In this document: piece after piece, positions 1-64,000 of the stretch | How positions within the stretch are numbered: the first letter of the stretch is position 1 | Layout: each line of letters starts with the position of its first letter | Source: an uncultured Deferribacteres bacterium | GTDB lineage: Bacteria; Zhuqueibacterota; JdFR-76; DREG01 | DNA: 64,000 nt | Direction: 5' to 3' | Assembly: GCA_913009825.1 (NCBI GenBank) | Contig: CAJVYQ010000025.1 | Location: 1 to 64,000, forward strand | The notes under the pieces: model-generated | What the model was told of the DNA's origin: nothing | The model's input: the letters and a program-made list of their open reading frames with translations, nothing else | Databases searched by the model: none | Position numbers and translations under genes: made by a program

Positions 1-127
1 TCGCCTTGCCGTGAACGACAAGGCTAAGAAATGAAAGGGCGCTAAAGCGTCCTATTTACGATAGCATCCTTCAGGATGCTTTCATGTCTTAGCCTGAGGG
101 TTCACTCTCAGGCGACCTGAATAGTTA
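1..127. repeat. Right part of a GTAACTATTCAG-family inverted-repeat element
   Basis: Nearly identical to 8601-8727, with one substitution and one missing G. It contains palindromes (GCGCTAAAGCG and AGCATCCTTCAGGATGCT) and ends in the family's terminal sequence ACCTGAATAGTTA. The left terminus lies outside the window. Non-coding; likely a non-autonomous mobile or REP-like repeat. Confidence 0.8.
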
Positions 128-204
128 ACTTTTAACTTTCAACTTTTGGTTTCTCCAGGTCAGGTGCCTGCAAGTTGATAGGAATAATATTCACAGTTGT
201 TCTC

Positions 205-2082
205 TTATCTGGTTAGAATCATTTGTTTTGTGAGAATTTGTTGTCCTGCCTGCAAACGGTAGAGATAAGCGCCGCTGGAAACGCTTTTACCCGACGCATT
301 CGTCCCTTCCCAGGAAACCGTATAAACGCCGGGTTGCTTTCGTTCGCTGACCAACGTTGTGACGCGACGTCCGATTATATTATAAATTTCGAGCCGGACA
401 AAACAAGGTTCAACAACGGCGAACCGGATTTGTGTTACCGGATTAAAGGGATTGGGGTGATTTTGCCACAATTCTATTTTTTCCGGCAATGCGGAATCCG
501 GAGCGCTTTTCGCTGCTGTGACTAACGGAGCCAGTTTTTCATTTTCCATTTCCGATAGTTTTTGCGCCAGGCGATTTCGTTGCGCCATTATATCCGGGTC
601 GTTGTAACGGGGATGATCAGGATGAGCCAGATTTTCCAACTCATTCTGATCGTTGACCAGATCGTACATTTCGTATTCCGGGGCAGCCTGGCCGTTCCCA
701 TCGAAATAACGCGCATACTTCCAGTTTTTCTCTCGAATACAGCGGATTCGATTTGGTGGTTCTACAAGCTGGTCTATATTTTCCTGTCCCACCTTAATGT
801 CATCAAAAGTGAATAGAATAGCATCCTGAACATCGCCGGAACCGGAATTGAGAATCACGTGAGAAAAATCCTTGCCCCTAAAATCCCATTGATCCCGATT
901 GGGAACTCCGGAGAGCGTTGCGATTGTCGGCATCATGTCAACCAATGAAACCAAGGTCTGGCTGGATTGGGGTGAAGGGAAAAGCACCGGGTTGGATACG
1001 ATGAGCGGAATGTGAATCGTCTCCTCATAAGTTACAAACATCTTTTGCCGCAGACCGCCGTGAGATAGGCCCATCTCACCGTGATCGGCGAGTCGAAAAA
1101 TCAATGTGCTTTCGGTTAGTGGTTTCTCACCGTCGGAGCGCGCTTCCAGCGCATCCAGCACACGGCCAATTTGTCCATCCACGTGTTTGAGCAGATTGCC
1201 ATAAAAATTAATGTAGTGACTCTTTTTCGATGGTGTATTGACCATACCCAGACCAGCGGCCAGCGCTTTGATCAGTTCGGAATGGGCTTTGGGCTTGTAA
1301 TTGGCGGCTAAATTCTCGCCGGCCGTTGAGGGGATTTTAATGTCGCCTTCCAACATTGTGTTTTCGTAATCATCCGCATAATTTTTGGGATAGCCGGTTA
1401 TATCGTGGGGATTAACCAGCGATACGAAAAAGGCAAAAGGCTGAGTCGGGTTTATGGTTTGTAAAAAAGTAACGGCATCGTCCACAAAACGCTCGTCATG
1501 ATTTGCGCGTCCCCCGCCGTAATTTTCGGGCGCCACATTCTCTCCGGCATCCGGTGGATCCCACGCGTCAAAGCCATAACGTGCCAGATCGTCGGCGTTC
1601 CATTCCTCGCCCTGCGGCTTACTGACATGCCATTTGCCCTTGTAATATACGTTGTATCCCGCGGATTTTAGTATTTTGGCCATATTTTGCATGCCGCTAT
1701 CCAATTCAGGCTCGAATTCTGTGGAGGCGCCGTGTTCCGCCTCAGGGAGAGTGCCGGTAACTCCGTGCTGTTCCGGATAGAGTCCCGTCAATAGGGTTGC
1801 CCGGCTTGGCGAACACATGGAACTATTGCAAAAGGCATTGGTAAAAGACAGACCTTTTTTTCTGAGCCGAACTAAATTGGGCAGATTGGTTTCTTCCCAC
1901 CCTTCTGGAAAATGCTGCGTGTAACGCTCCTGGTCCGTGATGATGAAAAGGAAATTTGGTTTGACCGGAAACTTTACTCCCGGATTAGACAACGCTTTGG
2001 AAATCGGTATTCCGGCCAGTGTCAATCCGCCGCCTGCCGCCAATTGTCTTAAAAAGCGCCTTCGTGAGGTTTGTCTGTTCAT
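205..2082 (-). CDS. Exported sulfatase with T9SS C-terminal sorting domain
   Basis: Arylsulfatase-family hydrolase of 625 residues, predicted to remove sulfate from an extracellular ester such as a polysaccharide. The N-terminus carries a twin-arginine-like signal (SRRRFLRQ) followed by a hydrophobic stretch. The sulfatase signature C90-S-P-S-R94 followed by ATLLTG is intact; Cys90 would become formylglycine. Metal-site residues sit near D50 in IITDQ. Residues ~538-625 form a type A sorting domain (NHPNPFNP near its start, GAYLYRL near its end), which implies T9SS export to the cell surface. The start ATG has a good upstream GGAAGG. The upstream neighbour is a truncated M23 gene whose stop lies 2 bases away. 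The natural substrate cannot be read from sequence. Confidence 0.9.
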   Translation of the reverse strand: MNRQTSRRRFLRQLAAGGGLTLAGIPISKALSNPGVKFPVKPNFLFIITDQERYTQHFPEGWEETNLPNLVRLRKKGLSFTNAFCNSSMCSPSRATLLTGLYPEQHGVTGTLPEAEHGASTEFEPELDSGMQNMAKILKSAGYNVYYKGKWHVSKPQGEEWNADDLARYGFDAWDPPDAGENVAPENYGGGRANHDERFVDDAVTFLQTINPTQPFAFFVSLVNPHDITGYPKNYADDYENTMLEGDIKIPSTAGENLAANYKPKAHSELIKALAAGLGMVNTPSKKSHYINFYGNLLKHVDGQIGRVLDALEARSDGEKPLTESTLIFRLADHGEMGLSHGGLRQKMFVTYEETIHIPLIVSNPVLFPSPQSSQTLVSLVDMMPTIATLSGVPNRDQWDFRGKDFSHVILNSGSGDVQDAILFTFDDIKVGQENIDQLVEPPNRIRCIREKNWKYARYFDGNGQAAPEYEMYDLVNDQNELENLAHPDHPRYNDPDIMAQRNRLAQKLSEMENEKLAPLVTAAKSAPDSALPEKIELWQNHPNPFNPVTQIRFAVVEPCFVRLEIYNIIGRRVTTLVSERKQPGVYTVSWEGTNASGKSVSSGAYLYRLQAGQQILTKQMILTR

Positions 2083-2084
2083 CT

Positions 2085-2393
2085 TTATCTTCCTTCCTGA
2101 TTGCTATTACACCGCGCCGGATAAATCACCCGGCCGTAACCGAACGGGGAGATTCTCACTTTCCAGACGTAACCGCTTCGTGTGGCAAAGACTTTGTAAC
2201 CTTCCCGTCCCCAGGTTTTGATATCGATTCCCGCATGAAAATGGCCGGACCAGAATTCGGCAAAAGAAGAAGTCAAATTATGGCCGGCGTCTGTCGGCCA
2301 GAGATAATTTTGTGCTGCAAGATTCCCAGTCCAACAAAACAAGCTAAGGAAAACATATAAAAAACAGATGTGATTTTGTTTTATTCCTGTCAA
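2085..2393 (-). pseudogene. Truncated M23-family peptidase, N-terminal fragment
   Basis: 102 codons. There is a signal peptide (MTGIKQNH... to LAAQN), then a segment typical of the start of an M23 peptidase domain: LWPTDAG, a Zn-ligand stretch HAGIDIKTWG, and GYGRVIY. Homology stops at about 2119 and the reading frame ends after a short unrelated tail (PARCNSNQEGR). The second half of the M23 fold, with the motif usually written YAHL and the distal histidine ligands, is missing, so it cannot be an active endopeptidase. The deletion joint places the sulfatase start directly behind it. Probably a relic; it may still supply the upstream transcript of the sulfatase. Confidence 0.65.
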
Positions 2394-2794
2394 TTAAAGA
2401 TATTTTTCATAAAGTTAAAAATTTACGAATAAACAGGAATGAATATAAACAAAATCAATTTTGAAAGCAAGTTGAAACAAATAATTTATTTTCACATATT
2501 GCAGGAGTTTTTTCCTATGCATGGAAGGGAAAATGGTTGTTCTTTATTTTGCGAAATTTTTTTTCGTGACAAATCACAGGATATTTAAAGGCTTCAAAAT
2601 TGCTAAAACGGTTGCATACAATTGTAATGTGATAACCCACGATTAAAATTGTGGCCTAAGATAAAAGAAAAATAAGACTTGGACAGAAGTTCAACTCCTG
2701 CTCAAGCAAGGATTTTTATTCGAAAAATTCGCGTAATTTGCGGGCATAAAATTGATATTTCAAAAAAATTGTGAATAATTCAGGTTAAAAACTG
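2394..2794. other. Non-coding stretch upstream of the mutY remnant
   Basis: AT-rich with no convincing ORF. At 2637-2660 there is a degenerate copy of the CCCACGA/TCGTGGG palindrome also seen at 40141 and 46973. At 2773-2790 the sequence AATAATTCAGGTTAA resembles a terminus of the GTAACTATTCAG repeat family, immediately before the mutY remnant. Confidence 0.4.
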
Positions 2795-3168
2795 ATGGAA
2801 ATCAAAAAAGAATGGTTTGAAAAAAATCTAACTTCCTTTCGGGCGAGTTTACTCAGATGGCACGTAAAAACGGAAGAGATTTACCCTGGCGGAAAACCTC
2901 CTCACCGTACGAAATCCGGCTCTCGGAAATCATGTTACAGCAAACCCGTGTGGATACGGTGATACTGTACTATTTCCGGTTTTTGGCAAAGTTTTCCACC
3001 ATTCAGGCTCTGGCGGCGGCCACACTGCAGGAAGTGCTCAAAGCCTGGGAAGGGTTGGGTTACTATTCCAGAGCGAGAAATATACACAGGACGGCCAACA
3101 GGATTGTGCGGGAATAGGGTGGAGAATTTCCACGCACGATGCAGGAAATCTGCTCTTTACCAGGTGCA
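2795..3168 (+). pseudogene. mutY: Decayed mutY (A/G-specific adenine glycosylase) N-terminal remnant
   Basis: MutY is a base-excision repair glycosylase acting on A opposite 8-oxoG. Here only its N-terminal ~120 residues survive, in pieces. From ATG 2795 the frame reads an N-terminal helix ending FRASLLRW, then the conserved region GRDLPWRKTSSPYEIRLSEI, MLQQTRVDTV and WEGLGYYSRARN continues in a different frame from about 2860. That frame hits TAG at 3115-3117 where the family usually has Gln/His (xGGEFP), and GGEFPRTMQEICSLPG continues after the stop. Homology ends near 3165, before the helix-hairpin-helix catalytic Asp and the 4Fe-4S cysteines. A frameshift, a nonsense codon and a truncation make it non-functional. 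Confidence 0.8.
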
Positions 3169-3575
3169 GTTCTATTTGAGCCTTTTGTATTGTATCTTTT
3201 CGTGAATTCAGTGGGTGAACTGAATAGTTATAATAAAAAATAAAAAAATAAAGAAAAATAAAAGTTGATATTGCTTTAAATCGGGGAAATGTGTATCTTT
3301 CTTTTGTATGATTGGTTATTTATTTAAAGATGAATTCAGTGAAGTTTCCATAACTCGTCAGATAACCGACCGGTTTTTTGCAATGGAGAAACTATATCTT
3401 TCAAACACTGCTATTCCTGTTCTTGGTTTTATCCTTATTCTCATTGCTCTAACCATTGATAATTTTGTTTTTTATTTAGAATGCGGTCGTACAAACACCG
3501 CTTTTTTTTTGCCGAAACTGATGAAAATGCAATCAGAATTAGCACAAAATTTTGTCATTTAAGTAAGGGAACGCT
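3169..3575. other. Non-coding stretch with a repeat terminus
   Basis: Begins where mutY homology is lost. 3198-3231 reads TTCGTGAATTCAGTGGG and then ACTGAATAGTTAT, an end of the GTAACTATTCAG repeat family, so an element probably replaced the 3-prime part of mutY. An 84-codon ORF at 3308-3562 has one hydrophobic segment but no recognisable family and overlaps a terminator-like hairpin, so it is not called. Confidence 0.4.
3483..3510 (+). terminator. Weak intrinsic terminator before the oxidoreductase operon
   Basis: Five-base-pair stem GCGGT/ACCGC with a nine-base loop followed by nine T residues. It lies 65 bases upstream of the first oxidoreductase gene and would insulate it from upstream transcription. 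Confidence 0.35.
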
Positions 3576-4124
3576 ATGATTGAAATTCGCATTCACGGGC
3601 GCGGCGGACAGGGCGCGGTAATCGCTTCCAAATTATTGGCGATGGCATTTTTTAAAGAAGGTAAATTTGTCCAGTCTTTTCCTACCTTTGGCGTGGAAAG
3701 AAGAGGCGCTCCTGTGGCGGCATTTGTCCGCATTGACGATAAGCAAATACTGGTGCGCAGCCAGATTTATGAACCGGATCATATCATTGTGCTGGATCCT
3801 ACCTTGATCGATGCGGTAGATGTTACTCAGGGTCTGAAACCCGGCGGCTGGATTCTGATCAATTCAACCCAAAAACCGGAGGAGTTTGGTAATCTCAAAA
3901 AATTCAAAGTGAGTGTGGTGGATGCCAGTGATATCGCCGCGCGGCATCGTCTGGGTTCTAAATCTCATCCTATTGTGAATACGGCCATTCTGGGTGCTTT
4001 TGCCAAAATAACGGGATTGGTAAAGATCGATTCTGTTCTGGCGGCCGTAGGGGAAGAAGTGCCGGTTCATCCCGAAGAAAATATGAAAGCTTCAAAAGAA
4101 GCTTATGAAAGTGTTGTTGTCTGA
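3576..4124 (+). CDS. porG: 2-oxoacid:ferredoxin oxidoreductase gamma subunit
   Basis: 182 residues, the usual length of a stand-alone gamma subunit. Family hallmarks are IRIHGRGGQGAVIASKLLA at the N-terminus, FPTFGVERRGAPVAAFVRI and YEPDHIIVLDPTL. It forms part of the cytoplasmic enzyme that decarboxylates a 2-oxoacid with CoA to acyl-CoA, CO2 and reduced ferredoxin. It is first of four co-directional genes (gamma, GltD/ferredoxin fusion, alpha, beta). Pyruvate is the most likely substrate judging from the beta subunit, but 2-ketoisovalerate cannot be excluded. Confidence 0.9.
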   Translation: MIEIRIHGRGGQGAVIASKLLAMAFFKEGKFVQSFPTFGVERRGAPVAAFVRIDDKQILVRSQIYEPDHIIVLDPTLIDAVDVTQGLKPGGWILINSTQKPEEFGNLKKFKVSVVDASDIAARHRLGSKSHPIVNTAILGAFAKITGLVKIDSVLAAVGEEVPVHPEENMKASKEAYESVVV

Positions 4125-4256
4125 AATGAAAATCGGAAAGGAACTGTTCGTATACTCACTGAAGACGGGGGAATTTGATATGCCAAAATATTTTTTGTTG
4201 TTCAGTGAGCAAAATAGTTTCGCGAGAGATTTCAAAAGGAAGAGAAGGAGGCGGCA

Positions 4257-6008
4257 TTGAGCAAGGTTATCAAATTTAACAAGGAATCAGATTTACCTCC
4301 GTTGGTGATGTCGCTTGGCACTACGCTGGTAAATAAAACCGGATCGTGGCGATACCTGCGTCCGGTATATCAAGATAAAACAGCTCCCTGCATTGAAGCT
4401 TGTCCCGCGAGTGAAGATATTCAGCAATACATGTACCTGGTGGCAAAAGGTGAGTTTGACAAAGCCTGGGAAACGCTGGTAGCGGAAAATCCGTTTCCCG
4501 CCGTATGCGGCCGCGTTTGTTATCATCCGTGCGAACTGAGTTGCAACCGCGGTGAATTTGATCAACCGCTGGCCATCAACGCAGTGGAACGGTTCATCGG
4601 CGACCACGGTCTGGAGCGTTCCCTCGAACCGTTTAAAATTGCTGCTGATCGCAAGGAAAAAGTAGCCATTGTCGGTTCGGGCCCGGCCGGTTTAACCTGC
4701 GCGTACAATCTTCGCCGTCTGGGCTTTAAGGTTGTTGTGCTGGAAAAAAATGAAAAACCGGGCGGTGTACTGCAATTCGGCATTCCGGAGTACCGCCTGC
4801 CGAAGGATATTTTGGCCAAAGAAATTTCACGTTTGGAAGATTTTGGCATCGAAATTAAGACCGGTGTGGAAATAGGCAAAGATGTCTCATGGGCAGCATT
4901 GCTGAAATATGATGCCGTATTTCTCGCTCTCGGTGTGCACCGGAGCCGGGCGATGGATGTGCCGGGAGAGGAATTGGACGGCGTCATCTCCGGTCTGGAA
5001 TTTTTATCACAGATAGCGCGCGGCGAGAAAGTTGCATTGGGACAAAATGTAGCCGTGATCGGCGGCGGCAACACCGCCATGGATGCTGTACGAACCGCGC
5101 TGCGTTTGGGTTCAAAAGCAAAAATCTATTATCGCCGCACCCGGGCGGAAATGCCGGCCATCCGGGATGAAATAGAAGAAGCGGAGCGTGAAGGGATCGA
5201 AATGGAATTTTTGGTCACGCCCGTCAGAATCAGCGGTGAAAATGGCAGAGTGAAAGAGATGACGCTGCAAAAGATGGAGTTGGGCGCGCCCGATGAAAGC
5301 GGCAGAAGACGGCCTGTACCTGTTGCGGGTTCGGAATACACGGTTACTATCGACAATGTGATCACCGCCATCGGTGAAATGGGCGATTTTAATTTTATCC
5401 CCGAAGATATGCTTGAATGGGGCACAGTAAAAACCAATCATTTCGGACAGACCAATATCGAACATGTTTTTGCCGGCGGCGATATCATCGAACAGCCGCA
5501 TACCGTGGTTCACGCCATCGGTTCCGGTAAACGAACGGCAATGGCCATTCAGGCTTATCTGGATCATGTTGATCCGGAGACGCTGGTGGACAAGATCAGC
5601 GTTGGGTTCAAAGGCGGTTTTTCTTTCGAGCGATTTAACGACGGACAAACAGGCGATCCGGTAGATAATCATCAGGTAGTGCATTACGAACAGATCAATA
5701 AAAACTATTTTACTGAAAAACCGCGCAATGAGGCAGATGAACAGGAAATCTCCGCCGGAATCACTACATTTAGGGAAGTGAAAACAACTTTTGATGCGCA
5801 AACGGTCATCGGCGAGGCTTTGCGCTGTTTCAATTGCGGCGTCTGCAATATGTGCGATAATTGTGTCATTTTCTGTCCGGATGTGGCAATTAAGCGGCGG
5901 GAAGATGACTACCGCTACGAAATCGATTACGACTATTGCAAAGGCTGCGGTATCTGTGTAGTGGAATGTCCGAGAAATGCGCTTTCCCTGATCCCGGAAG
6001 GGAAGTGA
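4257..6008 (+). CDS. GltD-like NAD(P)H flavoprotein fused to a PorD-type 2x[4Fe-4S] ferredoxin
   Basis: 583 residues, starting at TTG 4257 behind a strong GGAGG. Domain order: a cysteine-rich Fer4_20 region (CIEACPAS, CGRVCYHPCELSC) at ~40-110; FAD site VAIVGSGPAGLTCAYNL at ~137; PGGVLQFGIPEYRLP; NAD(P)H site VAVIGGGNTAMDAVRTAL at ~265; then two ferredoxin motifs at the C-terminus (CFNCGVCNMCDNCVIFCP and CKGCGICVVECP). This is the delta/ferredoxin subunit of a 2-oxoacid:ferredoxin oxidoreductase fused to a glutamate-synthase-small-subunit-like electron-transfer module. It could pass electrons between the oxidoreductase and NAD(P)H. Glutamate synthase itself is unlikely because no large subunit is nearby. 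Confidence 0.85.
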   Translation: MSKVIKFNKESDLPPLVMSLGTTLVNKTGSWRYLRPVYQDKTAPCIEACPASEDIQQYMYLVAKGEFDKAWETLVAENPFPAVCGRVCYHPCELSCNRGEFDQPLAINAVERFIGDHGLERSLEPFKIAADRKEKVAIVGSGPAGLTCAYNLRRLGFKVVVLEKNEKPGGVLQFGIPEYRLPKDILAKEISRLEDFGIEIKTGVEIGKDVSWAALLKYDAVFLALGVHRSRAMDVPGEELDGVISGLEFLSQIARGEKVALGQNVAVIGGGNTAMDAVRTALRLGSKAKIYYRRTRAEMPAIRDEIEEAEREGIEMEFLVTPVRISGENGRVKEMTLQKMELGAPDESGRRRPVPVAGSEYTVTIDNVITAIGEMGDFNFIPEDMLEWGTVKTNHFGQTNIEHVFAGGDIIEQPHTVVHAIGSGKRTAMAIQAYLDHVDPETLVDKISVGFKGGFSFERFNDGQTGDPVDNHQVVHYEQINKNYFTEKPRNEADEQEISAGITTFREVKTTFDAQTVIGEALRCFNCGVCNMCDNCVIFCPDVAIKRREDDYRYEIDYDYCKGCGICVVECPRNALSLIPEGK

Positions 6009-6196
6009 GAGAAGTTTTAAGTTCGAAGTGCCTAAAGTGAACTAAAGTTGAAGAACACAGCGGCGTAAAATTTTGAGTTTATTGTGTTAAAAGAACCGAG
6101 GGCATGGGAAATGTTACTTTTTTAGGGATTAAATTTTTATTACCGCAAGCGTTTAGAATGATCATCAGGAATGAATGAAATAAAAGAGGTTGCCTC

Positions 6197-7357
6197 ATGA
6201 AAAAAGTTTTAATGGGAAATCATGCAGTTTCGTATGGTGCCCGATTGGCGAGAGTGGAGGTGATTGCCGCTTATCCCATTACTCCTCAAACCCAAATTGT
6301 CGAAGAACTGTCCGAGTTGTGCGCGAATGGGGAACTGGATGCGAAATTTATCAAAGTGGAATCCGAACATTCCGCCATGGCCAGTTGTATGGGCTCGTCA
6401 GCGGCGGGCGCCCGGGCATTTACGGCAACCAGTTCGCAGGGTTTGGCGTTAATGCATGAATTGCTCCATTTCGCTTCGGGAAGCCGTTTGCCCATTGTAC
6501 TTGCCAATGTGAACCGTGCCATGGGACCGGGCTGGAACATCTGGACGGAACAGACAGACAGTCTGGCGCAGCGGGATACCGGGTGGTTGCAATTTTACTG
6601 CGAAAACAACCAGGAAGTTTTAGATACGGTGATTCAATCTTTTAAAATTGCGGAACAATTGGCGCTGCCGGTGATGATGGTCCTGGATGCGTTTATTTTG
6701 TCTCATACTTACGAAATTGTGGATGTTCCCGAACGGGAATTAATCGACAAATTTCTGCCGCCATATATGCCGGAATTCAAAATGGATGTAGATGATCCGC
6801 ACGCATTTGGCGCCCTGGTAACGCCGGATAATTACTATGAAATTCGTTACAAAATGCAGAAAAGCATGGAGAAAGCGCCTCAAATTGTTACGCAGACAGG
6901 TGTAGAATATGGCGAAATTGTCGGACGAAGTTATGATGTACTGGAAACTTATTTTTGTGACGATGCCGAATTGGTGCTGGTTGCCGCCGGCACCCTGGTC
7001 AGCAATTCCCGTGCAGTGGTTCAGGAGTACCGCAGTAAAGGGATTAAACTGGGATTGTTGAAAATTCGCATGTTCAGACCGTTTCCAACAGAGCAAGTGC
7101 GAAAAATATTATTGCACATTCCCAAAATCGCTGTCATAGACCGGAATATTTCGTTTGGCGCCTCGGGAATTTTCTTTCAGGAATTGAAAGCCGCCCTGTA
7201 TGGCCGGGATGGTGTAAGCGAAGCGAGAATTTTTGGTTTCATCATCGGTTTGGGCGGCCGGGATGTGAGATTGCAGGACATCGCCGAGATTGTGGATTAT
7301 GCGCTGGAGGAGGAGAAACCCAAAGAGGATATCATCTGGATGGGATTGAAGCGCTGA
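6197..7357 (+). CDS. porA: 2-oxoacid (pyruvate):ferredoxin oxidoreductase alpha subunit
   Basis: 386 residues with an AGAGG ribosome site 7 bases before ATG. The pyrimidine-binding domain begins with YPITPQTQIVEELSE, followed by KVESEHSAMASCMGSSAAGA and RAFTATSSQGLALMHE. The C-terminal domain has RPFPTEQVRKIL and IDRNISFGASG, both typical of PorA. It supplies the pyrimidine half of the thiamine diphosphate site and pairs with the beta subunit encoded at 7624. A 156 bp inverted-repeat element separates the two genes, so the operon has been invaded but not broken. Confidence 0.92.
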   Translation: MKKVLMGNHAVSYGARLARVEVIAAYPITPQTQIVEELSELCANGELDAKFIKVESEHSAMASCMGSSAAGARAFTATSSQGLALMHELLHFASGSRLPIVLANVNRAMGPGWNIWTEQTDSLAQRDTGWLQFYCENNQEVLDTVIQSFKIAEQLALPVMMVLDAFILSHTYEIVDVPERELIDKFLPPYMPEFKMDVDDPHAFGALVTPDNYYEIRYKMQKSMEKAPQIVTQTGVEYGEIVGRSYDVLETYFCDDAELVLVAAGTLVSNSRAVVQEYRSKGIKLGLLKIRMFRPFPTEQVRKILLHIPKIAVIDRNISFGASGIFFQELKAALYGRDGVSEARIFGFIIGLGGRDVRLQDIAEIVDYALEEEKPKEDIIWMGLKR

Positions 7358-7366
7358 GAGTCTCGT

Positions 7367-7522
7367 ACCTGAATTGAGCGATTCTACTGTCATTCCGTAG
7401 GAAACTTGTTGGTTTAGTGCACAGAACTAACAAGATTCTTTCCCGCCTGCGGTTCGTCGGGCAGGCAGAATGACAAAACTCTTTGGGTGGTTGTTTCAAA
7501 CTAAGAATCGCTCAATTTAGGT
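7367..7522. repeat. 156 bp inverted-repeat element, AATTGAGCGATTC family, copy 1
   Basis: Ends are ACCTGAATTGAGCGATTCTA and AGAATCGCTCAATTTAGGT, near-perfect inverted repeats. A second copy in opposite orientation and of the same length lies at 38263-38418, including the internal CCCGCCTGCGG and CAACAAGATTC parts. No ORF. MITE-like, inserted between porA and porB. Confidence 0.85.
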
Positions 7523-7623
7523 TGCAATTAATTCATATACGTGTGAAACAAGATGAAGGCACATCGTTCATAAGTGAGTGATTTACGAATTTCAGATACT
7601 GTGACTGAAATAGAGAGGTAAAA

Positions 7624-8520
7624 ATGGCTATTGTCGATATAAAACCAAGGATTCCGGAACAGGAACTGATGTATTCCGGCCATCTGGCGTGTCCAGGTTG
7701 CGGTGCTTCTCTTTCCATGCGCTACGCGTTGAAAGCGCTTGGCCCCAAAACCATGGTGATTATTCCTGCCTGCTGCTGGTCTATCATTGCCGGGCCGTTT
7801 CCCTATTCCGCATTGGGAGTGCCTATTTATCACACCGCCTTCGAGACGGCGGCGGCGGTTGCCTCCGGCCTGAAAGCCGCACTGGACCAGAAAGGCAAAA
7901 GTGACGTTACCGTGATGGCTTGGGCAGGAGATGGCGGCACCTTCGATATCGGTTTCCAGGCGCTATCCGGTGCAGCGGAAAGAAATGACGATTTTATCTA
8001 TGTTTGTTACGATAACGAAGCGTACATGAACACAGGCATTCAGCGCAGCTCTTCCACGCCGTACGGCGCCTGGACAACCACCACGCCGGAGAAACATCTG
8101 AAAGAGCGTCCCAAAAAAAATATTGTGGAAATTTTAGCCGCACATCTGATTCCTTATATTGCGACGGTTTCGGTGGCTTATCCGGAGGATTTTATCCGCA
8201 AAATGAAAAAAGCGCAATCGATCCGCGGCATGAAATTTATCCATATTTTTTCGCCCTGCCCGCCGGGATGGAAAATTCAGGACGATCAATCGATCAACGT
8301 GTCACACATGGCGGTTAACAGCAAAATATTTCCGTTGCTTGAAATTGAAAATGGTGAAAAATACACACTGACAGTTGAACCGAAGGGCACACCGGTCACA
8401 GAGTATTTACAGGCGCAGGGCAGATTTCGCCAATTGAAGAAGGAAGATTTTCAGATAATACAGGAAAGTGTCGATTTGATCTGGCAACGGTTGCTTAAAA
8501 AAGTAAATGATTCAAAATAA
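7624..8520 (+). CDS. porB: 2-oxoacid (pyruvate):ferredoxin oxidoreductase beta subunit
   Basis: 298 residues, starting behind AGAGAGG. It carries the thiamine-diphosphate-binding half: CPGCGASLSMRYALKA, AGDGGTFDIGFQALSGA (the GDG...N metal/diphosphate motif) and YDNEAYMNTGIQRSSSTPYG. Cysteines of the conserved [4Fe-4S] set include those in HLACPGCGA and PACCWS. The NTGIQRS/TPYGAWTTTTP stretch is closer to pyruvate enzymes than to 2-oxoglutarate enzymes, which is a family-level inference. Last gene of the operon; a repeat element follows 50 bases later. Confidence 0.92.
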   Translation: MAIVDIKPRIPEQELMYSGHLACPGCGASLSMRYALKALGPKTMVIIPACCWSIIAGPFPYSALGVPIYHTAFETAAAVASGLKAALDQKGKSDVTVMAWAGDGGTFDIGFQALSGAAERNDDFIYVCYDNEAYMNTGIQRSSSTPYGAWTTTTPEKHLKERPKKNIVEILAAHLIPYIATVSVAYPEDFIRKMKKAQSIRGMKFIHIFSPCPPGWKIQDDQSINVSHMAVNSKIFPLLEIENGEKYTLTVEPKGTPVTEYLQAQGRFRQLKKEDFQIIQESVDLIWQRLLKKVNDSK

Positions 8521-8568
8521 ATTGGTTCCTGTTCAGACCACGAAAAACACATATTACATAAAAAGGGT

Positions 8569-8729
8569 GTAACTATTCAGGTGTTTTCTTTCAATCTTTT
8601 TCGCCTTGCCGTGAACGACAAGGCTAAGAAATAAAAGGGCGCTAAAGCGTCCTATTTACGATAGCATCCTTCAGGATGCTTTCATGTCTTAGCCTGAGGG
8701 GTTCACTCTCAGGCGACCTGAATAGTTAC
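8569..8729. repeat. 161 bp GTAACTATTCAG-family element, complete copy
   Basis: Bounded by GTAACTATTCAGGTG and GCGACCTGAATAGTTAC. Bases 8601-8727 match window positions 1-127. It contains internal palindromes GCGCTAAAGCG and AGCATCCTTCAGGATGCT. No coding capacity. Confidence 0.85.
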
Positions 8730-8788
8730 AAAAGGATTTATGAATGGCAATCGTTCGTGAAATTCGTGGTGAACCGGAACCGTTATTG

Positions 8789-8979
8789 GTAACTATTCAG
8801 GTATGCCGGTTTCCTGATGCGGGAAAAGCCTTCAACTGAGTTTATCCTGAGGCCCTTCAACAAGCTCAGGATGAACTTGTCGAAGGGCTCAGAAAGGGCT
8901 CAGGCTGGCTGGAAAAACCATGCTGAGCGGGGTCGAAGCGTGATTATTGTTGATAGACAGAGCATACCCGAATAGTTAC
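8789..8979. repeat. 191 bp GTAACTATTCAG-family element with different interior
   Basis: Starts GTAACTATTCAGGTATGC and ends GCATACCCGAATAGTTAC, an 18-base inverted repeat with one mismatch. The interior carries CTGAGTTTATCCTGAG and GAAGGGCTCAG, a sequence also found at 26359-26405. It has the same ends as the element at 8569 but unrelated cargo, so the ends define the family. Confidence 0.8.
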
Positions 8980-9013
8980 ATTTATTGTATTTAATTTAAT
9001 TGGGAGAAATTCA

Positions 9014-9469
9014 ATGTCTGGAACTCATGTTGATGTTATTCCGGCCGTGCATATTACACACACGGTACCTGTTGCACGTGAGCGGGTATTTAAAGCATGG
9101 ATCGATAAACAGGATTTACAAAAATGGTTTATTCCCGACGAAGGATACTGCGTTCTTTTTGTTGAAATTGATCCGCGTAAACATAGTAAATTTCGAATTG
9201 CCCTGAAGGATTCACAGGGAAATCAGCATCTGTTTGGCGGAATTTACCGTGAATTTGTCATGTCTGAGCGGCTCGATTTTACCTGCGAGAAAAATGGCGG
9301 CGGCACGCAGCAGCACAAGACATTCGTATCGGTTCAATTTTTTGATAACAATGGAGAAACAAAAATTGAACTGATTCATGATAATTTATCCGATGAAAAA
9401 ATGCGGGATGAATACGAAAAAAGTTGGAATTTAATGTTGGATCGGCTGGAGAGCTATCTCAAATCATGA
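9014..9469 (+). CDS. SRPBCC/AHSA1-family small-molecule-binding protein
   Basis: 151 residues with the START-like fold signature of the AHSA1 group: an N-terminal strand with VARERVFKAWIDKQDLQKWF, a central FGGIYREFVMSERLDFT and a C-terminal SWNLMLDRLESYL helix. Such proteins are single-domain hydrophobic-ligand binders or toxin-resistance/regulatory partners; no specific ligand can be read here. ATG 9014 has GGGAGAAATTC upstream. It stands alone between a repeat element and an intrinsic terminator. Confidence 0.8.
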   Translation: MSGTHVDVIPAVHITHTVPVARERVFKAWIDKQDLQKWFIPDEGYCVLFVEIDPRKHSKFRIALKDSQGNQHLFGGIYREFVMSERLDFTCEKNGGGTQQHKTFVSVQFFDNNGETKIELIHDNLSDEKMRDEYEKSWNLMLDRLESYLKS

Positions 9470-9494
9470 TTAAAAACATCCCGAATCTCTTCTT

Positions 9495-9535
9495 GCCGCT
9501 TGTGCAGATATTTTGTCATAAGCGGCTTTTTTTTG
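9495..9535 (+). terminator. Intrinsic terminator after the SRPBCC gene
   Basis: Stem GCCGCTT/AAGCGGC with an 18-base loop followed by eight T residues, 26 bases after the stop codon. Confidence 0.75.
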
Positions 9536-9676
9536 TTTTTCATCAAAACTACATAAACCTTCCAACAGTAGCAAACCTTCCAGGTTTTTAAAACCCGGAT
9601 GGTTTTTTGATGTATTAAAAAATAGAATTACTTGCTTTAATTTTGAATTTATAGTAATATTCAAATCATAGAATCC

Positions 9677-10003
9677 TTGAAAAAAATCGGAGTGTATTTT
9701 ATCGACACAGGATTTATTTTTGATTCCCGGACATTGCTTGTTATTTTGATCGTTTCTTTCTTATTAACGGTGCTGGTTACCTATTTTATTGCGCAAAGGA
9801 TCGGCAAGTCGCTGGCGCCGAAGTACAAGCGTTGGTTGTATCTTCTGGTCTCCTTGCTGCCGCTGAAAGAGGTGGTTGAAATTGTCACAAGGAAAGGAAT
9901 AAAATGTTCAGACCGGTTTCTTTGGTTTTGGCTGCTGTTCTGGCTATTTTGTATATTCATGTTTTGGTTCTCAAAAATTAAACAAAGTGAGAATACCGGA
10001 TGA
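9677..10003 (+). CDS. Small membrane protein of unknown function
   Basis: 108 residues from TTG 9677 (weak start evidence; no strong ribosome site). Two hydrophobic segments, residues ~18-40 (LLVILIVSFLLTVLVTYFI) and ~82-100 (FLWFWLLFWLFCIFMFWF), flank a basic loop. The stop codon overlaps the start of the next gene (ATGA), so the two are probably co-translated. I recognise no family. It could be an inner-membrane partner of the following lipoprotein. Confidence 0.5.
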   Translation: MKKIGVYFIDTGFIFDSRTLLVILIVSFLLTVLVTYFIAQRIGKSLAPKYKRWLYLLVSLLPLKEVVEIVTRKGIKCSDRFLWFWLLFWLFCIFMFWFSKIKQSENTG

Positions 10004-10620
10004 AGAAAATAACCGCTTTACTTTTAACCGGTTTTACCGTTGCGGGAATTTCCTGCTCTTTTATGAAATCTACTTTCCAGGAACCGAAAGATGAGAAGCG
10101 TATCATCGTCGTCGGTTCCATAGCTATCGATCTGTTTGAATATCGTAACATCACCAAAACCTACCGTTCGGATGTGCAGGTGATTATTGCCGGTCGCTAC
10201 AGAAAAAATGGTAAAGTGGTTCACAAAAATTACTGGGCAACAACGGATGACAGGGGATATTTTTTTCTGGCCAATGTTCCCGAAGGCGACTATGCATTGC
10301 GGGGATTTCGTTTCCAAACGGTGGGGCCGTCCTTCTACCTCACGGTGATCAATCCATTAAAAACAGAAAAAGACAAATTTATGGTTACGCGTACGGCAAA
10401 ACTTCCCGATGCGGCGTTTGTATTCAAATATCCGGTTATAAACAGAATCGTCAATTTGCGCCACAATTACTTTATTCTGGACCGGGGCAAAACTGTGCAC
10501 CAGCGGGTCTACTACAGGTTGGAAAATTTACGGTTAGTAACCGGCAAAACCCTGGTCGAGCCGGATGTGGTTTCCTATTTTGCCGGAAAATATCCCCGAA
10601 GCGCCTGGTTCAAAAAGTAA
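10000..10620 (+). CDS. Probable lipoprotein with a carboxypeptidase-regulatory-like beta domain
   Basis: 206 residues. The N-terminus is MKKITALLLTGFTVAGISC, a lipoprotein-type signal with a somewhat non-canonical lipobox (GIS-C). The segment TTDDRGYFFLANVPEGDYAL resembles the core of carboxypeptidase-regulatory/CNA-B-like beta-sandwich domains. Not otherwise recognised. It overlaps the upstream membrane protein by four bases. Likely anchored in the periplasm or outer membrane. Confidence 0.6.
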   Translation: MKKITALLLTGFTVAGISCSFMKSTFQEPKDEKRIIVVGSIAIDLFEYRNITKTYRSDVQVIIAGRYRKNGKVVHKNYWATTDDRGYFFLANVPEGDYALRGFRFQTVGPSFYLTVINPLKTEKDKFMVTRTAKLPDAAFVFKYPVINRIVNLRHNYFILDRGKTVHQRVYYRLENLRLVTGKTLVEPDVVSYFAGKYPRSAWFKK

Positions 10621-10760
10621 GACTCAATCTGCTTTTGATGGAGATGAGTGTTGCCACCATTCATCTTTGCTCTTTTTCAAACCAATTTTGAACTACCCAA
10701 ATTGCTACATCTGTCAAGAAATGATTGCTTGACTACCTTCAATTCCAAACCGGAGGCGGA

Positions 10761-12455
10761 ATGATTCTTACGCACATCACCATTATTAATTTTTCCAAAA
10801 CTGTGTTGCTGCTCCAAATTTTTATTTTGTTTGCGTTTAAAATAGTATATCCGGCCACAAATAAACACGGTATTGCCCTGGTTAACGGGACAATCCGAAC
10901 CATCAATCCGGAAAATCCTGTGGCGGAGGCGGTGTATATTATTGATGAAAAGATCGTGTTTGTTGGCAGTACGCGGGAAGTAAGAGAATGGATCAAACCG
11001 GAAACGGATGTGATCGATTTACAGCGGAGATTGGTTTTGCAGGGATTCAATGATGCTCATGTGCATTTCTCTGACGGCGGTTTTTCTCTGCTTGAATTGA
11101 ATCTGCGCCCCGCCAAAAGCCGGGATGAATTTGCTGCAAAAATTGAAACTTACGCAGCCTCTCTTCCCGAAGGCGCCTGGATCACCGGCGGTAATTGGGA
11201 TCATGAAATCTGGCCGGGTAAAAAATACCCGGATCGCCGGCTGATCGATCCGGTTTCGGCCAACCATCCGGTTTTTGTCAACAGATTGGATGGGCATGTG
11301 GCCGTTGCCAACAGCCCGGCACTGCGTCTGGCCGGAATCAACAGAGATACACCGTCTCCCGATGGCGGTTTTATTGAGCGAGACGCCGGCGGAGAGCCGA
11401 CCGGAATTTTAAAAGATAATGCTTTGGAACTGGTTAGCCGGCATATTCCTGCGCCGCCGGACCCAGTGCGTTTACAAGCCATTTCCGCTGCATTGCATCA
11501 TGCCGCTAAATTGGGAATCACCAGCGTTCAGGATGTGTCGCCGGTGAATGATTTTCATCTGTATCAGCAGCTTGCCCGCCGGGGGGAACTAACCTGTCGC
11601 ATCAACGCTGTTATGCCCATCGAATCGTATACCGAATACCTGCACCGGGCGGGAATAGAATATCATTTCGGCAGTCCCTTGCTGCGGCTGGGCAGTGTAA
11701 AATGTTTTTCCGATGGCTCTATGGGTGCCGGTTCCGCTTTGCTTTTTGAACCGTATACGGATGACGGCGCCACTTCCGGCCTGGCAATTTATCCGAAAAC
11801 AAAGTTGATGGAATTGATCGCCGCTGCGCATAAAAATAATTTACAGGTTTATTGCCATGCAATTGGGGACAAAGCCAATCGCTGGGTGCTGGACGCTTTT
11901 GAGGCAGCAGCTAAAAAATACGGACAAAAAGATTTACGCCATCGCATCGAGCATGCACAATTGGTGGCGCGGGGTGATTTCCAAAGATTTTCCGCTCTCG
12001 ATGTTATCGCTTCCGTGCAGCCTTCCCACTGTATCGACGATATGCGCTGGGCTGAGACGCGGATCGGAAAAAAAAGATGCAATGGGCTTTATGCGTTTCG
12101 TTCATTTTTGGATGCCGGCGCAAACATTGCGTTCGGCACAGACTGGCCGGTGGAGAATCTCAATCCCATGATCGGTTTGTATGCCGCGGTCACTCGTGAA
12201 TTTTCGCAGGGCGGTCCGGCAGGAGGCTGGTTCCCGAAGCAGAAGATAGAATTAGAAGAGGCAGTGAAAGCGTACACATCAGGCGCCGCCTACGCCGAAC
12301 ATGAAGAACAAAACAAAGGGTCGATCGAACCCGGAAAATTAGCCGATTTGATTGTGCTGGACCTGGATATCTTTTCCGTGCCGCCGAAGGAAATTCTATC
12401 CGCAAAAGTTGATTTAACTATGGTGGGCGGGAAAGTTGTGTTTGTCAGGGATTAA
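10761..12455 (+). CDS. Exported YtcJ-like amidohydrolase (metal-dependent hydrolase)
   Basis: 564 residues from ATG 10761, chosen over an upstream in-frame ATG because GGAGG sits just before it. An N-terminal hydrophobic segment suggests a signal or anchor. Amidohydrolase family 3 features: NDAHVHFSDGG (metal HxH), ITGGNWDHEIWPGKKYPDR, a VKCFSDGSMGAGSALL strand, YCHAIGDKANRWVLDAF, RHRIEHAQLV, FGTDWPVENLNPM, and a C-terminal GSIEPGKLADLIVLDLD. It hydrolyses an amide or similar bond in an unknown substrate. Closest named relatives act on N-substituted formamides or amides. Stands alone on its strand. Confidence 0.88.
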   Translation: MILTHITIINFSKTVLLLQIFILFAFKIVYPATNKHGIALVNGTIRTINPENPVAEAVYIIDEKIVFVGSTREVREWIKPETDVIDLQRRLVLQGFNDAHVHFSDGGFSLLELNLRPAKSRDEFAAKIETYAASLPEGAWITGGNWDHEIWPGKKYPDRRLIDPVSANHPVFVNRLDGHVAVANSPALRLAGINRDTPSPDGGFIERDAGGEPTGILKDNALELVSRHIPAPPDPVRLQAISAALHHAAKLGITSVQDVSPVNDFHLYQQLARRGELTCRINAVMPIESYTEYLHRAGIEYHFGSPLLRLGSVKCFSDGSMGAGSALLFEPYTDDGATSGLAIYPKTKLMELIAAAHKNNLQVYCHAIGDKANRWVLDAFEAAAKKYGQKDLRHRIEHAQLVARGDFQRFSALDVIASVQPSHCIDDMRWAETRIGKKRCNGLYAFRSFLDAGANIAFGTDWPVENLNPMIGLYAAVTREFSQGGPAGGWFPKQKIELEEAVKAYTSGAAYAEHEEQNKGSIEPGKLADLIVLDLDIFSVPPKEILSAKVDLTMVGGKVVFVRD

Positions 12456-12579
12456 AATGTTTGTGACATTTTAATCCCTCGAAAAACAACAATTATCAGT
12501 CAACTTGTTTTTCCAGAATGTTTTTATCGTCTTGGTTGCAACAGGCAGGCCGTTAAAATTTCTTGGAAATGATAATTAT

Positions 12580-12723
12580 TTAGTGTCTGTCCCAAAATAC
12601 CCACAATATTGTTTTTCCGGCTATCTTTAAGCCGCCTGCCTGTTGCAGACAGAGAATCTACTTAAGGGCAGCAATGGATTCCCGCTAAAAGCATGCGGGA
12701 ATGACAAATTCGGACAGACACTA
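12580..12723. repeat. GTGTCTGTCC-family inverted-repeat element, copy a
   Basis: Ends TTAGTGTCTGTCCCAAAATA and AATTCGGACAGACACTA form terminal inverted repeats. The interior (GCCGCCTGCCTGTTGCAGAC, GCAGCAATGGATTCCCG) matches copy e at 58734-58881 in opposite orientation. Confidence 0.8.
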
Positions 12724-12816
12724 TTCAGGATGCCTAGGACAGATTTTAAAAGACACGAAAAGAAGATGGATAAACTTTTTTGAGTATTTCGTGTGTTTAG
12801 TGGGCTGAATAATTAC
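12719..12816. repeat. GTAACTATTCAG-family element, about 98 bp
   Basis: Begins ACTATTCAGGATGCC and ends GTGTGTTTAGTGGGCTGAAT followed by AATTAC. The interior motif TTTCGTGTGTTTA(G/A)TGGGCTGA recurs at 34130-34160. It abuts copy a of the other family. Confidence 0.6.
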
Positions 12817-13158
12817 CGGAAATGATAAATACGGAGCTTTTTATCGGGAACTGAAAAGTTATTAACAATTTTTAGTTCGCAATTTTTTCAATTTCTCTGC
12901 GTCCTCTGCGCCTCTGCGTTAAAAAACAAGCGCTCTAAAACGCAGAGACGCAGAGAGCACAAAGGACGCAGATTTCAGTAAAAACCAGAGTGTTACAAAA
13001 AATCTGTTTTCCGATCTAAAATTGGTATATAGAAAGTGGGTCAGGTATGAAAAATATCTTTTTGTTCATTCAATATGTTTTAAATTGAAATAAATTTTTA
13101 TCTCAGGGTTAACAAAATTTATGCTGCAAATGTTAACCTGAAAGGAAAGGAAATCGAG
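12817..13158. other. Non-coding stretch with AACGCAGAG palindrome
   Basis: No gene. 12893-12975 holds a large palindrome built from CTCTGCGCCTCTGCGTT and AACGCAGAGACGCAGAG. Related hairpins lie at 38112-38256 and 56194-56265. The remaining ~180 bases before the next gene are AT-rich leader. Confidence 0.6.
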
Positions 13159-14478
13159 ATGAAAAGAATTGTTGTTTTGCTGTTTGTATTATTGTTCGGT
13201 TTTTTGCAGACCAATTATGCTCAAAACGAGAAAGTCGACTGGGAGCAAAAAGGCAAAGTATTTCTCCGTCTGCTCGAAGATGGGAAATATGGGCAGGCCA
13301 TAAGCCGGTGCGATTCTGTGATGAAAAAGCATCTTGATGAAAAGCGACTGGCAAAATTATGGACCGATCTGAAAGATCAAATGGGCGCATTTCAATCCGT
13401 TGTACGGGTGAAGGTGGAGGAAACGGGCGTTTATCACCGGGTAAATGTGATCTGTCGGTTTGATGCCGGTAAATTTAACATTTTGGTTGTTTTCAATGCG
13501 CGGGAGCAGGTTGCCGGATTATGGTTTTTACCGGTGAATGCGCCAAAATACGAAATACCAACCTATGTGGACACAACCGCATTTTACGAAGAACAAGTGA
13601 AATTCGGGCAACCGGATTGGCAGCTCCCCGGTGTTTTATCAATTCCGCGAAATGGCAGTCAATTCCCAGCCGTTGTTCTGGTTCACGGTTCGGGCCCCAA
13701 CGACCGTGACGAAACCATCGGACCGAATCGGCCGTTCCGCGACCTTGCCTGGGGATTGGCATCCCGGGGGATTCTGGTGTTTCGTTACGACAAACGCACC
13801 AAAGTATACGGACCAAGAATGACAGGCAAAGCTATAACCGTTGAAAATGAAGTGATTGAGGATGCACTGTCAGCCGTGCAACTGGTGCGGAAAAGAGCGG
13901 ACGTAGATCAGAAAAAAATCTTTGTCCTCGGCCACAGTCTGGGCGCCATGTTGGCGCCGGAAATCGGCAGCCGGAGTAAGGGGATCGCCGGTATCGTCAT
14001 GCTGGCCGCACCGGCAAGTACGCTGGAAGATGTGATCTCTTATCAGTTGCCTTATTTGGAGGCGCTGAAACCTGCGACCAGTGAAAAAGAAAAAAAACAA
14101 CTTGATTCTCTTTTGACCCTTTTAAAGAAAATTAAAAATGAAACGTTGCCGGATACAGTAAAAGTGATGGGGGCAAGCGCATCATATTATTACGATTTGC
14201 ACCGGAGAAATCAGGTTATGTTTGCTAAATCGTTAAAAATACCGTGTTTGCTGCTGCAGGGCGGGCGGGACTACCAGGTTAGGCCGGATGAATTTAAAAT
14301 CTGGCAAAAAGAACTGGCCGGGCATACCAACTGTCGTTTCATCAGCTATCCGGCGCTGAATCATCTTTTTATGGCAGGGGAAGGAAAATCAACGCCCGCT
14401 GAATATATGGATCAACAGCGGCATGTTTTTGCACAGGTTATATTGGATATTGCGACGTGGATTCATGAAATAAAATGA
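13159..14478 (+). CDS. Exported alpha/beta hydrolase with N-terminal DUF3887-like domain
   Basis: 439 residues. A signal peptide (MKRIVVLLFVLLFGFLQTNYAQ) is followed by a ~110-residue domain resembling DUF3887 (GKYGQAISRCDSVMKKHL, LWTDLKDQMGAFQS) and then an alpha/beta-hydrolase. The oxyanion region is LVHGSGPNDRDE, the nucleophile elbow GHSLGAML, the acid Asp lies in LLLQGGRDYQV and the His in YPALNHLFM, so the triad is complete. This architecture is common in secreted esterases or peptidases of Bacteroidota and Firmicutes. The substrate is unknown. Followed 11 bases later by a phosphodiesterase gene, perhaps co-transcribed. Confidence 0.85.
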   Translation: MKRIVVLLFVLLFGFLQTNYAQNEKVDWEQKGKVFLRLLEDGKYGQAISRCDSVMKKHLDEKRLAKLWTDLKDQMGAFQSVVRVKVEETGVYHRVNVICRFDAGKFNILVVFNAREQVAGLWFLPVNAPKYEIPTYVDTTAFYEEQVKFGQPDWQLPGVLSIPRNGSQFPAVVLVHGSGPNDRDETIGPNRPFRDLAWGLASRGILVFRYDKRTKVYGPRMTGKAITVENEVIEDALSAVQLVRKRADVDQKKIFVLGHSLGAMLAPEIGSRSKGIAGIVMLAAPASTLEDVISYQLPYLEALKPATSEKEKKQLDSLLTLLKKIKNETLPDTVKVMGASASYYYDLHRRNQVMFAKSLKIPCLLLQGGRDYQVRPDEFKIWQKELAGHTNCRFISYPALNHLFMAGEGKSTPAEYMDQQRHVFAQVILDIATWIHEIK

Positions 14479-14488
14479 GATCAATAGA

Positions 14489-15211
14489 ATGGGAAAACCG
14501 CAAATAACCGCCCATCGCGGCGCTTCCGGCTTGGCGCCGGAAAATACACTGTCTGCCATCAGACTGGCTATCGAGATCGGCGCAGATTTCGCCGAAATAG
14601 ACGTGCAGGAATCTGCGGACGGGGGAATATTTTTGCTGCATGACGCTTCAATTGACCGAACCACCGATAAAAAAGGAATCATTTGGGAATTGACTTCTGC
14701 CGATCTGCGTGCCGCGGATGCAGGTTCCTGGTATTCGCCGTGGTTTGCAAATGAGCCCGTGCCGGATTTGTCAACCGTTATCGATTCTATGTCTGGAATG
14801 ATAAAGCTGAACATTGAGTTGAAGACAAACGGACATCAGATAAAATTGGCCGAGAGGGTAGTAGCGATCATCGAAGAGAAAAAATTTATCGATCAGTGTA
14901 TCGTCACTTCCTTCGACCGGGAAGAAATAAGCAAGGTGAAAGAATTGAACCCCGGTATTAAAACCGGTCTTATTTTCAGTAAAATACCGAAGGAAAATAT
15001 CTGGACAGCGGCGTACGATCTGTTCAGTGTGCATAAAAAATTAGTGTCTGATGATTTTATGAAAGATGCGCATCAGTTTGGCAAAGAAGTTCATGTCTGG
15101 ACGGTGAATAAAGAGAAAGAAATGCGGAAAATGATCGGGTATGGGGTTGATAATATAATTACTAATTATCCTGGTAAAACCTTCCAGGTTTTAAAAACCT
15201 GGAAGGTTTAA
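14489..15211 (+). CDS. Glycerophosphodiester phosphodiesterase
   Basis: 240 residues of the GDPD TIM barrel. Catalytic elements: TAHRGASGLAPENTLSA (His and Arg), GADFAEIDVQESADG (metal-binding E-I-D), LLHDASIDRTTD, LNIELKTN and the late strand HVWTVNKEKEM. It hydrolyses glycerophosphodiesters to sn-glycerol-3-phosphate and an alcohol. No signal peptide, so probably cytoplasmic. Its last ~13 residues (KTFQVLKTWKV) are encoded by a palindromic repeat at 15177-15209 (ACCTTCCAGG/CCTGGAAGGT), so the C-terminus looks repeat-derived. Confidence 0.9.
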   Translation: MGKPQITAHRGASGLAPENTLSAIRLAIEIGADFAEIDVQESADGGIFLLHDASIDRTTDKKGIIWELTSADLRAADAGSWYSPWFANEPVPDLSTVIDSMSGMIKLNIELKTNGHQIKLAERVVAIIEEKKFIDQCIVTSFDREEISKVKELNPGIKTGLIFSKIPKENIWTAAYDLFSVHKKLVSDDFMKDAHQFGKEVHVWTVNKEKEMRKMIGYGVDNIITNYPGKTFQVLKTWKV

Positions 15212-15256
15212 TATGATCAGAAAGGTTTAAAACGACCCGGAAGATTGGTTTATAAG

Positions 15257-15766
15257 TTAATCGATTGAAAACTCCCACTTGCAATACACATCGCCGGTAT
15301 CATCCGGGGGGCACTGGATGCAGCGGGTTTGAATGCGGGGATCGACAGCCTGCGCGAAACGTGTGAATTCAATGATGCCAACCGGTTTGCAGGGAAAATC
15401 CGGCAGCCCTTTCCGGCGGCGGGTTTCCTGTACTTTGCAGCGCTCCATGGTGAAAATCAGGGTTTGGTCATCCGGGCGTTCTGTTTTTTGTTCGTTGATT
15501 GCCGCATAAAGACGGTAATTGAACGCTCGTTTTAATGAATCCAGTCCGCCATTTTCCGGGATGTTGAATGCGCGTACAATCCTTTTAGCCTCGGCAGCGG
15601 CAAACCGGTGCCAGGATTTTCTGTCCAGATCCATTGCGGTTTCCATTTCGTATGTCTCTTCTGCGGCCAGGAACCAGCATCCATCGTGTGTCAGCCAGTT
15701 TTTAGCATACACTTCTATTAATTTCAATAATTCGTTCCGGTCCATTTTTCGGATGAAATCAATCAT
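15257..15766 (-). CDS. DUF6125-like cytosolic protein
   Basis: 169 residues resembling the DUF6125 group: an N-terminal ELLKLIEVYAKNWLTHDGCW, FLAAEETYEMETAMDLDRKS, a middle FNYRLYAAINEQ and a cysteine-bearing C-terminus (MERCKVQETRRRKG, RIQTRCIQCPPDD, YCKWEF). The conserved Cys and Arg suggest a ligand or metal site, but no activity is established that I can name. Read towards the sugar-nucleotide reductase gene's 3-prime end with a short gap; probably the last gene of that minus-strand group. Confidence 0.65.
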   Translation of the reverse strand: MIDFIRKMDRNELLKLIEVYAKNWLTHDGCWFLAAEETYEMETAMDLDRKSWHRFAAAEAKRIVRAFNIPENGGLDSLKRAFNYRLYAAINEQKTERPDDQTLIFTMERCKVQETRRRKGLPDFPCKPVGIIEFTRFAQAVDPRIQTRCIQCPPDDTGDVYCKWEFSID

Positions 15767-15787
15767 TGCAGGCTCCGTTATAAATTG

Positions 15788-16693
15788 TTAAGTGGAAAGA
15801 AATGTCTGCTTATTTTTATTCCCGTATGCTGCTTGTATACCCGCTTTGCAGTCAAGTAATTTGGTTTTCAGAATTTTACGTGCCAGATCGATTTGCAGAG
15901 AAACATCCGCCGGACGCACGCCCGGCAATGAAATATCCTTCATTTGAACCGGTTGAATATATTTTTCGTCGCGATTTAACCTGTGGGCAAGGAGCAACCC
16001 GAATTGGTACCTGTCGATCCTTTCACTTCCGGCAATATGAATGATGCCGGTGAAAGAATGTTCCGCAAGCTCAAGAACGGCCTGTGCTAAATTTCCGGCA
16101 TAAATCGGTGTACGGAATTGATCGGTGAAAAGTTTGGTGGTTTTTTGATTTTGCCAGAAATCTCGCATCCATTCGGAAAAAGAGGTGCCTGATATTGCCG
16201 GAGGGCCGTACATGATCGCAGGACGGGCAATGATGTGGTTGGGATTGGCGGCGGCTACGGCCAATTCAGCCTGCCGTTTGCTCCAGCCGTAAAAACTGAG
16301 GGGATTAGGCCGGTCTTTTTCGGAATAGGGGGGAGCCTTGCCGTCGAATACCAGGTCGGTTGAAATATAAATAATTTTGGCGCCGATTGCCGCACTGTAT
16401 TTTGCTAAAAGTTTACTTGCCCGGATGTTGGTTTGTTGGGTTTGCCGTTTTTGTTTCTCACAAAGATCGACATTGGTCATTGCCGCATTATGAATAACAA
16501 TCTCCGGCCGGATTTTTTCAATCATATTCCGGATGTTTCCGGCATCCGTCAGATCTATCTGCTGCCAGGTGATTTTTTTGTATTCAGGAAGATTGCGGAA
16601 ACAGGTGGTAAACGTCTCGAATCGGGCGCCCGCGGCTTTTACTAAATAACCGCCCAAAAAACCGCTGCCGCCGGTGATGAGTATTTTCTTCAT
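15788..16693 (-). CDS. dTDP-4-dehydrorhamnose reductase-like (RmlD family) SDR
   Basis: 301 residues from ATG 16693; a GTG five codons earlier is an alternative start. NAD(P)-binding ILITGGSGFLGGYLVKAAG at the N-terminus, IVIHNAAMTNVDLCEKQ, STDLVFDGKAPPYSE and the catalytic Tyr-x-x-x-Lys in YGWSKRQAELAV are all typical of RmlD/extended SDR enzymes. GIIHIAGSERIDRYQFG fits the C-terminal substrate lobe. Other rml genes are not nearby, so it may serve a different nucleotide sugar or be a generic NAD-dependent reductase. Confidence 0.8.
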   Translation of the reverse strand: MKKILITGGSGFLGGYLVKAAGARFETFTTCFRNLPEYKKITWQQIDLTDAGNIRNMIEKIRPEIVIHNAAMTNVDLCEKQKRQTQQTNIRASKLLAKYSAAIGAKIIYISTDLVFDGKAPPYSEKDRPNPLSFYGWSKRQAELAVAAANPNHIIARPAIMYGPPAISGTSFSEWMRDFWQNQKTTKLFTDQFRTPIYAGNLAQAVLELAEHSFTGIIHIAGSERIDRYQFGLLLAHRLNRDEKYIQPVQMKDISLPGVRPADVSLQIDLARKILKTKLLDCKAGIQAAYGNKNKQTFLST

Positions 16694-16727
16694 AGTTTCC
16701 GGTATCACAGAAATTCGGATGAACAGT

Positions 16728-17477
16728 TTACCAATTCATGGAAAATTGCAGTTTTAAAGAAAGGGCTCCGCTTTGGGTTAAAAACGGAGTTGCCTGCAGG
16801 GAAGATGAAAGTTTTTGGTTCGCTTTGTGTCTTACCCAAACCGCATCGATGGCGCTGAAAATATGATTTAATAAAATTCCGCCGATAAGCAATGTGGCGT
16901 TTCTTCCGGCCAGCTTGCGCGAGGTGTACAATTGATCGAACCGCCTGGAATCCGCATCGGAATCCCATTGCCAGAAATGATCCTCATCTACAGAGTAAAC
17001 CAGAGAATATTGGCGGAATTGTCTTTTCTCTTCGTTGTAGTCATAAATGTTGTGATAATTACTTACATTAGCATAAAAAGTGTTGTCTTTTCCGGTTGTG
17101 TTTACCTGCGCTTTTTCCATGGCATAATTCTCCATGTCGCTTTGCTTCCAGTGACCGTAAATTTGCAGTGAGACAAATGTAGTCCACAGCACTCCTTCCG
17201 TGACCAGCAGATAGCGCGCTCTCTTTTTGGCGCCGCTGGAAAATTCACCCCAGCCCGGCAACAGAAGTGATTTTAGAAACGCTTTTCCCGTTGAAGAAAC
17301 GGAAGATTGTGGCGGTGTAAAATTAACAATCTTTGAACCGGCCTGAGTGGATGGAAAGGATAGAAACGACGTGTAGTTCAATCGGTTGAGATTTCCTGTT
17401 TCTTTGGCATTCAGAAAAGAGACCGAAAGTAAAAATAACAGAAAAGAAAGCATAAATTTTCGCATATTTTGTCTCAT
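16728..17477 (-). CDS. DUF5683-like exported protein, paralogue 1
   Basis: 249 residues with a signal peptide (FMLSFLLFLLSVSFLNA) and a conserved block LKSLLLPGWGEFSSGAKKRA, then LLNHIFSAIDAVWVRHKANQ near the C-terminus. The same two blocks occur in the upstream neighbour (VPGSGEFYAKSWLKG and LANHVFSAIDAAWTVNRFNK), so the pair is a tandem duplication. GxGEFY-type proteins are frequent in T9SS-bearing phyla and probably membrane associated; function unknown. Its ATG begins 3 bases after the neighbour's stop, so the two are translationally coupled. Confidence 0.65.
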   Translation of the reverse strand: MRQNMRKFMLSFLLFLLSVSFLNAKETGNLNRLNYTSFLSFPSTQAGSKIVNFTPPQSSVSSTGKAFLKSLLLPGWGEFSSGAKKRARYLLVTEGVLWTTFVSLQIYGHWKQSDMENYAMEKAQVNTTGKDNTFYANVSNYHNIYDYNEEKRQFRQYSLVYSVDEDHFWQWDSDADSRRFDQLYTSRKLAGRNATLLIGGILLNHIFSAIDAVWVRHKANQKLSSSLQATPFLTQSGALSLKLQFSMNW

Positions 17478-17479
17478 GT

Positions 17480-18280
17480 TTACCAGGTTACAGTTAATCT
17501 TGTCATCAATTGAGGTCTGTTGTTGATCAACACATAATTCACATCTACGGATGATTTTATCTTTTTATTGAACCTGTTCACCGTCCACGCCGCATCGATG
17601 GCGCTGAAAACGTGATTGGCCAGCGCGATAGCGGTAAAAGTAGTGGCCAGTTTCAACTTATCGTTGCTCTGGCCGCGCAGGTCCATATAATACAGACTTT
17701 TTTGGGATGTATCCGTTTCGACGATGCCGGGCTGATAGCTGACGTCATCCCAGCCGGCGTTATATTTCATGTATTTCCCGATCATCTCGTAATACTGCTG
17801 GGTTTTGGTCTTCGGCAACTGATGATGGGCATAAACGGCGCGTTCCGATTCCGGCAGGGAGTTCCACCAGTTGTTCCATTGGTCCGGCAGCCAGTGTACA
17901 TCTGCATAAGCAGTGTATTGATTTTCCAAATCTTTCCCTTCTTTGTGGTAGTCGGAATAGGCAACCCAGGAACCGATTTCGATGCCGAGGAACACCATTC
18001 CTTTAAGCCATGATTTCGCGTAAAATTCTCCGCTGCCCGGTACTACCAGGGAGAGCAGCAACCCTTTTTTGAGTGATTTTTTCCCTTTCGGCTGTGGTTT
18101 GGCATTTTGGTTCCATGAGGAACGGTTCAAACTGAAAGAACCCGCCGGAAAAAAAGGTTTGCCGAAAAATTCGGTTTTCTTCTGCGCAACGGAAAGCGAA
18201 TCAATCTTTTCCCCGGCGTGAAGTTGCATCCCCGCACAGGCGACGCCCAAAACAAAAATAAAGAATTTTAATTTCCACAT
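17480..18280 (-). CDS. DUF5683-like exported protein, paralogue 2
   Basis: 266 residues from ATG 18280, preceded by AGAGGATAAA. An open frame extends another 86 codons upstream to 18538, but that part is the translated inverted-repeat element at 18332-18515 and is not believed. The signal peptide is KFFIFVLGVACAGMQLHA. Motifs: SLVVPGSGEFYAKSWLKGMV, DYHKEGKDLENQYTAYADVH and ANHVFSAIDAAWTVNRFNKK. Paralogous to the gene at 16728. The upstream neighbour is the 991-residue peptidase/propeller gene. Confidence 0.65.
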   Translation of the reverse strand: MWKLKFFIFVLGVACAGMQLHAGEKIDSLSVAQKKTEFFGKPFFPAGSFSLNRSSWNQNAKPQPKGKKSLKKGLLLSLVVPGSGEFYAKSWLKGMVFLGIEIGSWVAYSDYHKEGKDLENQYTAYADVHWLPDQWNNWWNSLPESERAVYAHHQLPKTKTQQYYEMIGKYMKYNAGWDDVSYQPGIVETDTSQKSLYYMDLRGQSNDKLKLATTFTAIALANHVFSAIDAAWTVNRFNKKIKSSVDVNYVLINNRPQLMTRLTVTW

Positions 18281-18331
18281 TTTATCCTCTGACAAATAAT
18301 TTAAAATAGCTGCAATATAACACTTTAATTT

Positions 18332-18515
18332 TTGGAAGCGACACACTAAGTTCTTATTCCCGCATGCTTTAAGCGGCCTGCCTGCGCAGACAGGGAATCC
18401 ACACTCGACTTGAAAATAGATTCCCTGTCTGCAACAGGCAGGCCGATAGGAGCGTTCGGGAATGACAGTCCGATGATTGCCTGTTATTTTTAAAGAACTA
18501 AAGTGTTGCTTCCAA
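18332..18515. repeat. 184 bp inverted-repeat element between two exported-protein genes
   Basis: Terminal inverted repeats TTGGAAGCGACACACTAAGT and ACTAAAGTGTTGCTTCCAA (over 20 bases with mismatches). The interior CCGCATGCTTTAAGCGGCCT and CCCTGTCTGCAACAGGCAGG is shared with the GTGTCTGTCC family. The right end touches the stop codon of the upstream gene exactly, and the element supplies the spurious N-terminal extension of the downstream ORF. Confidence 0.75.
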
Positions 18516-21491
18516 TCAATCGATGTAATCGAACGCAACGCCGAAATAGAATCGCCATTCTCTGCCGTAATGTTGTTTCCGGTTCACAACTTTATCAAAA
18601 CCGTAGGCGGCATCGAAGAAAAAACGGGTCGGGAAGTTGTAAAAAGAATAGGTCTCCAGGCGTAATTGCACTCCCGCATCTTTGATGAACCGATCCCATT
18701 CCGGTTTGCCGGCATCCCAGGCGTTGCCGTACTCAAAAAACAGGGCGCCATAGAGCTTGTCGAATTTGACCGGTGTTAGTTTAAAATTCAGGTTGTCCAA
18801 CAGTTTGAACCGGTAAATAAGCGAAGATGACAGCAGTTTTCTCCCTTCGATGCTGTAATAGGGATAGCCTTTCATCCCCAGAATTCCGCCGGCGAAAAAA
18901 TTGAAAAAACTATCGATTTTACGGTCGATATAGCCGCTGTTCAATTTTAACGTAACTGTGTGTTGCCACGGCAATTTAAAATATTCTTCCCAATGTAATT
19001 CTAACTGATTGTATCTGTAAAGTAAATATTTTTCCACCAAAGTGCCGTAAGTGGAATTAATCTTGAACCCATTGATGAATTTGTTGTTTTGCCAATCATA
19101 ACGCAGTGAAAATTTGCGCCCACCGGACGGATTGATGTTCATGTCGCTGGCCAGGCGGGTTGAATTGTGGCGCAATAAAAAAGACAGACTTCTGCCAATC
19201 ATGTAAGTGTAACCAAATTTGATCTGCTGACCGGAAATGGTGGTTTCTATATGACCGTTGTATCGGCTGTAAACGACCATCGCCCTGGCGATGTTATTCT
19301 CACTTAAAACAGGGCTCTGAACACCAAAATCAGTTTCCAGCAGGTTGTACCGGTATTTATCAATCCCTGCGCTGGAGTGTTGAATCTGATTGTAAATCTC
19401 CAGAAAAATAGTGGGGTAGAACTGATTGTATTCAAAAATGCCAAAGGTGTCCATGTCCTTTTCCCTGTTCATGGCAAAGCCGCCGAAGACATTATATTTA
19501 TTCAGAACCTCGCTGGAGTAAAGATAGGTACCTAATTTTAAGGTGCCGTAATCAACTATAACCCTGGGTAAAAAATTTACCGAGCCGTAAACGCTTCGGT
19601 ACGGATGTGCCGGATTTGGTGCTTCTGAAGATGAACCGTTGCTGCCGTTTTTACTTTTCCCTTTGAATTGTGACAATGGGGTTACGGGGCCATTTCTGAT
19701 GAGCCGGTTTTCCGCCGGATAATCGGTTTTAGAAATGGTCTGCGGCTTTTCTATCTGAGCGATTTTGTAGCCATCTGCGGTAAACAGGCTGTAAATCAGG
19801 CCGCGTTTTGGGTTGAAAGAGGGTGTGAAAGCCCCGCCTAAAACATTAGTCATTTGGACCGATTTTTTTGTCTGAAGATTGTACTGGTAAATATTAAAAA
19901 TGCCCGTTTTATCCCAGGAAAAATAGATGATATTTTTTGTGGGGTGAAAAACCGGTGATCTGGCATCGTGTTTGTCGCGGATCAGATAGCGAAATTGCCC
20001 ACCGTCTTTATCGATCAGGGCAATGTTCCGACCGTGACCGGTTGACAGATCGAACACAATTTGCTGATCATCGGGGGAAAAGGCCGGGTGAAAAATCTGT
20101 TCGCCATTTTTAAACGAGGTAATTTTTTGCAGCGTGCCGGACGTCACATCGTAAACTGATAAATTATCGGTACCATCGCGGCCGCTAACACAGACGATGG
20201 AGTTACTATCGTGTGAAAACATGGGATTTCGCGCCCGGGCGCCGCGGGTGAGTTGCTTCTCTTTTTTTGAATTCAAATTATACAAAAACAGATCAAAATA
20301 TTTTGAACCGTAAAAATTGGCTTTTCTCCGCTTTGCGTAAACAATTTTTGTGCCATCATGCGAAAATGAAACTGAAGATCGAACGCCGCCTTTGATGGCT
20401 TTTTTCTTGTTCGCATCCAAATTATAAAGAACCAGAGAGGTTAACCCCAAAAAATCCTGTCCCTTATTGCTGATGTAAGCAATCTGGTTCTTCACCGGCG
20501 ACCAGATCGGGTACAGGTTGCCGAATCCATCGGATTCAATTATTTTTCCCTGAACCAGGTTGTTGCGGATATCTTTCACTCCTGCCGCATAAATCTTTCG
20601 CAGATAGCTTTTCCATTCATTGTATAATTCAGTCTCCGATTTGCCCAGAACCTTTTTGATGGCGCCGCCGATCGAGTAGCGCAGTGGTGCTTTCATACTG
20701 GAAACGATACGGCGCAGGGCATCGTTACCGTAAAATTTAGCGATGTAAATTACCAGATCATAACCGGAATTGTAAACCATCTCATTGCCCAAACTGTTGT
20801 GCCCAAAGGATGACATCTGGTCGTAGGTGAGCATCTTGTTGTCGAGCGCAGCCACCCTTAATATCATATCACGGTGGGTGTCCCAAAAATCGAATGCGTT
20901 ATCCGGAGCCTGAAATTGAGCAATTCCCTCGGCGAACCATGGCGGAATGGCGGAACCCGCGATAGGAAAAGAGACAATTCGGTTGGGAAAGCCGCGCAAC
21001 ACATCGGGACGGGTTTCCTTCTCGTACCCCCAGTATTGGAAATAGAGGGCGGGAATCCGGTCGCCGAATTTTTTCGCTTTATCCAGCGAAATCATGTGTG
21101 TAAATTCGTGGGAGATCACATTCAGCAGCCAGGGATGGGTGCCGCGAAAATCAAAATCCATGGGCGTTGCCCAGACTTCGACCTTGTTGTCGTAATAATA
21201 AGCGGCGCCGTTGGAATAATCGTCATGATCACGGATGATGAAATGAAAAATAGTTTTTTTGTGATAATCGTAAAGTTTTGTGATGGGGCTGTAAATGGAT
21301 TCGGCAATTTGTGCTACTGCTTTTGCCGTTCTTCCTGCTCCTTCGTGAAAATGCACCTGAAAATGTTCCGTTTCGATGGTAAACCATTTCAATTCCGGAT
21401 GGTTGTAGGCAGCCTCCTGGGCAGGCAACTTTGCCGCCAATATGGCAAGGCTCAAAATAAACAGAGAAAGCGAATTGTGAAAATATCTCAT
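18516..21491 (-). CDS. Exported peptidase-MA / TolB-like propeller / outer-membrane barrel protein
   Basis: 991 residues. After a signal peptide (LFILSLAILAAKLPAQ) comes a gluzincin-type metallopeptidase domain with HEFTH at 128-132 and the glutamate ligand in WFAEGIAQF at ~188 (peptidase MA-like). From ~330 to ~640 there are repeated TolB/WD40-type propeller blades (YPIWSPVKNQIAYIS, SFSHDGTKIVYAKRR, MFSHDSNSIVCVSG, AFSPDDQQIVFDLS). The last ~330 residues alternate polar/hydrophobic strands ending in FYFGVAFDYID, as in an outer-membrane barrel (Omp85/surface-antigen-like). Zn ligands look intact, so activity is plausible. Role unknown; probably at the outer membrane. Start overlaps the stop of the gene encoded at 21488 by four bases (ATGA). 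Confidence 0.75.
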   Translation of the reverse strand: MRYFHNSLSLFILSLAILAAKLPAQEAAYNHPELKWFTIETEHFQVHFHEGAGRTAKAVAQIAESIYSPITKLYDYHKKTIFHFIIRDHDDYSNGAAYYYDNKVEVWATPMDFDFRGTHPWLLNVISHEFTHMISLDKAKKFGDRIPALYFQYWGYEKETRPDVLRGFPNRIVSFPIAGSAIPPWFAEGIAQFQAPDNAFDFWDTHRDMILRVAALDNKMLTYDQMSSFGHNSLGNEMVYNSGYDLVIYIAKFYGNDALRRIVSSMKAPLRYSIGGAIKKVLGKSETELYNEWKSYLRKIYAAGVKDIRNNLVQGKIIESDGFGNLYPIWSPVKNQIAYISNKGQDFLGLTSLVLYNLDANKKKAIKGGVRSSVSFSHDGTKIVYAKRRKANFYGSKYFDLFLYNLNSKKEKQLTRGARARNPMFSHDSNSIVCVSGRDGTDNLSVYDVTSGTLQKITSFKNGEQIFHPAFSPDDQQIVFDLSTGHGRNIALIDKDGGQFRYLIRDKHDARSPVFHPTKNIIYFSWDKTGIFNIYQYNLQTKKSVQMTNVLGGAFTPSFNPKRGLIYSLFTADGYKIAQIEKPQTISKTDYPAENRLIRNGPVTPLSQFKGKSKNGSNGSSSEAPNPAHPYRSVYGSVNFLPRVIVDYGTLKLGTYLYSSEVLNKYNVFGGFAMNREKDMDTFGIFEYNQFYPTIFLEIYNQIQHSSAGIDKYRYNLLETDFGVQSPVLSENNIARAMVVYSRYNGHIETTISGQQIKFGYTYMIGRSLSFLLRHNSTRLASDMNINPSGGRKFSLRYDWQNNKFINGFKINSTYGTLVEKYLLYRYNQLELHWEEYFKLPWQHTVTLKLNSGYIDRKIDSFFNFFAGGILGMKGYPYYSIEGRKLLSSSLIYRFKLLDNLNFKLTPVKFDKLYGALFFEYGNAWDAGKPEWDRFIKDAGVQLRLETYSFYNFPTRFFFDAAYGFDKVVNRKQHYGREWRFYFGVAFDYID

Positions 21492-24400
21492 TTAACTACG
21501 GCCACTTTAATTATTTTGAATTCAGTTTTTTCTCCGTTGTCAACCTGCAGACGGGCCAGGTAAACACCGCTTGCCACATTGTTAAGGCGCCAGACGATCT
21601 CGTTTTCCCGTGCCGCGCCGGAAGCTCGCAGGGCATCAATTTTATCACCGGCAAGATCATAAATTCGGATGGTAACATCCCCGCTTTGGCGCAGGAAAAA
21701 ACGGAAGGTGGTCCGGTTGTTTTCGGTGGGATTGGGATAGTTGTACGCATAAGAAATCATGGTATTATCTGTAGGAAGCACAGTTCCCGGTTGATTTTTA
21801 TTGAACCTGGCCCCGGCAAGATCGAAATTTGTTTGGCACCAGGAACCCGTTTCCTGCCAATGAGCAAAATCCAATCGACGGATATTCAGAAATCCATCCG
21901 AATTTGCATCGACGATTTCAATCAAACCATCGTTGTTCACATCCGCCAGGCAAAAGTAGGGCGATACAGTGAACCCACCCCCGTTCAGATGGAAATTTTC
22001 CAGCGCTTTGCCGGCGGAAGAAAGAGTAACCAGATCGTTGACACCATTTTTAAAAAAGAGAAAAGCGTCGTTTTCCCCATTCAGAAAAAGCGGCGAACTG
22101 TGAGCAAAATAGTCTGCATCAAATTTTTGAGTAATCCGAACCGGAAATCCGTTCACCATGTTGCCGTTATCGTTGATGGCGATCAGTTGGTTTTGTGTGG
22201 TCAGAATTATTTCACCGGAGCCGTCACGATCTAAATCAACAAGAATAGGTTGCATGGCGATTGGTGTGTCAAAGATAAAATTAATATCGAAGCGCGAATC
22301 AGGGCGCAAATTCTCATCGAAAACGGTCAGACCTTTCGGGTAACTCGCAACGATGACCGGGGTATCCTGTTGATGAAAATAGCCGGATATCAGGGAGATG
22401 GATGCTGTATTTTCAAATGATGAAACGTTGTTCTGCGCCAAAACCCGTCCGGCAGCGGATAGGTTTATAAATTCACCATCCCGGGATGCCGCAACCAACG
22501 TTACTCGATTGTTACTTCCTTGTGTAAGGCAGAGGGCGGCAACCTCATTTAAGTCGACTTCCCAATTCAGGCTGCCATCTATTTGGACGGAACGAATGGC
22601 ATTGCTGCCGGCGACGATGATCTGCTGTGCCCAGATCAGGTAGTCCCGTACAGGAAAGTCGATTTTTGATATAAGCCGGGCGAAACCTGTGTTTTGATCT
22701 TTCCCGGTTGAGAAAACCAGAATCTTAGTCTGATCCGCGGCAATAATCACTTCATTTTTTCCATCACCGTCCAAATCGCCAAGGAGAGGAGGCCCTGTAA
22801 AATTTCCGGCGATGGTATCAAAAACAGCGATGCGAAGGGTCTCTGCACTGCCGTCCCAGTTGGGAATGGTGATTTGAATATTGTTGTCAATCAGGGGAGC
22901 GCCGTCCGCTTTCCAGGCAAAAAGTTGCCCGTTGCCGGGCGTGAAAAAAATGGCTTTCTCCTGTCCGCCGGCAAGCGGTGCCACCACAGGCGGGAAACGG
23001 ACCGGAATTTCGCCGGCAAATTTTTTGGGGAAGTTGGCAAAATTAGCCGCTATGGAAAGATCAAAACTCATAACAGAATCGATACTGCTGAATTCCCGCA
23101 GAATAATACCGGTATTTGCACCGGATGAACTTTTGCTGGCGGGTGACGATGACGGGGAAAAACTCACAAAATAAGTTTTGTTAGCCGTCTTGTGGATTTC
23201 ATTTTCGGCAAAATAGGCATCATCCGCTACGCCAAATTCGCTGCCGCTGCCGGGACTTAAAAAACCGTAGTTTTGGCCGATGTCCTGGGATCCATCCGCT
23301 TCTTCAAGATCAACTCCCCGGGCAAACTGGTCTGAATTCACGGTGTTGCCGGCGTAATTTTGTTCGATAATCCGGTCGTTAATGTGCCAGATGAGGATGC
23401 CGCTGCCCGGAATGCTGAAATCGTAATCAAATATTTTCGTGATGACGCCGAGCCGCTCACCGGCAGCAGTGTCCAGTTGTGCGGTAAAATTGCCGGTTGT
23501 GTTGAACTCAAGCCTATGATCAAATTGGTCACGGCCCGTGGTGATTTTGTCTTTGTTGAAATCACTGTTGCGGTTTTCAATTAAAAAATATTCCCGTGCG
23601 TTGATGGGTATTTTGAAAATGTGCTGTGCACTTTTGGCTTTTGCTACGGCAATTTTGATGCCGGTGCCGGGGTTGAGCAGAACCGGTTCTTCCCAGCCTA
23701 AAAAAACTTTGGCCCAGGCGCAGGGTTCAGCAGGAATCAAACCGAAATAATTGCTGGAACCTACATCCATCAACCCCCAGGCGCCGATGCCGGAACGACC
23801 GTTTTCGGTATCGAACAAACTGGGTAATCCCAATTGATTGCCCAAATAGAGAGCGAATGTTCCCTTTAGTGCAAATTCACTGCCGTCCTGGTTTTCGGTT
23901 TCCGGCAAAATAATCCCTTCGGAGACAGTGCCGTTCGGTGTAGTAATTCCCGTGTAGGAGGGAGAATCGTTGCCCAGATATTTTTGCAGATTTTTTTTGT
24001 TTAGAAATGCAGAGGGGATATCATTGGGAGTTGTATCCGGATCGTTGGCAAAATCCTGTCCCACGCCGGCATGAAATACGACAAAAATATCGTAATTCGA
24101 AAATGCCGGATGGTCCGTCTCGTCTGCTTTTTGAACCGCGTCCCGGAACAGTTCGGCCAATTTTTGATCGTTCTCGTCTTTAGTACCGTCCGGATTGTAG
24201 TAATCCATCTGGTGAGAGAGAGGGTAGCTGCCGTCCTCTTCGGCCGGAAAAACTTCACCGGTGAGAATGAGTTTTTGCCTGGAAACGGTTCGAAAATAAT
24301 GTGAAACAGCATTCAACTGTGCCTGGAAATAAGTACGATTGTGAGGCGCCGGATCGATTATGGTGGTGTCCGACCCGGATAAGTTGAAACTTCCATTCCC

Positions 24401-24658
24401 TGTTGTGGTTTTTGACGTATCTTTTTGAAATGAAACCCGGATAGCTAATATTTTAAGCGTATCTACTGATGATCGGCTTGCCCGTTTCAGGTTGTTCCCC
24501 GCCCGAAAGTAATTTGTTTGCAGTAAATTCAGACGGCTGACTGCCGTATTGCGAAAAGACGGGCTTAAGATTCTTTTTTTCAGATCAACCGCATGTAATT
24601 GGAATGTTGAAAAAGAAAGGAAGAGTGAGATCAGAACGATCTTGCGCAGGACCTGCAT
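21488..24658 (-). CDS. M6-like pseudo-peptidase with FG-GAP repeats and T9SS sorting domain
   Basis: 1056 residues. Signal peptide (IVLISLFLSFSTFQLHA), then an immune-inhibitor-A/M6-like region (~100-500: YDIFVVFHAGVGQDF, LGLPSLFDTENGRSGIGAWG, LMDVGS). The usual HExxH that precedes LGLPxLYD is replaced by L270-Y-L-G-N274, so Zn-dependent catalysis should be lost. Residues ~600-920 contain FG-GAP/VCBS-type repeats (GDLDGDGKNEVIIAADQ, VDLDRDGSGEIILTTQ, ADVNNDGLIEIVDANSDG). The C-terminus (NYPNPTENNRTTFRF to VYLARLQVDNG) is a T9SS type A sorting domain. Probably a cell-surface binding protein. Translationally coupled to the next gene. Confidence 0.85.
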   Translation of the reverse strand: MQVLRKIVLISLFLSFSTFQLHAVDLKKRILSPSFRNTAVSRLNLLQTNYFRAGNNLKRASRSSVDTLKILAIRVSFQKDTSKTTTGNGSFNLSGSDTTIIDPAPHNRTYFQAQLNAVSHYFRTVSRQKLILTGEVFPAEEDGSYPLSHQMDYYNPDGTKDENDQKLAELFRDAVQKADETDHPAFSNYDIFVVFHAGVGQDFANDPDTTPNDIPSAFLNKKNLQKYLGNDSPSYTGITTPNGTVSEGIILPETENQDGSEFALKGTFALYLGNQLGLPSLFDTENGRSGIGAWGLMDVGSSNYFGLIPAEPCAWAKVFLGWEEPVLLNPGTGIKIAVAKAKSAQHIFKIPINAREYFLIENRNSDFNKDKITTGRDQFDHRLEFNTTGNFTAQLDTAAGERLGVITKIFDYDFSIPGSGILIWHINDRIIEQNYAGNTVNSDQFARGVDLEEADGSQDIGQNYGFLSPGSGSEFGVADDAYFAENEIHKTANKTYFVSFSPSSSPASKSSSGANTGIILREFSSIDSVMSFDLSIAANFANFPKKFAGEIPVRFPPVVAPLAGGQEKAIFFTPGNGQLFAWKADGAPLIDNNIQITIPNWDGSAETLRIAVFDTIAGNFTGPPLLGDLDGDGKNEVIIAADQTKILVFSTGKDQNTGFARLISKIDFPVRDYLIWAQQIIVAGSNAIRSVQIDGSLNWEVDLNEVAALCLTQGSNNRVTLVAASRDGEFINLSAAGRVLAQNNVSSFENTASISLISGYFHQQDTPVIVASYPKGLTVFDENLRPDSRFDINFIFDTPIAMQPILVDLDRDGSGEIILTTQNQLIAINDNGNMVNGFPVRITQKFDADYFAHSSPLFLNGENDAFLFFKNGVNDLVTLSSAGKALENFHLNGGGFTVSPYFCLADVNNDGLIEIVDANSDGFLNIRRLDFAHWQETGSWCQTNFDLAGARFNKNQPGTVLPTDNTMISYAYNYPNPTENNRTTFRFFLRQSGDVTIRIYDLAGDKIDALRASGAARENEIVWRLNNVASGVYLARLQVDNGEKTEFKIIKVAVVK

Positions 24659-24708
24659 GAATTACCCTATTGCTAAGTAAATATTCTCATCATCCATAGT
24701 TGTTATGA

Positions 24709-24740
24709 AAAACCGAGGCACGCCGGCCTCGGTTTTCAGT
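24709..24740 (-). terminator. Intrinsic terminator downstream of porV
   Basis: Stem AAAACCGAGGC/GCCTCGGTTTT with a six-base loop, about 30 bases past the PorV stop codon; T-rich on the minus strand. It separates PorV from the M6-like gene. Confidence 0.8.
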
Positions 24741-24768
24741 GAAATTTTTCAGCGATTTGATTCGTAGA

Positions 24769-25824
24769 TCAGAAACTGACGGTGAAAGAAAATCTCATGG
24801 TATCCGATAGAGGATGGCCTTCGCCGGCAGCAATATAACCAAAATCGATCCGATAAAGTGAATAGCGAATACCGGCGCCGAAGGTTGTCGGTTTCACTTT
24901 ACCGATTTCATCATACCAGTAACCCATACGCAGCGCAATCAAGTTATTATACCAATACTCGATACCGACATGTGAAATTACTTTTTTCATTTCAGTATTA
25001 AAATCATCGTCGGTCCATGAAGTAAACATTGCTTTGTAAAAAGGATCGGAAGTGCCATCCGCTTTTCTACGTACCAAAAGTTTGTTAAAATCACTGGTGA
25101 TGGTTAATTTATTGAACTCGCTGTCTATGAGGCGGTAAGCAAAACCCATTTTTAAATTGGTGGGTTGGGGGTCTGCCTGGTTAACATCGATATAAGTGAT
25201 CTTGGGACCCATATTTTGCAAATTAAGGCCAAAGCTTAATTTGTTGAGCAGAAAATGTTTGTAGAGCAAACCGAAATCAACGCCGAACGACCAGGCCTGA
25301 CCGCTGCCCTTCTCTTTTCCTGCGCCAAAAGGGGCAAGGTTACTTCGGATCAGTTTCATATTTACACCGATGCCGAGGTTGTTGCTGATCTTGGTGCCGA
25401 AAGCGCCGGAAACGGCAAAATCGTAACTGGTAAAATGATCAACGACTTCAGGGCCGGTTTCTAAAGTCACATTTTGCTCACCAAAATTCATATAGGTTAT
25501 ACTGAGACCAAAGGTACCTAACCCTTCGATATGATGCATATAGGCACCATAATCAAAGAAAAGATCGGACGCAAGTTGTGGGAGCCAGTTGGAATGCATG
25601 AAAAAGAATTCTTTTTTGTCCAGGAATGCCAGACCACCGGTATTCCAGTAAATCGCAGATGCATCATCCGCCACGGCAACAAATGCTTCACCCATGCCGT
25701 CTGCCCGGACACCCGGCGAAATCAGCAAAAAAAGTACTCCCGCTTCACTTTGAGCATTGCTCTCCGAATAGATGCCCAGCAGGGAAAACGTGACTAACAT
25801 CAGCGCCAATAATTTGGTTTTCAT
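24769..25824 (-). CDS. porV: PorV/PorQ-family type IX secretion outer-membrane protein
   Basis: 351 residues from ATG 25824, which has GGAGG 9 bases upstream; an in-frame ATG at 25917 lies within a terminator-like hairpin and is rejected. Signal peptide LLALMLVTFSLLGIYSESNA. The family signature follows directly: FLLISPGVRADGMGEAFVAV, ADDASAIYWNTGGLAFLDKK, then barrel strands ending in DTMRFSFTVSF. PorV shuttles or anchors T9SS cargo at the outer membrane. Two T9SS-tagged proteins are encoded in this window (205-2082 and 21488-24658). PorQ or another FadL-like UPF0164 protein is the alternative. Confidence 0.8.
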   Translation of the reverse strand: MKTKLLALMLVTFSLLGIYSESNAQSEAGVLFLLISPGVRADGMGEAFVAVADDASAIYWNTGGLAFLDKKEFFFMHSNWLPQLASDLFFDYGAYMHHIEGLGTFGLSITYMNFGEQNVTLETGPEVVDHFTSYDFAVSGAFGTKISNNLGIGVNMKLIRSNLAPFGAGKEKGSGQAWSFGVDFGLLYKHFLLNKLSFGLNLQNMGPKITYIDVNQADPQPTNLKMGFAYRLIDSEFNKLTITSDFNKLLVRRKADGTSDPFYKAMFTSWTDDDFNTEMKKVISHVGIEYWYNNLIALRMGYWYDEIGKVKPTTFGAGIRYSLYRIDFGYIAAGEGHPLSDTMRFSFTVSF

Positions 25825-25860
25825 TGAATACCTCCTAATTATAATCGATTGCCTCTCCAT

Positions 25861-25912
25861 AAAATAAAAAAACCGAATGTCGATTAAATCCCTTAGTGCT
25901 TCGGACATTCGG
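25861..25912 (-). terminator. Terminator-like hairpin in the porV leader
   Basis: Perfect nine-base stem CCGAATGTC/GACATTCGG with a 22-base loop, followed on the minus strand by TTTTTTTATTTT. It lies 37-88 bases before the PorV start with no gene upstream on that strand, so it is either a leader attenuator or the end of a small RNA. Confidence 0.65.
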
Positions 25913-26704
25913 CTCACGAGAGGAGAATACGAAACAGCTAAAGGTTTGGAATTTACTTCTGCGAACTTGCTTTTAAATCGCTATTGCTTTTCTAATGGTA
26001 CTACAAAATTCAACAAACCTTTAACCAGATGTAATAAACTTCTCCTTATTTGATAGTGGATCTTTTTAACTCAAATCAAGATATTAATTCCATATAAAAT
26101 TGTCAAGCTTTTTTTCCAAATCGACGAATCTGTTTCAATCCTAATTTTATATTTTATTAATCGGCACAAAATAGAAAAAGATCCATTTTTTTTTTGAGGT
26201 TGCCCACTAAATACACGAAAAACACTAAAATATCTTTGATTATTAGTATCTTTCGTAATTATTCAGCTTGGTTTGGTTTTGCCACGAAGCCGCGAAGCCA
26301 CAAAATTTCATAAAGAAAACCATTATATTTTTGTAACTACTCAGCTATGCTTGTTTGAAACCTTCGACTGAGTTTATCCTGAGCTTGCCGAAGGGCTCAG
26401 CATGGCTATTTAAAGTCTGTCCGAAAATACCATTTTTTGTTATTTCGATCCGCCAAAAGGCGGAGAGAAATCTGTTTAACCCTTTAAGTTATTGTAACAT
26501 ACAGATTCCTCAACTCCGTCCCGATAAAAACCATCGGGACTTCGCCCGGAATGACATATTTCCCGAGTTTTCAGACAGACACTATTTAAGAAGGTTGAAT
26601 CCGAAAGTTTACTTATGAGTTAAAATATGGATTGCAAGTTTGGGGTTATTTCGATATATTCAAAAAAATCATGACTGACATGTTAACCATACCGAGGAAT
26701 GAAA
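25913..26704. other. Divergent intergenic region filled with repeats
   Basis: Separates porV (minus) from the cytochrome c assembly gene (plus). 26213-26345 contains degraded GTAACTATTCAG-family ends (TAATTATTCAGC, GTAACTACTCAGC) and CACTAAATACACGAAAA. 26359-26406 matches the interior of the 8789 element. 26409-26589 is a further element listed separately. About 110 bases of AT-rich leader precede the gene. Confidence 0.6.
26409..26589. repeat. GTGTCTGTCC-family inverted-repeat element, copy b
   Basis: Ends TTAAAGTCTGTCCGAAAATA and TTTTCAGACAGACACTATTT. The interior (GAGAAATCTGTTTAAC, GATAAAAACCATCGGGAC, CGGAATGACA) matches copy c at 47412-47582 in the same orientation. Confidence 0.8.
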
Positions 26705-27529
26705 ATGGAATTCGTCGTTTTTTTTAAGTGGATCGTCTCTTTGGGTTATTTATTTTCTCTGATTCTGTATGTACGTTTTTTTATACAACAATCGGTAAAA
26801 TTAAACCGGCTTCTGTCTGCATCTGTGCAGCTAATTCTTGTATGCCACTTTATCTATCTATTCGTCTTAACGCTTCATACCCGGCATCTGCCGCTCAGCA
26901 ATGTTTATGAAGTTATGACTTCTTATGTGTTTATTTTTACTTTTATTTATTTCTTCATCGAACGAAAAATCAGGGATTTTTCATTAGGACCGGTGATTCT
27001 TGTCATTGCTTTTATACTTCAGCTTATTTCAAATTTGTGCATCAACCCGGAAATGGGACGTGCTCCGGTTTTAGCGGAAATATCGTTTTTTGAAGTACAT
27101 GTCTCTGCAATGCTTCTGGCTTATTCCGGTTTTACAATTTCCTTCATCGCAAGTATCATGTATGTCATGCTTTCCCGTGAAATTCATAACAAAAAGCTTG
27201 GCTTTTTTTTCTCACGGCTTCCGTCGCTTGAATTATTAGATCGTCTGAGTAATATGGCCGTCATCGTTGGCGTTAGTTTTATCACCATCGGAATTTTTCT
27301 TGGCATAGATATGGCATCCAAAGTTTGGGGCGCCAAATGGCCTTTCGATCCTAAACTGATATCCGTTTTTGTTACCTGGTTGATCTATCTGTTCTTCATT
27401 TATTTCCGGAATAGCAAAGGATGGCAGGGAAAACGTGCGGCCATTGTTTCAATAACTGGTTTTGTCTGGGTTTTAATTTCCTTTATGGTTTTTACCATCT
27501 TTCTTTCTGAAATTCATTCTTTTATTTAG
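26705..27529 (+). CDS. CcsA/HemX-like cytochrome c assembly membrane protein
   Basis: 274 residues from ATG 26705, with GAGG 8 bases upstream; an ATG two codons earlier is too close to it. About eight transmembrane segments. The region VWGAKWPFDPKLISVFVTWL matches the Trp-rich WWD haem-handling loop of the CcsA/CcmC family, and HTRHLPLSNVYEVMTS fits the conserved periplasmic loop His. In many bacteria a protein of this type (HemX) sits directly before hemA. Here it sits 8 bases before a gene whose N-terminal half is a HemA homologue, so the ancestral hemX-hemA order appears conserved. Role: haem delivery for cytochrome c maturation or control of HemA level. Confidence 0.85.
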   Translation: MEFVVFFKWIVSLGYLFSLILYVRFFIQQSVKLNRLLSASVQLILVCHFIYLFVLTLHTRHLPLSNVYEVMTSYVFIFTFIYFFIERKIRDFSLGPVILVIAFILQLISNLCINPEMGRAPVLAEISFFEVHVSAMLLAYSGFTISFIASIMYVMLSREIHNKKLGFFFSRLPSLELLDRLSNMAVIVGVSFITIGIFLGIDMASKVWGAKWPFDPKLISVFVTWLIYLFFIYFRNSKGWQGKRAAIVSITGFVWVLISFMVFTIFLSEIHSFI

Positions 27530-27537
27530 ACAGACTA

Positions 27538-29493
27538 ATGCAGATCATTGTTTTTGGTTTACATGAACAGAATGTGCCTGAAAAAATTTGGCATCAGGGC
27601 AAATATGAGATCGATTCTTTTTACCGTTTCATTTCCCCGTTGAATGATTTGGTGCCTAATTCGGAATTTTTATTTGTCAATTCTTCTTATGCCCGGGAAA
27701 TTCTTGCGGTTGTAGAAAATGCGCAGGAAATCAAGCATAAATTTAAAGAATTTTATCATTCCCATTTTAATTTGAAAAAGCCTGTAAACTTAATCTTTCA
27801 TGATCTGGAAGGGCCCGATGCCGTAAAGCATTTTCTGCAATTATCCCTCGGGATTGAATCGACAATCGGCACGCAACAACAAGAATTTTTACAGAGAATT
27901 TCTGAAAGCATAGAGGTTGCCAATAATCTGAATTTAGCCGGCCCGATCATCAATCGAATTTACCATGATGCTTTAATTTTGCAGGGGAAAATAAAGATAG
28001 ACAGCTATACCATCGATCAGACGAGTTTGAGCCGGCAAATCCGTGAACTGGTTAAAAAAATCTTTTTCGGAAATGCGCGTTTGGACCTGTTTATCATTGG
28101 TAAAAATGAAACCTATTTGTCTTTGATTATATCAACTTTTTCAAATTCGGTTGCTAATATAAAAATTTATTCCGTTGATGTCACTGCTGAAACCCCGGAT
28201 GAAAATTACCGGCATTATGTGGCCGGCCCGGAGATCGAAAGCAGGCTTTTGGCATCGCAGGTAATTTTCCGTCTCAATCAGGAAGCAGGCCGCTTTTTTA
28301 ACGCCGACACCCTGAACAAATTGATGCAAAAAAGAAAAAACCGGCCGTTGTTAATCATCAATATGGATTCCACTATTGCCGGCGAAAGCGCGCTCAATCG
28401 TGTTTACAATTTGTATAATTACCATATCTCTGATTTTCAACATGGAGAAGAGAAACAAAGTGTTAAAATCAATCTGCAGCGGTTGATCGAAAATGAATTA
28501 AAAGAATTCTTTTCCTGGTTTTACTCGAAACGATATCACCATTTCGGCAATATTATTTCCAAAAGTACCGCGATGGAGCATATTCTGGAAATGATTGCCC
28601 GTATCTCGCAAACGGATATAACAGTATTAATTCAGGGAGAAAGCGGCACCGGCAAAGAAATTATTGCCCGGGCAATTCATAGAAACAGCCGGCGCAAAGA
28701 TAAACCTTTTATTGTAGTAAATTGCAGCGCTCTTACCGAGACTTTGTTGGAAAGTGAACTTTTCGGACATGAACGGGGAGCTTTCACCGGCGCGACTTAT
28801 ACGAAAAAAGGTCTATTTGAAGAAGCGCATCAGGGTTCCATTTTTTTGGATGAGATCGGCGATACTTCTCCCGCGCTGCAGGTAAAATTATTGCGAGTCC
28901 TGCAGGAAGGAGAAATTAAACGGGTGGGAAGCACTGAAACCACCCGAATCGATGTTCGGTTAATTGCCGCCACGAATCAAAATCTGGATGATCTTGTCCG
29001 GGAGAAAAGATTCAGGCAGGATCTGTATTATCGCCTGAATGTGGTCAATTTGAACTTGCCGCCGTTACGGGAGAGGAAAGAAGATATCCTTCCGCTCGCA
29101 GAATATTTTATGGGCAAATATTCGGATAAAATGAAAAAACAAATTACCGGTTTTACCGAACGGGTACGACAGATTTTAGTAAAGTATTCATGGCCGGGAA
29201 ATGTCCGTGAATTGGAAAATGCCATCGAACGAGCGGTCGCACTTGCCATCGGCAATATTGTTCATACCGGTGATCTTCCGGAAGCAATACGTGGAGAAGA
29301 GGCAGCCGGTTTTATCCGGGAAAAAATAAACAAGAATCTTACTTTGAAAGAGATTGAGAGGGAAGCGATACACGCCAACTTAATTGCAACAAATTGGAAT
29401 TATGATAAGGTTGCGGATATGCTAAAAATCGGCCGGACTACTTTATGGCGGAAAATGAAGGAATATGGGATAAGCAGGAGAAAAAATGATTGA
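27538..29493 (+). CDS. Pseudo-glutamyl-tRNA-reductase fused to a sigma-54 AAA+ activator
   Basis: 651 residues. Residues 1-~332 align end to end with HemA encoded at 36151-37422: IIVFGLHEQNVPEKI with IIVYGINHSTAPVEI; AVKHFLQLSLGIEST with AVSHLFRVASSLDSM; QKRKNRPLLIINMD with LRRKNRPLFFIDIA; ELKEFFSWFYSKR with EVDRFMQWYRSRN. The catalytic Cys50 of HemA is Ser50, Arg52 is Ala52, GDAQILGQ is lost and the NADPH loop GAGKMG reads GKNETY, so it should not reduce glutamyl-tRNA. His98 is retained. Residues ~336-570 are a complete sigma-54 activator domain: GESGTGKE (Walker A), GAFTGA loop, GSIFLDEIGD (Walker B), WPGNVRELEN. A Fis-type helix-turn-helix ends it (YDKVADMLKIGRTTLWRKM). Likely senses haem-pathway status and activates transcription. 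Confidence 0.9.
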   Translation: MQIIVFGLHEQNVPEKIWHQGKYEIDSFYRFISPLNDLVPNSEFLFVNSSYAREILAVVENAQEIKHKFKEFYHSHFNLKKPVNLIFHDLEGPDAVKHFLQLSLGIESTIGTQQQEFLQRISESIEVANNLNLAGPIINRIYHDALILQGKIKIDSYTIDQTSLSRQIRELVKKIFFGNARLDLFIIGKNETYLSLIISTFSNSVANIKIYSVDVTAETPDENYRHYVAGPEIESRLLASQVIFRLNQEAGRFFNADTLNKLMQKRKNRPLLIINMDSTIAGESALNRVYNLYNYHISDFQHGEEKQSVKINLQRLIENELKEFFSWFYSKRYHHFGNIISKSTAMEHILEMIARISQTDITVLIQGESGTGKEIIARAIHRNSRRKDKPFIVVNCSALTETLLESELFGHERGAFTGATYTKKGLFEEAHQGSIFLDEIGDTSPALQVKLLRVLQEGEIKRVGSTETTRIDVRLIAATNQNLDDLVREKRFRQDLYYRLNVVNLNLPPLRERKEDILPLAEYFMGKYSDKMKKQITGFTERVRQILVKYSWPGNVRELENAIERAVALAIGNIVHTGDLPEAIRGEEAAGFIREKINKNLTLKEIEREAIHANLIATNWNYDKVADMLKIGRTTLWRKMKEYGISRRKND

Positions 29494-29537
29494 ATTTGAA
29501 GTAATAGAACAGGGATAACACAGCCAGATCCGATTTT

Positions 29538-29578
29538 CACGGATTTTTCCGCTGTAATCCGTGCTCTGTTTTATTTAT
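29538..29578 (+). terminator. Intrinsic terminator after the pseudo-HemA regulator
   Basis: Stem CACGGATT/AATCCGTG with a ten-base loop followed by TGTTTTATTTATT, 45 bases past the stop codon, in the convergent gap before ahbB. Confidence 0.7.
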
Positions 29579-29643
29579 TAAAGTCTATAGGATCTTTGCG
29601 TGAACGCCTAAATTTTCGTATAATCTCTCGGTTGTAAGTTACA

Positions 29644-30150
29644 TTATAGTTTATCGCCGTCTAAAATCTCCGGCATAAAATATTGCATACTGCTTTTTTT
29701 AAATTCCCGCACACTGAACAAAATCGTATAATCTGAAATACCGATCTTTTTACTGATCATTTTTGCAATTTGTTCAACTTCCCCTTTGTTTTTTCCATGC
29801 AGCATGCCGTAAATATTGTAAGGCCAGTTGGGGAGCGGTGACCGGTGGTAGCAATGGCTGACTTCAGGGAATGCCGCCATTTTTCTGCCAACCTCAACTA
29901 TGCAGTATTCCGGTACCTGCCATACGGACATTCCATTTGCATTATAACCTGCATTTTGGTGATAAAGAATAGCGGTGAATCTTCTCAATGTTTTGTTCTC
30001 TTGCCAACGCCGCAACGTGGAATAAAGCCATTCTTCCTCTACCTTCAATTCTCTGGCAATGTCGCCGAAAGGATCGTGGGAGAGAGGAATGTTTTGCTGA
30101 CACCTGCGAATTAATTTGATCTCTTTTTGTGTTAACGGTTGAACCTGCAC
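29644..30150 (-). CDS. ahbB: Siroheme decarboxylase subunit AhbB (Lrp/AsnC-like)
   Basis: 168 residues, GTG start directly behind the ahbA stop, with GGAGGA upstream. AhbA/AhbB together convert siroheme to 12,18-didecarboxysiroheme in the alternative haem pathway. The protein has the Lrp-like helix-turn-helix plus RAM fold: DPFGDIARELKVEEEW, LRRWQENKTLRRFTAILYHQ, VWQVPEYCIVEVGRKMAAFP, EVSHCYHRSPLPNWPYNIYG, LFSVREFKKSSMQYF. The HCYxR...NWPYN block is typical of AhbB/NirG-type subunits. Last gene of the minus-strand operon. A transcriptional regulator role is possible but less likely given the context with ahbC and ahbD. Confidence 0.88.
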   Translation of the reverse strand: MQVQPLTQKEIKLIRRCQQNIPLSHDPFGDIARELKVEEEWLYSTLRRWQENKTLRRFTAILYHQNAGYNANGMSVWQVPEYCIVEVGRKMAAFPEVSHCYHRSPLPNWPYNIYGMLHGKNKGEVEQIAKMISKKIGISDYTILFSVREFKKSSMQYFMPEILDGDKL

Positions 30151-30612
30151 TTATTTGTCCTCCGTCATTTTGAAATGAACTTTTATTTTAAATTTTTGCA
30201 AAGATGGCAGCGGAATCATTTCTTGTGCTCCTGTCTTTTGTTTGAAAAATTCAATCAACTCCTCCACTCTCTGTTTTGAAGAGGCTGTGAAGGTGAACCA
30301 TAAATTATATTCATGATTTCTTTGATAGTTGTGGGTTACACCGGTGAACCTGTTTAAAAACGTCACGGTTTGTTCAAGGTCCTCCTCTGCCACTTTTGCA
30401 GCTACTAATACGCTGTAATAACCCAGACCGGTTGAATCGAAGCTGCCGCCGATACGGCGAATAATACCGTTCTCCTTTAGTCTTTTAATTCGGTTAATGA
30501 CATCATCTTTGTCAATGGCTGCTTTTTGCGCCACAACTTCAAATGCATTGGGAACAATGGGGATCTCTTTCTGAATAATATCAAGAATTTTTCTATCTGT
30601 CTGATCCATCAT
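30151..30612 (-). CDS. ahbA: Siroheme decarboxylase subunit AhbA (Lrp/AsnC-like)
   Basis: 153 residues from ATG 30612, which overlaps the ahbD stop (ATGA), with GGAGG upstream; a longer frame reaching 30720 lies wholly inside ahbD. Family features: MDQTDRKILDIIQKEIPIVP, RIKRLKENGIIRRIGGSFDS, LGYYSVLVAAKVAEEDLEQT, TGVTHNYQRNHEYNLWFTF. The THNYxRxHEYNLWFT stretch corresponds to the active-site region conserved in AhbA/NirD-type subunits. It acts as partner of AhbB. Confidence 0.9.
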   Translation of the reverse strand: MMDQTDRKILDIIQKEIPIVPNAFEVVAQKAAIDKDDVINRIKRLKENGIIRRIGGSFDSTGLGYYSVLVAAKVAEEDLEQTVTFLNRFTGVTHNYQRNHEYNLWFTFTASSKQRVEELIEFFKQKTGAQEMIPLPSLQKFKIKVHFKMTEDK

Positions 30613-31706
30613 CCTGCTGCCTCCATAACTGCTGATTTGGGTTTCAATTTGGGTTCGTAAATGCAGTAGGGCTCTTCGTCCAGATAATCGCCTGTCGTGG
30701 CGTAGGCTCTCGCTCTGCATCCGCCGCAGACGTTACGGTATTCACAGTATCCGCACCTTCCGTGATAACTGTCCTGATCACGCATTTGCAGAAAGACCGG
30801 GGAAGTTTGCCAGATATGCTCAAAATTGTAATTGGCCCGGCGCAAATCACCGCATTCGGTTTCCAAAAATCCGCAAATTTGCACTTTGCCGGTATGAGAG
30901 ATGAATGCAAATGATTGTCCTCCCATGCAACCCTTGGTCATCGCCTCAAAACCGTGTGTATCGGGGGTAACGGTGCGTCCTTTTTCCTTTTCCCGCTGGC
31001 GGAAAATTCTGTAGTAGTGCGGAGCGCAGGTGGGTTTGAACTGAATTGGCAATTCATCTCTCTGCTCGTAAATCCAATTAAGCACTTTTTCGTATTCAAC
31101 CGGAGATATCTCCTGTTTCGCCAGTTCCTTTCCCCTTCCGGTGGGAACCAATAAAAACGGATTGAACGCCACAGCGCCGACTTCAATGGCCAGCTTTAAA
31201 ATACGGCTAAGTTCATGGACATTTTGCTCAGTAACCGTCGTGTTGATCTGAAATTCCAGACCGTTTCGCCCGGCGGCGTCAATCCCTTTCATGGCCTCCG
31301 AAAAAGCCCCGGGCACCCGGCGAAAGCGATCATGACTTTCTGCCGTTGCACCATCAATGCTAATGCTGATCCGCTTGATCCCCGCGTTCAACATTTTTTG
31401 CACGGTGTTGTCTGTCATCAATTTCCCGCAGGGAGACATGACCATACGAAAACCGAGATCCGTGCCGTATTTTGCAATTTCAAATACATCTTTTCGCATC
31501 ATCGGGTCGCCGCCGGTGAGAATGATGATGGGGTGGACAAACCCGGAGATGTTGCTCATCGTGCGGAAAATTTCTTCCGTCGTCAACTCATTAGGATAAG
31601 GCCCGAACCGGGCAGCCGCCCTGCAGTGAATACAATTTAGCTCGCAACTTCTGGTTATTTCCCAGGCGATAAGGCGCGGCAGATAAATTTTATTTTCAGG
31701 TTTCAC
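30609..31706 (-). CDS. ahbD: Radical SAM heme synthase AhbD (Fe-coproporphyrin III decarboxylase)
   Basis: 365 residues, GTG start. Radical SAM cluster in SCELNCIHCRAAA (CxxxCxxC), SAM-binding ILTGGDPMMRKD, and a C-terminal SPASM-like cysteine set (GRCGYCEYRNVCGGCRARAY) for auxiliary clusters. HWEIT-type start RLIAWEITRSCELNCIHCR, PFLLVPTGRGKEL and FKPTCAPHYYRIFRQR are characteristic of AhbD rather than NirJ. It catalyses the last step, oxidative decarboxylation of two propionates of Fe-coproporphyrin III to haem b. Co-transcribed with ahbA/ahbB downstream and hemB upstream. Confidence 0.88.
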   Translation of the reverse strand: MKPENKIYLPRLIAWEITRSCELNCIHCRAAARFGPYPNELTTEEIFRTMSNISGFVHPIIILTGGDPMMRKDVFEIAKYGTDLGFRMVMSPCGKLMTDNTVQKMLNAGIKRISISIDGATAESHDRFRRVPGAFSEAMKGIDAAGRNGLEFQINTTVTEQNVHELSRILKLAIEVGAVAFNPFLLVPTGRGKELAKQEISPVEYEKVLNWIYEQRDELPIQFKPTCAPHYYRIFRQREKEKGRTVTPDTHGFEAMTKGCMGGQSFAFISHTGKVQICGFLETECGDLRRANYNFEHIWQTSPVFLQMRDQDSYHGRCGYCEYRNVCGGCRARAYATTGDYLDEEPYCIYEPKLKPKSAVMEAAG

Positions 31707-31733
31707 AGGTATTAAACGCTCCTCTTTAATTTA

Positions 31734-32705
31734 TTATGATAAAATGTTTGCCGCATCTTTGGCAAAATAAGTTAAAATTAAATCGGCGCCGGCCCGTTTG
31801 ATGGAAGTCAGCGCTTCCAACATCACCCTTTCCTCGTCGATCCATCCCTTCAGGCCGGCCGCCTTGATCATCGCAAATTCGCCGCTAACATTGTATGCGG
31901 CGGTTGGTATATGGAATTTTTCCTTCACCCGGCGGATGATATCCAGATAGGAGAGTGCCGGCTTCACCATTACCATGTCGGCGCCTTCCTGGATATCCAA
32001 TTCCACCTCGCGGATGGCCTCGTCGCCGTTGGCCGGGTCCATCTGGTAGCTGCGCCGGTCGCCGAATGCCGGAGCGGAATCCGCTGCGTCCCGGAAAGGA
32101 CCGTAAAAAGCGGAAGAAAATTTGGCGGCGTAAGAAAGAATAGGTATTTGTAAAAAGCCGCTTTTATCCAGAGCGCTGCGAATTGCGGCAACCCGCCCGT
32201 CCATCATGTCTGATGGCGCGACCACATCCGCGCCGGCTTTGGCATGGGACACCGCCATTTTCCCCAGCCATGCCAGCGTCGAATCGTTATCCACATCTTT
32301 GCCGATGACATGACCGCAATGGCCGTGATCGGTATATTCGCAAAAACAGACATCGGTAATCACCGTTAATCCGGGGACTTCTTTTTTCAGCGCCCGTACC
32401 GCAATCTGGATGATGCCGTCATCGGCGATCCCTTCCGAACCCAATTCATCTTTGTGCGCGGGAATGCCGAACAGGATCACAGCCGGAATACTCAGTTCAG
32501 ACACTTCCCGGCACTCTTTCACTAATTCATCGACGGAAAAGCGGAAATTCCCCGGCATGGATGGGATCTCTTCTTTAACTCCCCGGCCATGTTGGACAAA
32601 AAGAGGAAAAATGAAATCGTCCACCGAAAGTTTGGTCTCGCGAACCATTCTTCTTAAACTTTCCGTTTTTCTCAAGCGCCGCATCCGGTTAATGGGAAAT
32701 GACAT
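31734..32705 (-). CDS. hemB: Porphobilinogen synthase (delta-aminolevulinate dehydratase), copy 1
   Basis: 323 residues, GAGGAG before ATG. It condenses two 5-aminolevulinate molecules to porphobilinogen. Signature [15 protein letters not shown], Schiff-base lysines in [18 protein letters not shown] and [14 protein letters not shown], and a cysteine-rich Zn site [15 protein letters not shown] second copy at 40364-41332 has about nine residues in ten identical by hand comparison. Embedded between ahbC and ahbD, which suggests this copy belongs to the Ahb operon. Confidence 0.95.
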
Positions 32706-32795
32706 TTTAATTCTCCTCTGTTTTTACGCTATATGATCACGGGATTTTTTCCCCCGTGTTTTTCTATTTTCTCATGATCGGTTAATGCCCTTCTC

Positions 32796-34040
32796 TCAGG
32801 CAAAAGAGCTCAATTCGCCTGTTACTGCATCCGCGGGTAACTTCTGTTGGGTTCTTCGGGTCAGGCCGATTTCATCATCGGTTAAATAACATGCCGGATC
32901 CGGCGCCCAGACATCTCCGGTGGTAGCCTCCGCCCGGACACGAAAATTGCCGCCGCAAATGTTTTTCCATTGGCAGGAAGCACAGCGTCCGGTTAAATGA
33001 GGAACCTTATTTTTAAGTTTGGCCATCAGCGGATTGCTTAGATCTGTCCAAATTTCGCTGAAGTTCCGTTCGCGTACGTTGCCAAATGAATAATGGCGCC
33101 AAAACTGATCGGCGTAAACTTCTCCGTCCCAACTGACGCAGCCTATGCCGTGCCCGCTGCTATTGCCCTGATTCATTTTCAATAAAGTTAATACCTGCTC
33201 CGCTCTCTCCGGATTCTCGCGCTTCAGGCGTAAGTAAAGGTGTACGCCATCAGCGTGGTTATCTACCGTTAACACTTCTTTGGGGATGCCCCGGGAATGT
33301 AAATCCGCCGTCAGATTGATAATTTGATCGACTACCTGCCGGGTTTGTTCGCGGCTCAAATCTTCACGAATCAATTTACTGCCGCGTCCCGAATACACCA
33401 AATGGTAAAAACAAACGCGGGGGATATTTTCTTCTTCCAACAGTTGGAAAATTTTCGGGATGTCCCGGGCATTTCGCCGATTAATCGTGAATCGCAGGCC
33501 AACTTTTATACCGGCCTCCCGGCAATTTCGTATTCCATTCAGTGCGCTGTCAAACGCTCCCTTCACGCCACGGAATTTATCGTTGGTTTCGCCGACACCG
33601 TCCAGGCTTACGCCTACGTACGACAGGCCGACATCTTTCAAATCTTTTGCCGTATTCCGGTTGATCAAAGTGCCGTTTGTGGAGATCACTGCCCGTAATC
33701 CTTTATCTGTGGCGTAGTTTGCCAATTCCAACAGATCCGGGCGCATGAGAGGTTCACCACCGGAAAACAGGATAACGGGAGCGCCAAATTGAGCGAGATC
33801 ATCGATGAGGGCTTTTCCTTCGGCTGTAGATAGTTCATGGTCGTAAAATTTATCTTTGGACGAAGAATAACAGTGCATACATTTCAAATTGCAACGTCTT
33901 CCCATGTTCCAAACCACTACAGGTTTTTTATCCTGGGAAAACTGCAACAGATGTGACGGCAATTCTTTGGATTTGCGTCCGTACCGCAGTGGGTCCGACG
34001 GTTCCACCACGCCGCAATATAGTTTGGAAATTCCTATCAC
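32796..34040 (-). CDS. ahbC: Radical SAM 12,18-didecarboxysiroheme deacetylase AhbC
   Basis: 414 residues, GTG start 6 bases after AAGGAG. The N-terminal MIGISKLYCGVVEPSDPLRY and YGRKS stretch is diagnostic of AhbC. Radical SAM motif RRCNLKCMHCYSSS, then LFSGGEPLMRPD, SLDGVGETNDKFRGV, and C-terminal cluster cysteines in GIGCVSWDG and GRCASCQWKNICGGN. It removes the two acetate side chains of 12,18-didecarboxysiroheme to give Fe-coproporphyrin III. Situated between cobA-hemD copy 1 and hemB copy 1. Confidence 0.9.
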   Translation of the reverse strand: MIGISKLYCGVVEPSDPLRYGRKSKELPSHLLQFSQDKKPVVVWNMGRRCNLKCMHCYSSSKDKFYDHELSTAEGKALIDDLAQFGAPVILFSGGEPLMRPDLLELANYATDKGLRAVISTNGTLINRNTAKDLKDVGLSYVGVSLDGVGETNDKFRGVKGAFDSALNGIRNCREAGIKVGLRFTINRRNARDIPKIFQLLEEENIPRVCFYHLVYSGRGSKLIREDLSREQTRQVVDQIINLTADLHSRGIPKEVLTVDNHADGVHLYLRLKRENPERAEQVLTLLKMNQGNSSGHGIGCVSWDGEVYADQFWRHYSFGNVRERNFSEIWTDLSNPLMAKLKNKVPHLTGRCASCQWKNICGGNFRVRAEATTGDVWAPDPACYLTDDEIGLTRRTQQKLPADAVTGELSSFA

Positions 34041-34122
34041 GATAACTCCTTCTGTTTTTCAGAATGTAACTATTCAGATTGCCCGCGAAATACACGAAAA
34101 ATTCAAAATTATTCAGCCCTGT

Positions 34123-36150
<2,028 letters not shown>

Positions 36151-36169
<19 letters not shown>

Positions 36170-37422
36170 TCATTCTCCAGACCAAATACTTCCTTTATCG
36201 TGCAGCGCCGGCAGACAACCTCTGTTTCTGGACAAGTTTTAAGACGCATGATAGGGCTGTGTAAAAATTTCTTCATTAAACTTTTTGAAAATTTATCGAT
36301 ATCGGCCAATTCTTCATCTTTAAAATGTTTTTTACTGCGGCGAATTTCCTCTTTTCGCAGGGAATCAAAATGTTCCTGCAATTGCCGGATAGTATAAATT
36401 GTGTTGCGCGACCGGTACCATTGCATGAACCGGTCGACTTCTTCTGCAAGAATTTTTTCTGCTTTGGGGATTTCTTTTTTCCGCTTACCCATATTTTTTT
36501 TTACAATGTTCTGCAAATCGTCGATATCAAAAAGATAGGTGTTGTAAATTTCTTTGATCCGGGGATCTATATTGCGGGGAACGGCGATATCGATGAAAAA
36601 AAGCGGCCGGTTCTTTCGCCGTAACATAGCGTTTTTAACCGTAACCGGGGTTAAAACAGGCTGACTGGCAGACGTTGAAGTGATGACAATATCTGCATCT
36701 ATTAATGCCCGGTGTAATTGATCAAATGGTAAAGCCTGTCCGTTTACTCTATTTGCCAATTCTTCCGCTTTTGCCGGAGTCCGGTTAAGAATGAAAATTT
36801 CCAATGAATCGAAATTGCTTAATTGCCGGATCACCTGTTGTCCCATTTTTCCCGCACCGACCAAAACCACCTTTTTCCCAACAAAATCCCTGAATAATTT
36901 CTGTGCCAGATTAACGGCAACCAACCCTACGGAAGTGGAACCTTCGCCGATTTTAGTTTCTGACCGAACCCGTTTTGCGGTTCTAAAGGCGGAATGAAAT
37001 AGCCGGTTGAGGAGGCTGTCGCTGGTTTCGGCCTCTGTTGCCCAAATATAGGCCTGCTTTGTTTGACCCAATATTTGCGCGTCGCCGACAATCATAGAGT
37101 CAAGACTTGAAGCTACACGAAAAAGATGACTGACGGCGTTTTGCTCATTTTTTTGATAAAACAATTCTTCGCTGATATTTTCTTGAATATTCTTCACTAA
37201 TTGAAACTGCCGTGAAATCTGGCCATTTAAATTGGCCCGATCTTCCACAACACCGTAAACTTCGGTGCGATTGCAGGTTGAAAGAAGAACAGCTTCTTTC
37301 AATATCTTTTTGGACACAAGGTGTTTGATGGTAGCTTTCGCAATCGGTTCGGAAAAACTCAATTTTTCCCGGATTTCTACGGGCGCAGTTGAATGATTAA
37401 TTCCGTAAACAATAATAGCCAT
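36151..37422 (-). CDS. hemA: Glutamyl-tRNA reductase
   Basis: 423 residues. It reduces glutamyl-tRNA(Glu) to glutamate-1-semialdehyde, the first committed step of haem synthesis by the C5 route. Catalytic Cys50 in LLSTCNRTEVYGVVE, His99, GDAQILGQ, NADPH loop LVGAGKMGQQ, and the C-terminal dimerisation helices (EVDRFMQWYRSR, LQEHFDSLRKEEI) are present. The tail has extra cysteines (LKTCPETEVVCRRCTIKE). No fused SirC domain. The regulator at 27538 is a diverged homologue of this protein. Upstream DNA is a 1.2 kb repeat-rich gap; downstream it overlaps the decayed hemC. Confidence 0.95.
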
Positions 37423-37893
37423 TTTGTGCAGTTCATTTTCCGTGTTATCTGTTAATTGATCCGGACATTAAGATTCGAATGCGTCAATAATAATGCCAAA
37501 GACATTGCAATTTGTAACCAATGGAAATTGAATAAGTTATGGGTTTTGGTTGGCTGGAAAATAAAATGGAATATTTCAAGTTGAAAATAATCTTTTCAAA
37601 ATGAAAAACAGAAGTGAGAATGTTTTCCCCTTAAAGAGGATAACATCCTGTCATGTGAAAGTGAGAGGTAGCGAGATATTTTCTCCTTTTTGCTGTACTG
37701 TGGCAAGCGTTTGAAAAAAGGAAACAATTATCGGGTTAACAATACTGAATAGAAAAATTGCTGCGTTTTTGGGACAACCGTTCAGATTGTATATCAATTA
37801 GCTTCGCCGCCCTGCATTTTCACAATGGCGATAGCGTTGCAGATCATTGATAGGAATACTTCAGATTAAGTGGAGGAACACCCCCGCACCTCC

Positions 37894-38449
37894 CAATGTT
37901 GTTGACTTAAGAAAGATTCTCTTATAAATCATTAACAATTGCCAATTATCAATTAACAATTGTTTTTAATTGTGAATAATCAATTGATAATTGCCAATGA
38001 AAATATTTTTTTACCTCCTTAACCCGGGATATTCACAAGTTTTGTTGGGATAAACCTTAACCTGTTTATATATCACATGTTAAGCAGTTGTTTACACAAA
38101 AAACAAATTTCTAAACGCAGAGTTCGCAAAGGACGCAGAGAATGGCGATTTATCTTCACCAATACTTCCCTGTTGATAACTGTCTCTTATAGTATCAAAT
38201 AGTTAAGTTTTTCTCTGCGTAACTCTGCGGTCTCGGCGAACTCTGCGTTAAATATCTTTATAACCTAAATTGAGCGATTCATAGCTTGAAACAACCACCC
38301 AACTAGTTTTGTCATTCTGCCTGCCCGACGAACCGCAGGCGGGAAAGAATCTTGTTAGTTTTGTGCACTAAACCAACAAGATTCCTACGGAATGACATTA
38401 GAATCGCTCAATTTAGGTATAAATAATTCAGGTTAAGTCAACAACATTG
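37894..38449. repeat. 556 bp unit with perfect 17-base terminal inverted repeats
   Basis: Left end CAATGTTGTTGACTTAA at 37894-37910 and right end TTAAGTCAACAACATTG at 38433-38449 are exact inverse complements. It has no ORF and encloses the AACGCAGAG hairpins and the 156 bp element at 38263. Could be a composite of nested non-autonomous elements. Confidence 0.65.
38263..38418. repeat. 156 bp inverted-repeat element, AATTGAGCGATTC family, copy 2
   Basis: Ends ACCTAAATTGAGCGATTC and GAATCGCTCAATTTAGGT. Inverse-complement copy of 7367-7522 with few differences. Confidence 0.85.
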
Positions 38450-38595
38450 CCCTCAAAGGGGGACTATTGGATTCCCCCCTTGAGGGGGGTGTAATATAAC
38501 TCCTAAAATAATGACAGACAAAAAAAACAAACCCCAAAAGGCAATCCAGGGGTGTAAAAAACCTTCCAAAATAATTACCCTTTTATGAAAATAAA

Positions 38596-39882
38596 CTACA
38601 ACAATTGTGCAACTACCTTTTTATGCACTGCCAATGTCCGGTCAAGATCATCCTGAGAATGTGCCAGCGAAACAAAAGTGGCTTCAAATTGAGATGGAGC
38701 AAGATAGATACCGTTTTCCAACATGAATTTGTGGTATTTTGCAAACAATGCTGTGTCCGATTTTGTTGCTTCCGTATAATTGGTAACCGGATCGGGATTG
38801 AAGAAAAAACAACCCATGGATTCAATGGAATTGCCGGCAAAAGGGATATCGAAACAGACGAAATTCTCCGTCATACCGATGAATAAATAATCCGATTTTT
38901 TACACAGTTTGGCATAAACATTTTCTTGTTGTAAAATTTCCAACGTAGTCAGACCTGCGGTCAGGGCAAGGGGATTTCCCGATAGAGTTCCTGCCTGATA
39001 AACCGGGCCTTCGGGGGCCAGCATCTGCATGATCTCTTTTTTGCCGCCGTAAGCGCCCACCGGCAAACCGCCGCCGATAATTTTTCCCAGCGTTGTCAAA
39101 TCGGGCTTTACATCAAAATATGCCTGCGCGCCGCCCAGAGCGACACGGAATCCGGTGATCACTTCATCGAAAATGAGCAGAATGTTGTATTGATCCGCTA
39201 ATTTACGAAGATTTTGCAGAAACTCCAATTCAGGCAAAACTACGCCCATATTGCCGGCCACAGGCTCAACGATGATGGCGGCGATCTGCTCCGGAAATTG
39301 TTCTACAAGATTTTCGACGCTTGCCAAATTATTGTACTCGGCGTTGAGTGTATCTGCGGCGGTTGATTGCGGCACACCGGGCGTGCTTGGCACACCCAGC
39401 GTTGTGGCGCCGGAGCCGGCCTGTATCAGGAAACTGTCGCCGTGTCCGTGATAACAACCGGCAAATTTGATGATTTTATCCCGTTTTGTGTAAGCGCGGG
39501 CCAGGCGAACGGCGCTCATGGTCGCTTCGGTGCCGGAATTGACCATGCGTACCATCTCCACGCCGGGCACCAGTTCGCAAATTTTTTGTGCCATTTTCAC
39601 TTCAGCTTCGCAATTGGCGCCGTAGCTGGTGCCGTTTTCCGCTGCTTTTTGCACCGCTTCGATTATCCGCGGATGCGCGTGTCCCAGAATCATGGGGCCC
39701 CAGGAAGCGACGTAATCGATGTATTGGTTACCGTCGACATCCCAAATTTTGCTCCCTTCAGCCCGGGCGATGAAAGGCGGCGTTCCGCCAACCGATTTAA
39801 ATGCCCTGACCGGTGAGTTCACTCCGCCGGGAATGTATTGTGTCGCTTCATCGAACAATCTTTTACTGTTTTCTGATTTCAT
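38596..39882 (-). CDS. hemL: Glutamate-1-semialdehyde 2,1-aminomutase
   Basis: 428 residues, AGGA before ATG. A PLP enzyme converting glutamate-1-semialdehyde to 5-aminolevulinate. Hallmarks: YIPGGVNSPVRAFKSVGGTP, NSGTEATMSAVRLARAYTKR, FAGCYHGHGDSFLIQAGSG, FDEVITGFRVALGGAQ and PLP-lysine region TTLGKIIGGGLPVGAYGG. Full length. Lies between hemB copy 2 and hemA on the same strand. Confidence 0.95.
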   Translation of the reverse strand: MKSENSKRLFDEATQYIPGGVNSPVRAFKSVGGTPPFIARAEGSKIWDVDGNQYIDYVASWGPMILGHAHPRIIEAVQKAAENGTSYGANCEAEVKMAQKICELVPGVEMVRMVNSGTEATMSAVRLARAYTKRDKIIKFAGCYHGHGDSFLIQAGSGATTLGVPSTPGVPQSTAADTLNAEYNNLASVENLVEQFPEQIAAIIVEPVAGNMGVVLPELEFLQNLRKLADQYNILLIFDEVITGFRVALGGAQAYFDVKPDLTTLGKIIGGGLPVGAYGGKKEIMQMLAPEGPVYQAGTLSGNPLALTAGLTTLEILQQENVYAKLCKKSDYLFIGMTENFVCFDIPFAGNSIESMGCFFFNPDPVTNYTEATKSDTALFAKYHKFMLENGIYLAPSQFEATFVSLAHSQDDLDRTLAVHKKVVAQLL

Positions 39883-40363
39883 CGTTTATTCCTGATTTGA
39901 TTTTAAGTTACATTTTATTTCTTTGAAAAAGCAGATAGTCCGTTATCAGCATATATCTACTCAAACATGCCATTTCCCGCCTGCGCGGGCAGGCCTGTCT
40001 GCACAGGCAGGCGAATCCCGATTCATCGGGATGAAGTCGAAGTAAATTAACGTGTTAAACAGATTTCTCCGTACCTGATCACAGGAGGTGAGTAACCTGA
40101 AAAAACCGTTAAAACGGTTCCGGAATATTTTTTATCCGCCAGCCCACGACTTAAGTCGTGGGCTAAAACAGCAAAAAACGTAACAACCGCTTCAGCGGTT
40201 TAAAAAAGCTGCATATTTACTCCGTGATCGGTTGCATTTCTCCCTTCAGTTGGTAAACAAAAACGGGTATTTTGGGTCAAACATTAATTATTTTCGTATG
40301 CACGAAACTTGTCCGGTTTTCCTGTTTGTGAAATTCGCGTAATTCGCGCGCGCAGAATATTTA
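39883..40363. other. Repeat-rich gap between hemB copy 2 and hemL
   Basis: No gene. 39975-40070 has CCCGCCTGCGCGGGCAGGCC, CCCGATTCATCGGG and GTTAAACAGATTTCTCC, fragments of the GTGTCTGTCC-family interior. 40141-40164 is the 24-base palindrome with halves AGCCCACGACTT/AAGTCGTGGGCT, followed by AACCGCTTCAGCGGTT. Confidence 0.6.
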
Positions 40364-41332
40364 TCACAGCAATCTCGCCGCATCTTTGGCAAAATAAGTT
40401 AAAATCAAATCGGCGCCGGCCCGTTTGATAGAGGTGAGCGCTTCCAGCATCACTCTTTCTTCATCGATCCATCCTTTTTGCCCTGCCGCTTTAATCATGG
40501 CAAATTCTCCGCTAACATTGTAGGCGGCGGTTGGCACACGGAATTTTTCCTTCACCCGGCGGATGATATCCAGATAGGGGAGTGCCGGTTTCACCATAAC
40601 CATGTCTGCGCCCTCCAGGATATCCAATTCCACTTCACGGATGGCTTCATCACCATTGGCCGGATCCATCTGGTAGCTGCGCCGGTCGCCAAACGCCGGT
40701 GCGGAATCTGCTGCATCACGAAAAGGTCCGTAAAATGCGGAGGCAAATTTTGCCGCATAAGCCAGGATCGGCAGATGGCTGAAACCGTTTTTATCCAGAG
40801 CGCTGCGAATGGCGGCCACGCGTCCGTCCATCATATCCGATGGCGCCACAATATCCGCACCGGCCCTGGCATGGGACACCGCCATTTTCCCCAGCCATTC
40901 CAGCGTCGAATCATTATCCACGTCGTTGCCGATGACATGACCGCAATGGCCGTGACCGGTATATTCGCAAAAACAGACATCGGTAATCACTGTCAAATTG
41001 GGAACCTTCTTTTTCAGCGCCCGTACCGCAATCTGGATAATGCCGTCATCGGCGATTCCTTCCGAGCCCAATTCATCTTTGTGAGCGGGAATACCGAACA
41101 GGATCACGGCCGGAATACCCAGTTTAACCACTTCCCGGCACTCTTTCACCAGTTCATCGACGGAAAAACGATAATTTCCCGGCATGGATGGAATCTCTTT
41201 TTTCACTCCTTCGCCATGTTGGACAAAAAGAGGAAAGATGAAGTCGTCCACCGAAAGTACGGTTTCGCGAACCATTCTTCTGAGAGTTTCGGTTTTTCTG
41301 AGCCGGCGCATGCGGGTAATTGGAAATGACAT
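40364..41332 (-). CDS. hemB: Porphobilinogen synthase, copy 2
   Basis: 322 residues, with AAGGAG 10 bases before ATG. All catalytic features are kept: [48 protein letters not shown] and the Zn-site [14 protein letters not shown]. About 90 percent identical to the copy at 31734, with differences concentrated at both ends and in loops. Both copies look functional. It probably belonged with the hemC/cobA-hemD block at 44.4-46.9 kb before the toxin-antitoxin and cassette-like genes were inserted between them. Confidence 0.94.
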
Positions 41333-41712
41333 TTTAAGTTCTCCTTTTTAACGGAAATTCTGTAGGCGATTCGGCATTTCGCTCTACGATTGTTCATTGT
41401 ATGTCATAATTATTATAACATTGCAGTTAAGCTGCCGTGCCAAGTTTAAGCGACTTAAAACGTACGATTCTTGCCCGCGTGGCACGGTCAGCTTGACCTG
41501 GTGGTTCTACATTTTTATCTTTTTTCTCAACGGTTTGGGCTATGAAGCGTGTGAGGTTTTTGAAACAACTATCTTTCATTTTACTACAATATTTATTGGG
41601 TGTTCAGAAATTCTGTATAACTTCTACACCCGCCATGCTTTATTAGCCTTTGTTATGGGCTGGGCTTTCATTTTTTCTTTGAATGTGCAATATATGCAAT
41701 TATTGTGCAATG
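41333..41712. other. Gap with an imperfect inverted repeat
   Basis: 41428-41443 (TTAAGCTGCCGTGCCA) and 41480-41496 (TGGCACGGTCAGCTTGA) are inverse complements with a one-base bulge. No T-run follows. The rest is AT-rich; an open frame at 41397-41750 has no recognisable family and is not called. Confidence 0.5.
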
Positions 41713-42288
41713 TCATTTTTTTAATTCATAAAAACTTCCTGCTCCTTTAAGATATGAATTGTCGGTAAGTTTCAAATTTTCAAGAACATTCTCATTGCTT
41801 TCAGTCAATATGCTTTCATCGATTTTTTTGCTATTGACAGCTCTTTTTTTGAAAAAATCAAAAGTTTCACTTTTTAATTCTGTAACTGAAATATTAGGGA
41901 CAGGAACTCCATCCCAGGTTTTCACTTTCTTTTCAAGTAAAAATTTGTCTAATGCCGCACCTTTTAATTCCTGTTTGGTACTTCCGCTTCTGTAATGATA
42001 TTGTCCTTTGTAATTGACGGGGAAAGGTTGTGGTTCAACAATTATTTCAATAAAGTCGCTATTTTCTGTTTTGTATAGATCAACATTTACTATGATACCC
42101 AAAATATCTTTTACTTTATTCGGGATATCTTCAAGAAGTCTTCTCGAGTTTTTAAGTCCTACAATTTCACCTTTGCCATTTTTACCGACGATTATTTTTC
42201 CGCCGTTAGCATTTGCAAACCCGCAGATCCATTTCAGATATTCGTCTTTCCAAATTTCTTTCCATTCAATATTTTGATTTTCTTGCAT
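41713..42288 (-). CDS. AlbA_2/Schlafen-type DNA-binding domain protein, C-terminally truncated
   Basis: 191 residues. The N-terminal ~110 residues match the Schlafen AlbA_2 (divergent AAA_4) domain: EWKEIWKDEYLKWICGFANA, NANGGKIIVGKNGKGEIVGL, IIVEPQPFPVNYKGQYHYRS, GSTKQELKGAALDKFL. Family members are usually 350-550 residues and continue after NLKLTxNxYLKRAAILLF. Here the frame breaks to NLKLTDNSYLKGAGSFYELK and stops, so the protein is probably a truncated remnant. AT-rich relative to the haem genes around it, consistent with transfer. May have been a regulatory or defence-associated protein. Confidence 0.7.
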   Translation of the reverse strand: MQENQNIEWKEIWKDEYLKWICGFANANGGKIIVGKNGKGEIVGLKNSRRLLEDIPNKVKDILGIIVNVDLYKTENSDFIEIIVEPQPFPVNYKGQYHYRSGSTKQELKGAALDKFLLEKKVKTWDGVPVPNISVTELKSETFDFFKKRAVNSKKIDESILTESNENVLENLKLTDNSYLKGAGSFYELKK

Positions 42289-42372
42289 TTAAATCTCTTT
42301 TCTCACAAAAATATTGTTTTTATGTCGGGTTAAGGAATAATTACACTGTTTTATTTCTGTTTTCTTCGCCTT

Positions 42373-42508
42373 GCCTATAACGGTGAGTATATGAAAAGTT
42401 GCCGATTTCGAGGCACTCATTTTTCAATTTATGATGAAGTTGAAATGTGCTGCAATGCTTGATTTTACTGCTATTTCGGCAATTTTTTATATACATTGTT
42501 GTAGGGCG
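42373..42508 (-). repeat. Integron attC-like cruciform site
   Basis: 136 bases with imperfect inverted arms: GCCTATAACG...TATATGAAAAGTTGCCGA against the complement of TCGGCAATTTTTTATATACA followed by TTGTTGTAGGGCG. On the minus strand it starts TACAAC and ends GTTATAG, as expected for attC R-double-prime and R-prime boxes. An internal hairpin (CATTTTTCAA/TTGAAATG) and unpaired bases are also typical. It begins 5 bases after the stop of the gene at 42513, the normal position in a gene cassette. No integrase is in the window. Confidence 0.5.
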
Positions 42509-42512
42509 TTTT

Positions 42513-43484
42513 TTATTCATTCTCATTTATTTCAATCATAATTGTAGAAACTCCACCACCATTATCATCAATTCTATAATTGTCATTGTTGTCAATGTAA
42601 TTATCACCACCGCTTTCATTAAATTCATTTCTAATATCAGAATAATATGAGTTATAGTTTTCTGTATTTAGAAAACAACACCCATCAAAATTGATAGAAG
42701 TTTTTCGCGGAAAACGACCTAATCCAGCATTCTTTCTTCTTGTCATCTTATTTTTAGAAATAGAAAGCAAGTCCCAAATCATTTTTGACCAGTCTTCTGT
42801 TATAGATGCTTTATCGCTTATCGTTCTTCCAGTTGCAAACATTAGAAAGTTTAATATTTCATTTGTAAAATCACTATAAATGGATATTAAATTGTCAGGA
42901 ATAGCACAACCGAATGCAAATGTTCCATCTAATCCTAAAGTCAAAAATGGGTCGGGGTCAATTAGCAAATATCTTGCACCTTGTGTTACACATTTTGGGT
43001 GAATATCTATTGTTTTTCCATTTAAGGCATTGGCTCGCAAATATTTAAACTTTGGCCATTTTGTATATAATTCTAATTGATGCAACTCATTACTTGAAAT
43101 TTTGAAATTTTGTCTACTTGTTTTTTTTACTTGAAGAAGTAATGAATTTATAGTTGTCTTACCATAAAGGTCTGTGTATTTAAAAACAAAGAGTATGTCT
43201 CCTAATTCAGGGTTCTTGGCTTGTCCAAAATCAACGATAGGTTTTTGATGGCAATAAACACTGGCTAAACCTATTTGCAATTTAGGATGTAAGATAAGTT
43301 TTAATATTGTATGAAGTTCTTGTGTCCAATTCAAAGTCAAGTCAGCAATAAAATCTGGTTCTTCTGCTGAATTTCCTAAAAAAGCACATCTTTGATGAGT
43401 TCTGATTATACTCTTTGTCAGAGAATTATGTATCAAATTCTCTAATGAAGTTCTATTGGATATGATGTTGTTAATTAGTATCAT
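42513..43484 (-). CDS. Unknown 323-residue protein, possible restriction-endonuclease-like fold
   Basis: I do not recognise the family. The central part, PELGDILFVFKYTD then ~10 residues later SLLLQVKKTSRQ, resembles the D...(E/Q)xK core of PD-(D/E)xK nucleases. A downstream region (ELYTKWPKFKY) and a C-terminal acidic low-complexity run (GGDNYIDNNDNYRIDDNGGG) follow. AT-rich, no signal peptide or membrane segment. Followed directly by an attC-like hairpin, so it may be a cassette gene. It sits beside a Schlafen-type remnant and a toxin-antitoxin pair, a context that suits a defence function; this is inference. Confidence 0.6.
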   Translation of the reverse strand: MILINNIISNRTSLENLIHNSLTKSIIRTHQRCAFLGNSAEEPDFIADLTLNWTQELHTILKLILHPKLQIGLASVYCHQKPIVDFGQAKNPELGDILFVFKYTDLYGKTTINSLLLQVKKTSRQNFKISSNELHQLELYTKWPKFKYLRANALNGKTIDIHPKCVTQGARYLLIDPDPFLTLGLDGTFAFGCAIPDNLISIYSDFTNEILNFLMFATGRTISDKASITEDWSKMIWDLLSISKNKMTRRKNAGLGRFPRKTSINFDGCCFLNTENYNSYYSDIRNEFNESGGDNYIDNNDNYRIDDNGGGVSTIMIEINENE

Positions 43485-43735
43485 ATTTTGTCTTTCTTAA
43501 ATGCTGCCAACTATTGTGTAAATGCCATTGTGTTTATTCCACCAAATTGGCAAGCTAAACGCAATTGTGTATATTTTTCTTTTACAAGCATCTTCTATGT
43601 ATAACATACACTTAAACAGGATAAACAATACAGACGGGATAAATGGTTTTTATCTTGCTGATCATGTTTTTCTTGTCTAATATTTGCAAAAACCGGAACA
43701 GGTTGGGCGCTATCCCGAAAGAATGGTTAACTTCC

Positions 43736-44074
43736 CTACCTGCCGATGATTTCATTCAATCCATCAATGATGCTATTCAGTTCTTCGGGCTCGACATGAC
43801 TAATGTAATTACCAATTCTTTTTATGGATAGGGTCCGGATTTGGCTGATTTTCACCCATGATTTTTTTGGCAAATCAGGCGAAGAAAGTTCATAAGTAAG
43901 TGGAAATCCGGCTTTTTGAGAATTGCTTGTAATAGCTAAACCAATTATTGTTCCGGAACGTTCGTTGAATACATTTTCACTGATTATCAGAACCGGCCTG
44001 AAACCCGCTTGCTCATTTCCAACTGCCGGATTCGGATTTGCCCAAAATATATCTCCCCTTAATATTCTGGCCAT
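43736..44074 (-). CDS. mazF: MazF/PemK-family toxin (endoribonuclease)
   Basis: 112 residues. [54 protein letters not shown] and [20 protein letters not shown] match the MazF/PemK SH3-like barrel, including the conserved GxRPVLI and QIRTLS strands. It cleaves mRNA at short motifs when released from its antitoxin. The start overlaps the antitoxin gene by 16 bases, as is usual for the family. Confidence 0.92.
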
Positions 44075-44304
44075 GCATCAGCCTCCACATCCATTCCTTC
44101 CTCTGCAAGATTGGTTTCCTCCGCAGGATTTAATTTGGCACATTCGCGGGCCAGACGACTTTTTGATATTCTCTCAATTTTTTCTTTCACAGCTTCCTGG
44201 ATAGCACGGCTGCGATTGGGAAAAATCTTTTTTCTCACCATTCCATCAATTTCTTTCAGAATATTTTCATCAATGGATATTGCAATTTTGGCTGCCGGCA
44301 TCAT
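44059..44304 (-). CDS. mazE: Ribbon-helix-helix antitoxin partnered with MazF
   Basis: 81 residues, GAGG just before [41 protein letters not shown] is a ribbon-helix-helix DNA-binding unit (CopG/MazE type). The acidic C-terminus ([17 protein letters not shown]) is the likely toxin-neutralising tail. It autoregulates the pair from the promoter just upstream. First gene of a two-gene operon inserted between hemB copy 2 and cobA-hemD copy 2. Confidence 0.88.
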
Positions 44305-44330
44305 TCATCCTCAATATTGGTTTTTAGTAT

Positions 44331-44359
44331 ACAATATAAAAAAGTAATACAAATTTCAA
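44331..44359 (-). promoter_or_regulatory. Putative sigma-70-type promoter of the toxin-antitoxin operon
   Basis: On the minus strand TTGAAA (44354-44359), 17 bases, then TATTGT (44331-44336). GTATAC overlaps just downstream and could be an operator for the RHH antitoxin. Confidence 0.4.
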
Positions 44360-44410
44360 TACCAAAAGTTTAGAATCATAGCTCTGCGTTCTTTTTTTGC
44401 GAAGACAACA

Positions 44411-45949
44411 TTACTTCCGATAATAATCAACAATCTCCTTCACCAATCCCGGAATCGTGTATTCATTCGGCATCAGGCGGCAACTCAGGCCGAATTTTTC
44501 GGCTGTTTTTTTTGTGATGGAACCGATACAGGCAATGGCAACATCCGGCAAATTCCGCATTTCCCGTTCACCGATCAGGGTGACAAAATTTTTCACCGTT
44601 GAAGAACTGGTGAATGTAATCAGGTCGATTTCTCCCTTTTGGATTTTTTCCGTCAGATCTTTGCGCTGTTCCGTTTCAACAACGGTTCGGTAAGCGGTAA
44701 TTTCTTTGACGATGGCGCCGGCACGCGATAGTTCATCAACTAAAATGCTGCGGGCCTCTTCGGCGCGGGGGAGAAGAAACCGCTTCCCGGTAATTGAACC
44801 CTGCCGCCGGATCGCTTCCAGCAACGATTCGGCGACAAATTTTGGCGGCTGCAGATCCGGAAAAATGCCGTTTTGGCGCAGTCGCTCGCCAGTTGCCGGA
44901 CCGATGGCGGCAATTTTCACTGGGTGCAAATACCGGCAATCATGCTCTTTTGCCTTTAACCGCTCCAGAAAAAACTGCACGCCGTTAACGCTGGTAAACA
45001 GAAGCCAATCGAATCCGGAAATCCTGTCAATGGCTTCGTCCAGCGCTTGCCGGGAATGGGGCGGTTCAATGCGAATGGTGGGAAACTGAAGCACATCCGC
45101 ACCCAGTTCGCGCAATTGGGCATCCAGTTCGCTGTTTTGCGCCCGCGCCCGGGTGATGACAATTCTTTTGCCAAACAACGGTTTTTTTTCAAACCAATTC
45201 ATTTTTTCCCGGTAACGCACCACTTCTCCGACAATGATGAGGGCCGGCGCCTGAAACTTCTTTTCCTGCGCCAGTCTTGCAATTGTATCCAGTTTACCGG
45301 TGATGGTTTGCTGTCGCGGCAGCGTACCCCAGCGCACCAGCGCAACCGGCGTGTCGGGCGCTTTGCCGTGTTTCATCAGGTTTTGGCAAATGACCGGCAA
45401 ATTTTTTATCCCCATGTAAAAAATGAGCGTTCCCTGCATTCCCGCAATTGCCGGCCAGTTCAAACCGGATTCCGGTTTTGTCGGGTCTTCATGCCCGGTG
45501 ATGAATGAGACGGAAGTTGCGTCGCCTCTTTGGGTTGCCGGAATCCCGGCGTAGCTTAAAGCGGCAATGCCGGCCGTGATGCCCGGAACCACTTCAAAAT
45601 CGATTCCCGCATCGTAAAACGCCAGCACCTCTTCGCCGCCGCGTCCGAAAATGAAGGGATCGCCTCCTTTCAGACGAACCGTCAGTCTTTGTTCCCGTGC
45701 CTTTTCAATCAACAGGTCATTGATTTCGTTCTGCGGCAGCGTGTGTGTGCCCGCCTTTTTACCCACATAAATGAGTTCCGCATCCGGTTGGCAATGAGCT
45801 AAAATCCGTTCGTTTGCCAGGTGGTCATAGACTACCACGTCGGCTCTTTGCAGATAATCGACCGCCTTCAGTGTCAGCAAAGCCGGATCTCCGGGGCCTG
45901 CGCCGACCAGCACAACTTTTGCCCGGTTATTTTTAAGTGTTTTTGCCAT
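44411..45949 (-). CDS. cobA-hemD: Fused uroporphyrinogen-III C-methyltransferase / uroporphyrinogen-III synthase, copy 2
   Basis: 512 residues from ATG 45949, which overlaps the hemC stop by 17 bases; a frame extending to 45985 lies inside hemC. CobA half: VVLVGAGPGDPALLTLKAVD, TVRLKGGDPFIFGRGGEEVL, VVPGITAGIAALSYAGIPAT. HemD half: GKRIVITRARAQNSELDAQL, LFTSVNGVQFF, LPRAEEARSILVDEL, ITFTSSSTVKNF. Makes precorrin-2 from hydroxymethylbilane. More diverged from copy 1 than the two hemB copies are from each other, yet ordinarily terminated. Confidence 0.92.
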   Translation of the reverse strand: MAKTLKNNRAKVVLVGAGPGDPALLTLKAVDYLQRADVVVYDHLANERILAHCQPDAELIYVGKKAGTHTLPQNEINDLLIEKAREQRLTVRLKGGDPFIFGRGGEEVLAFYDAGIDFEVVPGITAGIAALSYAGIPATQRGDATSVSFITGHEDPTKPESGLNWPAIAGMQGTLIFYMGIKNLPVICQNLMKHGKAPDTPVALVRWGTLPRQQTITGKLDTIARLAQEKKFQAPALIIVGEVVRYREKMNWFEKKPLFGKRIVITRARAQNSELDAQLRELGADVLQFPTIRIEPPHSRQALDEAIDRISGFDWLLFTSVNGVQFFLERLKAKEHDCRYLHPVKIAAIGPATGERLRQNGIFPDLQPPKFVAESLLEAIRRQGSITGKRFLLPRAEEARSILVDELSRAGAIVKEITAYRTVVETEQRKDLTEKIQKGEIDLITFTSSSTVKNFVTLIGEREMRNLPDVAIACIGSITKKTAEKFGLSCRLMPNEYTIPGLVKEIVDYYRK

Positions 45950-46868
45950 AAATTTCAGCCAAAATGGTTTTTGCACCCAGGTCAATTAATTTCTGCGCCA
46001 AACCGGTTCCTATCATTTTTGCATCTTCACTATTCCCGTGCAATTTTTTGCGAAGGTACTTATTTGCATTAAGATCTGAAATGAATCCTTCAATATATAA
46101 GTGGTTCTCTTCGATCGTCGCCAAAGCTCCCACCGGCACCTGGCAGCCGCCTTCCAGTTCGGCCAAAAAAGCGCGCTCTGCCGTCACGGCGGCAAAGGTT
46201 TCCGTGTGATATAACGGTTGCAGTAATTTTCGCATGCGGGGATCGTCTTCTCTGATTTCCACCGCCAGAGCGCCCTGGGCCACAGCGGGCAGCATCCTTT
46301 GTGCCGGGATGATCTCCGTAATCCTTTCGCTCAGCCCCAGACGCAGCAAGCCTGCCGCCGCTAAAAGCATCCCGTCATAATCGGATTCCTTCAGTTTACG
46401 CAGCCGGGTATCCAGATTGCCGCGCATATCGACAATGTTGATATCGGGACGCAGGTGGAGGATGTTCACTCTTCTCCGTAAGCTTGAAGTTGCCAGTGTG
46501 GCGTTTTCCGGCAGTTGGTCAAAAGCGGAATATTTGTACGATACAAACGAATCCCGGGGGTCTTCGCGCTGTAAAACCGCACCGATGGTGAGTTCGGCGG
46601 GCAATGCTGTGGGCAGGTCTTTCATGCTGTGCACGGCAAGATCGATCTCCTTGCGTAAAAGAGCGTGCTCAATCTCTTTGGTGAATAATCCTTTATCGCC
46701 AATCTTTGCCGGCGGCGTGTCCTGAATCAGATCGCCGCTGGTTTTGATCACCCGGATTTCAAATTCCATATCCGGATATTCCCGGTGCAGAAGCGATTTT
46801 ATATGCTCCGCCTGCCACAACGCCAGCTTACTGCCCCGGGAACCGATCACCGTTTTTTGCCTGTTCAT
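45933..46868 (-). CDS. hemC: Hydroxymethylbilane synthase (porphobilinogen deaminase)
   Basis: 311 residues from ATG 46868 (GGAG 8 bases upstream; a GTG two codons earlier is less well placed). VIGSRGSKLALWQAEHIKSL, IKTSGDLIQDTPPAKIGDKG, VHSMKDLPTALPAE, TSSLRRRVNILHLRPDINIV and the dipyrromethane-binding Cys in LAELEGGCQVPVGALA are all present. Polymerises four porphobilinogen to hydroxymethylbilane. The only intact hemC in the window; its duplicate at 35684 is decayed. Confidence 0.94.
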   Translation of the reverse strand: MNRQKTVIGSRGSKLALWQAEHIKSLLHREYPDMEFEIRVIKTSGDLIQDTPPAKIGDKGLFTKEIEHALLRKEIDLAVHSMKDLPTALPAELTIGAVLQREDPRDSFVSYKYSAFDQLPENATLATSSLRRRVNILHLRPDINIVDMRGNLDTRLRKLKESDYDGMLLAAAGLLRLGLSERITEIIPAQRMLPAVAQGALAVEIREDDPRMRKLLQPLYHTETFAAVTAERAFLAELEGGCQVPVGALATIEENHLYIEGFISDLNANKYLRKKLHGNSEDAKMIGTGLAQKLIDLGAKTILAEIYGKNT

Positions 46869-47265
46869 CCGCACTCCGTAAAGGGTTGATTCTGTTTAGT
46901 AACAAATCACAGGGATATGCAAGCGTATTTCTCACAAACCGCTAAAGCGGTTAAAGGAACTTTTTTCATTTTAGCCCACGACTTAAGTCGTGGGCTAACG
47001 CATTGATATTAATTGTAACCGTTTTAACGGTTTTGATGGCTTTCAATATCCTGGGATTGGTTGCTCTGTTTTGTTGATGACTTTTACTTCAAGGATGAAG
47101 CCGGATTTCTCCAATCAAGGAATCTTTTTTCTCCTCTTCTCTGAGCCGTTACGTTTTAAATGGCTCACATATCTTTCCAATTTATAAATAGTCGAGCTAT
47201 GAATCAAGATTATTCTCCGGTTTTTTGTTATTCATTAGTTTTGGGTGGATTATTGCAATCGGCAA

Positions 47266-47300
47266 AAGCTGACCTTCCTGAAGAAGGTCAGCTTCTTTTA
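47266..47300. terminator. Strong hairpin with T-tails, terminator-like
   Basis: Perfect 12-base stem AAGCTGACCTTC/GAAGGTCAGCTT with a five-base loop, then CTTTTATT on the plus strand and TTTTG on the minus strand. No gene directly upstream on either strand within 350 bases. Confidence 0.5.
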
Positions 47301-47411
47301 TTCGTGAGGACAAGCTTCGCGGGAATGACAGAAAAAGAGAGTTTTTGTTCAAACACTAATTAAATTCTCATACTAAAAATATTTTTCGTGTATTTCGTGG
47401 GCTGAATAACT

Positions 47412-47582
47412 ATTTAGAGTCTGTCCGAAAATTCCCGTTTTATCATTTCGACCGAAGGGAGAAATCTGTTTAACCTATTGATTTATTGTGGTATACAGAT
47501 TCCTCGACTTCGTCCCGATAAAAACCATCGGGACTCCGCTCGGAATGACAAGTTTTACCGGTTTTTGGACAGACAATATTTA
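47412..47582. repeat. GTGTCTGTCC-family inverted-repeat element, copy c
   Basis: Starts TTTAGAGTCTGTCCGAAAAT, ends TTTTTGGACAGACAATATTT. Interior matches copy b (GAGAAATCTGTTTAACC, TACAGATTCCTC, CCGATAAAAACCATCGGGAC). Confidence 0.8.
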
Positions 47583-48384
47583 TACCAGTCCCAAATACTT
47601 TGGTTATATCTATCGGATCGTTAAGAGTCTATTTTTAAAATTGACGCGCATCCCGATTGGACACAAAAAAATGTCTGCAAGCAAGTACGCCTTAACATCA
47701 GAAATCCGTTTTTCATTTTCAAGGCAAAAAGAGTAATTTGATAAGGAAAAAACGGCATATTTTTCAGAGATCAGGAAGATTTACCTGTCGGAAGCGTGCA
47801 GATGAAACCTTTCAGATTTTATATGATGGGAAAGAATAGTGTCTTATCCATAAAACCCCCAAAATATAGCGGGCGCTTTTTTTTCTGAAACCTAGAATGT
47901 TTTTACTCACCTGGAGAGTGAGATACTCAAGTTTCGCATTTATAATAATTCAGGTATTGTAACTTGTCAGGATCCGAAAAATACAGTTGTCCGGAATATC
48001 TTTTGTTCCATTCTTCGATGTTAATTATCCTGTGCATAAAACAAGTATCCGTATGTTTCCGGGACAATCCCTGTTCATTGATTTATATCCTGCGAGCCCT
48101 GAAAGGGCGGAATATACAACGCCCCCCGGGGAAAAAAACAACGGAGGCGGGCCCTGAAGGGGCGGAATACAAAATTCAAATGAACCGATCGTACCGGCAC
48201 AGGTAAATATTCCGCCCTTTCAGGGCTTGCTATTCTTTTTCCTCTTTCCCCCCGGGGCGTTGCCCCGGGCTATTGTATTTCACCCCGTAGGGGTGGCTGA
48301 AAATCTCTTTTAATTGCTATGAATTTCTCACTGATATCTAAAAGAGTATCACCGGCTTTTTCAGGTTGGGTAAAAAATCTTTTT

Positions 48385-48599
48385 AAAAGGGTGTTTAAAC
48401 AGAGCTTTTGCAAATTAACAAATGACAATTTAAAATGTTAAAAATCCTAATATTCTTAATCAAATACACTAATTGGTGAAAATATTTTTATAAATATTAG
48501 CCCCAACTAATGGAAACTATTGGAAAACACTTTCTGATTTATGACAACGTAACCTATTAGTTATTAATTAATAAGGTTGTTTTGTTTAAACACCCTTTT
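48385..48599. repeat. 215 bp element with AAAAGGGTGTTTAAACA terminal inverted repeats
   Basis: AAAAGGGTGTTTAAACA at 48385-48401 and TGTTTAAACACCCTTTT at 48583-48599 are exact inverse complements. Interior is AT-rich and without an ORF. Only one copy seen in the window. Confidence 0.65.
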
Positions 48600-48902
48600 T
48601 AATTCGTACAATCTTGTAATACCTTCAATATAAAACATATAACCTCTGTTTTGGAATTATGTATTAACGTATTATAATTTAATAAGTTGTGAGGTTGTAT
48701 GCTGCTTTTTTTATGCCGGTTTCCCTTATTTTTATGCCGGATAACTAACTGCGAAACTTGAGTGAGATATTATTTCTCCTGTTCATTTCTTCTTGCAAAC
48801 AGATTCCAGAATACTTAAATTAATTAAATTTGAATAAGGAATGCCGGAAATGATTCGTGCAGTTGTTGGACGACTTGACTGCGGGATCTACAATTCCCGG
48901 AA

Positions 48903-50294
48903 ATGTTTGGTCATATAAAACTTGTCATGGTAATTAGCTCAAAAAAGAAAAAAACAATTTTTGTCTGTAAAGAATGCGGCCACAGCACACCGCGCTGGTC
49001 GGGGCGCTGCTCAAACTGCGGCGAGTGGAACACGCTGGTAGAGGAGAAGAGTGTAGTGGAATCGGGGAAGCGGACTAATCTGATTCGCTCCGGTACGAAA
49101 CCTTTGCTTCTCTCCGATGTATCTGTGGAAGATTCTCCCAGAATTAAAAGCGGTTCGGAAGAATTTGACCGCGTGCTTGGCGGCGGCCTGGTGCCCGGCT
49201 CTCTGATTCTGGTCGGCGGTGACCCGGGGATCGGCAAATCCACGCTGCTGCTGCAGCAAATTGCTCATTACGCACAATCCGGCAGGAAAACGCTTTACGT
49301 CTCCGGTGAGGAATCGGTTCAGCAAGTGCGCATGCGCTCGCTGCGGCTAAAAGTGCAGCCGGAGCAGGTGTGGATTTATGCGGAGATTAATCTGCACAGC
49401 GTGCTGCAACAGATTGAACAAATTGAACCCCAGGTTGTCGTAATCGATTCCATCCAAACCGTGTTTCATCCGGAGCTGGACAGCGCGCCGGGCAGCGTAG
49501 CCCAGGTGCGGGAATGCACCATGGCGTTTCTGCAATTGGCAAAATCAAAAAATATAACCATTTTTCTGGTTGGGCATGTCACCAAAGAGGGCGGCATTGC
49601 CGGTCCCAGAGTGCTGGAGCACATGGTAGACGTGCTGCTGTTTTTGGAGGGCGACAGGCAATATCAATTCCGGATTTTACGCGGCATAAAAAACCGCTTC
49701 GGCTCTACCAATGAAATCGGTGTTTTTGAGCTTGGGGAAGCCGGCATGACGGAAGTGGACAATCCTTCCCAACTATTTCTTTCGGAGCACCGGGAGAATA
49801 TTTCGGGATCGGCGGTTACCTGCGCCATGGAGGGAACCAGGCCGATTTTGCTGGAAGTGCAGGCCCTCACTTCTTCGGCGAATTTTGGTATGCCGCAACG
49901 GACGGCTACCGGGATCGACCATAAGCGGCTGGCGCTGCTTCTGGCTATTCTGGAAAAGCGCGCCGGATATAATACCGGCACGTATGATGTATTTGTAAAA
50001 ATAGCCGGCGGTTTGCGCATCGATGATCCTTCCGCCGATCTGGCTATTTTGCTTGCTATTGCCGCCGGATTTCGTGATGTTGTGCTGGATTCAACTTCCC
50101 TCTATTTGGGAGAAGTCGGTTTGGGCGGCGAGGTACGTTCCGTTTCTCAATTGCCATCCCGTTTGAAGGAGGCGGATATGCTGGGCTTTCGCACCGCTTA
50201 TATTCCCCGGCAGAAAAAAAGCAGATTCAAACTAAAAAACTTACGGTTGATTGAAGTGGGATCTCTCAGTCAGACTTTGGAAACCATACAATGA
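48903..50294 (+). CDS. radA: DNA repair protein RadA
   Basis: 463 residues (ATG 48927, eight codons later, is an equally plausible start and matches the family N-terminus better). N-terminal C4 zinc finger (FVCKECGHSTPRWSGRCSNC), RecA-like ATPase with Walker A LVGGDPGIGKSTLLLQQ, the RadA-specific KNRFG motif in GIKNRFGSTNEIGVFE, and a Lon-protease-like C-terminal domain (VKIAGGLRIDDPSADLAILL). Acts in recombination intermediate processing and branch migration. First of the housekeeping run; tgt follows closely. Confidence 0.95.
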   Translation: MFGHIKLVMVISSKKKKTIFVCKECGHSTPRWSGRCSNCGEWNTLVEEKSVVESGKRTNLIRSGTKPLLLSDVSVEDSPRIKSGSEEFDRVLGGGLVPGSLILVGGDPGIGKSTLLLQQIAHYAQSGRKTLYVSGEESVQQVRMRSLRLKVQPEQVWIYAEINLHSVLQQIEQIEPQVVVIDSIQTVFHPELDSAPGSVAQVRECTMAFLQLAKSKNITIFLVGHVTKEGGIAGPRVLEHMVDVLLFLEGDRQYQFRILRGIKNRFGSTNEIGVFELGEAGMTEVDNPSQLFLSEHRENISGSAVTCAMEGTRPILLEVQALTSSANFGMPQRTATGIDHKRLALLLAILEKRAGYNTGTYDVFVKIAGGLRIDDPSADLAILLAIAAGFRDVVLDSTSLYLGEVGLGGEVRSVSQLPSRLKEADMLGFRTAYIPRQKKSRFKLKNLRLIEVGSLSQTLETIQ

Positions 50295-50310
50295 TCTTTT
50301 ACAATTGAGT

Positions 50311-51450
50311 GTGATATTGCAGCCATTTTTTACACTGGAACATAGCGACAAAACAAGTTCCGCCCGGGCCGGGCGTGTGCGCACTGAACATGGTGAAATT
50401 GAAACTCCCATCTTCATGCCGGTTGGGACGCAGGGAACCGTAAAAGCCATCTCGCCGCGGGATCTGGAAACCGCCGGCGCGCAGATCATTTTGGGCAATA
50501 CCTATCATCTCTACTTACGGCCCGGAGATCAACTGATCCGTAAGGCGGGAGGGCTGCACAAGTTTATGTCCTGGCCCAAACCGATCCTGACCGACAGCGG
50601 CGGCTATCAGGTGTTCAGCCTGGCGGATTTGCGGGATCTGTCCGAAGAGGGTGTCCGTTTTAAATCCCATTTCGACGGCTCACGCCATCTTTTTACGCCG
50701 GAGAAAGTAATTGAGATTGAACGTAATCTGGGCACGGATATCGCCATGGTTCTGGACGAATGCACACCTTATCCGTGCAGTTTTGAATATGCCGAAAAAT
50801 CCCACCGCATGACTTTAAACTGGGCGCAGCGGTGTTCAACCCGGTTCAACGAAAACGGCCCGGTACATGATTACCGGCAATTCCTGTTCGGTATTGTGCA
50901 GGGCAGCACATATCCGGAGCTGCGCAAATTGAGTGCGGAGGGATTGATGCAAATTGGTTTCGACGGGTATGCCATCGGCGGACTGGCGGTTGGTGAGCCG
51001 AAACACCAGTTGTACGATATGACCGCAATATGCACGGAAATTTTGCCGCAGAACCAACCCAGGTATCTGATGGGAGTAGGAAAACCGGAAGATATTGTGG
51101 CGGCGATTGGCCTGGGCGTAGATATGTTCGATTGTGTGATCCCCACCCGAAACGGCCGGAACGGCATGGTGTTCACATGGAACGGAAAAATGAAATATAA
51201 AAATTCGGAATTCCGGGAAGATTTTCGCCCCATCGATGAGAATTGTGGCTGCTACACCTGCCGGAATTTCAGCCGGGCTTATCTCCGGCACCTGTTTAAC
51301 ACGGGCGAAACGCTGGTTCTCTTTTTAGCTTCCCTGCATAATATTTATTTTTATCTTGAACTGGTGAGAGAGGCCGGGAAAGCAATTTTGTCTGACCGGT
51401 TTGCAAGCTGGCGGAAAGAATTTTATGAAAGGTATGAAAAAAATAGTTGA
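50311..51450 (+). CDS. tgt: Queuine tRNA-ribosyltransferase
   Basis: 380 residues from GTG 50311; TTG 50305 is an alternative, and an in-frame ATG at 50251 would overlap radA by 44 bases and exceed family length. Exchanges guanine-34 for preQ1 in GUN-anticodon tRNAs. ETPIFMPVGTQGTVKAISPR, GNTYHLYLRPG, PILTDSGGYQVFSL (catalytic Asp), FDCVIPTRNGRNG and the zinc site CGCYTCRNFSRAYLRHL are intact. Confidence 0.94.
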   Translation: MILQPFFTLEHSDKTSSARAGRVRTEHGEIETPIFMPVGTQGTVKAISPRDLETAGAQIILGNTYHLYLRPGDQLIRKAGGLHKFMSWPKPILTDSGGYQVFSLADLRDLSEEGVRFKSHFDGSRHLFTPEKVIEIERNLGTDIAMVLDECTPYPCSFEYAEKSHRMTLNWAQRCSTRFNENGPVHDYRQFLFGIVQGSTYPELRKLSAEGLMQIGFDGYAIGGLAVGEPKHQLYDMTAICTEILPQNQPRYLMGVGKPEDIVAAIGLGVDMFDCVIPTRNGRNGMVFTWNGKMKYKNSEFREDFRPIDENCGCYTCRNFSRAYLRHLFNTGETLVLFLASLHNIYFYLELVREAGKAILSDRFASWRKEFYERYEKNS

Positions 51451-51630
51451 TTTATGAAACGATTGAAATTATTCTGGTGAAAGAGGAAACATCCACTTCA
51501 AGAGAAGATTTTTAAGCGGGGTGGGGCAACTTTCATTTGTGTTTTATCTATAAAATTATCGTAAATAAACTGAGTATACAGAAAACAAGTAAAGATTATT
51601 CATCACAAACTTAAACACAGGAGGTACAAC

Positions 51631-51939
51631 GTGATCGCATCATTACCCGTAATTCTTCAAGTCGGCGGCGGACAGGGAGGCAATACTATGGTAGCGCTTT
51701 TGCCTTTCATTCTGATATTTGTCATCATCTATTTTTTAATGATTCGGCCGCAATCGAAGAAACAGAAAGAAACCCAGAAAATGATTTCAAGTTTGCAGAA
51801 AGGCGATAAAGTGATAACTATCGGCGGACTTTACGGCACGATTGTCGGTATCCGTGAAAACGACGGCGTTCTGATAATAAAAATTGCCGACAATACAAAA
51901 GTTGAAATTAGTAAAACAGCAGTCGCGAAAAAGCTGTAG
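51631..51939 (+). CDS. yajC: Preprotein translocase accessory subunit YajC
   Basis: 102 residues, GTG start after a strong AGGAGG. One transmembrane segment (MVALLPFILIFVIIYFLMI) directly followed by the family signature RPQSKKQKETQKMISSLQKG and DKVITIGGLYGTIVGI. Associates with SecDF-YajC at the inner membrane. Located in the common tgt-yajC order. Confidence 0.93.
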   Translation: MIASLPVILQVGGGQGGNTMVALLPFILIFVIIYFLMIRPQSKKQKETQKMISSLQKGDKVITIGGLYGTIVGIRENDGVLIIKIADNTKVEISKTAVAKKL

Positions 51940-51954
51940 GCCGGAATCTTTTTG

Positions 51955-52878
51955 ATGAAAATTATTTTTATGGGGACTCCGGATTTTTCGGTTCCCACAC
52001 TTAATGCGCTTATTGCTTCTTCTCATGAGGTTGTTTTGGTTGTTACCGGGCCGGATAAACCGCGGGGACGCGGTCAAAAATTGCAGCCAACCGCAGTGAA
52101 GGAAGCGGCTGTTCAACATAAAATTCCTGTCTATCAGCCGGAAAAGTTGCAAGCGCCGGAAGTGGCCGACCGGTTGCAGCAGATCCCCGCCGATTTGTTT
52201 GTAGTGGTTGCATTCCGGATTCTGCCGGAGCAAATATTTTCCATTCCTCCGCAGGGGACTATTAATTTACATGCGTCGCTGTTGCCCAAATACCGCGGCG
52301 CGGCGCCCATTCAACGGGCCATCTTAAACGGCGATTGCGAAACCGGCGTCACCACCTTTTTTATAGAAAAAAATGTGGATACCGGCATCATCATTTTACA
52401 GCGCAAAGTAGCAATTGCTTCGGAAGACACAGCCGGCGTTCTTCACGATCGTTTGGCGGAAATCGGCGCACAAACCGTTTGCGAAACAGTGGATTTAATT
52501 GCCGCAGGAAAAACGCCCCGATTACGGCAAACGGGAGAGGTGACAAAAGCGCCAAAGATTACCAGAGAAATGTGCCGTATTGAATGGAGCCGGCCGGCGG
52601 AGAAAATCATCAACCAAATCCGAGCCTTTTCTCCCTTCCCCGGTGCATTTACTTATTTGGGGGAGAAACTGATTAAAATTTATCGTGCCGGGAAAGCGGA
52701 TTTGCAGGTACCCGGCCAACCCGGCGATATTTATATCGACAGGGAAAAGTTGTTTTGCAAGACCGGCAGCGGTTGGCTGGAAATTTTCCTATTGCAGTTG
52801 CAGGGCAAAAAACGCTTACCGGCAAAAGAGTTTTTGCCGGGTTTCCGCCGGATGGAAGAGAATACAAAATTTTCGTGA
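51955..52878 (+). CDS. fmt: Methionyl-tRNA formyltransferase
   Basis: 307 residues from ATG 51955. IIFMGTPDFSVPTLNALI, VTGPDKPRGRGQKLQPTAVK, the catalytic region INLHASLLPKYRGAAPIQRA, and ETGVTTFFIEKNVDTG are typical. Uses 10-formyl-tetrahydrofolate to formylate initiator Met-tRNA. No def gene adjoins it here. The ribosome site is weak (GGAA). Confidence 0.94.
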   Translation: MKIIFMGTPDFSVPTLNALIASSHEVVLVVTGPDKPRGRGQKLQPTAVKEAAVQHKIPVYQPEKLQAPEVADRLQQIPADLFVVVAFRILPEQIFSIPPQGTINLHASLLPKYRGAAPIQRAILNGDCETGVTTFFIEKNVDTGIIILQRKVAIASEDTAGVLHDRLAEIGAQTVCETVDLIAAGKTPRLRQTGEVTKAPKITREMCRIEWSRPAEKIINQIRAFSPFPGAFTYLGEKLIKIYRAGKADLQVPGQPGDIYIDREKLFCKTGSGWLEIFLLQLQGKKRLPAKEFLPGFRRMEENTKFS

Positions 52879-53017
52879 TTTGTGAATGTTGTAACATTTT
52901 AGTGTCTTGAAAATATATAATTTGCAATGAGAGGGCTCAGCCGACAAATCCACACGCCTCAAACGGAGAGTAAGAAAATAGCCTTTGTTAATATTGAGCA
53001 TCTCTGAATAGTTACGA

Positions 53018-54488
53018 ATGTGCCATCGATTCAAATTTATGGAAAACCGATTTCGTGTTTTTCGTGTGTTTGGCGGGCATGTTTTTTTTATTCCTGATCT
53101 TGTTTGGAAAATAACACTGAAAACAACAAAAATTCAAAAATCGCATAATTCAGCGGACGCCAGAGTCATCGCGGTTCGAATATTAAATTTGTTTCAGGAA
53201 CAGCAGATGCCGCTGAGTTTATTGTTGAACCGGTTTAAGTTTCCCGGTGATTCGGCTGTAAAAAGCCGGGGCCTGATTTATGAATTGGTATTCGGTACAC
53301 TGCGCTGGCAGATTCAGATAGACTATCTGCTAAAACAGTTTGTTCATGGCAATTTGTGGGACTTGCCGTTGTCCGTACAAAATATTCTGCGCGTCGGCAT
53401 CTATCAAATTCGGTTTTTGGATCAGATTCCCAATTATGCGGTTATCAGCGAAGCGGCGAATATGACGCGCAGATTCCGGCAGATCAAATTCACGCGTTTG
53501 GTAAACGGTGTGCTGCGCAATTATTTGCGCCATGAAAAACAGATTCGTTTGCCGGGTAAAGAGGAGGATTTGTTTCGTCATCTTTCCATCCGGTTCGCTT
53601 TTCCCGAATGGATGGTCGAGCTGTTTACGGACCAATACGGGGAAGAAAAAGCGGCGGCGATCATGAAAGGTTCGAACCGGAAACCTTTATTGACCGTAAG
53701 AGTAAATACAAAAAAAAATAACACCGGAAAATTTTCATATCCTTCTGGAAAAAGAAAATATTCCGGCAGTTCAATCGAAATATTTCCCGGAATTTTTCCA
53801 CGTTGACGAAGCAATCGGTTCGGTAAAAAATCTGCCCGGATATTTTGAAGGCTATTTCAGCATTCAGGATGAGAGCGCAGGTATTGTGGCGCATCTAACC
53901 AAATCAGCATGGGTGGATGGTGGGATCGCCGATATCTGCGCCGCGCCCGGCGGCAAGCTGACACATCTGGCCGAATTAACCGGCGAAAGACACCCGCTTA
54001 TCGGCATCGATTTGTCCCGTTCCCGTTTACAGATGATTGCCGAAAACAGAGAGAGACTCGGTTTGAACCGAATTCAATTACTGCAGGCGGATGGTGCACA
54101 ACTGCCCGTAAAAAAGATGAATATAATTCTGGTAGATGCGCCCTGTTCCGGACTCGGCGTCATTCGTAAAAATCCGGATATTAAATTGAGGCGCAAACCG
54201 GCAGATCTGCAGCAGGCGGCTGCGTTGCAGCAGCGGCTGCTGAATCAGGCGGCTGAACACACCATTACCGGCGGCACTTTGATTTACAGCACGTGCACTA
54301 TTAATAAAAATGAAAATGAAAGGATCATTACGGCGTTTTTGCACAATCATCCCGAATTTGAGATTTCACCGGCCGGTGACTTTGTGGACATTCCCTGGGT
54401 GACAAAAGAAGGTTGGGTGGAAACTATGCCGGAGATGGAAAAAACGGATGGTTCTTTTTGTGTACGATTACAGAAAAGGAATATGTGA
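53018..54488 (+). CDS. rsmB: 16S rRNA m5C967 methyltransferase RsmB, interrupted by a one-base frameshift
   Basis: The N-terminal part (NusB-like, ARVIAVRILNLFQEQQMPLS, YELVFGTLRWQIQIDYLLKQ, IPNYAVISEAANMTRRF) is read from 53018 until the frame runs out at 53806. The methyltransferase part is in another frame from about 53719: KITPENFHILLEKENIPAV, then APGGKLTHLAELTG (SAM), DAPCSGLGVIRKNPD and STCTINKNENER (catalytic cysteines), ending at 54488. The switch falls in a run of nine A at 53710-53718; eight would restore one frame of ~450 codons. Sequencing error, a young mutation or transcriptional slippage are all possible. The first ~30 codons overlap repeat-like DNA, so the true start is uncertain. 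Confidence 0.85.
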
Positions 54489-55312
54489 TGGAGAACGAGA
54501 AAGAGGAATTTGAGCAAAACGGGGAAATCGAGAAGGATGAACCCGGTTCATTCCTTTCCTGGAAAGACTTGTTACAGTGGCAATATATCAGATGGCCGGT
54601 AGCTACATTTCTTGCCATGATCCTCCTGTTTTTTCTTTTTGATAAAGCCCTCATGCCGCTATACACAAAACATGGACAGGAAATCAAGATTCCGGATGTA
54701 ACCGGCTTATCGTACGAAGAAGCGCAAAAAATATTACAGGATCATGGATTTCGCCCCATATTGGATCACAAAGCCAACAGCACTTCTGTGGAAACCGGGC
54801 ATATTATTTCGCAAAGTCCTGTGCCCGGATCGATCGTGAAAAGCAATCGACGCACCTATCTGACGGTGAGCAAAGGAGAAAAATGGGTGCGGGTGCCCAA
54901 ATTGGTGGGCGGTTCCGAGCGTGACGCCGTACTGCAACTCCGCCAACTTGATCTGGTTCCCGGAAAGCGTATGTATGAATTTTCCTCATTCTATCCCAAA
55001 GGTGTGGTCAGCGCACAGTCGGTACCGGTGGGGGATAGTTTAAGTGTGGGCGATACAGTGGATATCCAGATTAGTTTGGGCGATATTCCGGAAAATTTAA
55101 CCGTTCCCAATTTGATCGGCAAGAGCTTTGAAGAAGCGAAAAAAATCTTGTCCGCCAGCGGTTTTCAGATTGGATTGATTACTTATCAATTGAATAACGA
55201 TTTGCTCCCGGAAACGGTGATCCGGCAATCTTTACCGGCGGACAACACGGTTGATGTTGGCGCGAGCATCGATCTGGTTTTGAGCCGGATTGAAGAAAAG
55301 AATGAGGAGTGA
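54488..55312 (+). CDS. Membrane-anchored PASTA-domain protein
   Basis: 274 residues from ATG 54488, overlapping the rsmB stop (ATGTGATG). An acidic cytoplasmic N-terminus, one transmembrane segment (FLAMILLFFLFDKALMPLY at ~40-60), then three PASTA repeats (IPDVTGLSYEEAQKILQDHG, VPKLVGGSERDAVLQLRQLD, VPNLIGKSFEEAKKILSASG). PASTA repeats bind peptidoglycan or muropeptides. No kinase or transpeptidase domain is attached. The order rsmB-PASTA-rpe is common in bacteria, although Ser/Thr kinase and phosphatase genes are absent here. Confidence 0.88.
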   Translation: MENEKEEFEQNGEIEKDEPGSFLSWKDLLQWQYIRWPVATFLAMILLFFLFDKALMPLYTKHGQEIKIPDVTGLSYEEAQKILQDHGFRPILDHKANSTSVETGHIISQSPVPGSIVKSNRRTYLTVSKGEKWVRVPKLVGGSERDAVLQLRQLDLVPGKRMYEFSSFYPKGVVSAQSVPVGDSLSVGDTVDIQISLGDIPENLTVPNLIGKSFEEAKKILSASGFQIGLITYQLNNDLLPETVIRQSLPADNTVDVGASIDLVLSRIEEKNEE

Positions 55313-55316
55313 TATC

Positions 55317-56003
55317 ATGTTATCCAATCAGGTAAAAATTGCCCCGTCTGTCTTAAGTGCCGATTTTTCACATCTGGCCGATCAGATAAAATTGCTGGAA
55401 GAAGCCGGTGCGGACTGGATTCATCTGGATATCATGGATGGTCATTTTGTCCCCAATCTTACTTTCGGACCGCCGGTGATCGAAAAGATCAGAAAAACTA
55501 CCGATTTACCGTTCGACGCTCATTTGATGATCGAAAACCCTGAGCGCTGTTTACAAAATTTCTGCGATGCCGGTGTGGATCAGGTTACAGTCCATGCGGA
55601 AACAGGCTACCATCTGCACCGTTCAGTGGAACACATTCTCAGCTTGGGAATGAAGGCCGGCCTGGCGCTGAATCCGGCCACGCCTTTATCGTCGCTGGAA
55701 CCTCTGCTGCCGTTTCTGGACCTGGTTCTGCTGATGACGGTTAATCCCGGCTTTGGCGGGCAGAAATTTATTGAGGAAATACTGACAAAGATTGAGCGTA
55801 CGGCAGAGCTGATCAAAAAAAGCGACCGGGAAGTATGGCTGGAAGTGGACGGCGGCTTGAATGAAGAAAATGTCGCCCGGGTTGTGCCGCGCGGCGCCAA
55901 CGCATTGGTGATTGGTACGGCCATTTTTGGTAAAGAAGACATTCCCGGAGCAGTGAAAAATTTTCGTGAGATTGTTGCCGGTTCTAAAAGGCGTACAGCC
56001 TAA
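55317..56003 (+). CDS. rpe: Ribulose-phosphate 3-epimerase
   Basis: 228 residues from ATG 55317 (GAGGAG upstream). IAPSVLSADFSHLADQIKLL, WIHLDIMDGHFVPNLTFGPP (metal His/Asp), LMTVNPGFGGQKFIEEIL and WLEVDGGLNEENV define the family. Interconverts ribulose-5-phosphate and xylulose-5-phosphate in the pentose phosphate pathway. Starts a few bases after the PASTA gene, so probably in the same transcript. Confidence 0.95.
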   Translation: MLSNQVKIAPSVLSADFSHLADQIKLLEEAGADWIHLDIMDGHFVPNLTFGPPVIEKIRKTTDLPFDAHLMIENPERCLQNFCDAGVDQVTVHAETGYHLHRSVEHILSLGMKAGLALNPATPLSSLEPLLPFLDLVLLMTVNPGFGGQKFIEEILTKIERTAELIKKSDREVWLEVDGGLNEENVARVVPRGANALVIGTAIFGKEDIPGAVKNFREIVAGSKRRTA

Positions 56004-56661
56004 CCTGGGTAAACCGGAAGTAAAAAGTAAAAAAGGTAACTATTCAGCTCACGTCTGTCTGACACAGGCAGAAAACAGACGAAACAATCGAATGATCTCA
56101 TCTAACTTTTTTCCTGTTTTTTTTTGAGTTTTTCGCGGGCTGCCTGAGTAGTGACAATACCGTAACACTTTAGTTTTTTGAACAAATCCGCTTCCTTTGC
56201 GCTCTCTGCGTCTCTGCGTTTTAAAGCGCCTGTTTTTTTAACGCAGAGACGCGGAGGGCGCAGAGAAATTGAAAAAATCGTCTGCCTATTCAGCCCGCGA
56301 ATTACACGAAATCAGACGAATAGGACAAAATAGTTAACGATTCGCGTTTTTTAGCGATATTAGCGGGCAACCTGAATAGTTACTAAAAAAGTTTAAAGTT
56401 GGAAGTTAAGCTGCTCTTTATTCAATGACGAATGACCAATGACTGATAACAACGGTTTCTTAGCAAAAAGGGAAAATTTGCAATTCCTGTCCCCAAAAAC
56501 AAGAAATTCAGAATTAAGGCACTGACCACTTATTTTTTCGGCATCAGAAAATATTATAAATACGGAATTTTCCTAACAATATTAAAATCCGTGTTTCTAT
56601 TTTTTATTCGATCCTGACGTTGAATTGGGGGTATTGAAAATGAACACCGGCAACGAGGTTC
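56004..56661. other. Repeat-filled gap
   Basis: 56036-56155: element bounded by GTAACTATTCAGCTCACG and GCGGGCTGCCTGAGTAGTGAC. 56194-56265: palindrome CTCTGCGTCTCTGCGTT/AACGCAGAGACGCGGAG. 56283-56383: element from CTATTCAGCCCGCGAATTAC to GGGCAACCTGAATAGTTAC. The remaining ~280 bases hold no gene. Confidence 0.65.
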
Positions 56662-57288
56662 ATGCCAAATATGAAGATGAAAAAATCCGCAAACAATCTG
56701 TTTCAAAGTCCGGAAATGCGTGAGGAATTTTATCGTAAGCTGATTCACCTTGCCTCACTTGCGGTTCCGGTTTTGTATTTCTATGCGGAGAAAAAAATAC
56801 TTTTGGGCTTGATCTCTCTGGGGTTGGTGATCGCCTTTATTGTCGAATGGCAGCGGCGCAAACAAACTGTTTTTTCCGGTTGGTTCGATAAGTGGTTGGG
56901 GCGCTTATTACGTCCTTCCGAGCGAAGCGGCCTGACAAGTGCTACGATGCTGATCATCGGTTCATTTTTTACTATTTTGCTCTTTCAAAAAGAAGCGGCT
57001 GTTTTTTCCCTCTTTATACTCTCTGTGGCAGATGCCATGGCGGCTTTGGTTGGTAAATCTTTGGGCAGGCATAAATTGTTGGGCCGGAAAACATGGGAAG
57101 GATCGTTTGTGTTTTTTTGTTGCACCGTCCTGCTTGCGTTGTGCCTTTTGAACCTGTCCTTTTTGCCATTATTGATTTTATGTGTCACACTCACCACAGC
57201 CGAACTGATATTGCCAAATTCTCTGGATAATCTGGCGCTGCCGATGATCAGCGGCGCGCTGGTGATTCTGTTATACACGATTTTCTGA
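56662..57288 (+). CDS. Diacylglycerol/polyprenol kinase-family (SEC59/DGK1-like) membrane protein
   Basis: 208 residues (starts at 56662 or the ATG three codons later). EEFYRKLIHLASLAVPVLYF begins the domain; SVADAMAALVGKSLGRHKLL and GRKTWEGSFVFFCCTVLLAL are the CTP-transferase-like core shared by SEC59, DGK1 and bacterial relatives. About six transmembrane segments. Predicted CTP-dependent phosphorylation of a lipid alcohol (dolichol/undecaprenol, phytol or diacylglycerol); phosphatidate cytidylyltransferase is the alternative name given to relatives. Confidence 0.75.
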   Translation: MPNMKMKKSANNLFQSPEMREEFYRKLIHLASLAVPVLYFYAEKKILLGLISLGLVIAFIVEWQRRKQTVFSGWFDKWLGRLLRPSERSGLTSATMLIIGSFFTILLFQKEAAVFSLFILSVADAMAALVGKSLGRHKLLGRKTWEGSFVFFCCTVLLALCLLNLSFLPLLILCVTLTTAELILPNSLDNLALPMISGALVILLYTIF

Positions 57289-57462
57289 ACGGTTCAAATA
57301 AACTTGTGAAATAAAATATTTCAGAGGAATTTTCTTGACAATCAAAATCCAAATACCTAAATTGGTTACATTACAACGCTAAGTGTTTATTCTGAAACGG
57401 ATAAAGGCAGTTTCCTTTTCCGGCATCCGAAGTAAATAGTATCAAAAGGAGGCATTTGTTTT

Positions 57463-57666
57463 ATGAATCGCGGTAAGGTGAAATGGTTTAATGAAAACAA
57501 AGGATATGGTTTTATTGAGCAGGATGGCGGTCCGGATGTTTTTGTCCATTACACGGTCATCGAAGGCGATGGATTTCGCACATTAAACGAGGGACAGGAA
57601 GTAGAGTTCGAAATGAAGGAAGGCGATAAAGGCCTGCAGGCTGCTCGTGTTCTGAAAATAAGTTAA
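57463..57666 (+). CDS. Cold-shock-domain protein
   Basis: 67 residues, strong AGGAGG before [23 protein letters not shown] with RNP1 (KGYGFI) and RNP2 (DVFVHY) motifs is a standard CspA-type OB fold. Binds single-stranded RNA/DNA and melts mRNA structure. Preceded by a ~170-base leader, which in this family often controls expression. Confidence 0.95.

Positions 57667-64000: not shown

Follow-up and report, generated by a model that had tools for sequence, protein, structure and literature searches.

The glutamyl-tRNA reductase (GluTR; HemA or GtrR) step is a main control point of haem synthesis, and GluTR is a dimer. In Bacillus subtilis and Staphylococcus aureus, haem-proficient cells hold GtrR at low abundance through HemX, a protein with eight transmembrane segments; 106 of 113 genomes have hemX next to gtrR, and HemX was never found without gtrR (PMC5801465). 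Transcription-level haem homeostasis, which the protein described here would also serve, is the task of Irr, HrtR, PefR, HbrL, HssRS, HrrSA and HasI among the systems treated in the available portion of a 2024 review (PMC11442138), and no haem regulator in that portion pairs sigma-54 activation with a GluTR-derived domain.

The window, that is, the whole 64,000-nucleotide stretch of DNA that was analyzed, encodes such a pairing next to a gene for a HemX-like membrane protein, with the following features:

26699..27529, + strand: HemX-like (CcsA/CcsB-related) membrane protein, 276 aa, 8 predicted transmembrane (hydrophobic) segments (Pfam Cytochrom_C_asm, 1e-36)
27538..29493, + strand: fusion of a GluTR pseudoenzyme and a sigma-54 activator, 651 aa, reading frame intact
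27538..28533, + strand: pseudo-GluTR sensor, residues 1-332 (BLASTP against the genome's own HemA, PDB profile search, AlphaFold2 and Foldseek)
27685..27687, + strand: codon 50, encoding Ser where GluTR has its catalytic Cys50 (alignment)
28552..29304, + strand: AAA+ sigma-54 interaction domain and lid, residues 339-589 (Pfam PF00158 and PF25601, motifs)
29341..29466, + strand: Fis-type helix-turn-helix (HTH), residues 602-643 (Pfam HTH_8, 3e-12)

Residues 1-331 of the fusion align with residues 1-339 of the HemA encoded in the same window (BLASTP with fusion residues 1-339 as query, E = 5e-12, 19% identity, few gaps), and RKNRPL and W..S.R blocks are common to the two proteins. A Pfam scan of the single sequence gave a weak GlutR_N match (residues 53-147, 4.6e-5, under the curated cutoff). 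The assignment is settled by a family profile built from 19 N-domains (alignment A1). The significant PDB matches of this profile were solely GluTRs (1gpj at 6e-33, 4n7r at 1e-22), and scans of the individual members detected GlutR_N in 17 of 19 and the NADP-binding family Shikimate_DH in 8 of 19. An AlphaFold2 model of residues 1-345 (pLDDT 79.6) was searched against the PDB using Foldseek; GluTR chains take the first seven places (E 4e-16 to 2e-12), and NAD(P) Rossmann proteins come next at about 1e-4, among them NAD dehydrogenases and RSP, a repressor of the Rex family. TM-scores lie in a moderate range of 0.46-0.61, which would fit a changed angle between the domains or a model of limited quality. 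An ordinary receiver, PAS or GAF domain was considered for this region and rejected, as profile and fold both give GluTR. The sensor comprises a catalytic-like domain, an NADP-like Rossmann domain and the start of the spinal helix (helix 304-328), and in the model of the full-length fusion (AlphaFold2, pLDDT 82.5) a short linker joins the spinal-helix segment to the AAA+ domain. Identity among the N-domains of the family is 16-40%, a divergence so high that ligand sites cannot be read from the sequence.

The residues on which GluTR catalysis depends have been lost. In an alignment of 28 fusions and 16 HemAs, Cys50 and Arg52 are kept in none of the fusions (0/28) versus both in every HemA (16/16), the substrate-site residues Cys50, Asn51, Arg52 and Gln116 are missing from all or nearly all fusions, the GDAQILGQ block is destroyed, and no fusion retains the NADP glycine loop GAGKMG. 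In the window protein the GluTR motif GDAQILGQ reads TQQEFLQR and GAGKMG reads GKNETY, and a Pfam scan found no C-terminal dimerisation domain (PF00745). Glu43, by contrast, is invariant in fusions and HemAs alike, and the equivalents of Glu54 and His99 are retained in the window fusion. As far as sequence can tell, the pseudo-GluTR domain is enzymatically dead. It is nevertheless no decaying relic: the domain is full length and under purifying selection, with dN/dS of 0.07-0.27 in the pairs that allowed an estimate, several of these pairs having dS close to saturation. All fusions fall on one side of a branch supported at 100/100, so a single origin would be the simplest reading.

The C-terminal half carries the hallmarks of a sigma-54 activator. 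Sigma54_activat (PF00158) matches residues 339-505 at 9e-73, and the protein contains a Walker A motif (GESGTGK), a GAFTGA loop and a Walker B motif (LDE). The loop reads GAFTGA or GSFTGA in 26 of the 27 fusions for which the region is complete; the remaining one, in genome G004 (L040:3321-5273, contig C157), has a degenerate GAVAEA, which may mean that contact with sigma-54 has gone there, and the AAA+ motifs of the other fusions are intact. HTH positions L629, I631, R633 and T635-K639 are invariant in the family alignment, and RpoN is encoded in all eight genomes tested (8/8). None of the NCBIfam activator models reaches its cutoff on the fusion, and their matches fall essentially on the AAA+/HTH part. 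Judged by its AAA+ domain, GAFTGA loop and HTH, the fusion is predicted to be a sigma-54 enhancer-binding protein with ATPase activity and a hexameric active form.

The initial annotation had proposed a dead GluTR fused to a sigma-54 activator, and this reading is fully supported by the profile, the fold, the lost residues and the intact AAA+ and HTH regions. Its nearly gap-free alignment of residues 1 to about 332 with HemA was reproduced by BLASTP, and the comparisons it had suggested, of a predicted structure with GluTR and of a profile with the GluTR N-terminal and shikimate/NAD families, both returned GluTR. The substitutions Cys50 to Ser50 and Arg52 to Ala52 are correct by the alignment with HemA, the loss of GDAQILGQ and of the NADPH glycine loop was confirmed, and Pfam agrees that an AAA+ module and an HTH stand in place of the dimerisation domain.

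The hemX-like gene ends 8 bp before the fusion gene on the same strand, and the two are presumably co-transcribed. Its product scores 137 bits with the CcsB model TIGR03144, under the cutoff of 187.6. Wherever the sequence upstream of a fusion is available, the gene immediately before the fusion is hemX-like, also in G048 and in G185, a genome of another phylum; this invariant partner was absent from the initial annotation. A hemX homologue adjoining an authentic HemA gene is also present, at locus L117. From gene order only, we infer contact between HemX and the pseudo-GluTR domain. The hemX-fusion pair stands near hem/ahb genes in G000 (the window's own genome), G005, G006, G050, G056, G061, G062 and G073, and alone in most other genomes. 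In G005 the order on one strand is hemX, fusion, siroheme-synthase-type gene, hemA, hemC, hemL, cobA-hemD, ahbC-like and hemB, and G006 has a comparable arrangement; the pair and a complete hemA-to-hemL/ahb cluster converge in G062; in G050 the fusion survives as a contig-edge remnant beside hemA. A gene for a TonB-dependent receptor resembling siderophore or haem receptors lies between the hem cluster and the hemX-fusion pair in G073 (L111:16390-18528).

In the window, the neighbouring haem-synthesis genes are:

29644..35712, - strand: siroheme-dependent haem genes, convergent with the fusion (Pfam), including two siroheme decarboxylases (ahbA/ahbB-like) and the next four genes
30609-31706, - strand: ahbD (AhbD 526 bits, NCBIfam cutoff 500)
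31734-32705, - strand: hemB (Pfam)
32796-34040, - strand: ahbC (AhbC 734 bits, NCBIfam cutoff 650)
34123-35712, - strand: cobA-hemD (Pfam)
36151..37422, - strand: catalytic HemA (GluTR) (TIGR01035 434 bits, Pfam)
38596..39882, - strand: hemL, glutamate-1-semialdehyde aminotransferase (ORF translation; same strand as hemA)

As AhbC and AhbD exceed their NCBIfam cutoffs, the cluster encodes the siroheme-dependent route to haem. The local HemA retains STCNR, GDAQILGQ, GAGKMG and the dimerisation domain, and the window hemL, used as the HemL reference, has homologues of 56-67% identity in related hem clusters. The cluster is partly duplicated (31734-36052 and 40364-46874), with hemB copies 91% and cobA-hemD copies 63% identical and with one full copy of hemC (45933-46874) besides a hemC remnant that lacks the middle part (35684-36052). 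A second intact HemA with STCNR kept is encoded elsewhere in the genome (L120:3341-4570, contig C58), adjoining a siroheme-synthase-type gene and apart from the ahb cluster. The window also contains dispersed repeats of about 120-180 bp that are 80-98% identical, some of them inverted (26406-26588 and 47410-47582; 7366-7523 and 38262-38419; 12576-12723 and 58736-58882; 1-127 and 8601-8728).

A search of 59 relatives returned many homologues, about 18 of them reading frames with the sigma-54 module. We then scored 69 KSB1/Calditrichota genomes at least 80% complete, counting a genome as HemA-positive if it carries the GluTR dimerisation domain. The fusion is present in 27 (the G050 remnant included) and HemA in 23; 21 have both and 40 neither. 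The fusion thus occurs in 21 of 23 HemA-positive versus 6 of 46 other genomes (Fisher p = 2e-10, a value inflated by relatedness). At the level of families, 10 have both, one has HemA only, none has the fusion only and 10 have neither; four families (f5, f9, f14 and f18) are internally mixed, yet fusion and HemA mostly agree within them. The two HemA-positive genomes that lack the fusion, G033 and G070, are both fragmented. Among about 300 genomes of other phyla, the fusion was found in G185 alone, together with hemX, and none of the long HemA frames of other phyla (G335, G137, G218, G163, G256 and G116) matches the sigma-54 part; the frame in G116 is a siroheme-synthase-type/HemA fusion. Genome contigs searched with the single fusion protein gave no match, and a search with alignment A2 gave 15 loci, mostly from metagenome-assembled genomes labelled KSB1, Calditrichota or Caldithrix, the exceptions being two labelled 'bacterium' and one labelled 'Bacteroidetes'. 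By these named records the family belongs to candidate division KSB1/Calditrichota.

Six of the genomes with a fusion have no detectable HemA dimerisation domain, and four of them are near-complete. These four (G015, G024, G035 and G036; listed completeness estimates of 98-100%) keep the hemX-fusion pair, and searches for the HemA dimerisation domain, HemB and canonical HemE detected remote URO-D paralogues only. The membrane partner is called HemX-like rather than HemX because the pair is kept in these genomes without a catalytic HemA. ALA synthase was considered as an alternative start of the pathway and rejected, as none of the 69 genomes has a match over the cutoff. Genes for haem-copper oxidases and for the assembly of cytochrome c are retained in the same four genomes, an indication of haem use in place of, or besides, haem synthesis. 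If the assemblies are right, missing contigs being possible, the regulator outlives haem synthesis and has its targets in haem use.

The initial annotation had also called the protein a candidate regulator of the haem pathway that activates haem or cytochrome genes through sigma-54. The first part is strengthened by the co-occurrence with HemA, the hem/ahb neighbours in several genomes and the invariant HemX partner, and a search for the same fusion elsewhere, which it had suggested, yielded the 27 phylum genomes and the one genome of another phylum. Sigma-54 transcription of the haem genes themselves is unsupported locally: scans of the window, the fusion neighbourhoods and the HemA loci gave no -24/-12 site above background for the promoters of hemX-fusion or of hem genes. 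Across six genomes, strict -24/-12 sites are about 2- to 6-fold more frequent than a reversed-pattern control. Most sites at ORF starts precede flagellar, envelope or unrelated genes, and three are haem-related. The first, in the window's own genome, is the perfect site TGGCATAAAGATTGCT, 27 bp before the gene for a cytochrome with 19 CXXCH motifs. This 19-haem cytochrome is a member of a multihaem cytochrome cluster (L242:1474-12272, contig C76), whose products have 12, 8, 19, 6 and 9 CXXCH motifs. The second, TGGCACATCTCTTGCA, also perfect, lies about 31 bp before a CcmF/NrfE-family haem lyase gene in G013, and the third, the near-perfect TGGCATACCTCTTGCC, 53 bp before its orthologue in G028; the CcmF-type gene of the window's own genome has no -24/-12 site. 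That these promoters are targets of the fusion is speculation, because the window's own genome encodes about 20 other AAA+ activators and the three promoters share no upstream activator dyad.

In our reading, the retained GluTR fold would still receive what GluTR gets in other bacteria, either a report from HemX on haem or tetrapyrrole status or the metabolite itself. The altered N-domain would then act through the spinal helix to permit or block assembly of the AAA+ hexamer, and the active ring would open the sigma-54 promoters of genes for the use or supply of haem; these would more likely be cytochromes and cytochrome c biogenesis genes than the adjacent hem operon. We assign a probability of roughly 0.6 to the reading of the protein as a one-component sigma-54 activator that senses through a catalytically dead GluTR and has HemX as its membrane partner. 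The fuller proposal is tentative, and we would put it at somewhat short of even odds: that HemX and the pseudoenzyme form a membrane-to-promoter system for haem status, in which the former control contact between HemX and GluTR no longer sets enzyme abundance but has been rewired to switch a sigma-54 ring, activating cytochrome and haem-handling genes and persisting in lineages where haem synthesis has been lost.

Alternatively, the pseudo-GluTR domain could itself bind glutamyl-tRNA(Glu), haem or another pathway metabolite, with HemX a mere co-transcribed neighbour. The retention of a GluTR fold with catalytic-like and NADP-like domains, the invariance of Glu43 and the conserved Glu54 and His99 equivalents of the window fusion would suit a direct ligand. 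However, all or nearly all members have lost Cys50, Asn51, Arg52 and Gln116, the C-terminal domain of GluTR is missing, and the hemX linkage is invariant; we therefore regard this explanation as rather unlikely. It is less probable still that the protein is an ordinary activator of non-haem genes in which the GluTR domain is a neutral relic of hemA-derived sequence that joined a sigma-54 module. Most sigma-54 sites do precede flagellar, envelope or other genes, and the hem promoters lack one, but purifying selection on a full-length N-domain, the constant hemX linkage and a distribution tied to haem synthesis speak against neutrality. Another hypothesis is that the domain heterodimerises with, or is titrated by, catalytic HemA, so that the activator reads HemA abundance or occupancy, as the dimeric nature of GluTR and the co-occurrence with HemA might suggest. 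Yet the dimerisation domain is exactly the part that has been replaced, and the six fusion genomes without a detectable HemA dimerisation domain, four of them near-complete, make this quite improbable. A Rex-like Rossmann sensor of NAD(P)H redox state, unrelated to haem, would account for the Foldseek matches to RSP and NAD dehydrogenases that follow the GluTRs, but we consider it highly improbable given the destroyed glycine-rich loop, GluTR E-values better by many orders of magnitude and the haem genomic context. An assembly or annotation artefact, conceivable inasmuch as draft assemblies are the source of the window and of most relatives, is refuted by the same architecture in 27 phylum genomes and one outside, all in a single clade.

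In the literature searched, which covers subscription journals and preprints poorly, we found no description of a GluTR/sigma-54 fusion; each half is known, and the combination appears to be previously undescribed as far as searched. The fusion looks like a way to couple haem status to gene expression. It offers a clear case, in the haem pathway, of a transcription factor whose sensor derives from the biosynthetic enzyme of the committed step, and it gives a phylum with few cultured members a candidate regulator of haem. The constant pairing of the pseudoenzyme with a HemX-like protein also provides a way to follow the action of HemX on GluTR by a transcriptional read-out. Like NtrC, NorR, NifA and RtcR, the fusion combines Walker A and B motifs, a GAFTGA loop, a lid and a Fis-type HTH with a separate N-terminal sensor, and RpoN is present; unlike in any of these, the sensor is a pseudo-GluTR. 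It resembles HemA/GtrR (1gpj, 4n7r) in how the catalytic and NADP domains fold and follow each other and in having the start of the spinal helix, but it lacks the catalytic Cys and Arg and the NADP loop, and the dimerisation domain has given way to a transcription-activation module. The closest parallel in gene arrangement is the HemX-GluTR pair of B. subtilis and S. aureus, where likewise a gene for an eight-transmembrane HemX protein adjoins a GluTR-family gene in a haem-linked setting (PMC5801465). There, HemX sets the abundance of a catalytic GluTR post-transcriptionally (PMC5801465), whereas here the neighbour is a dead enzyme built into an activator.
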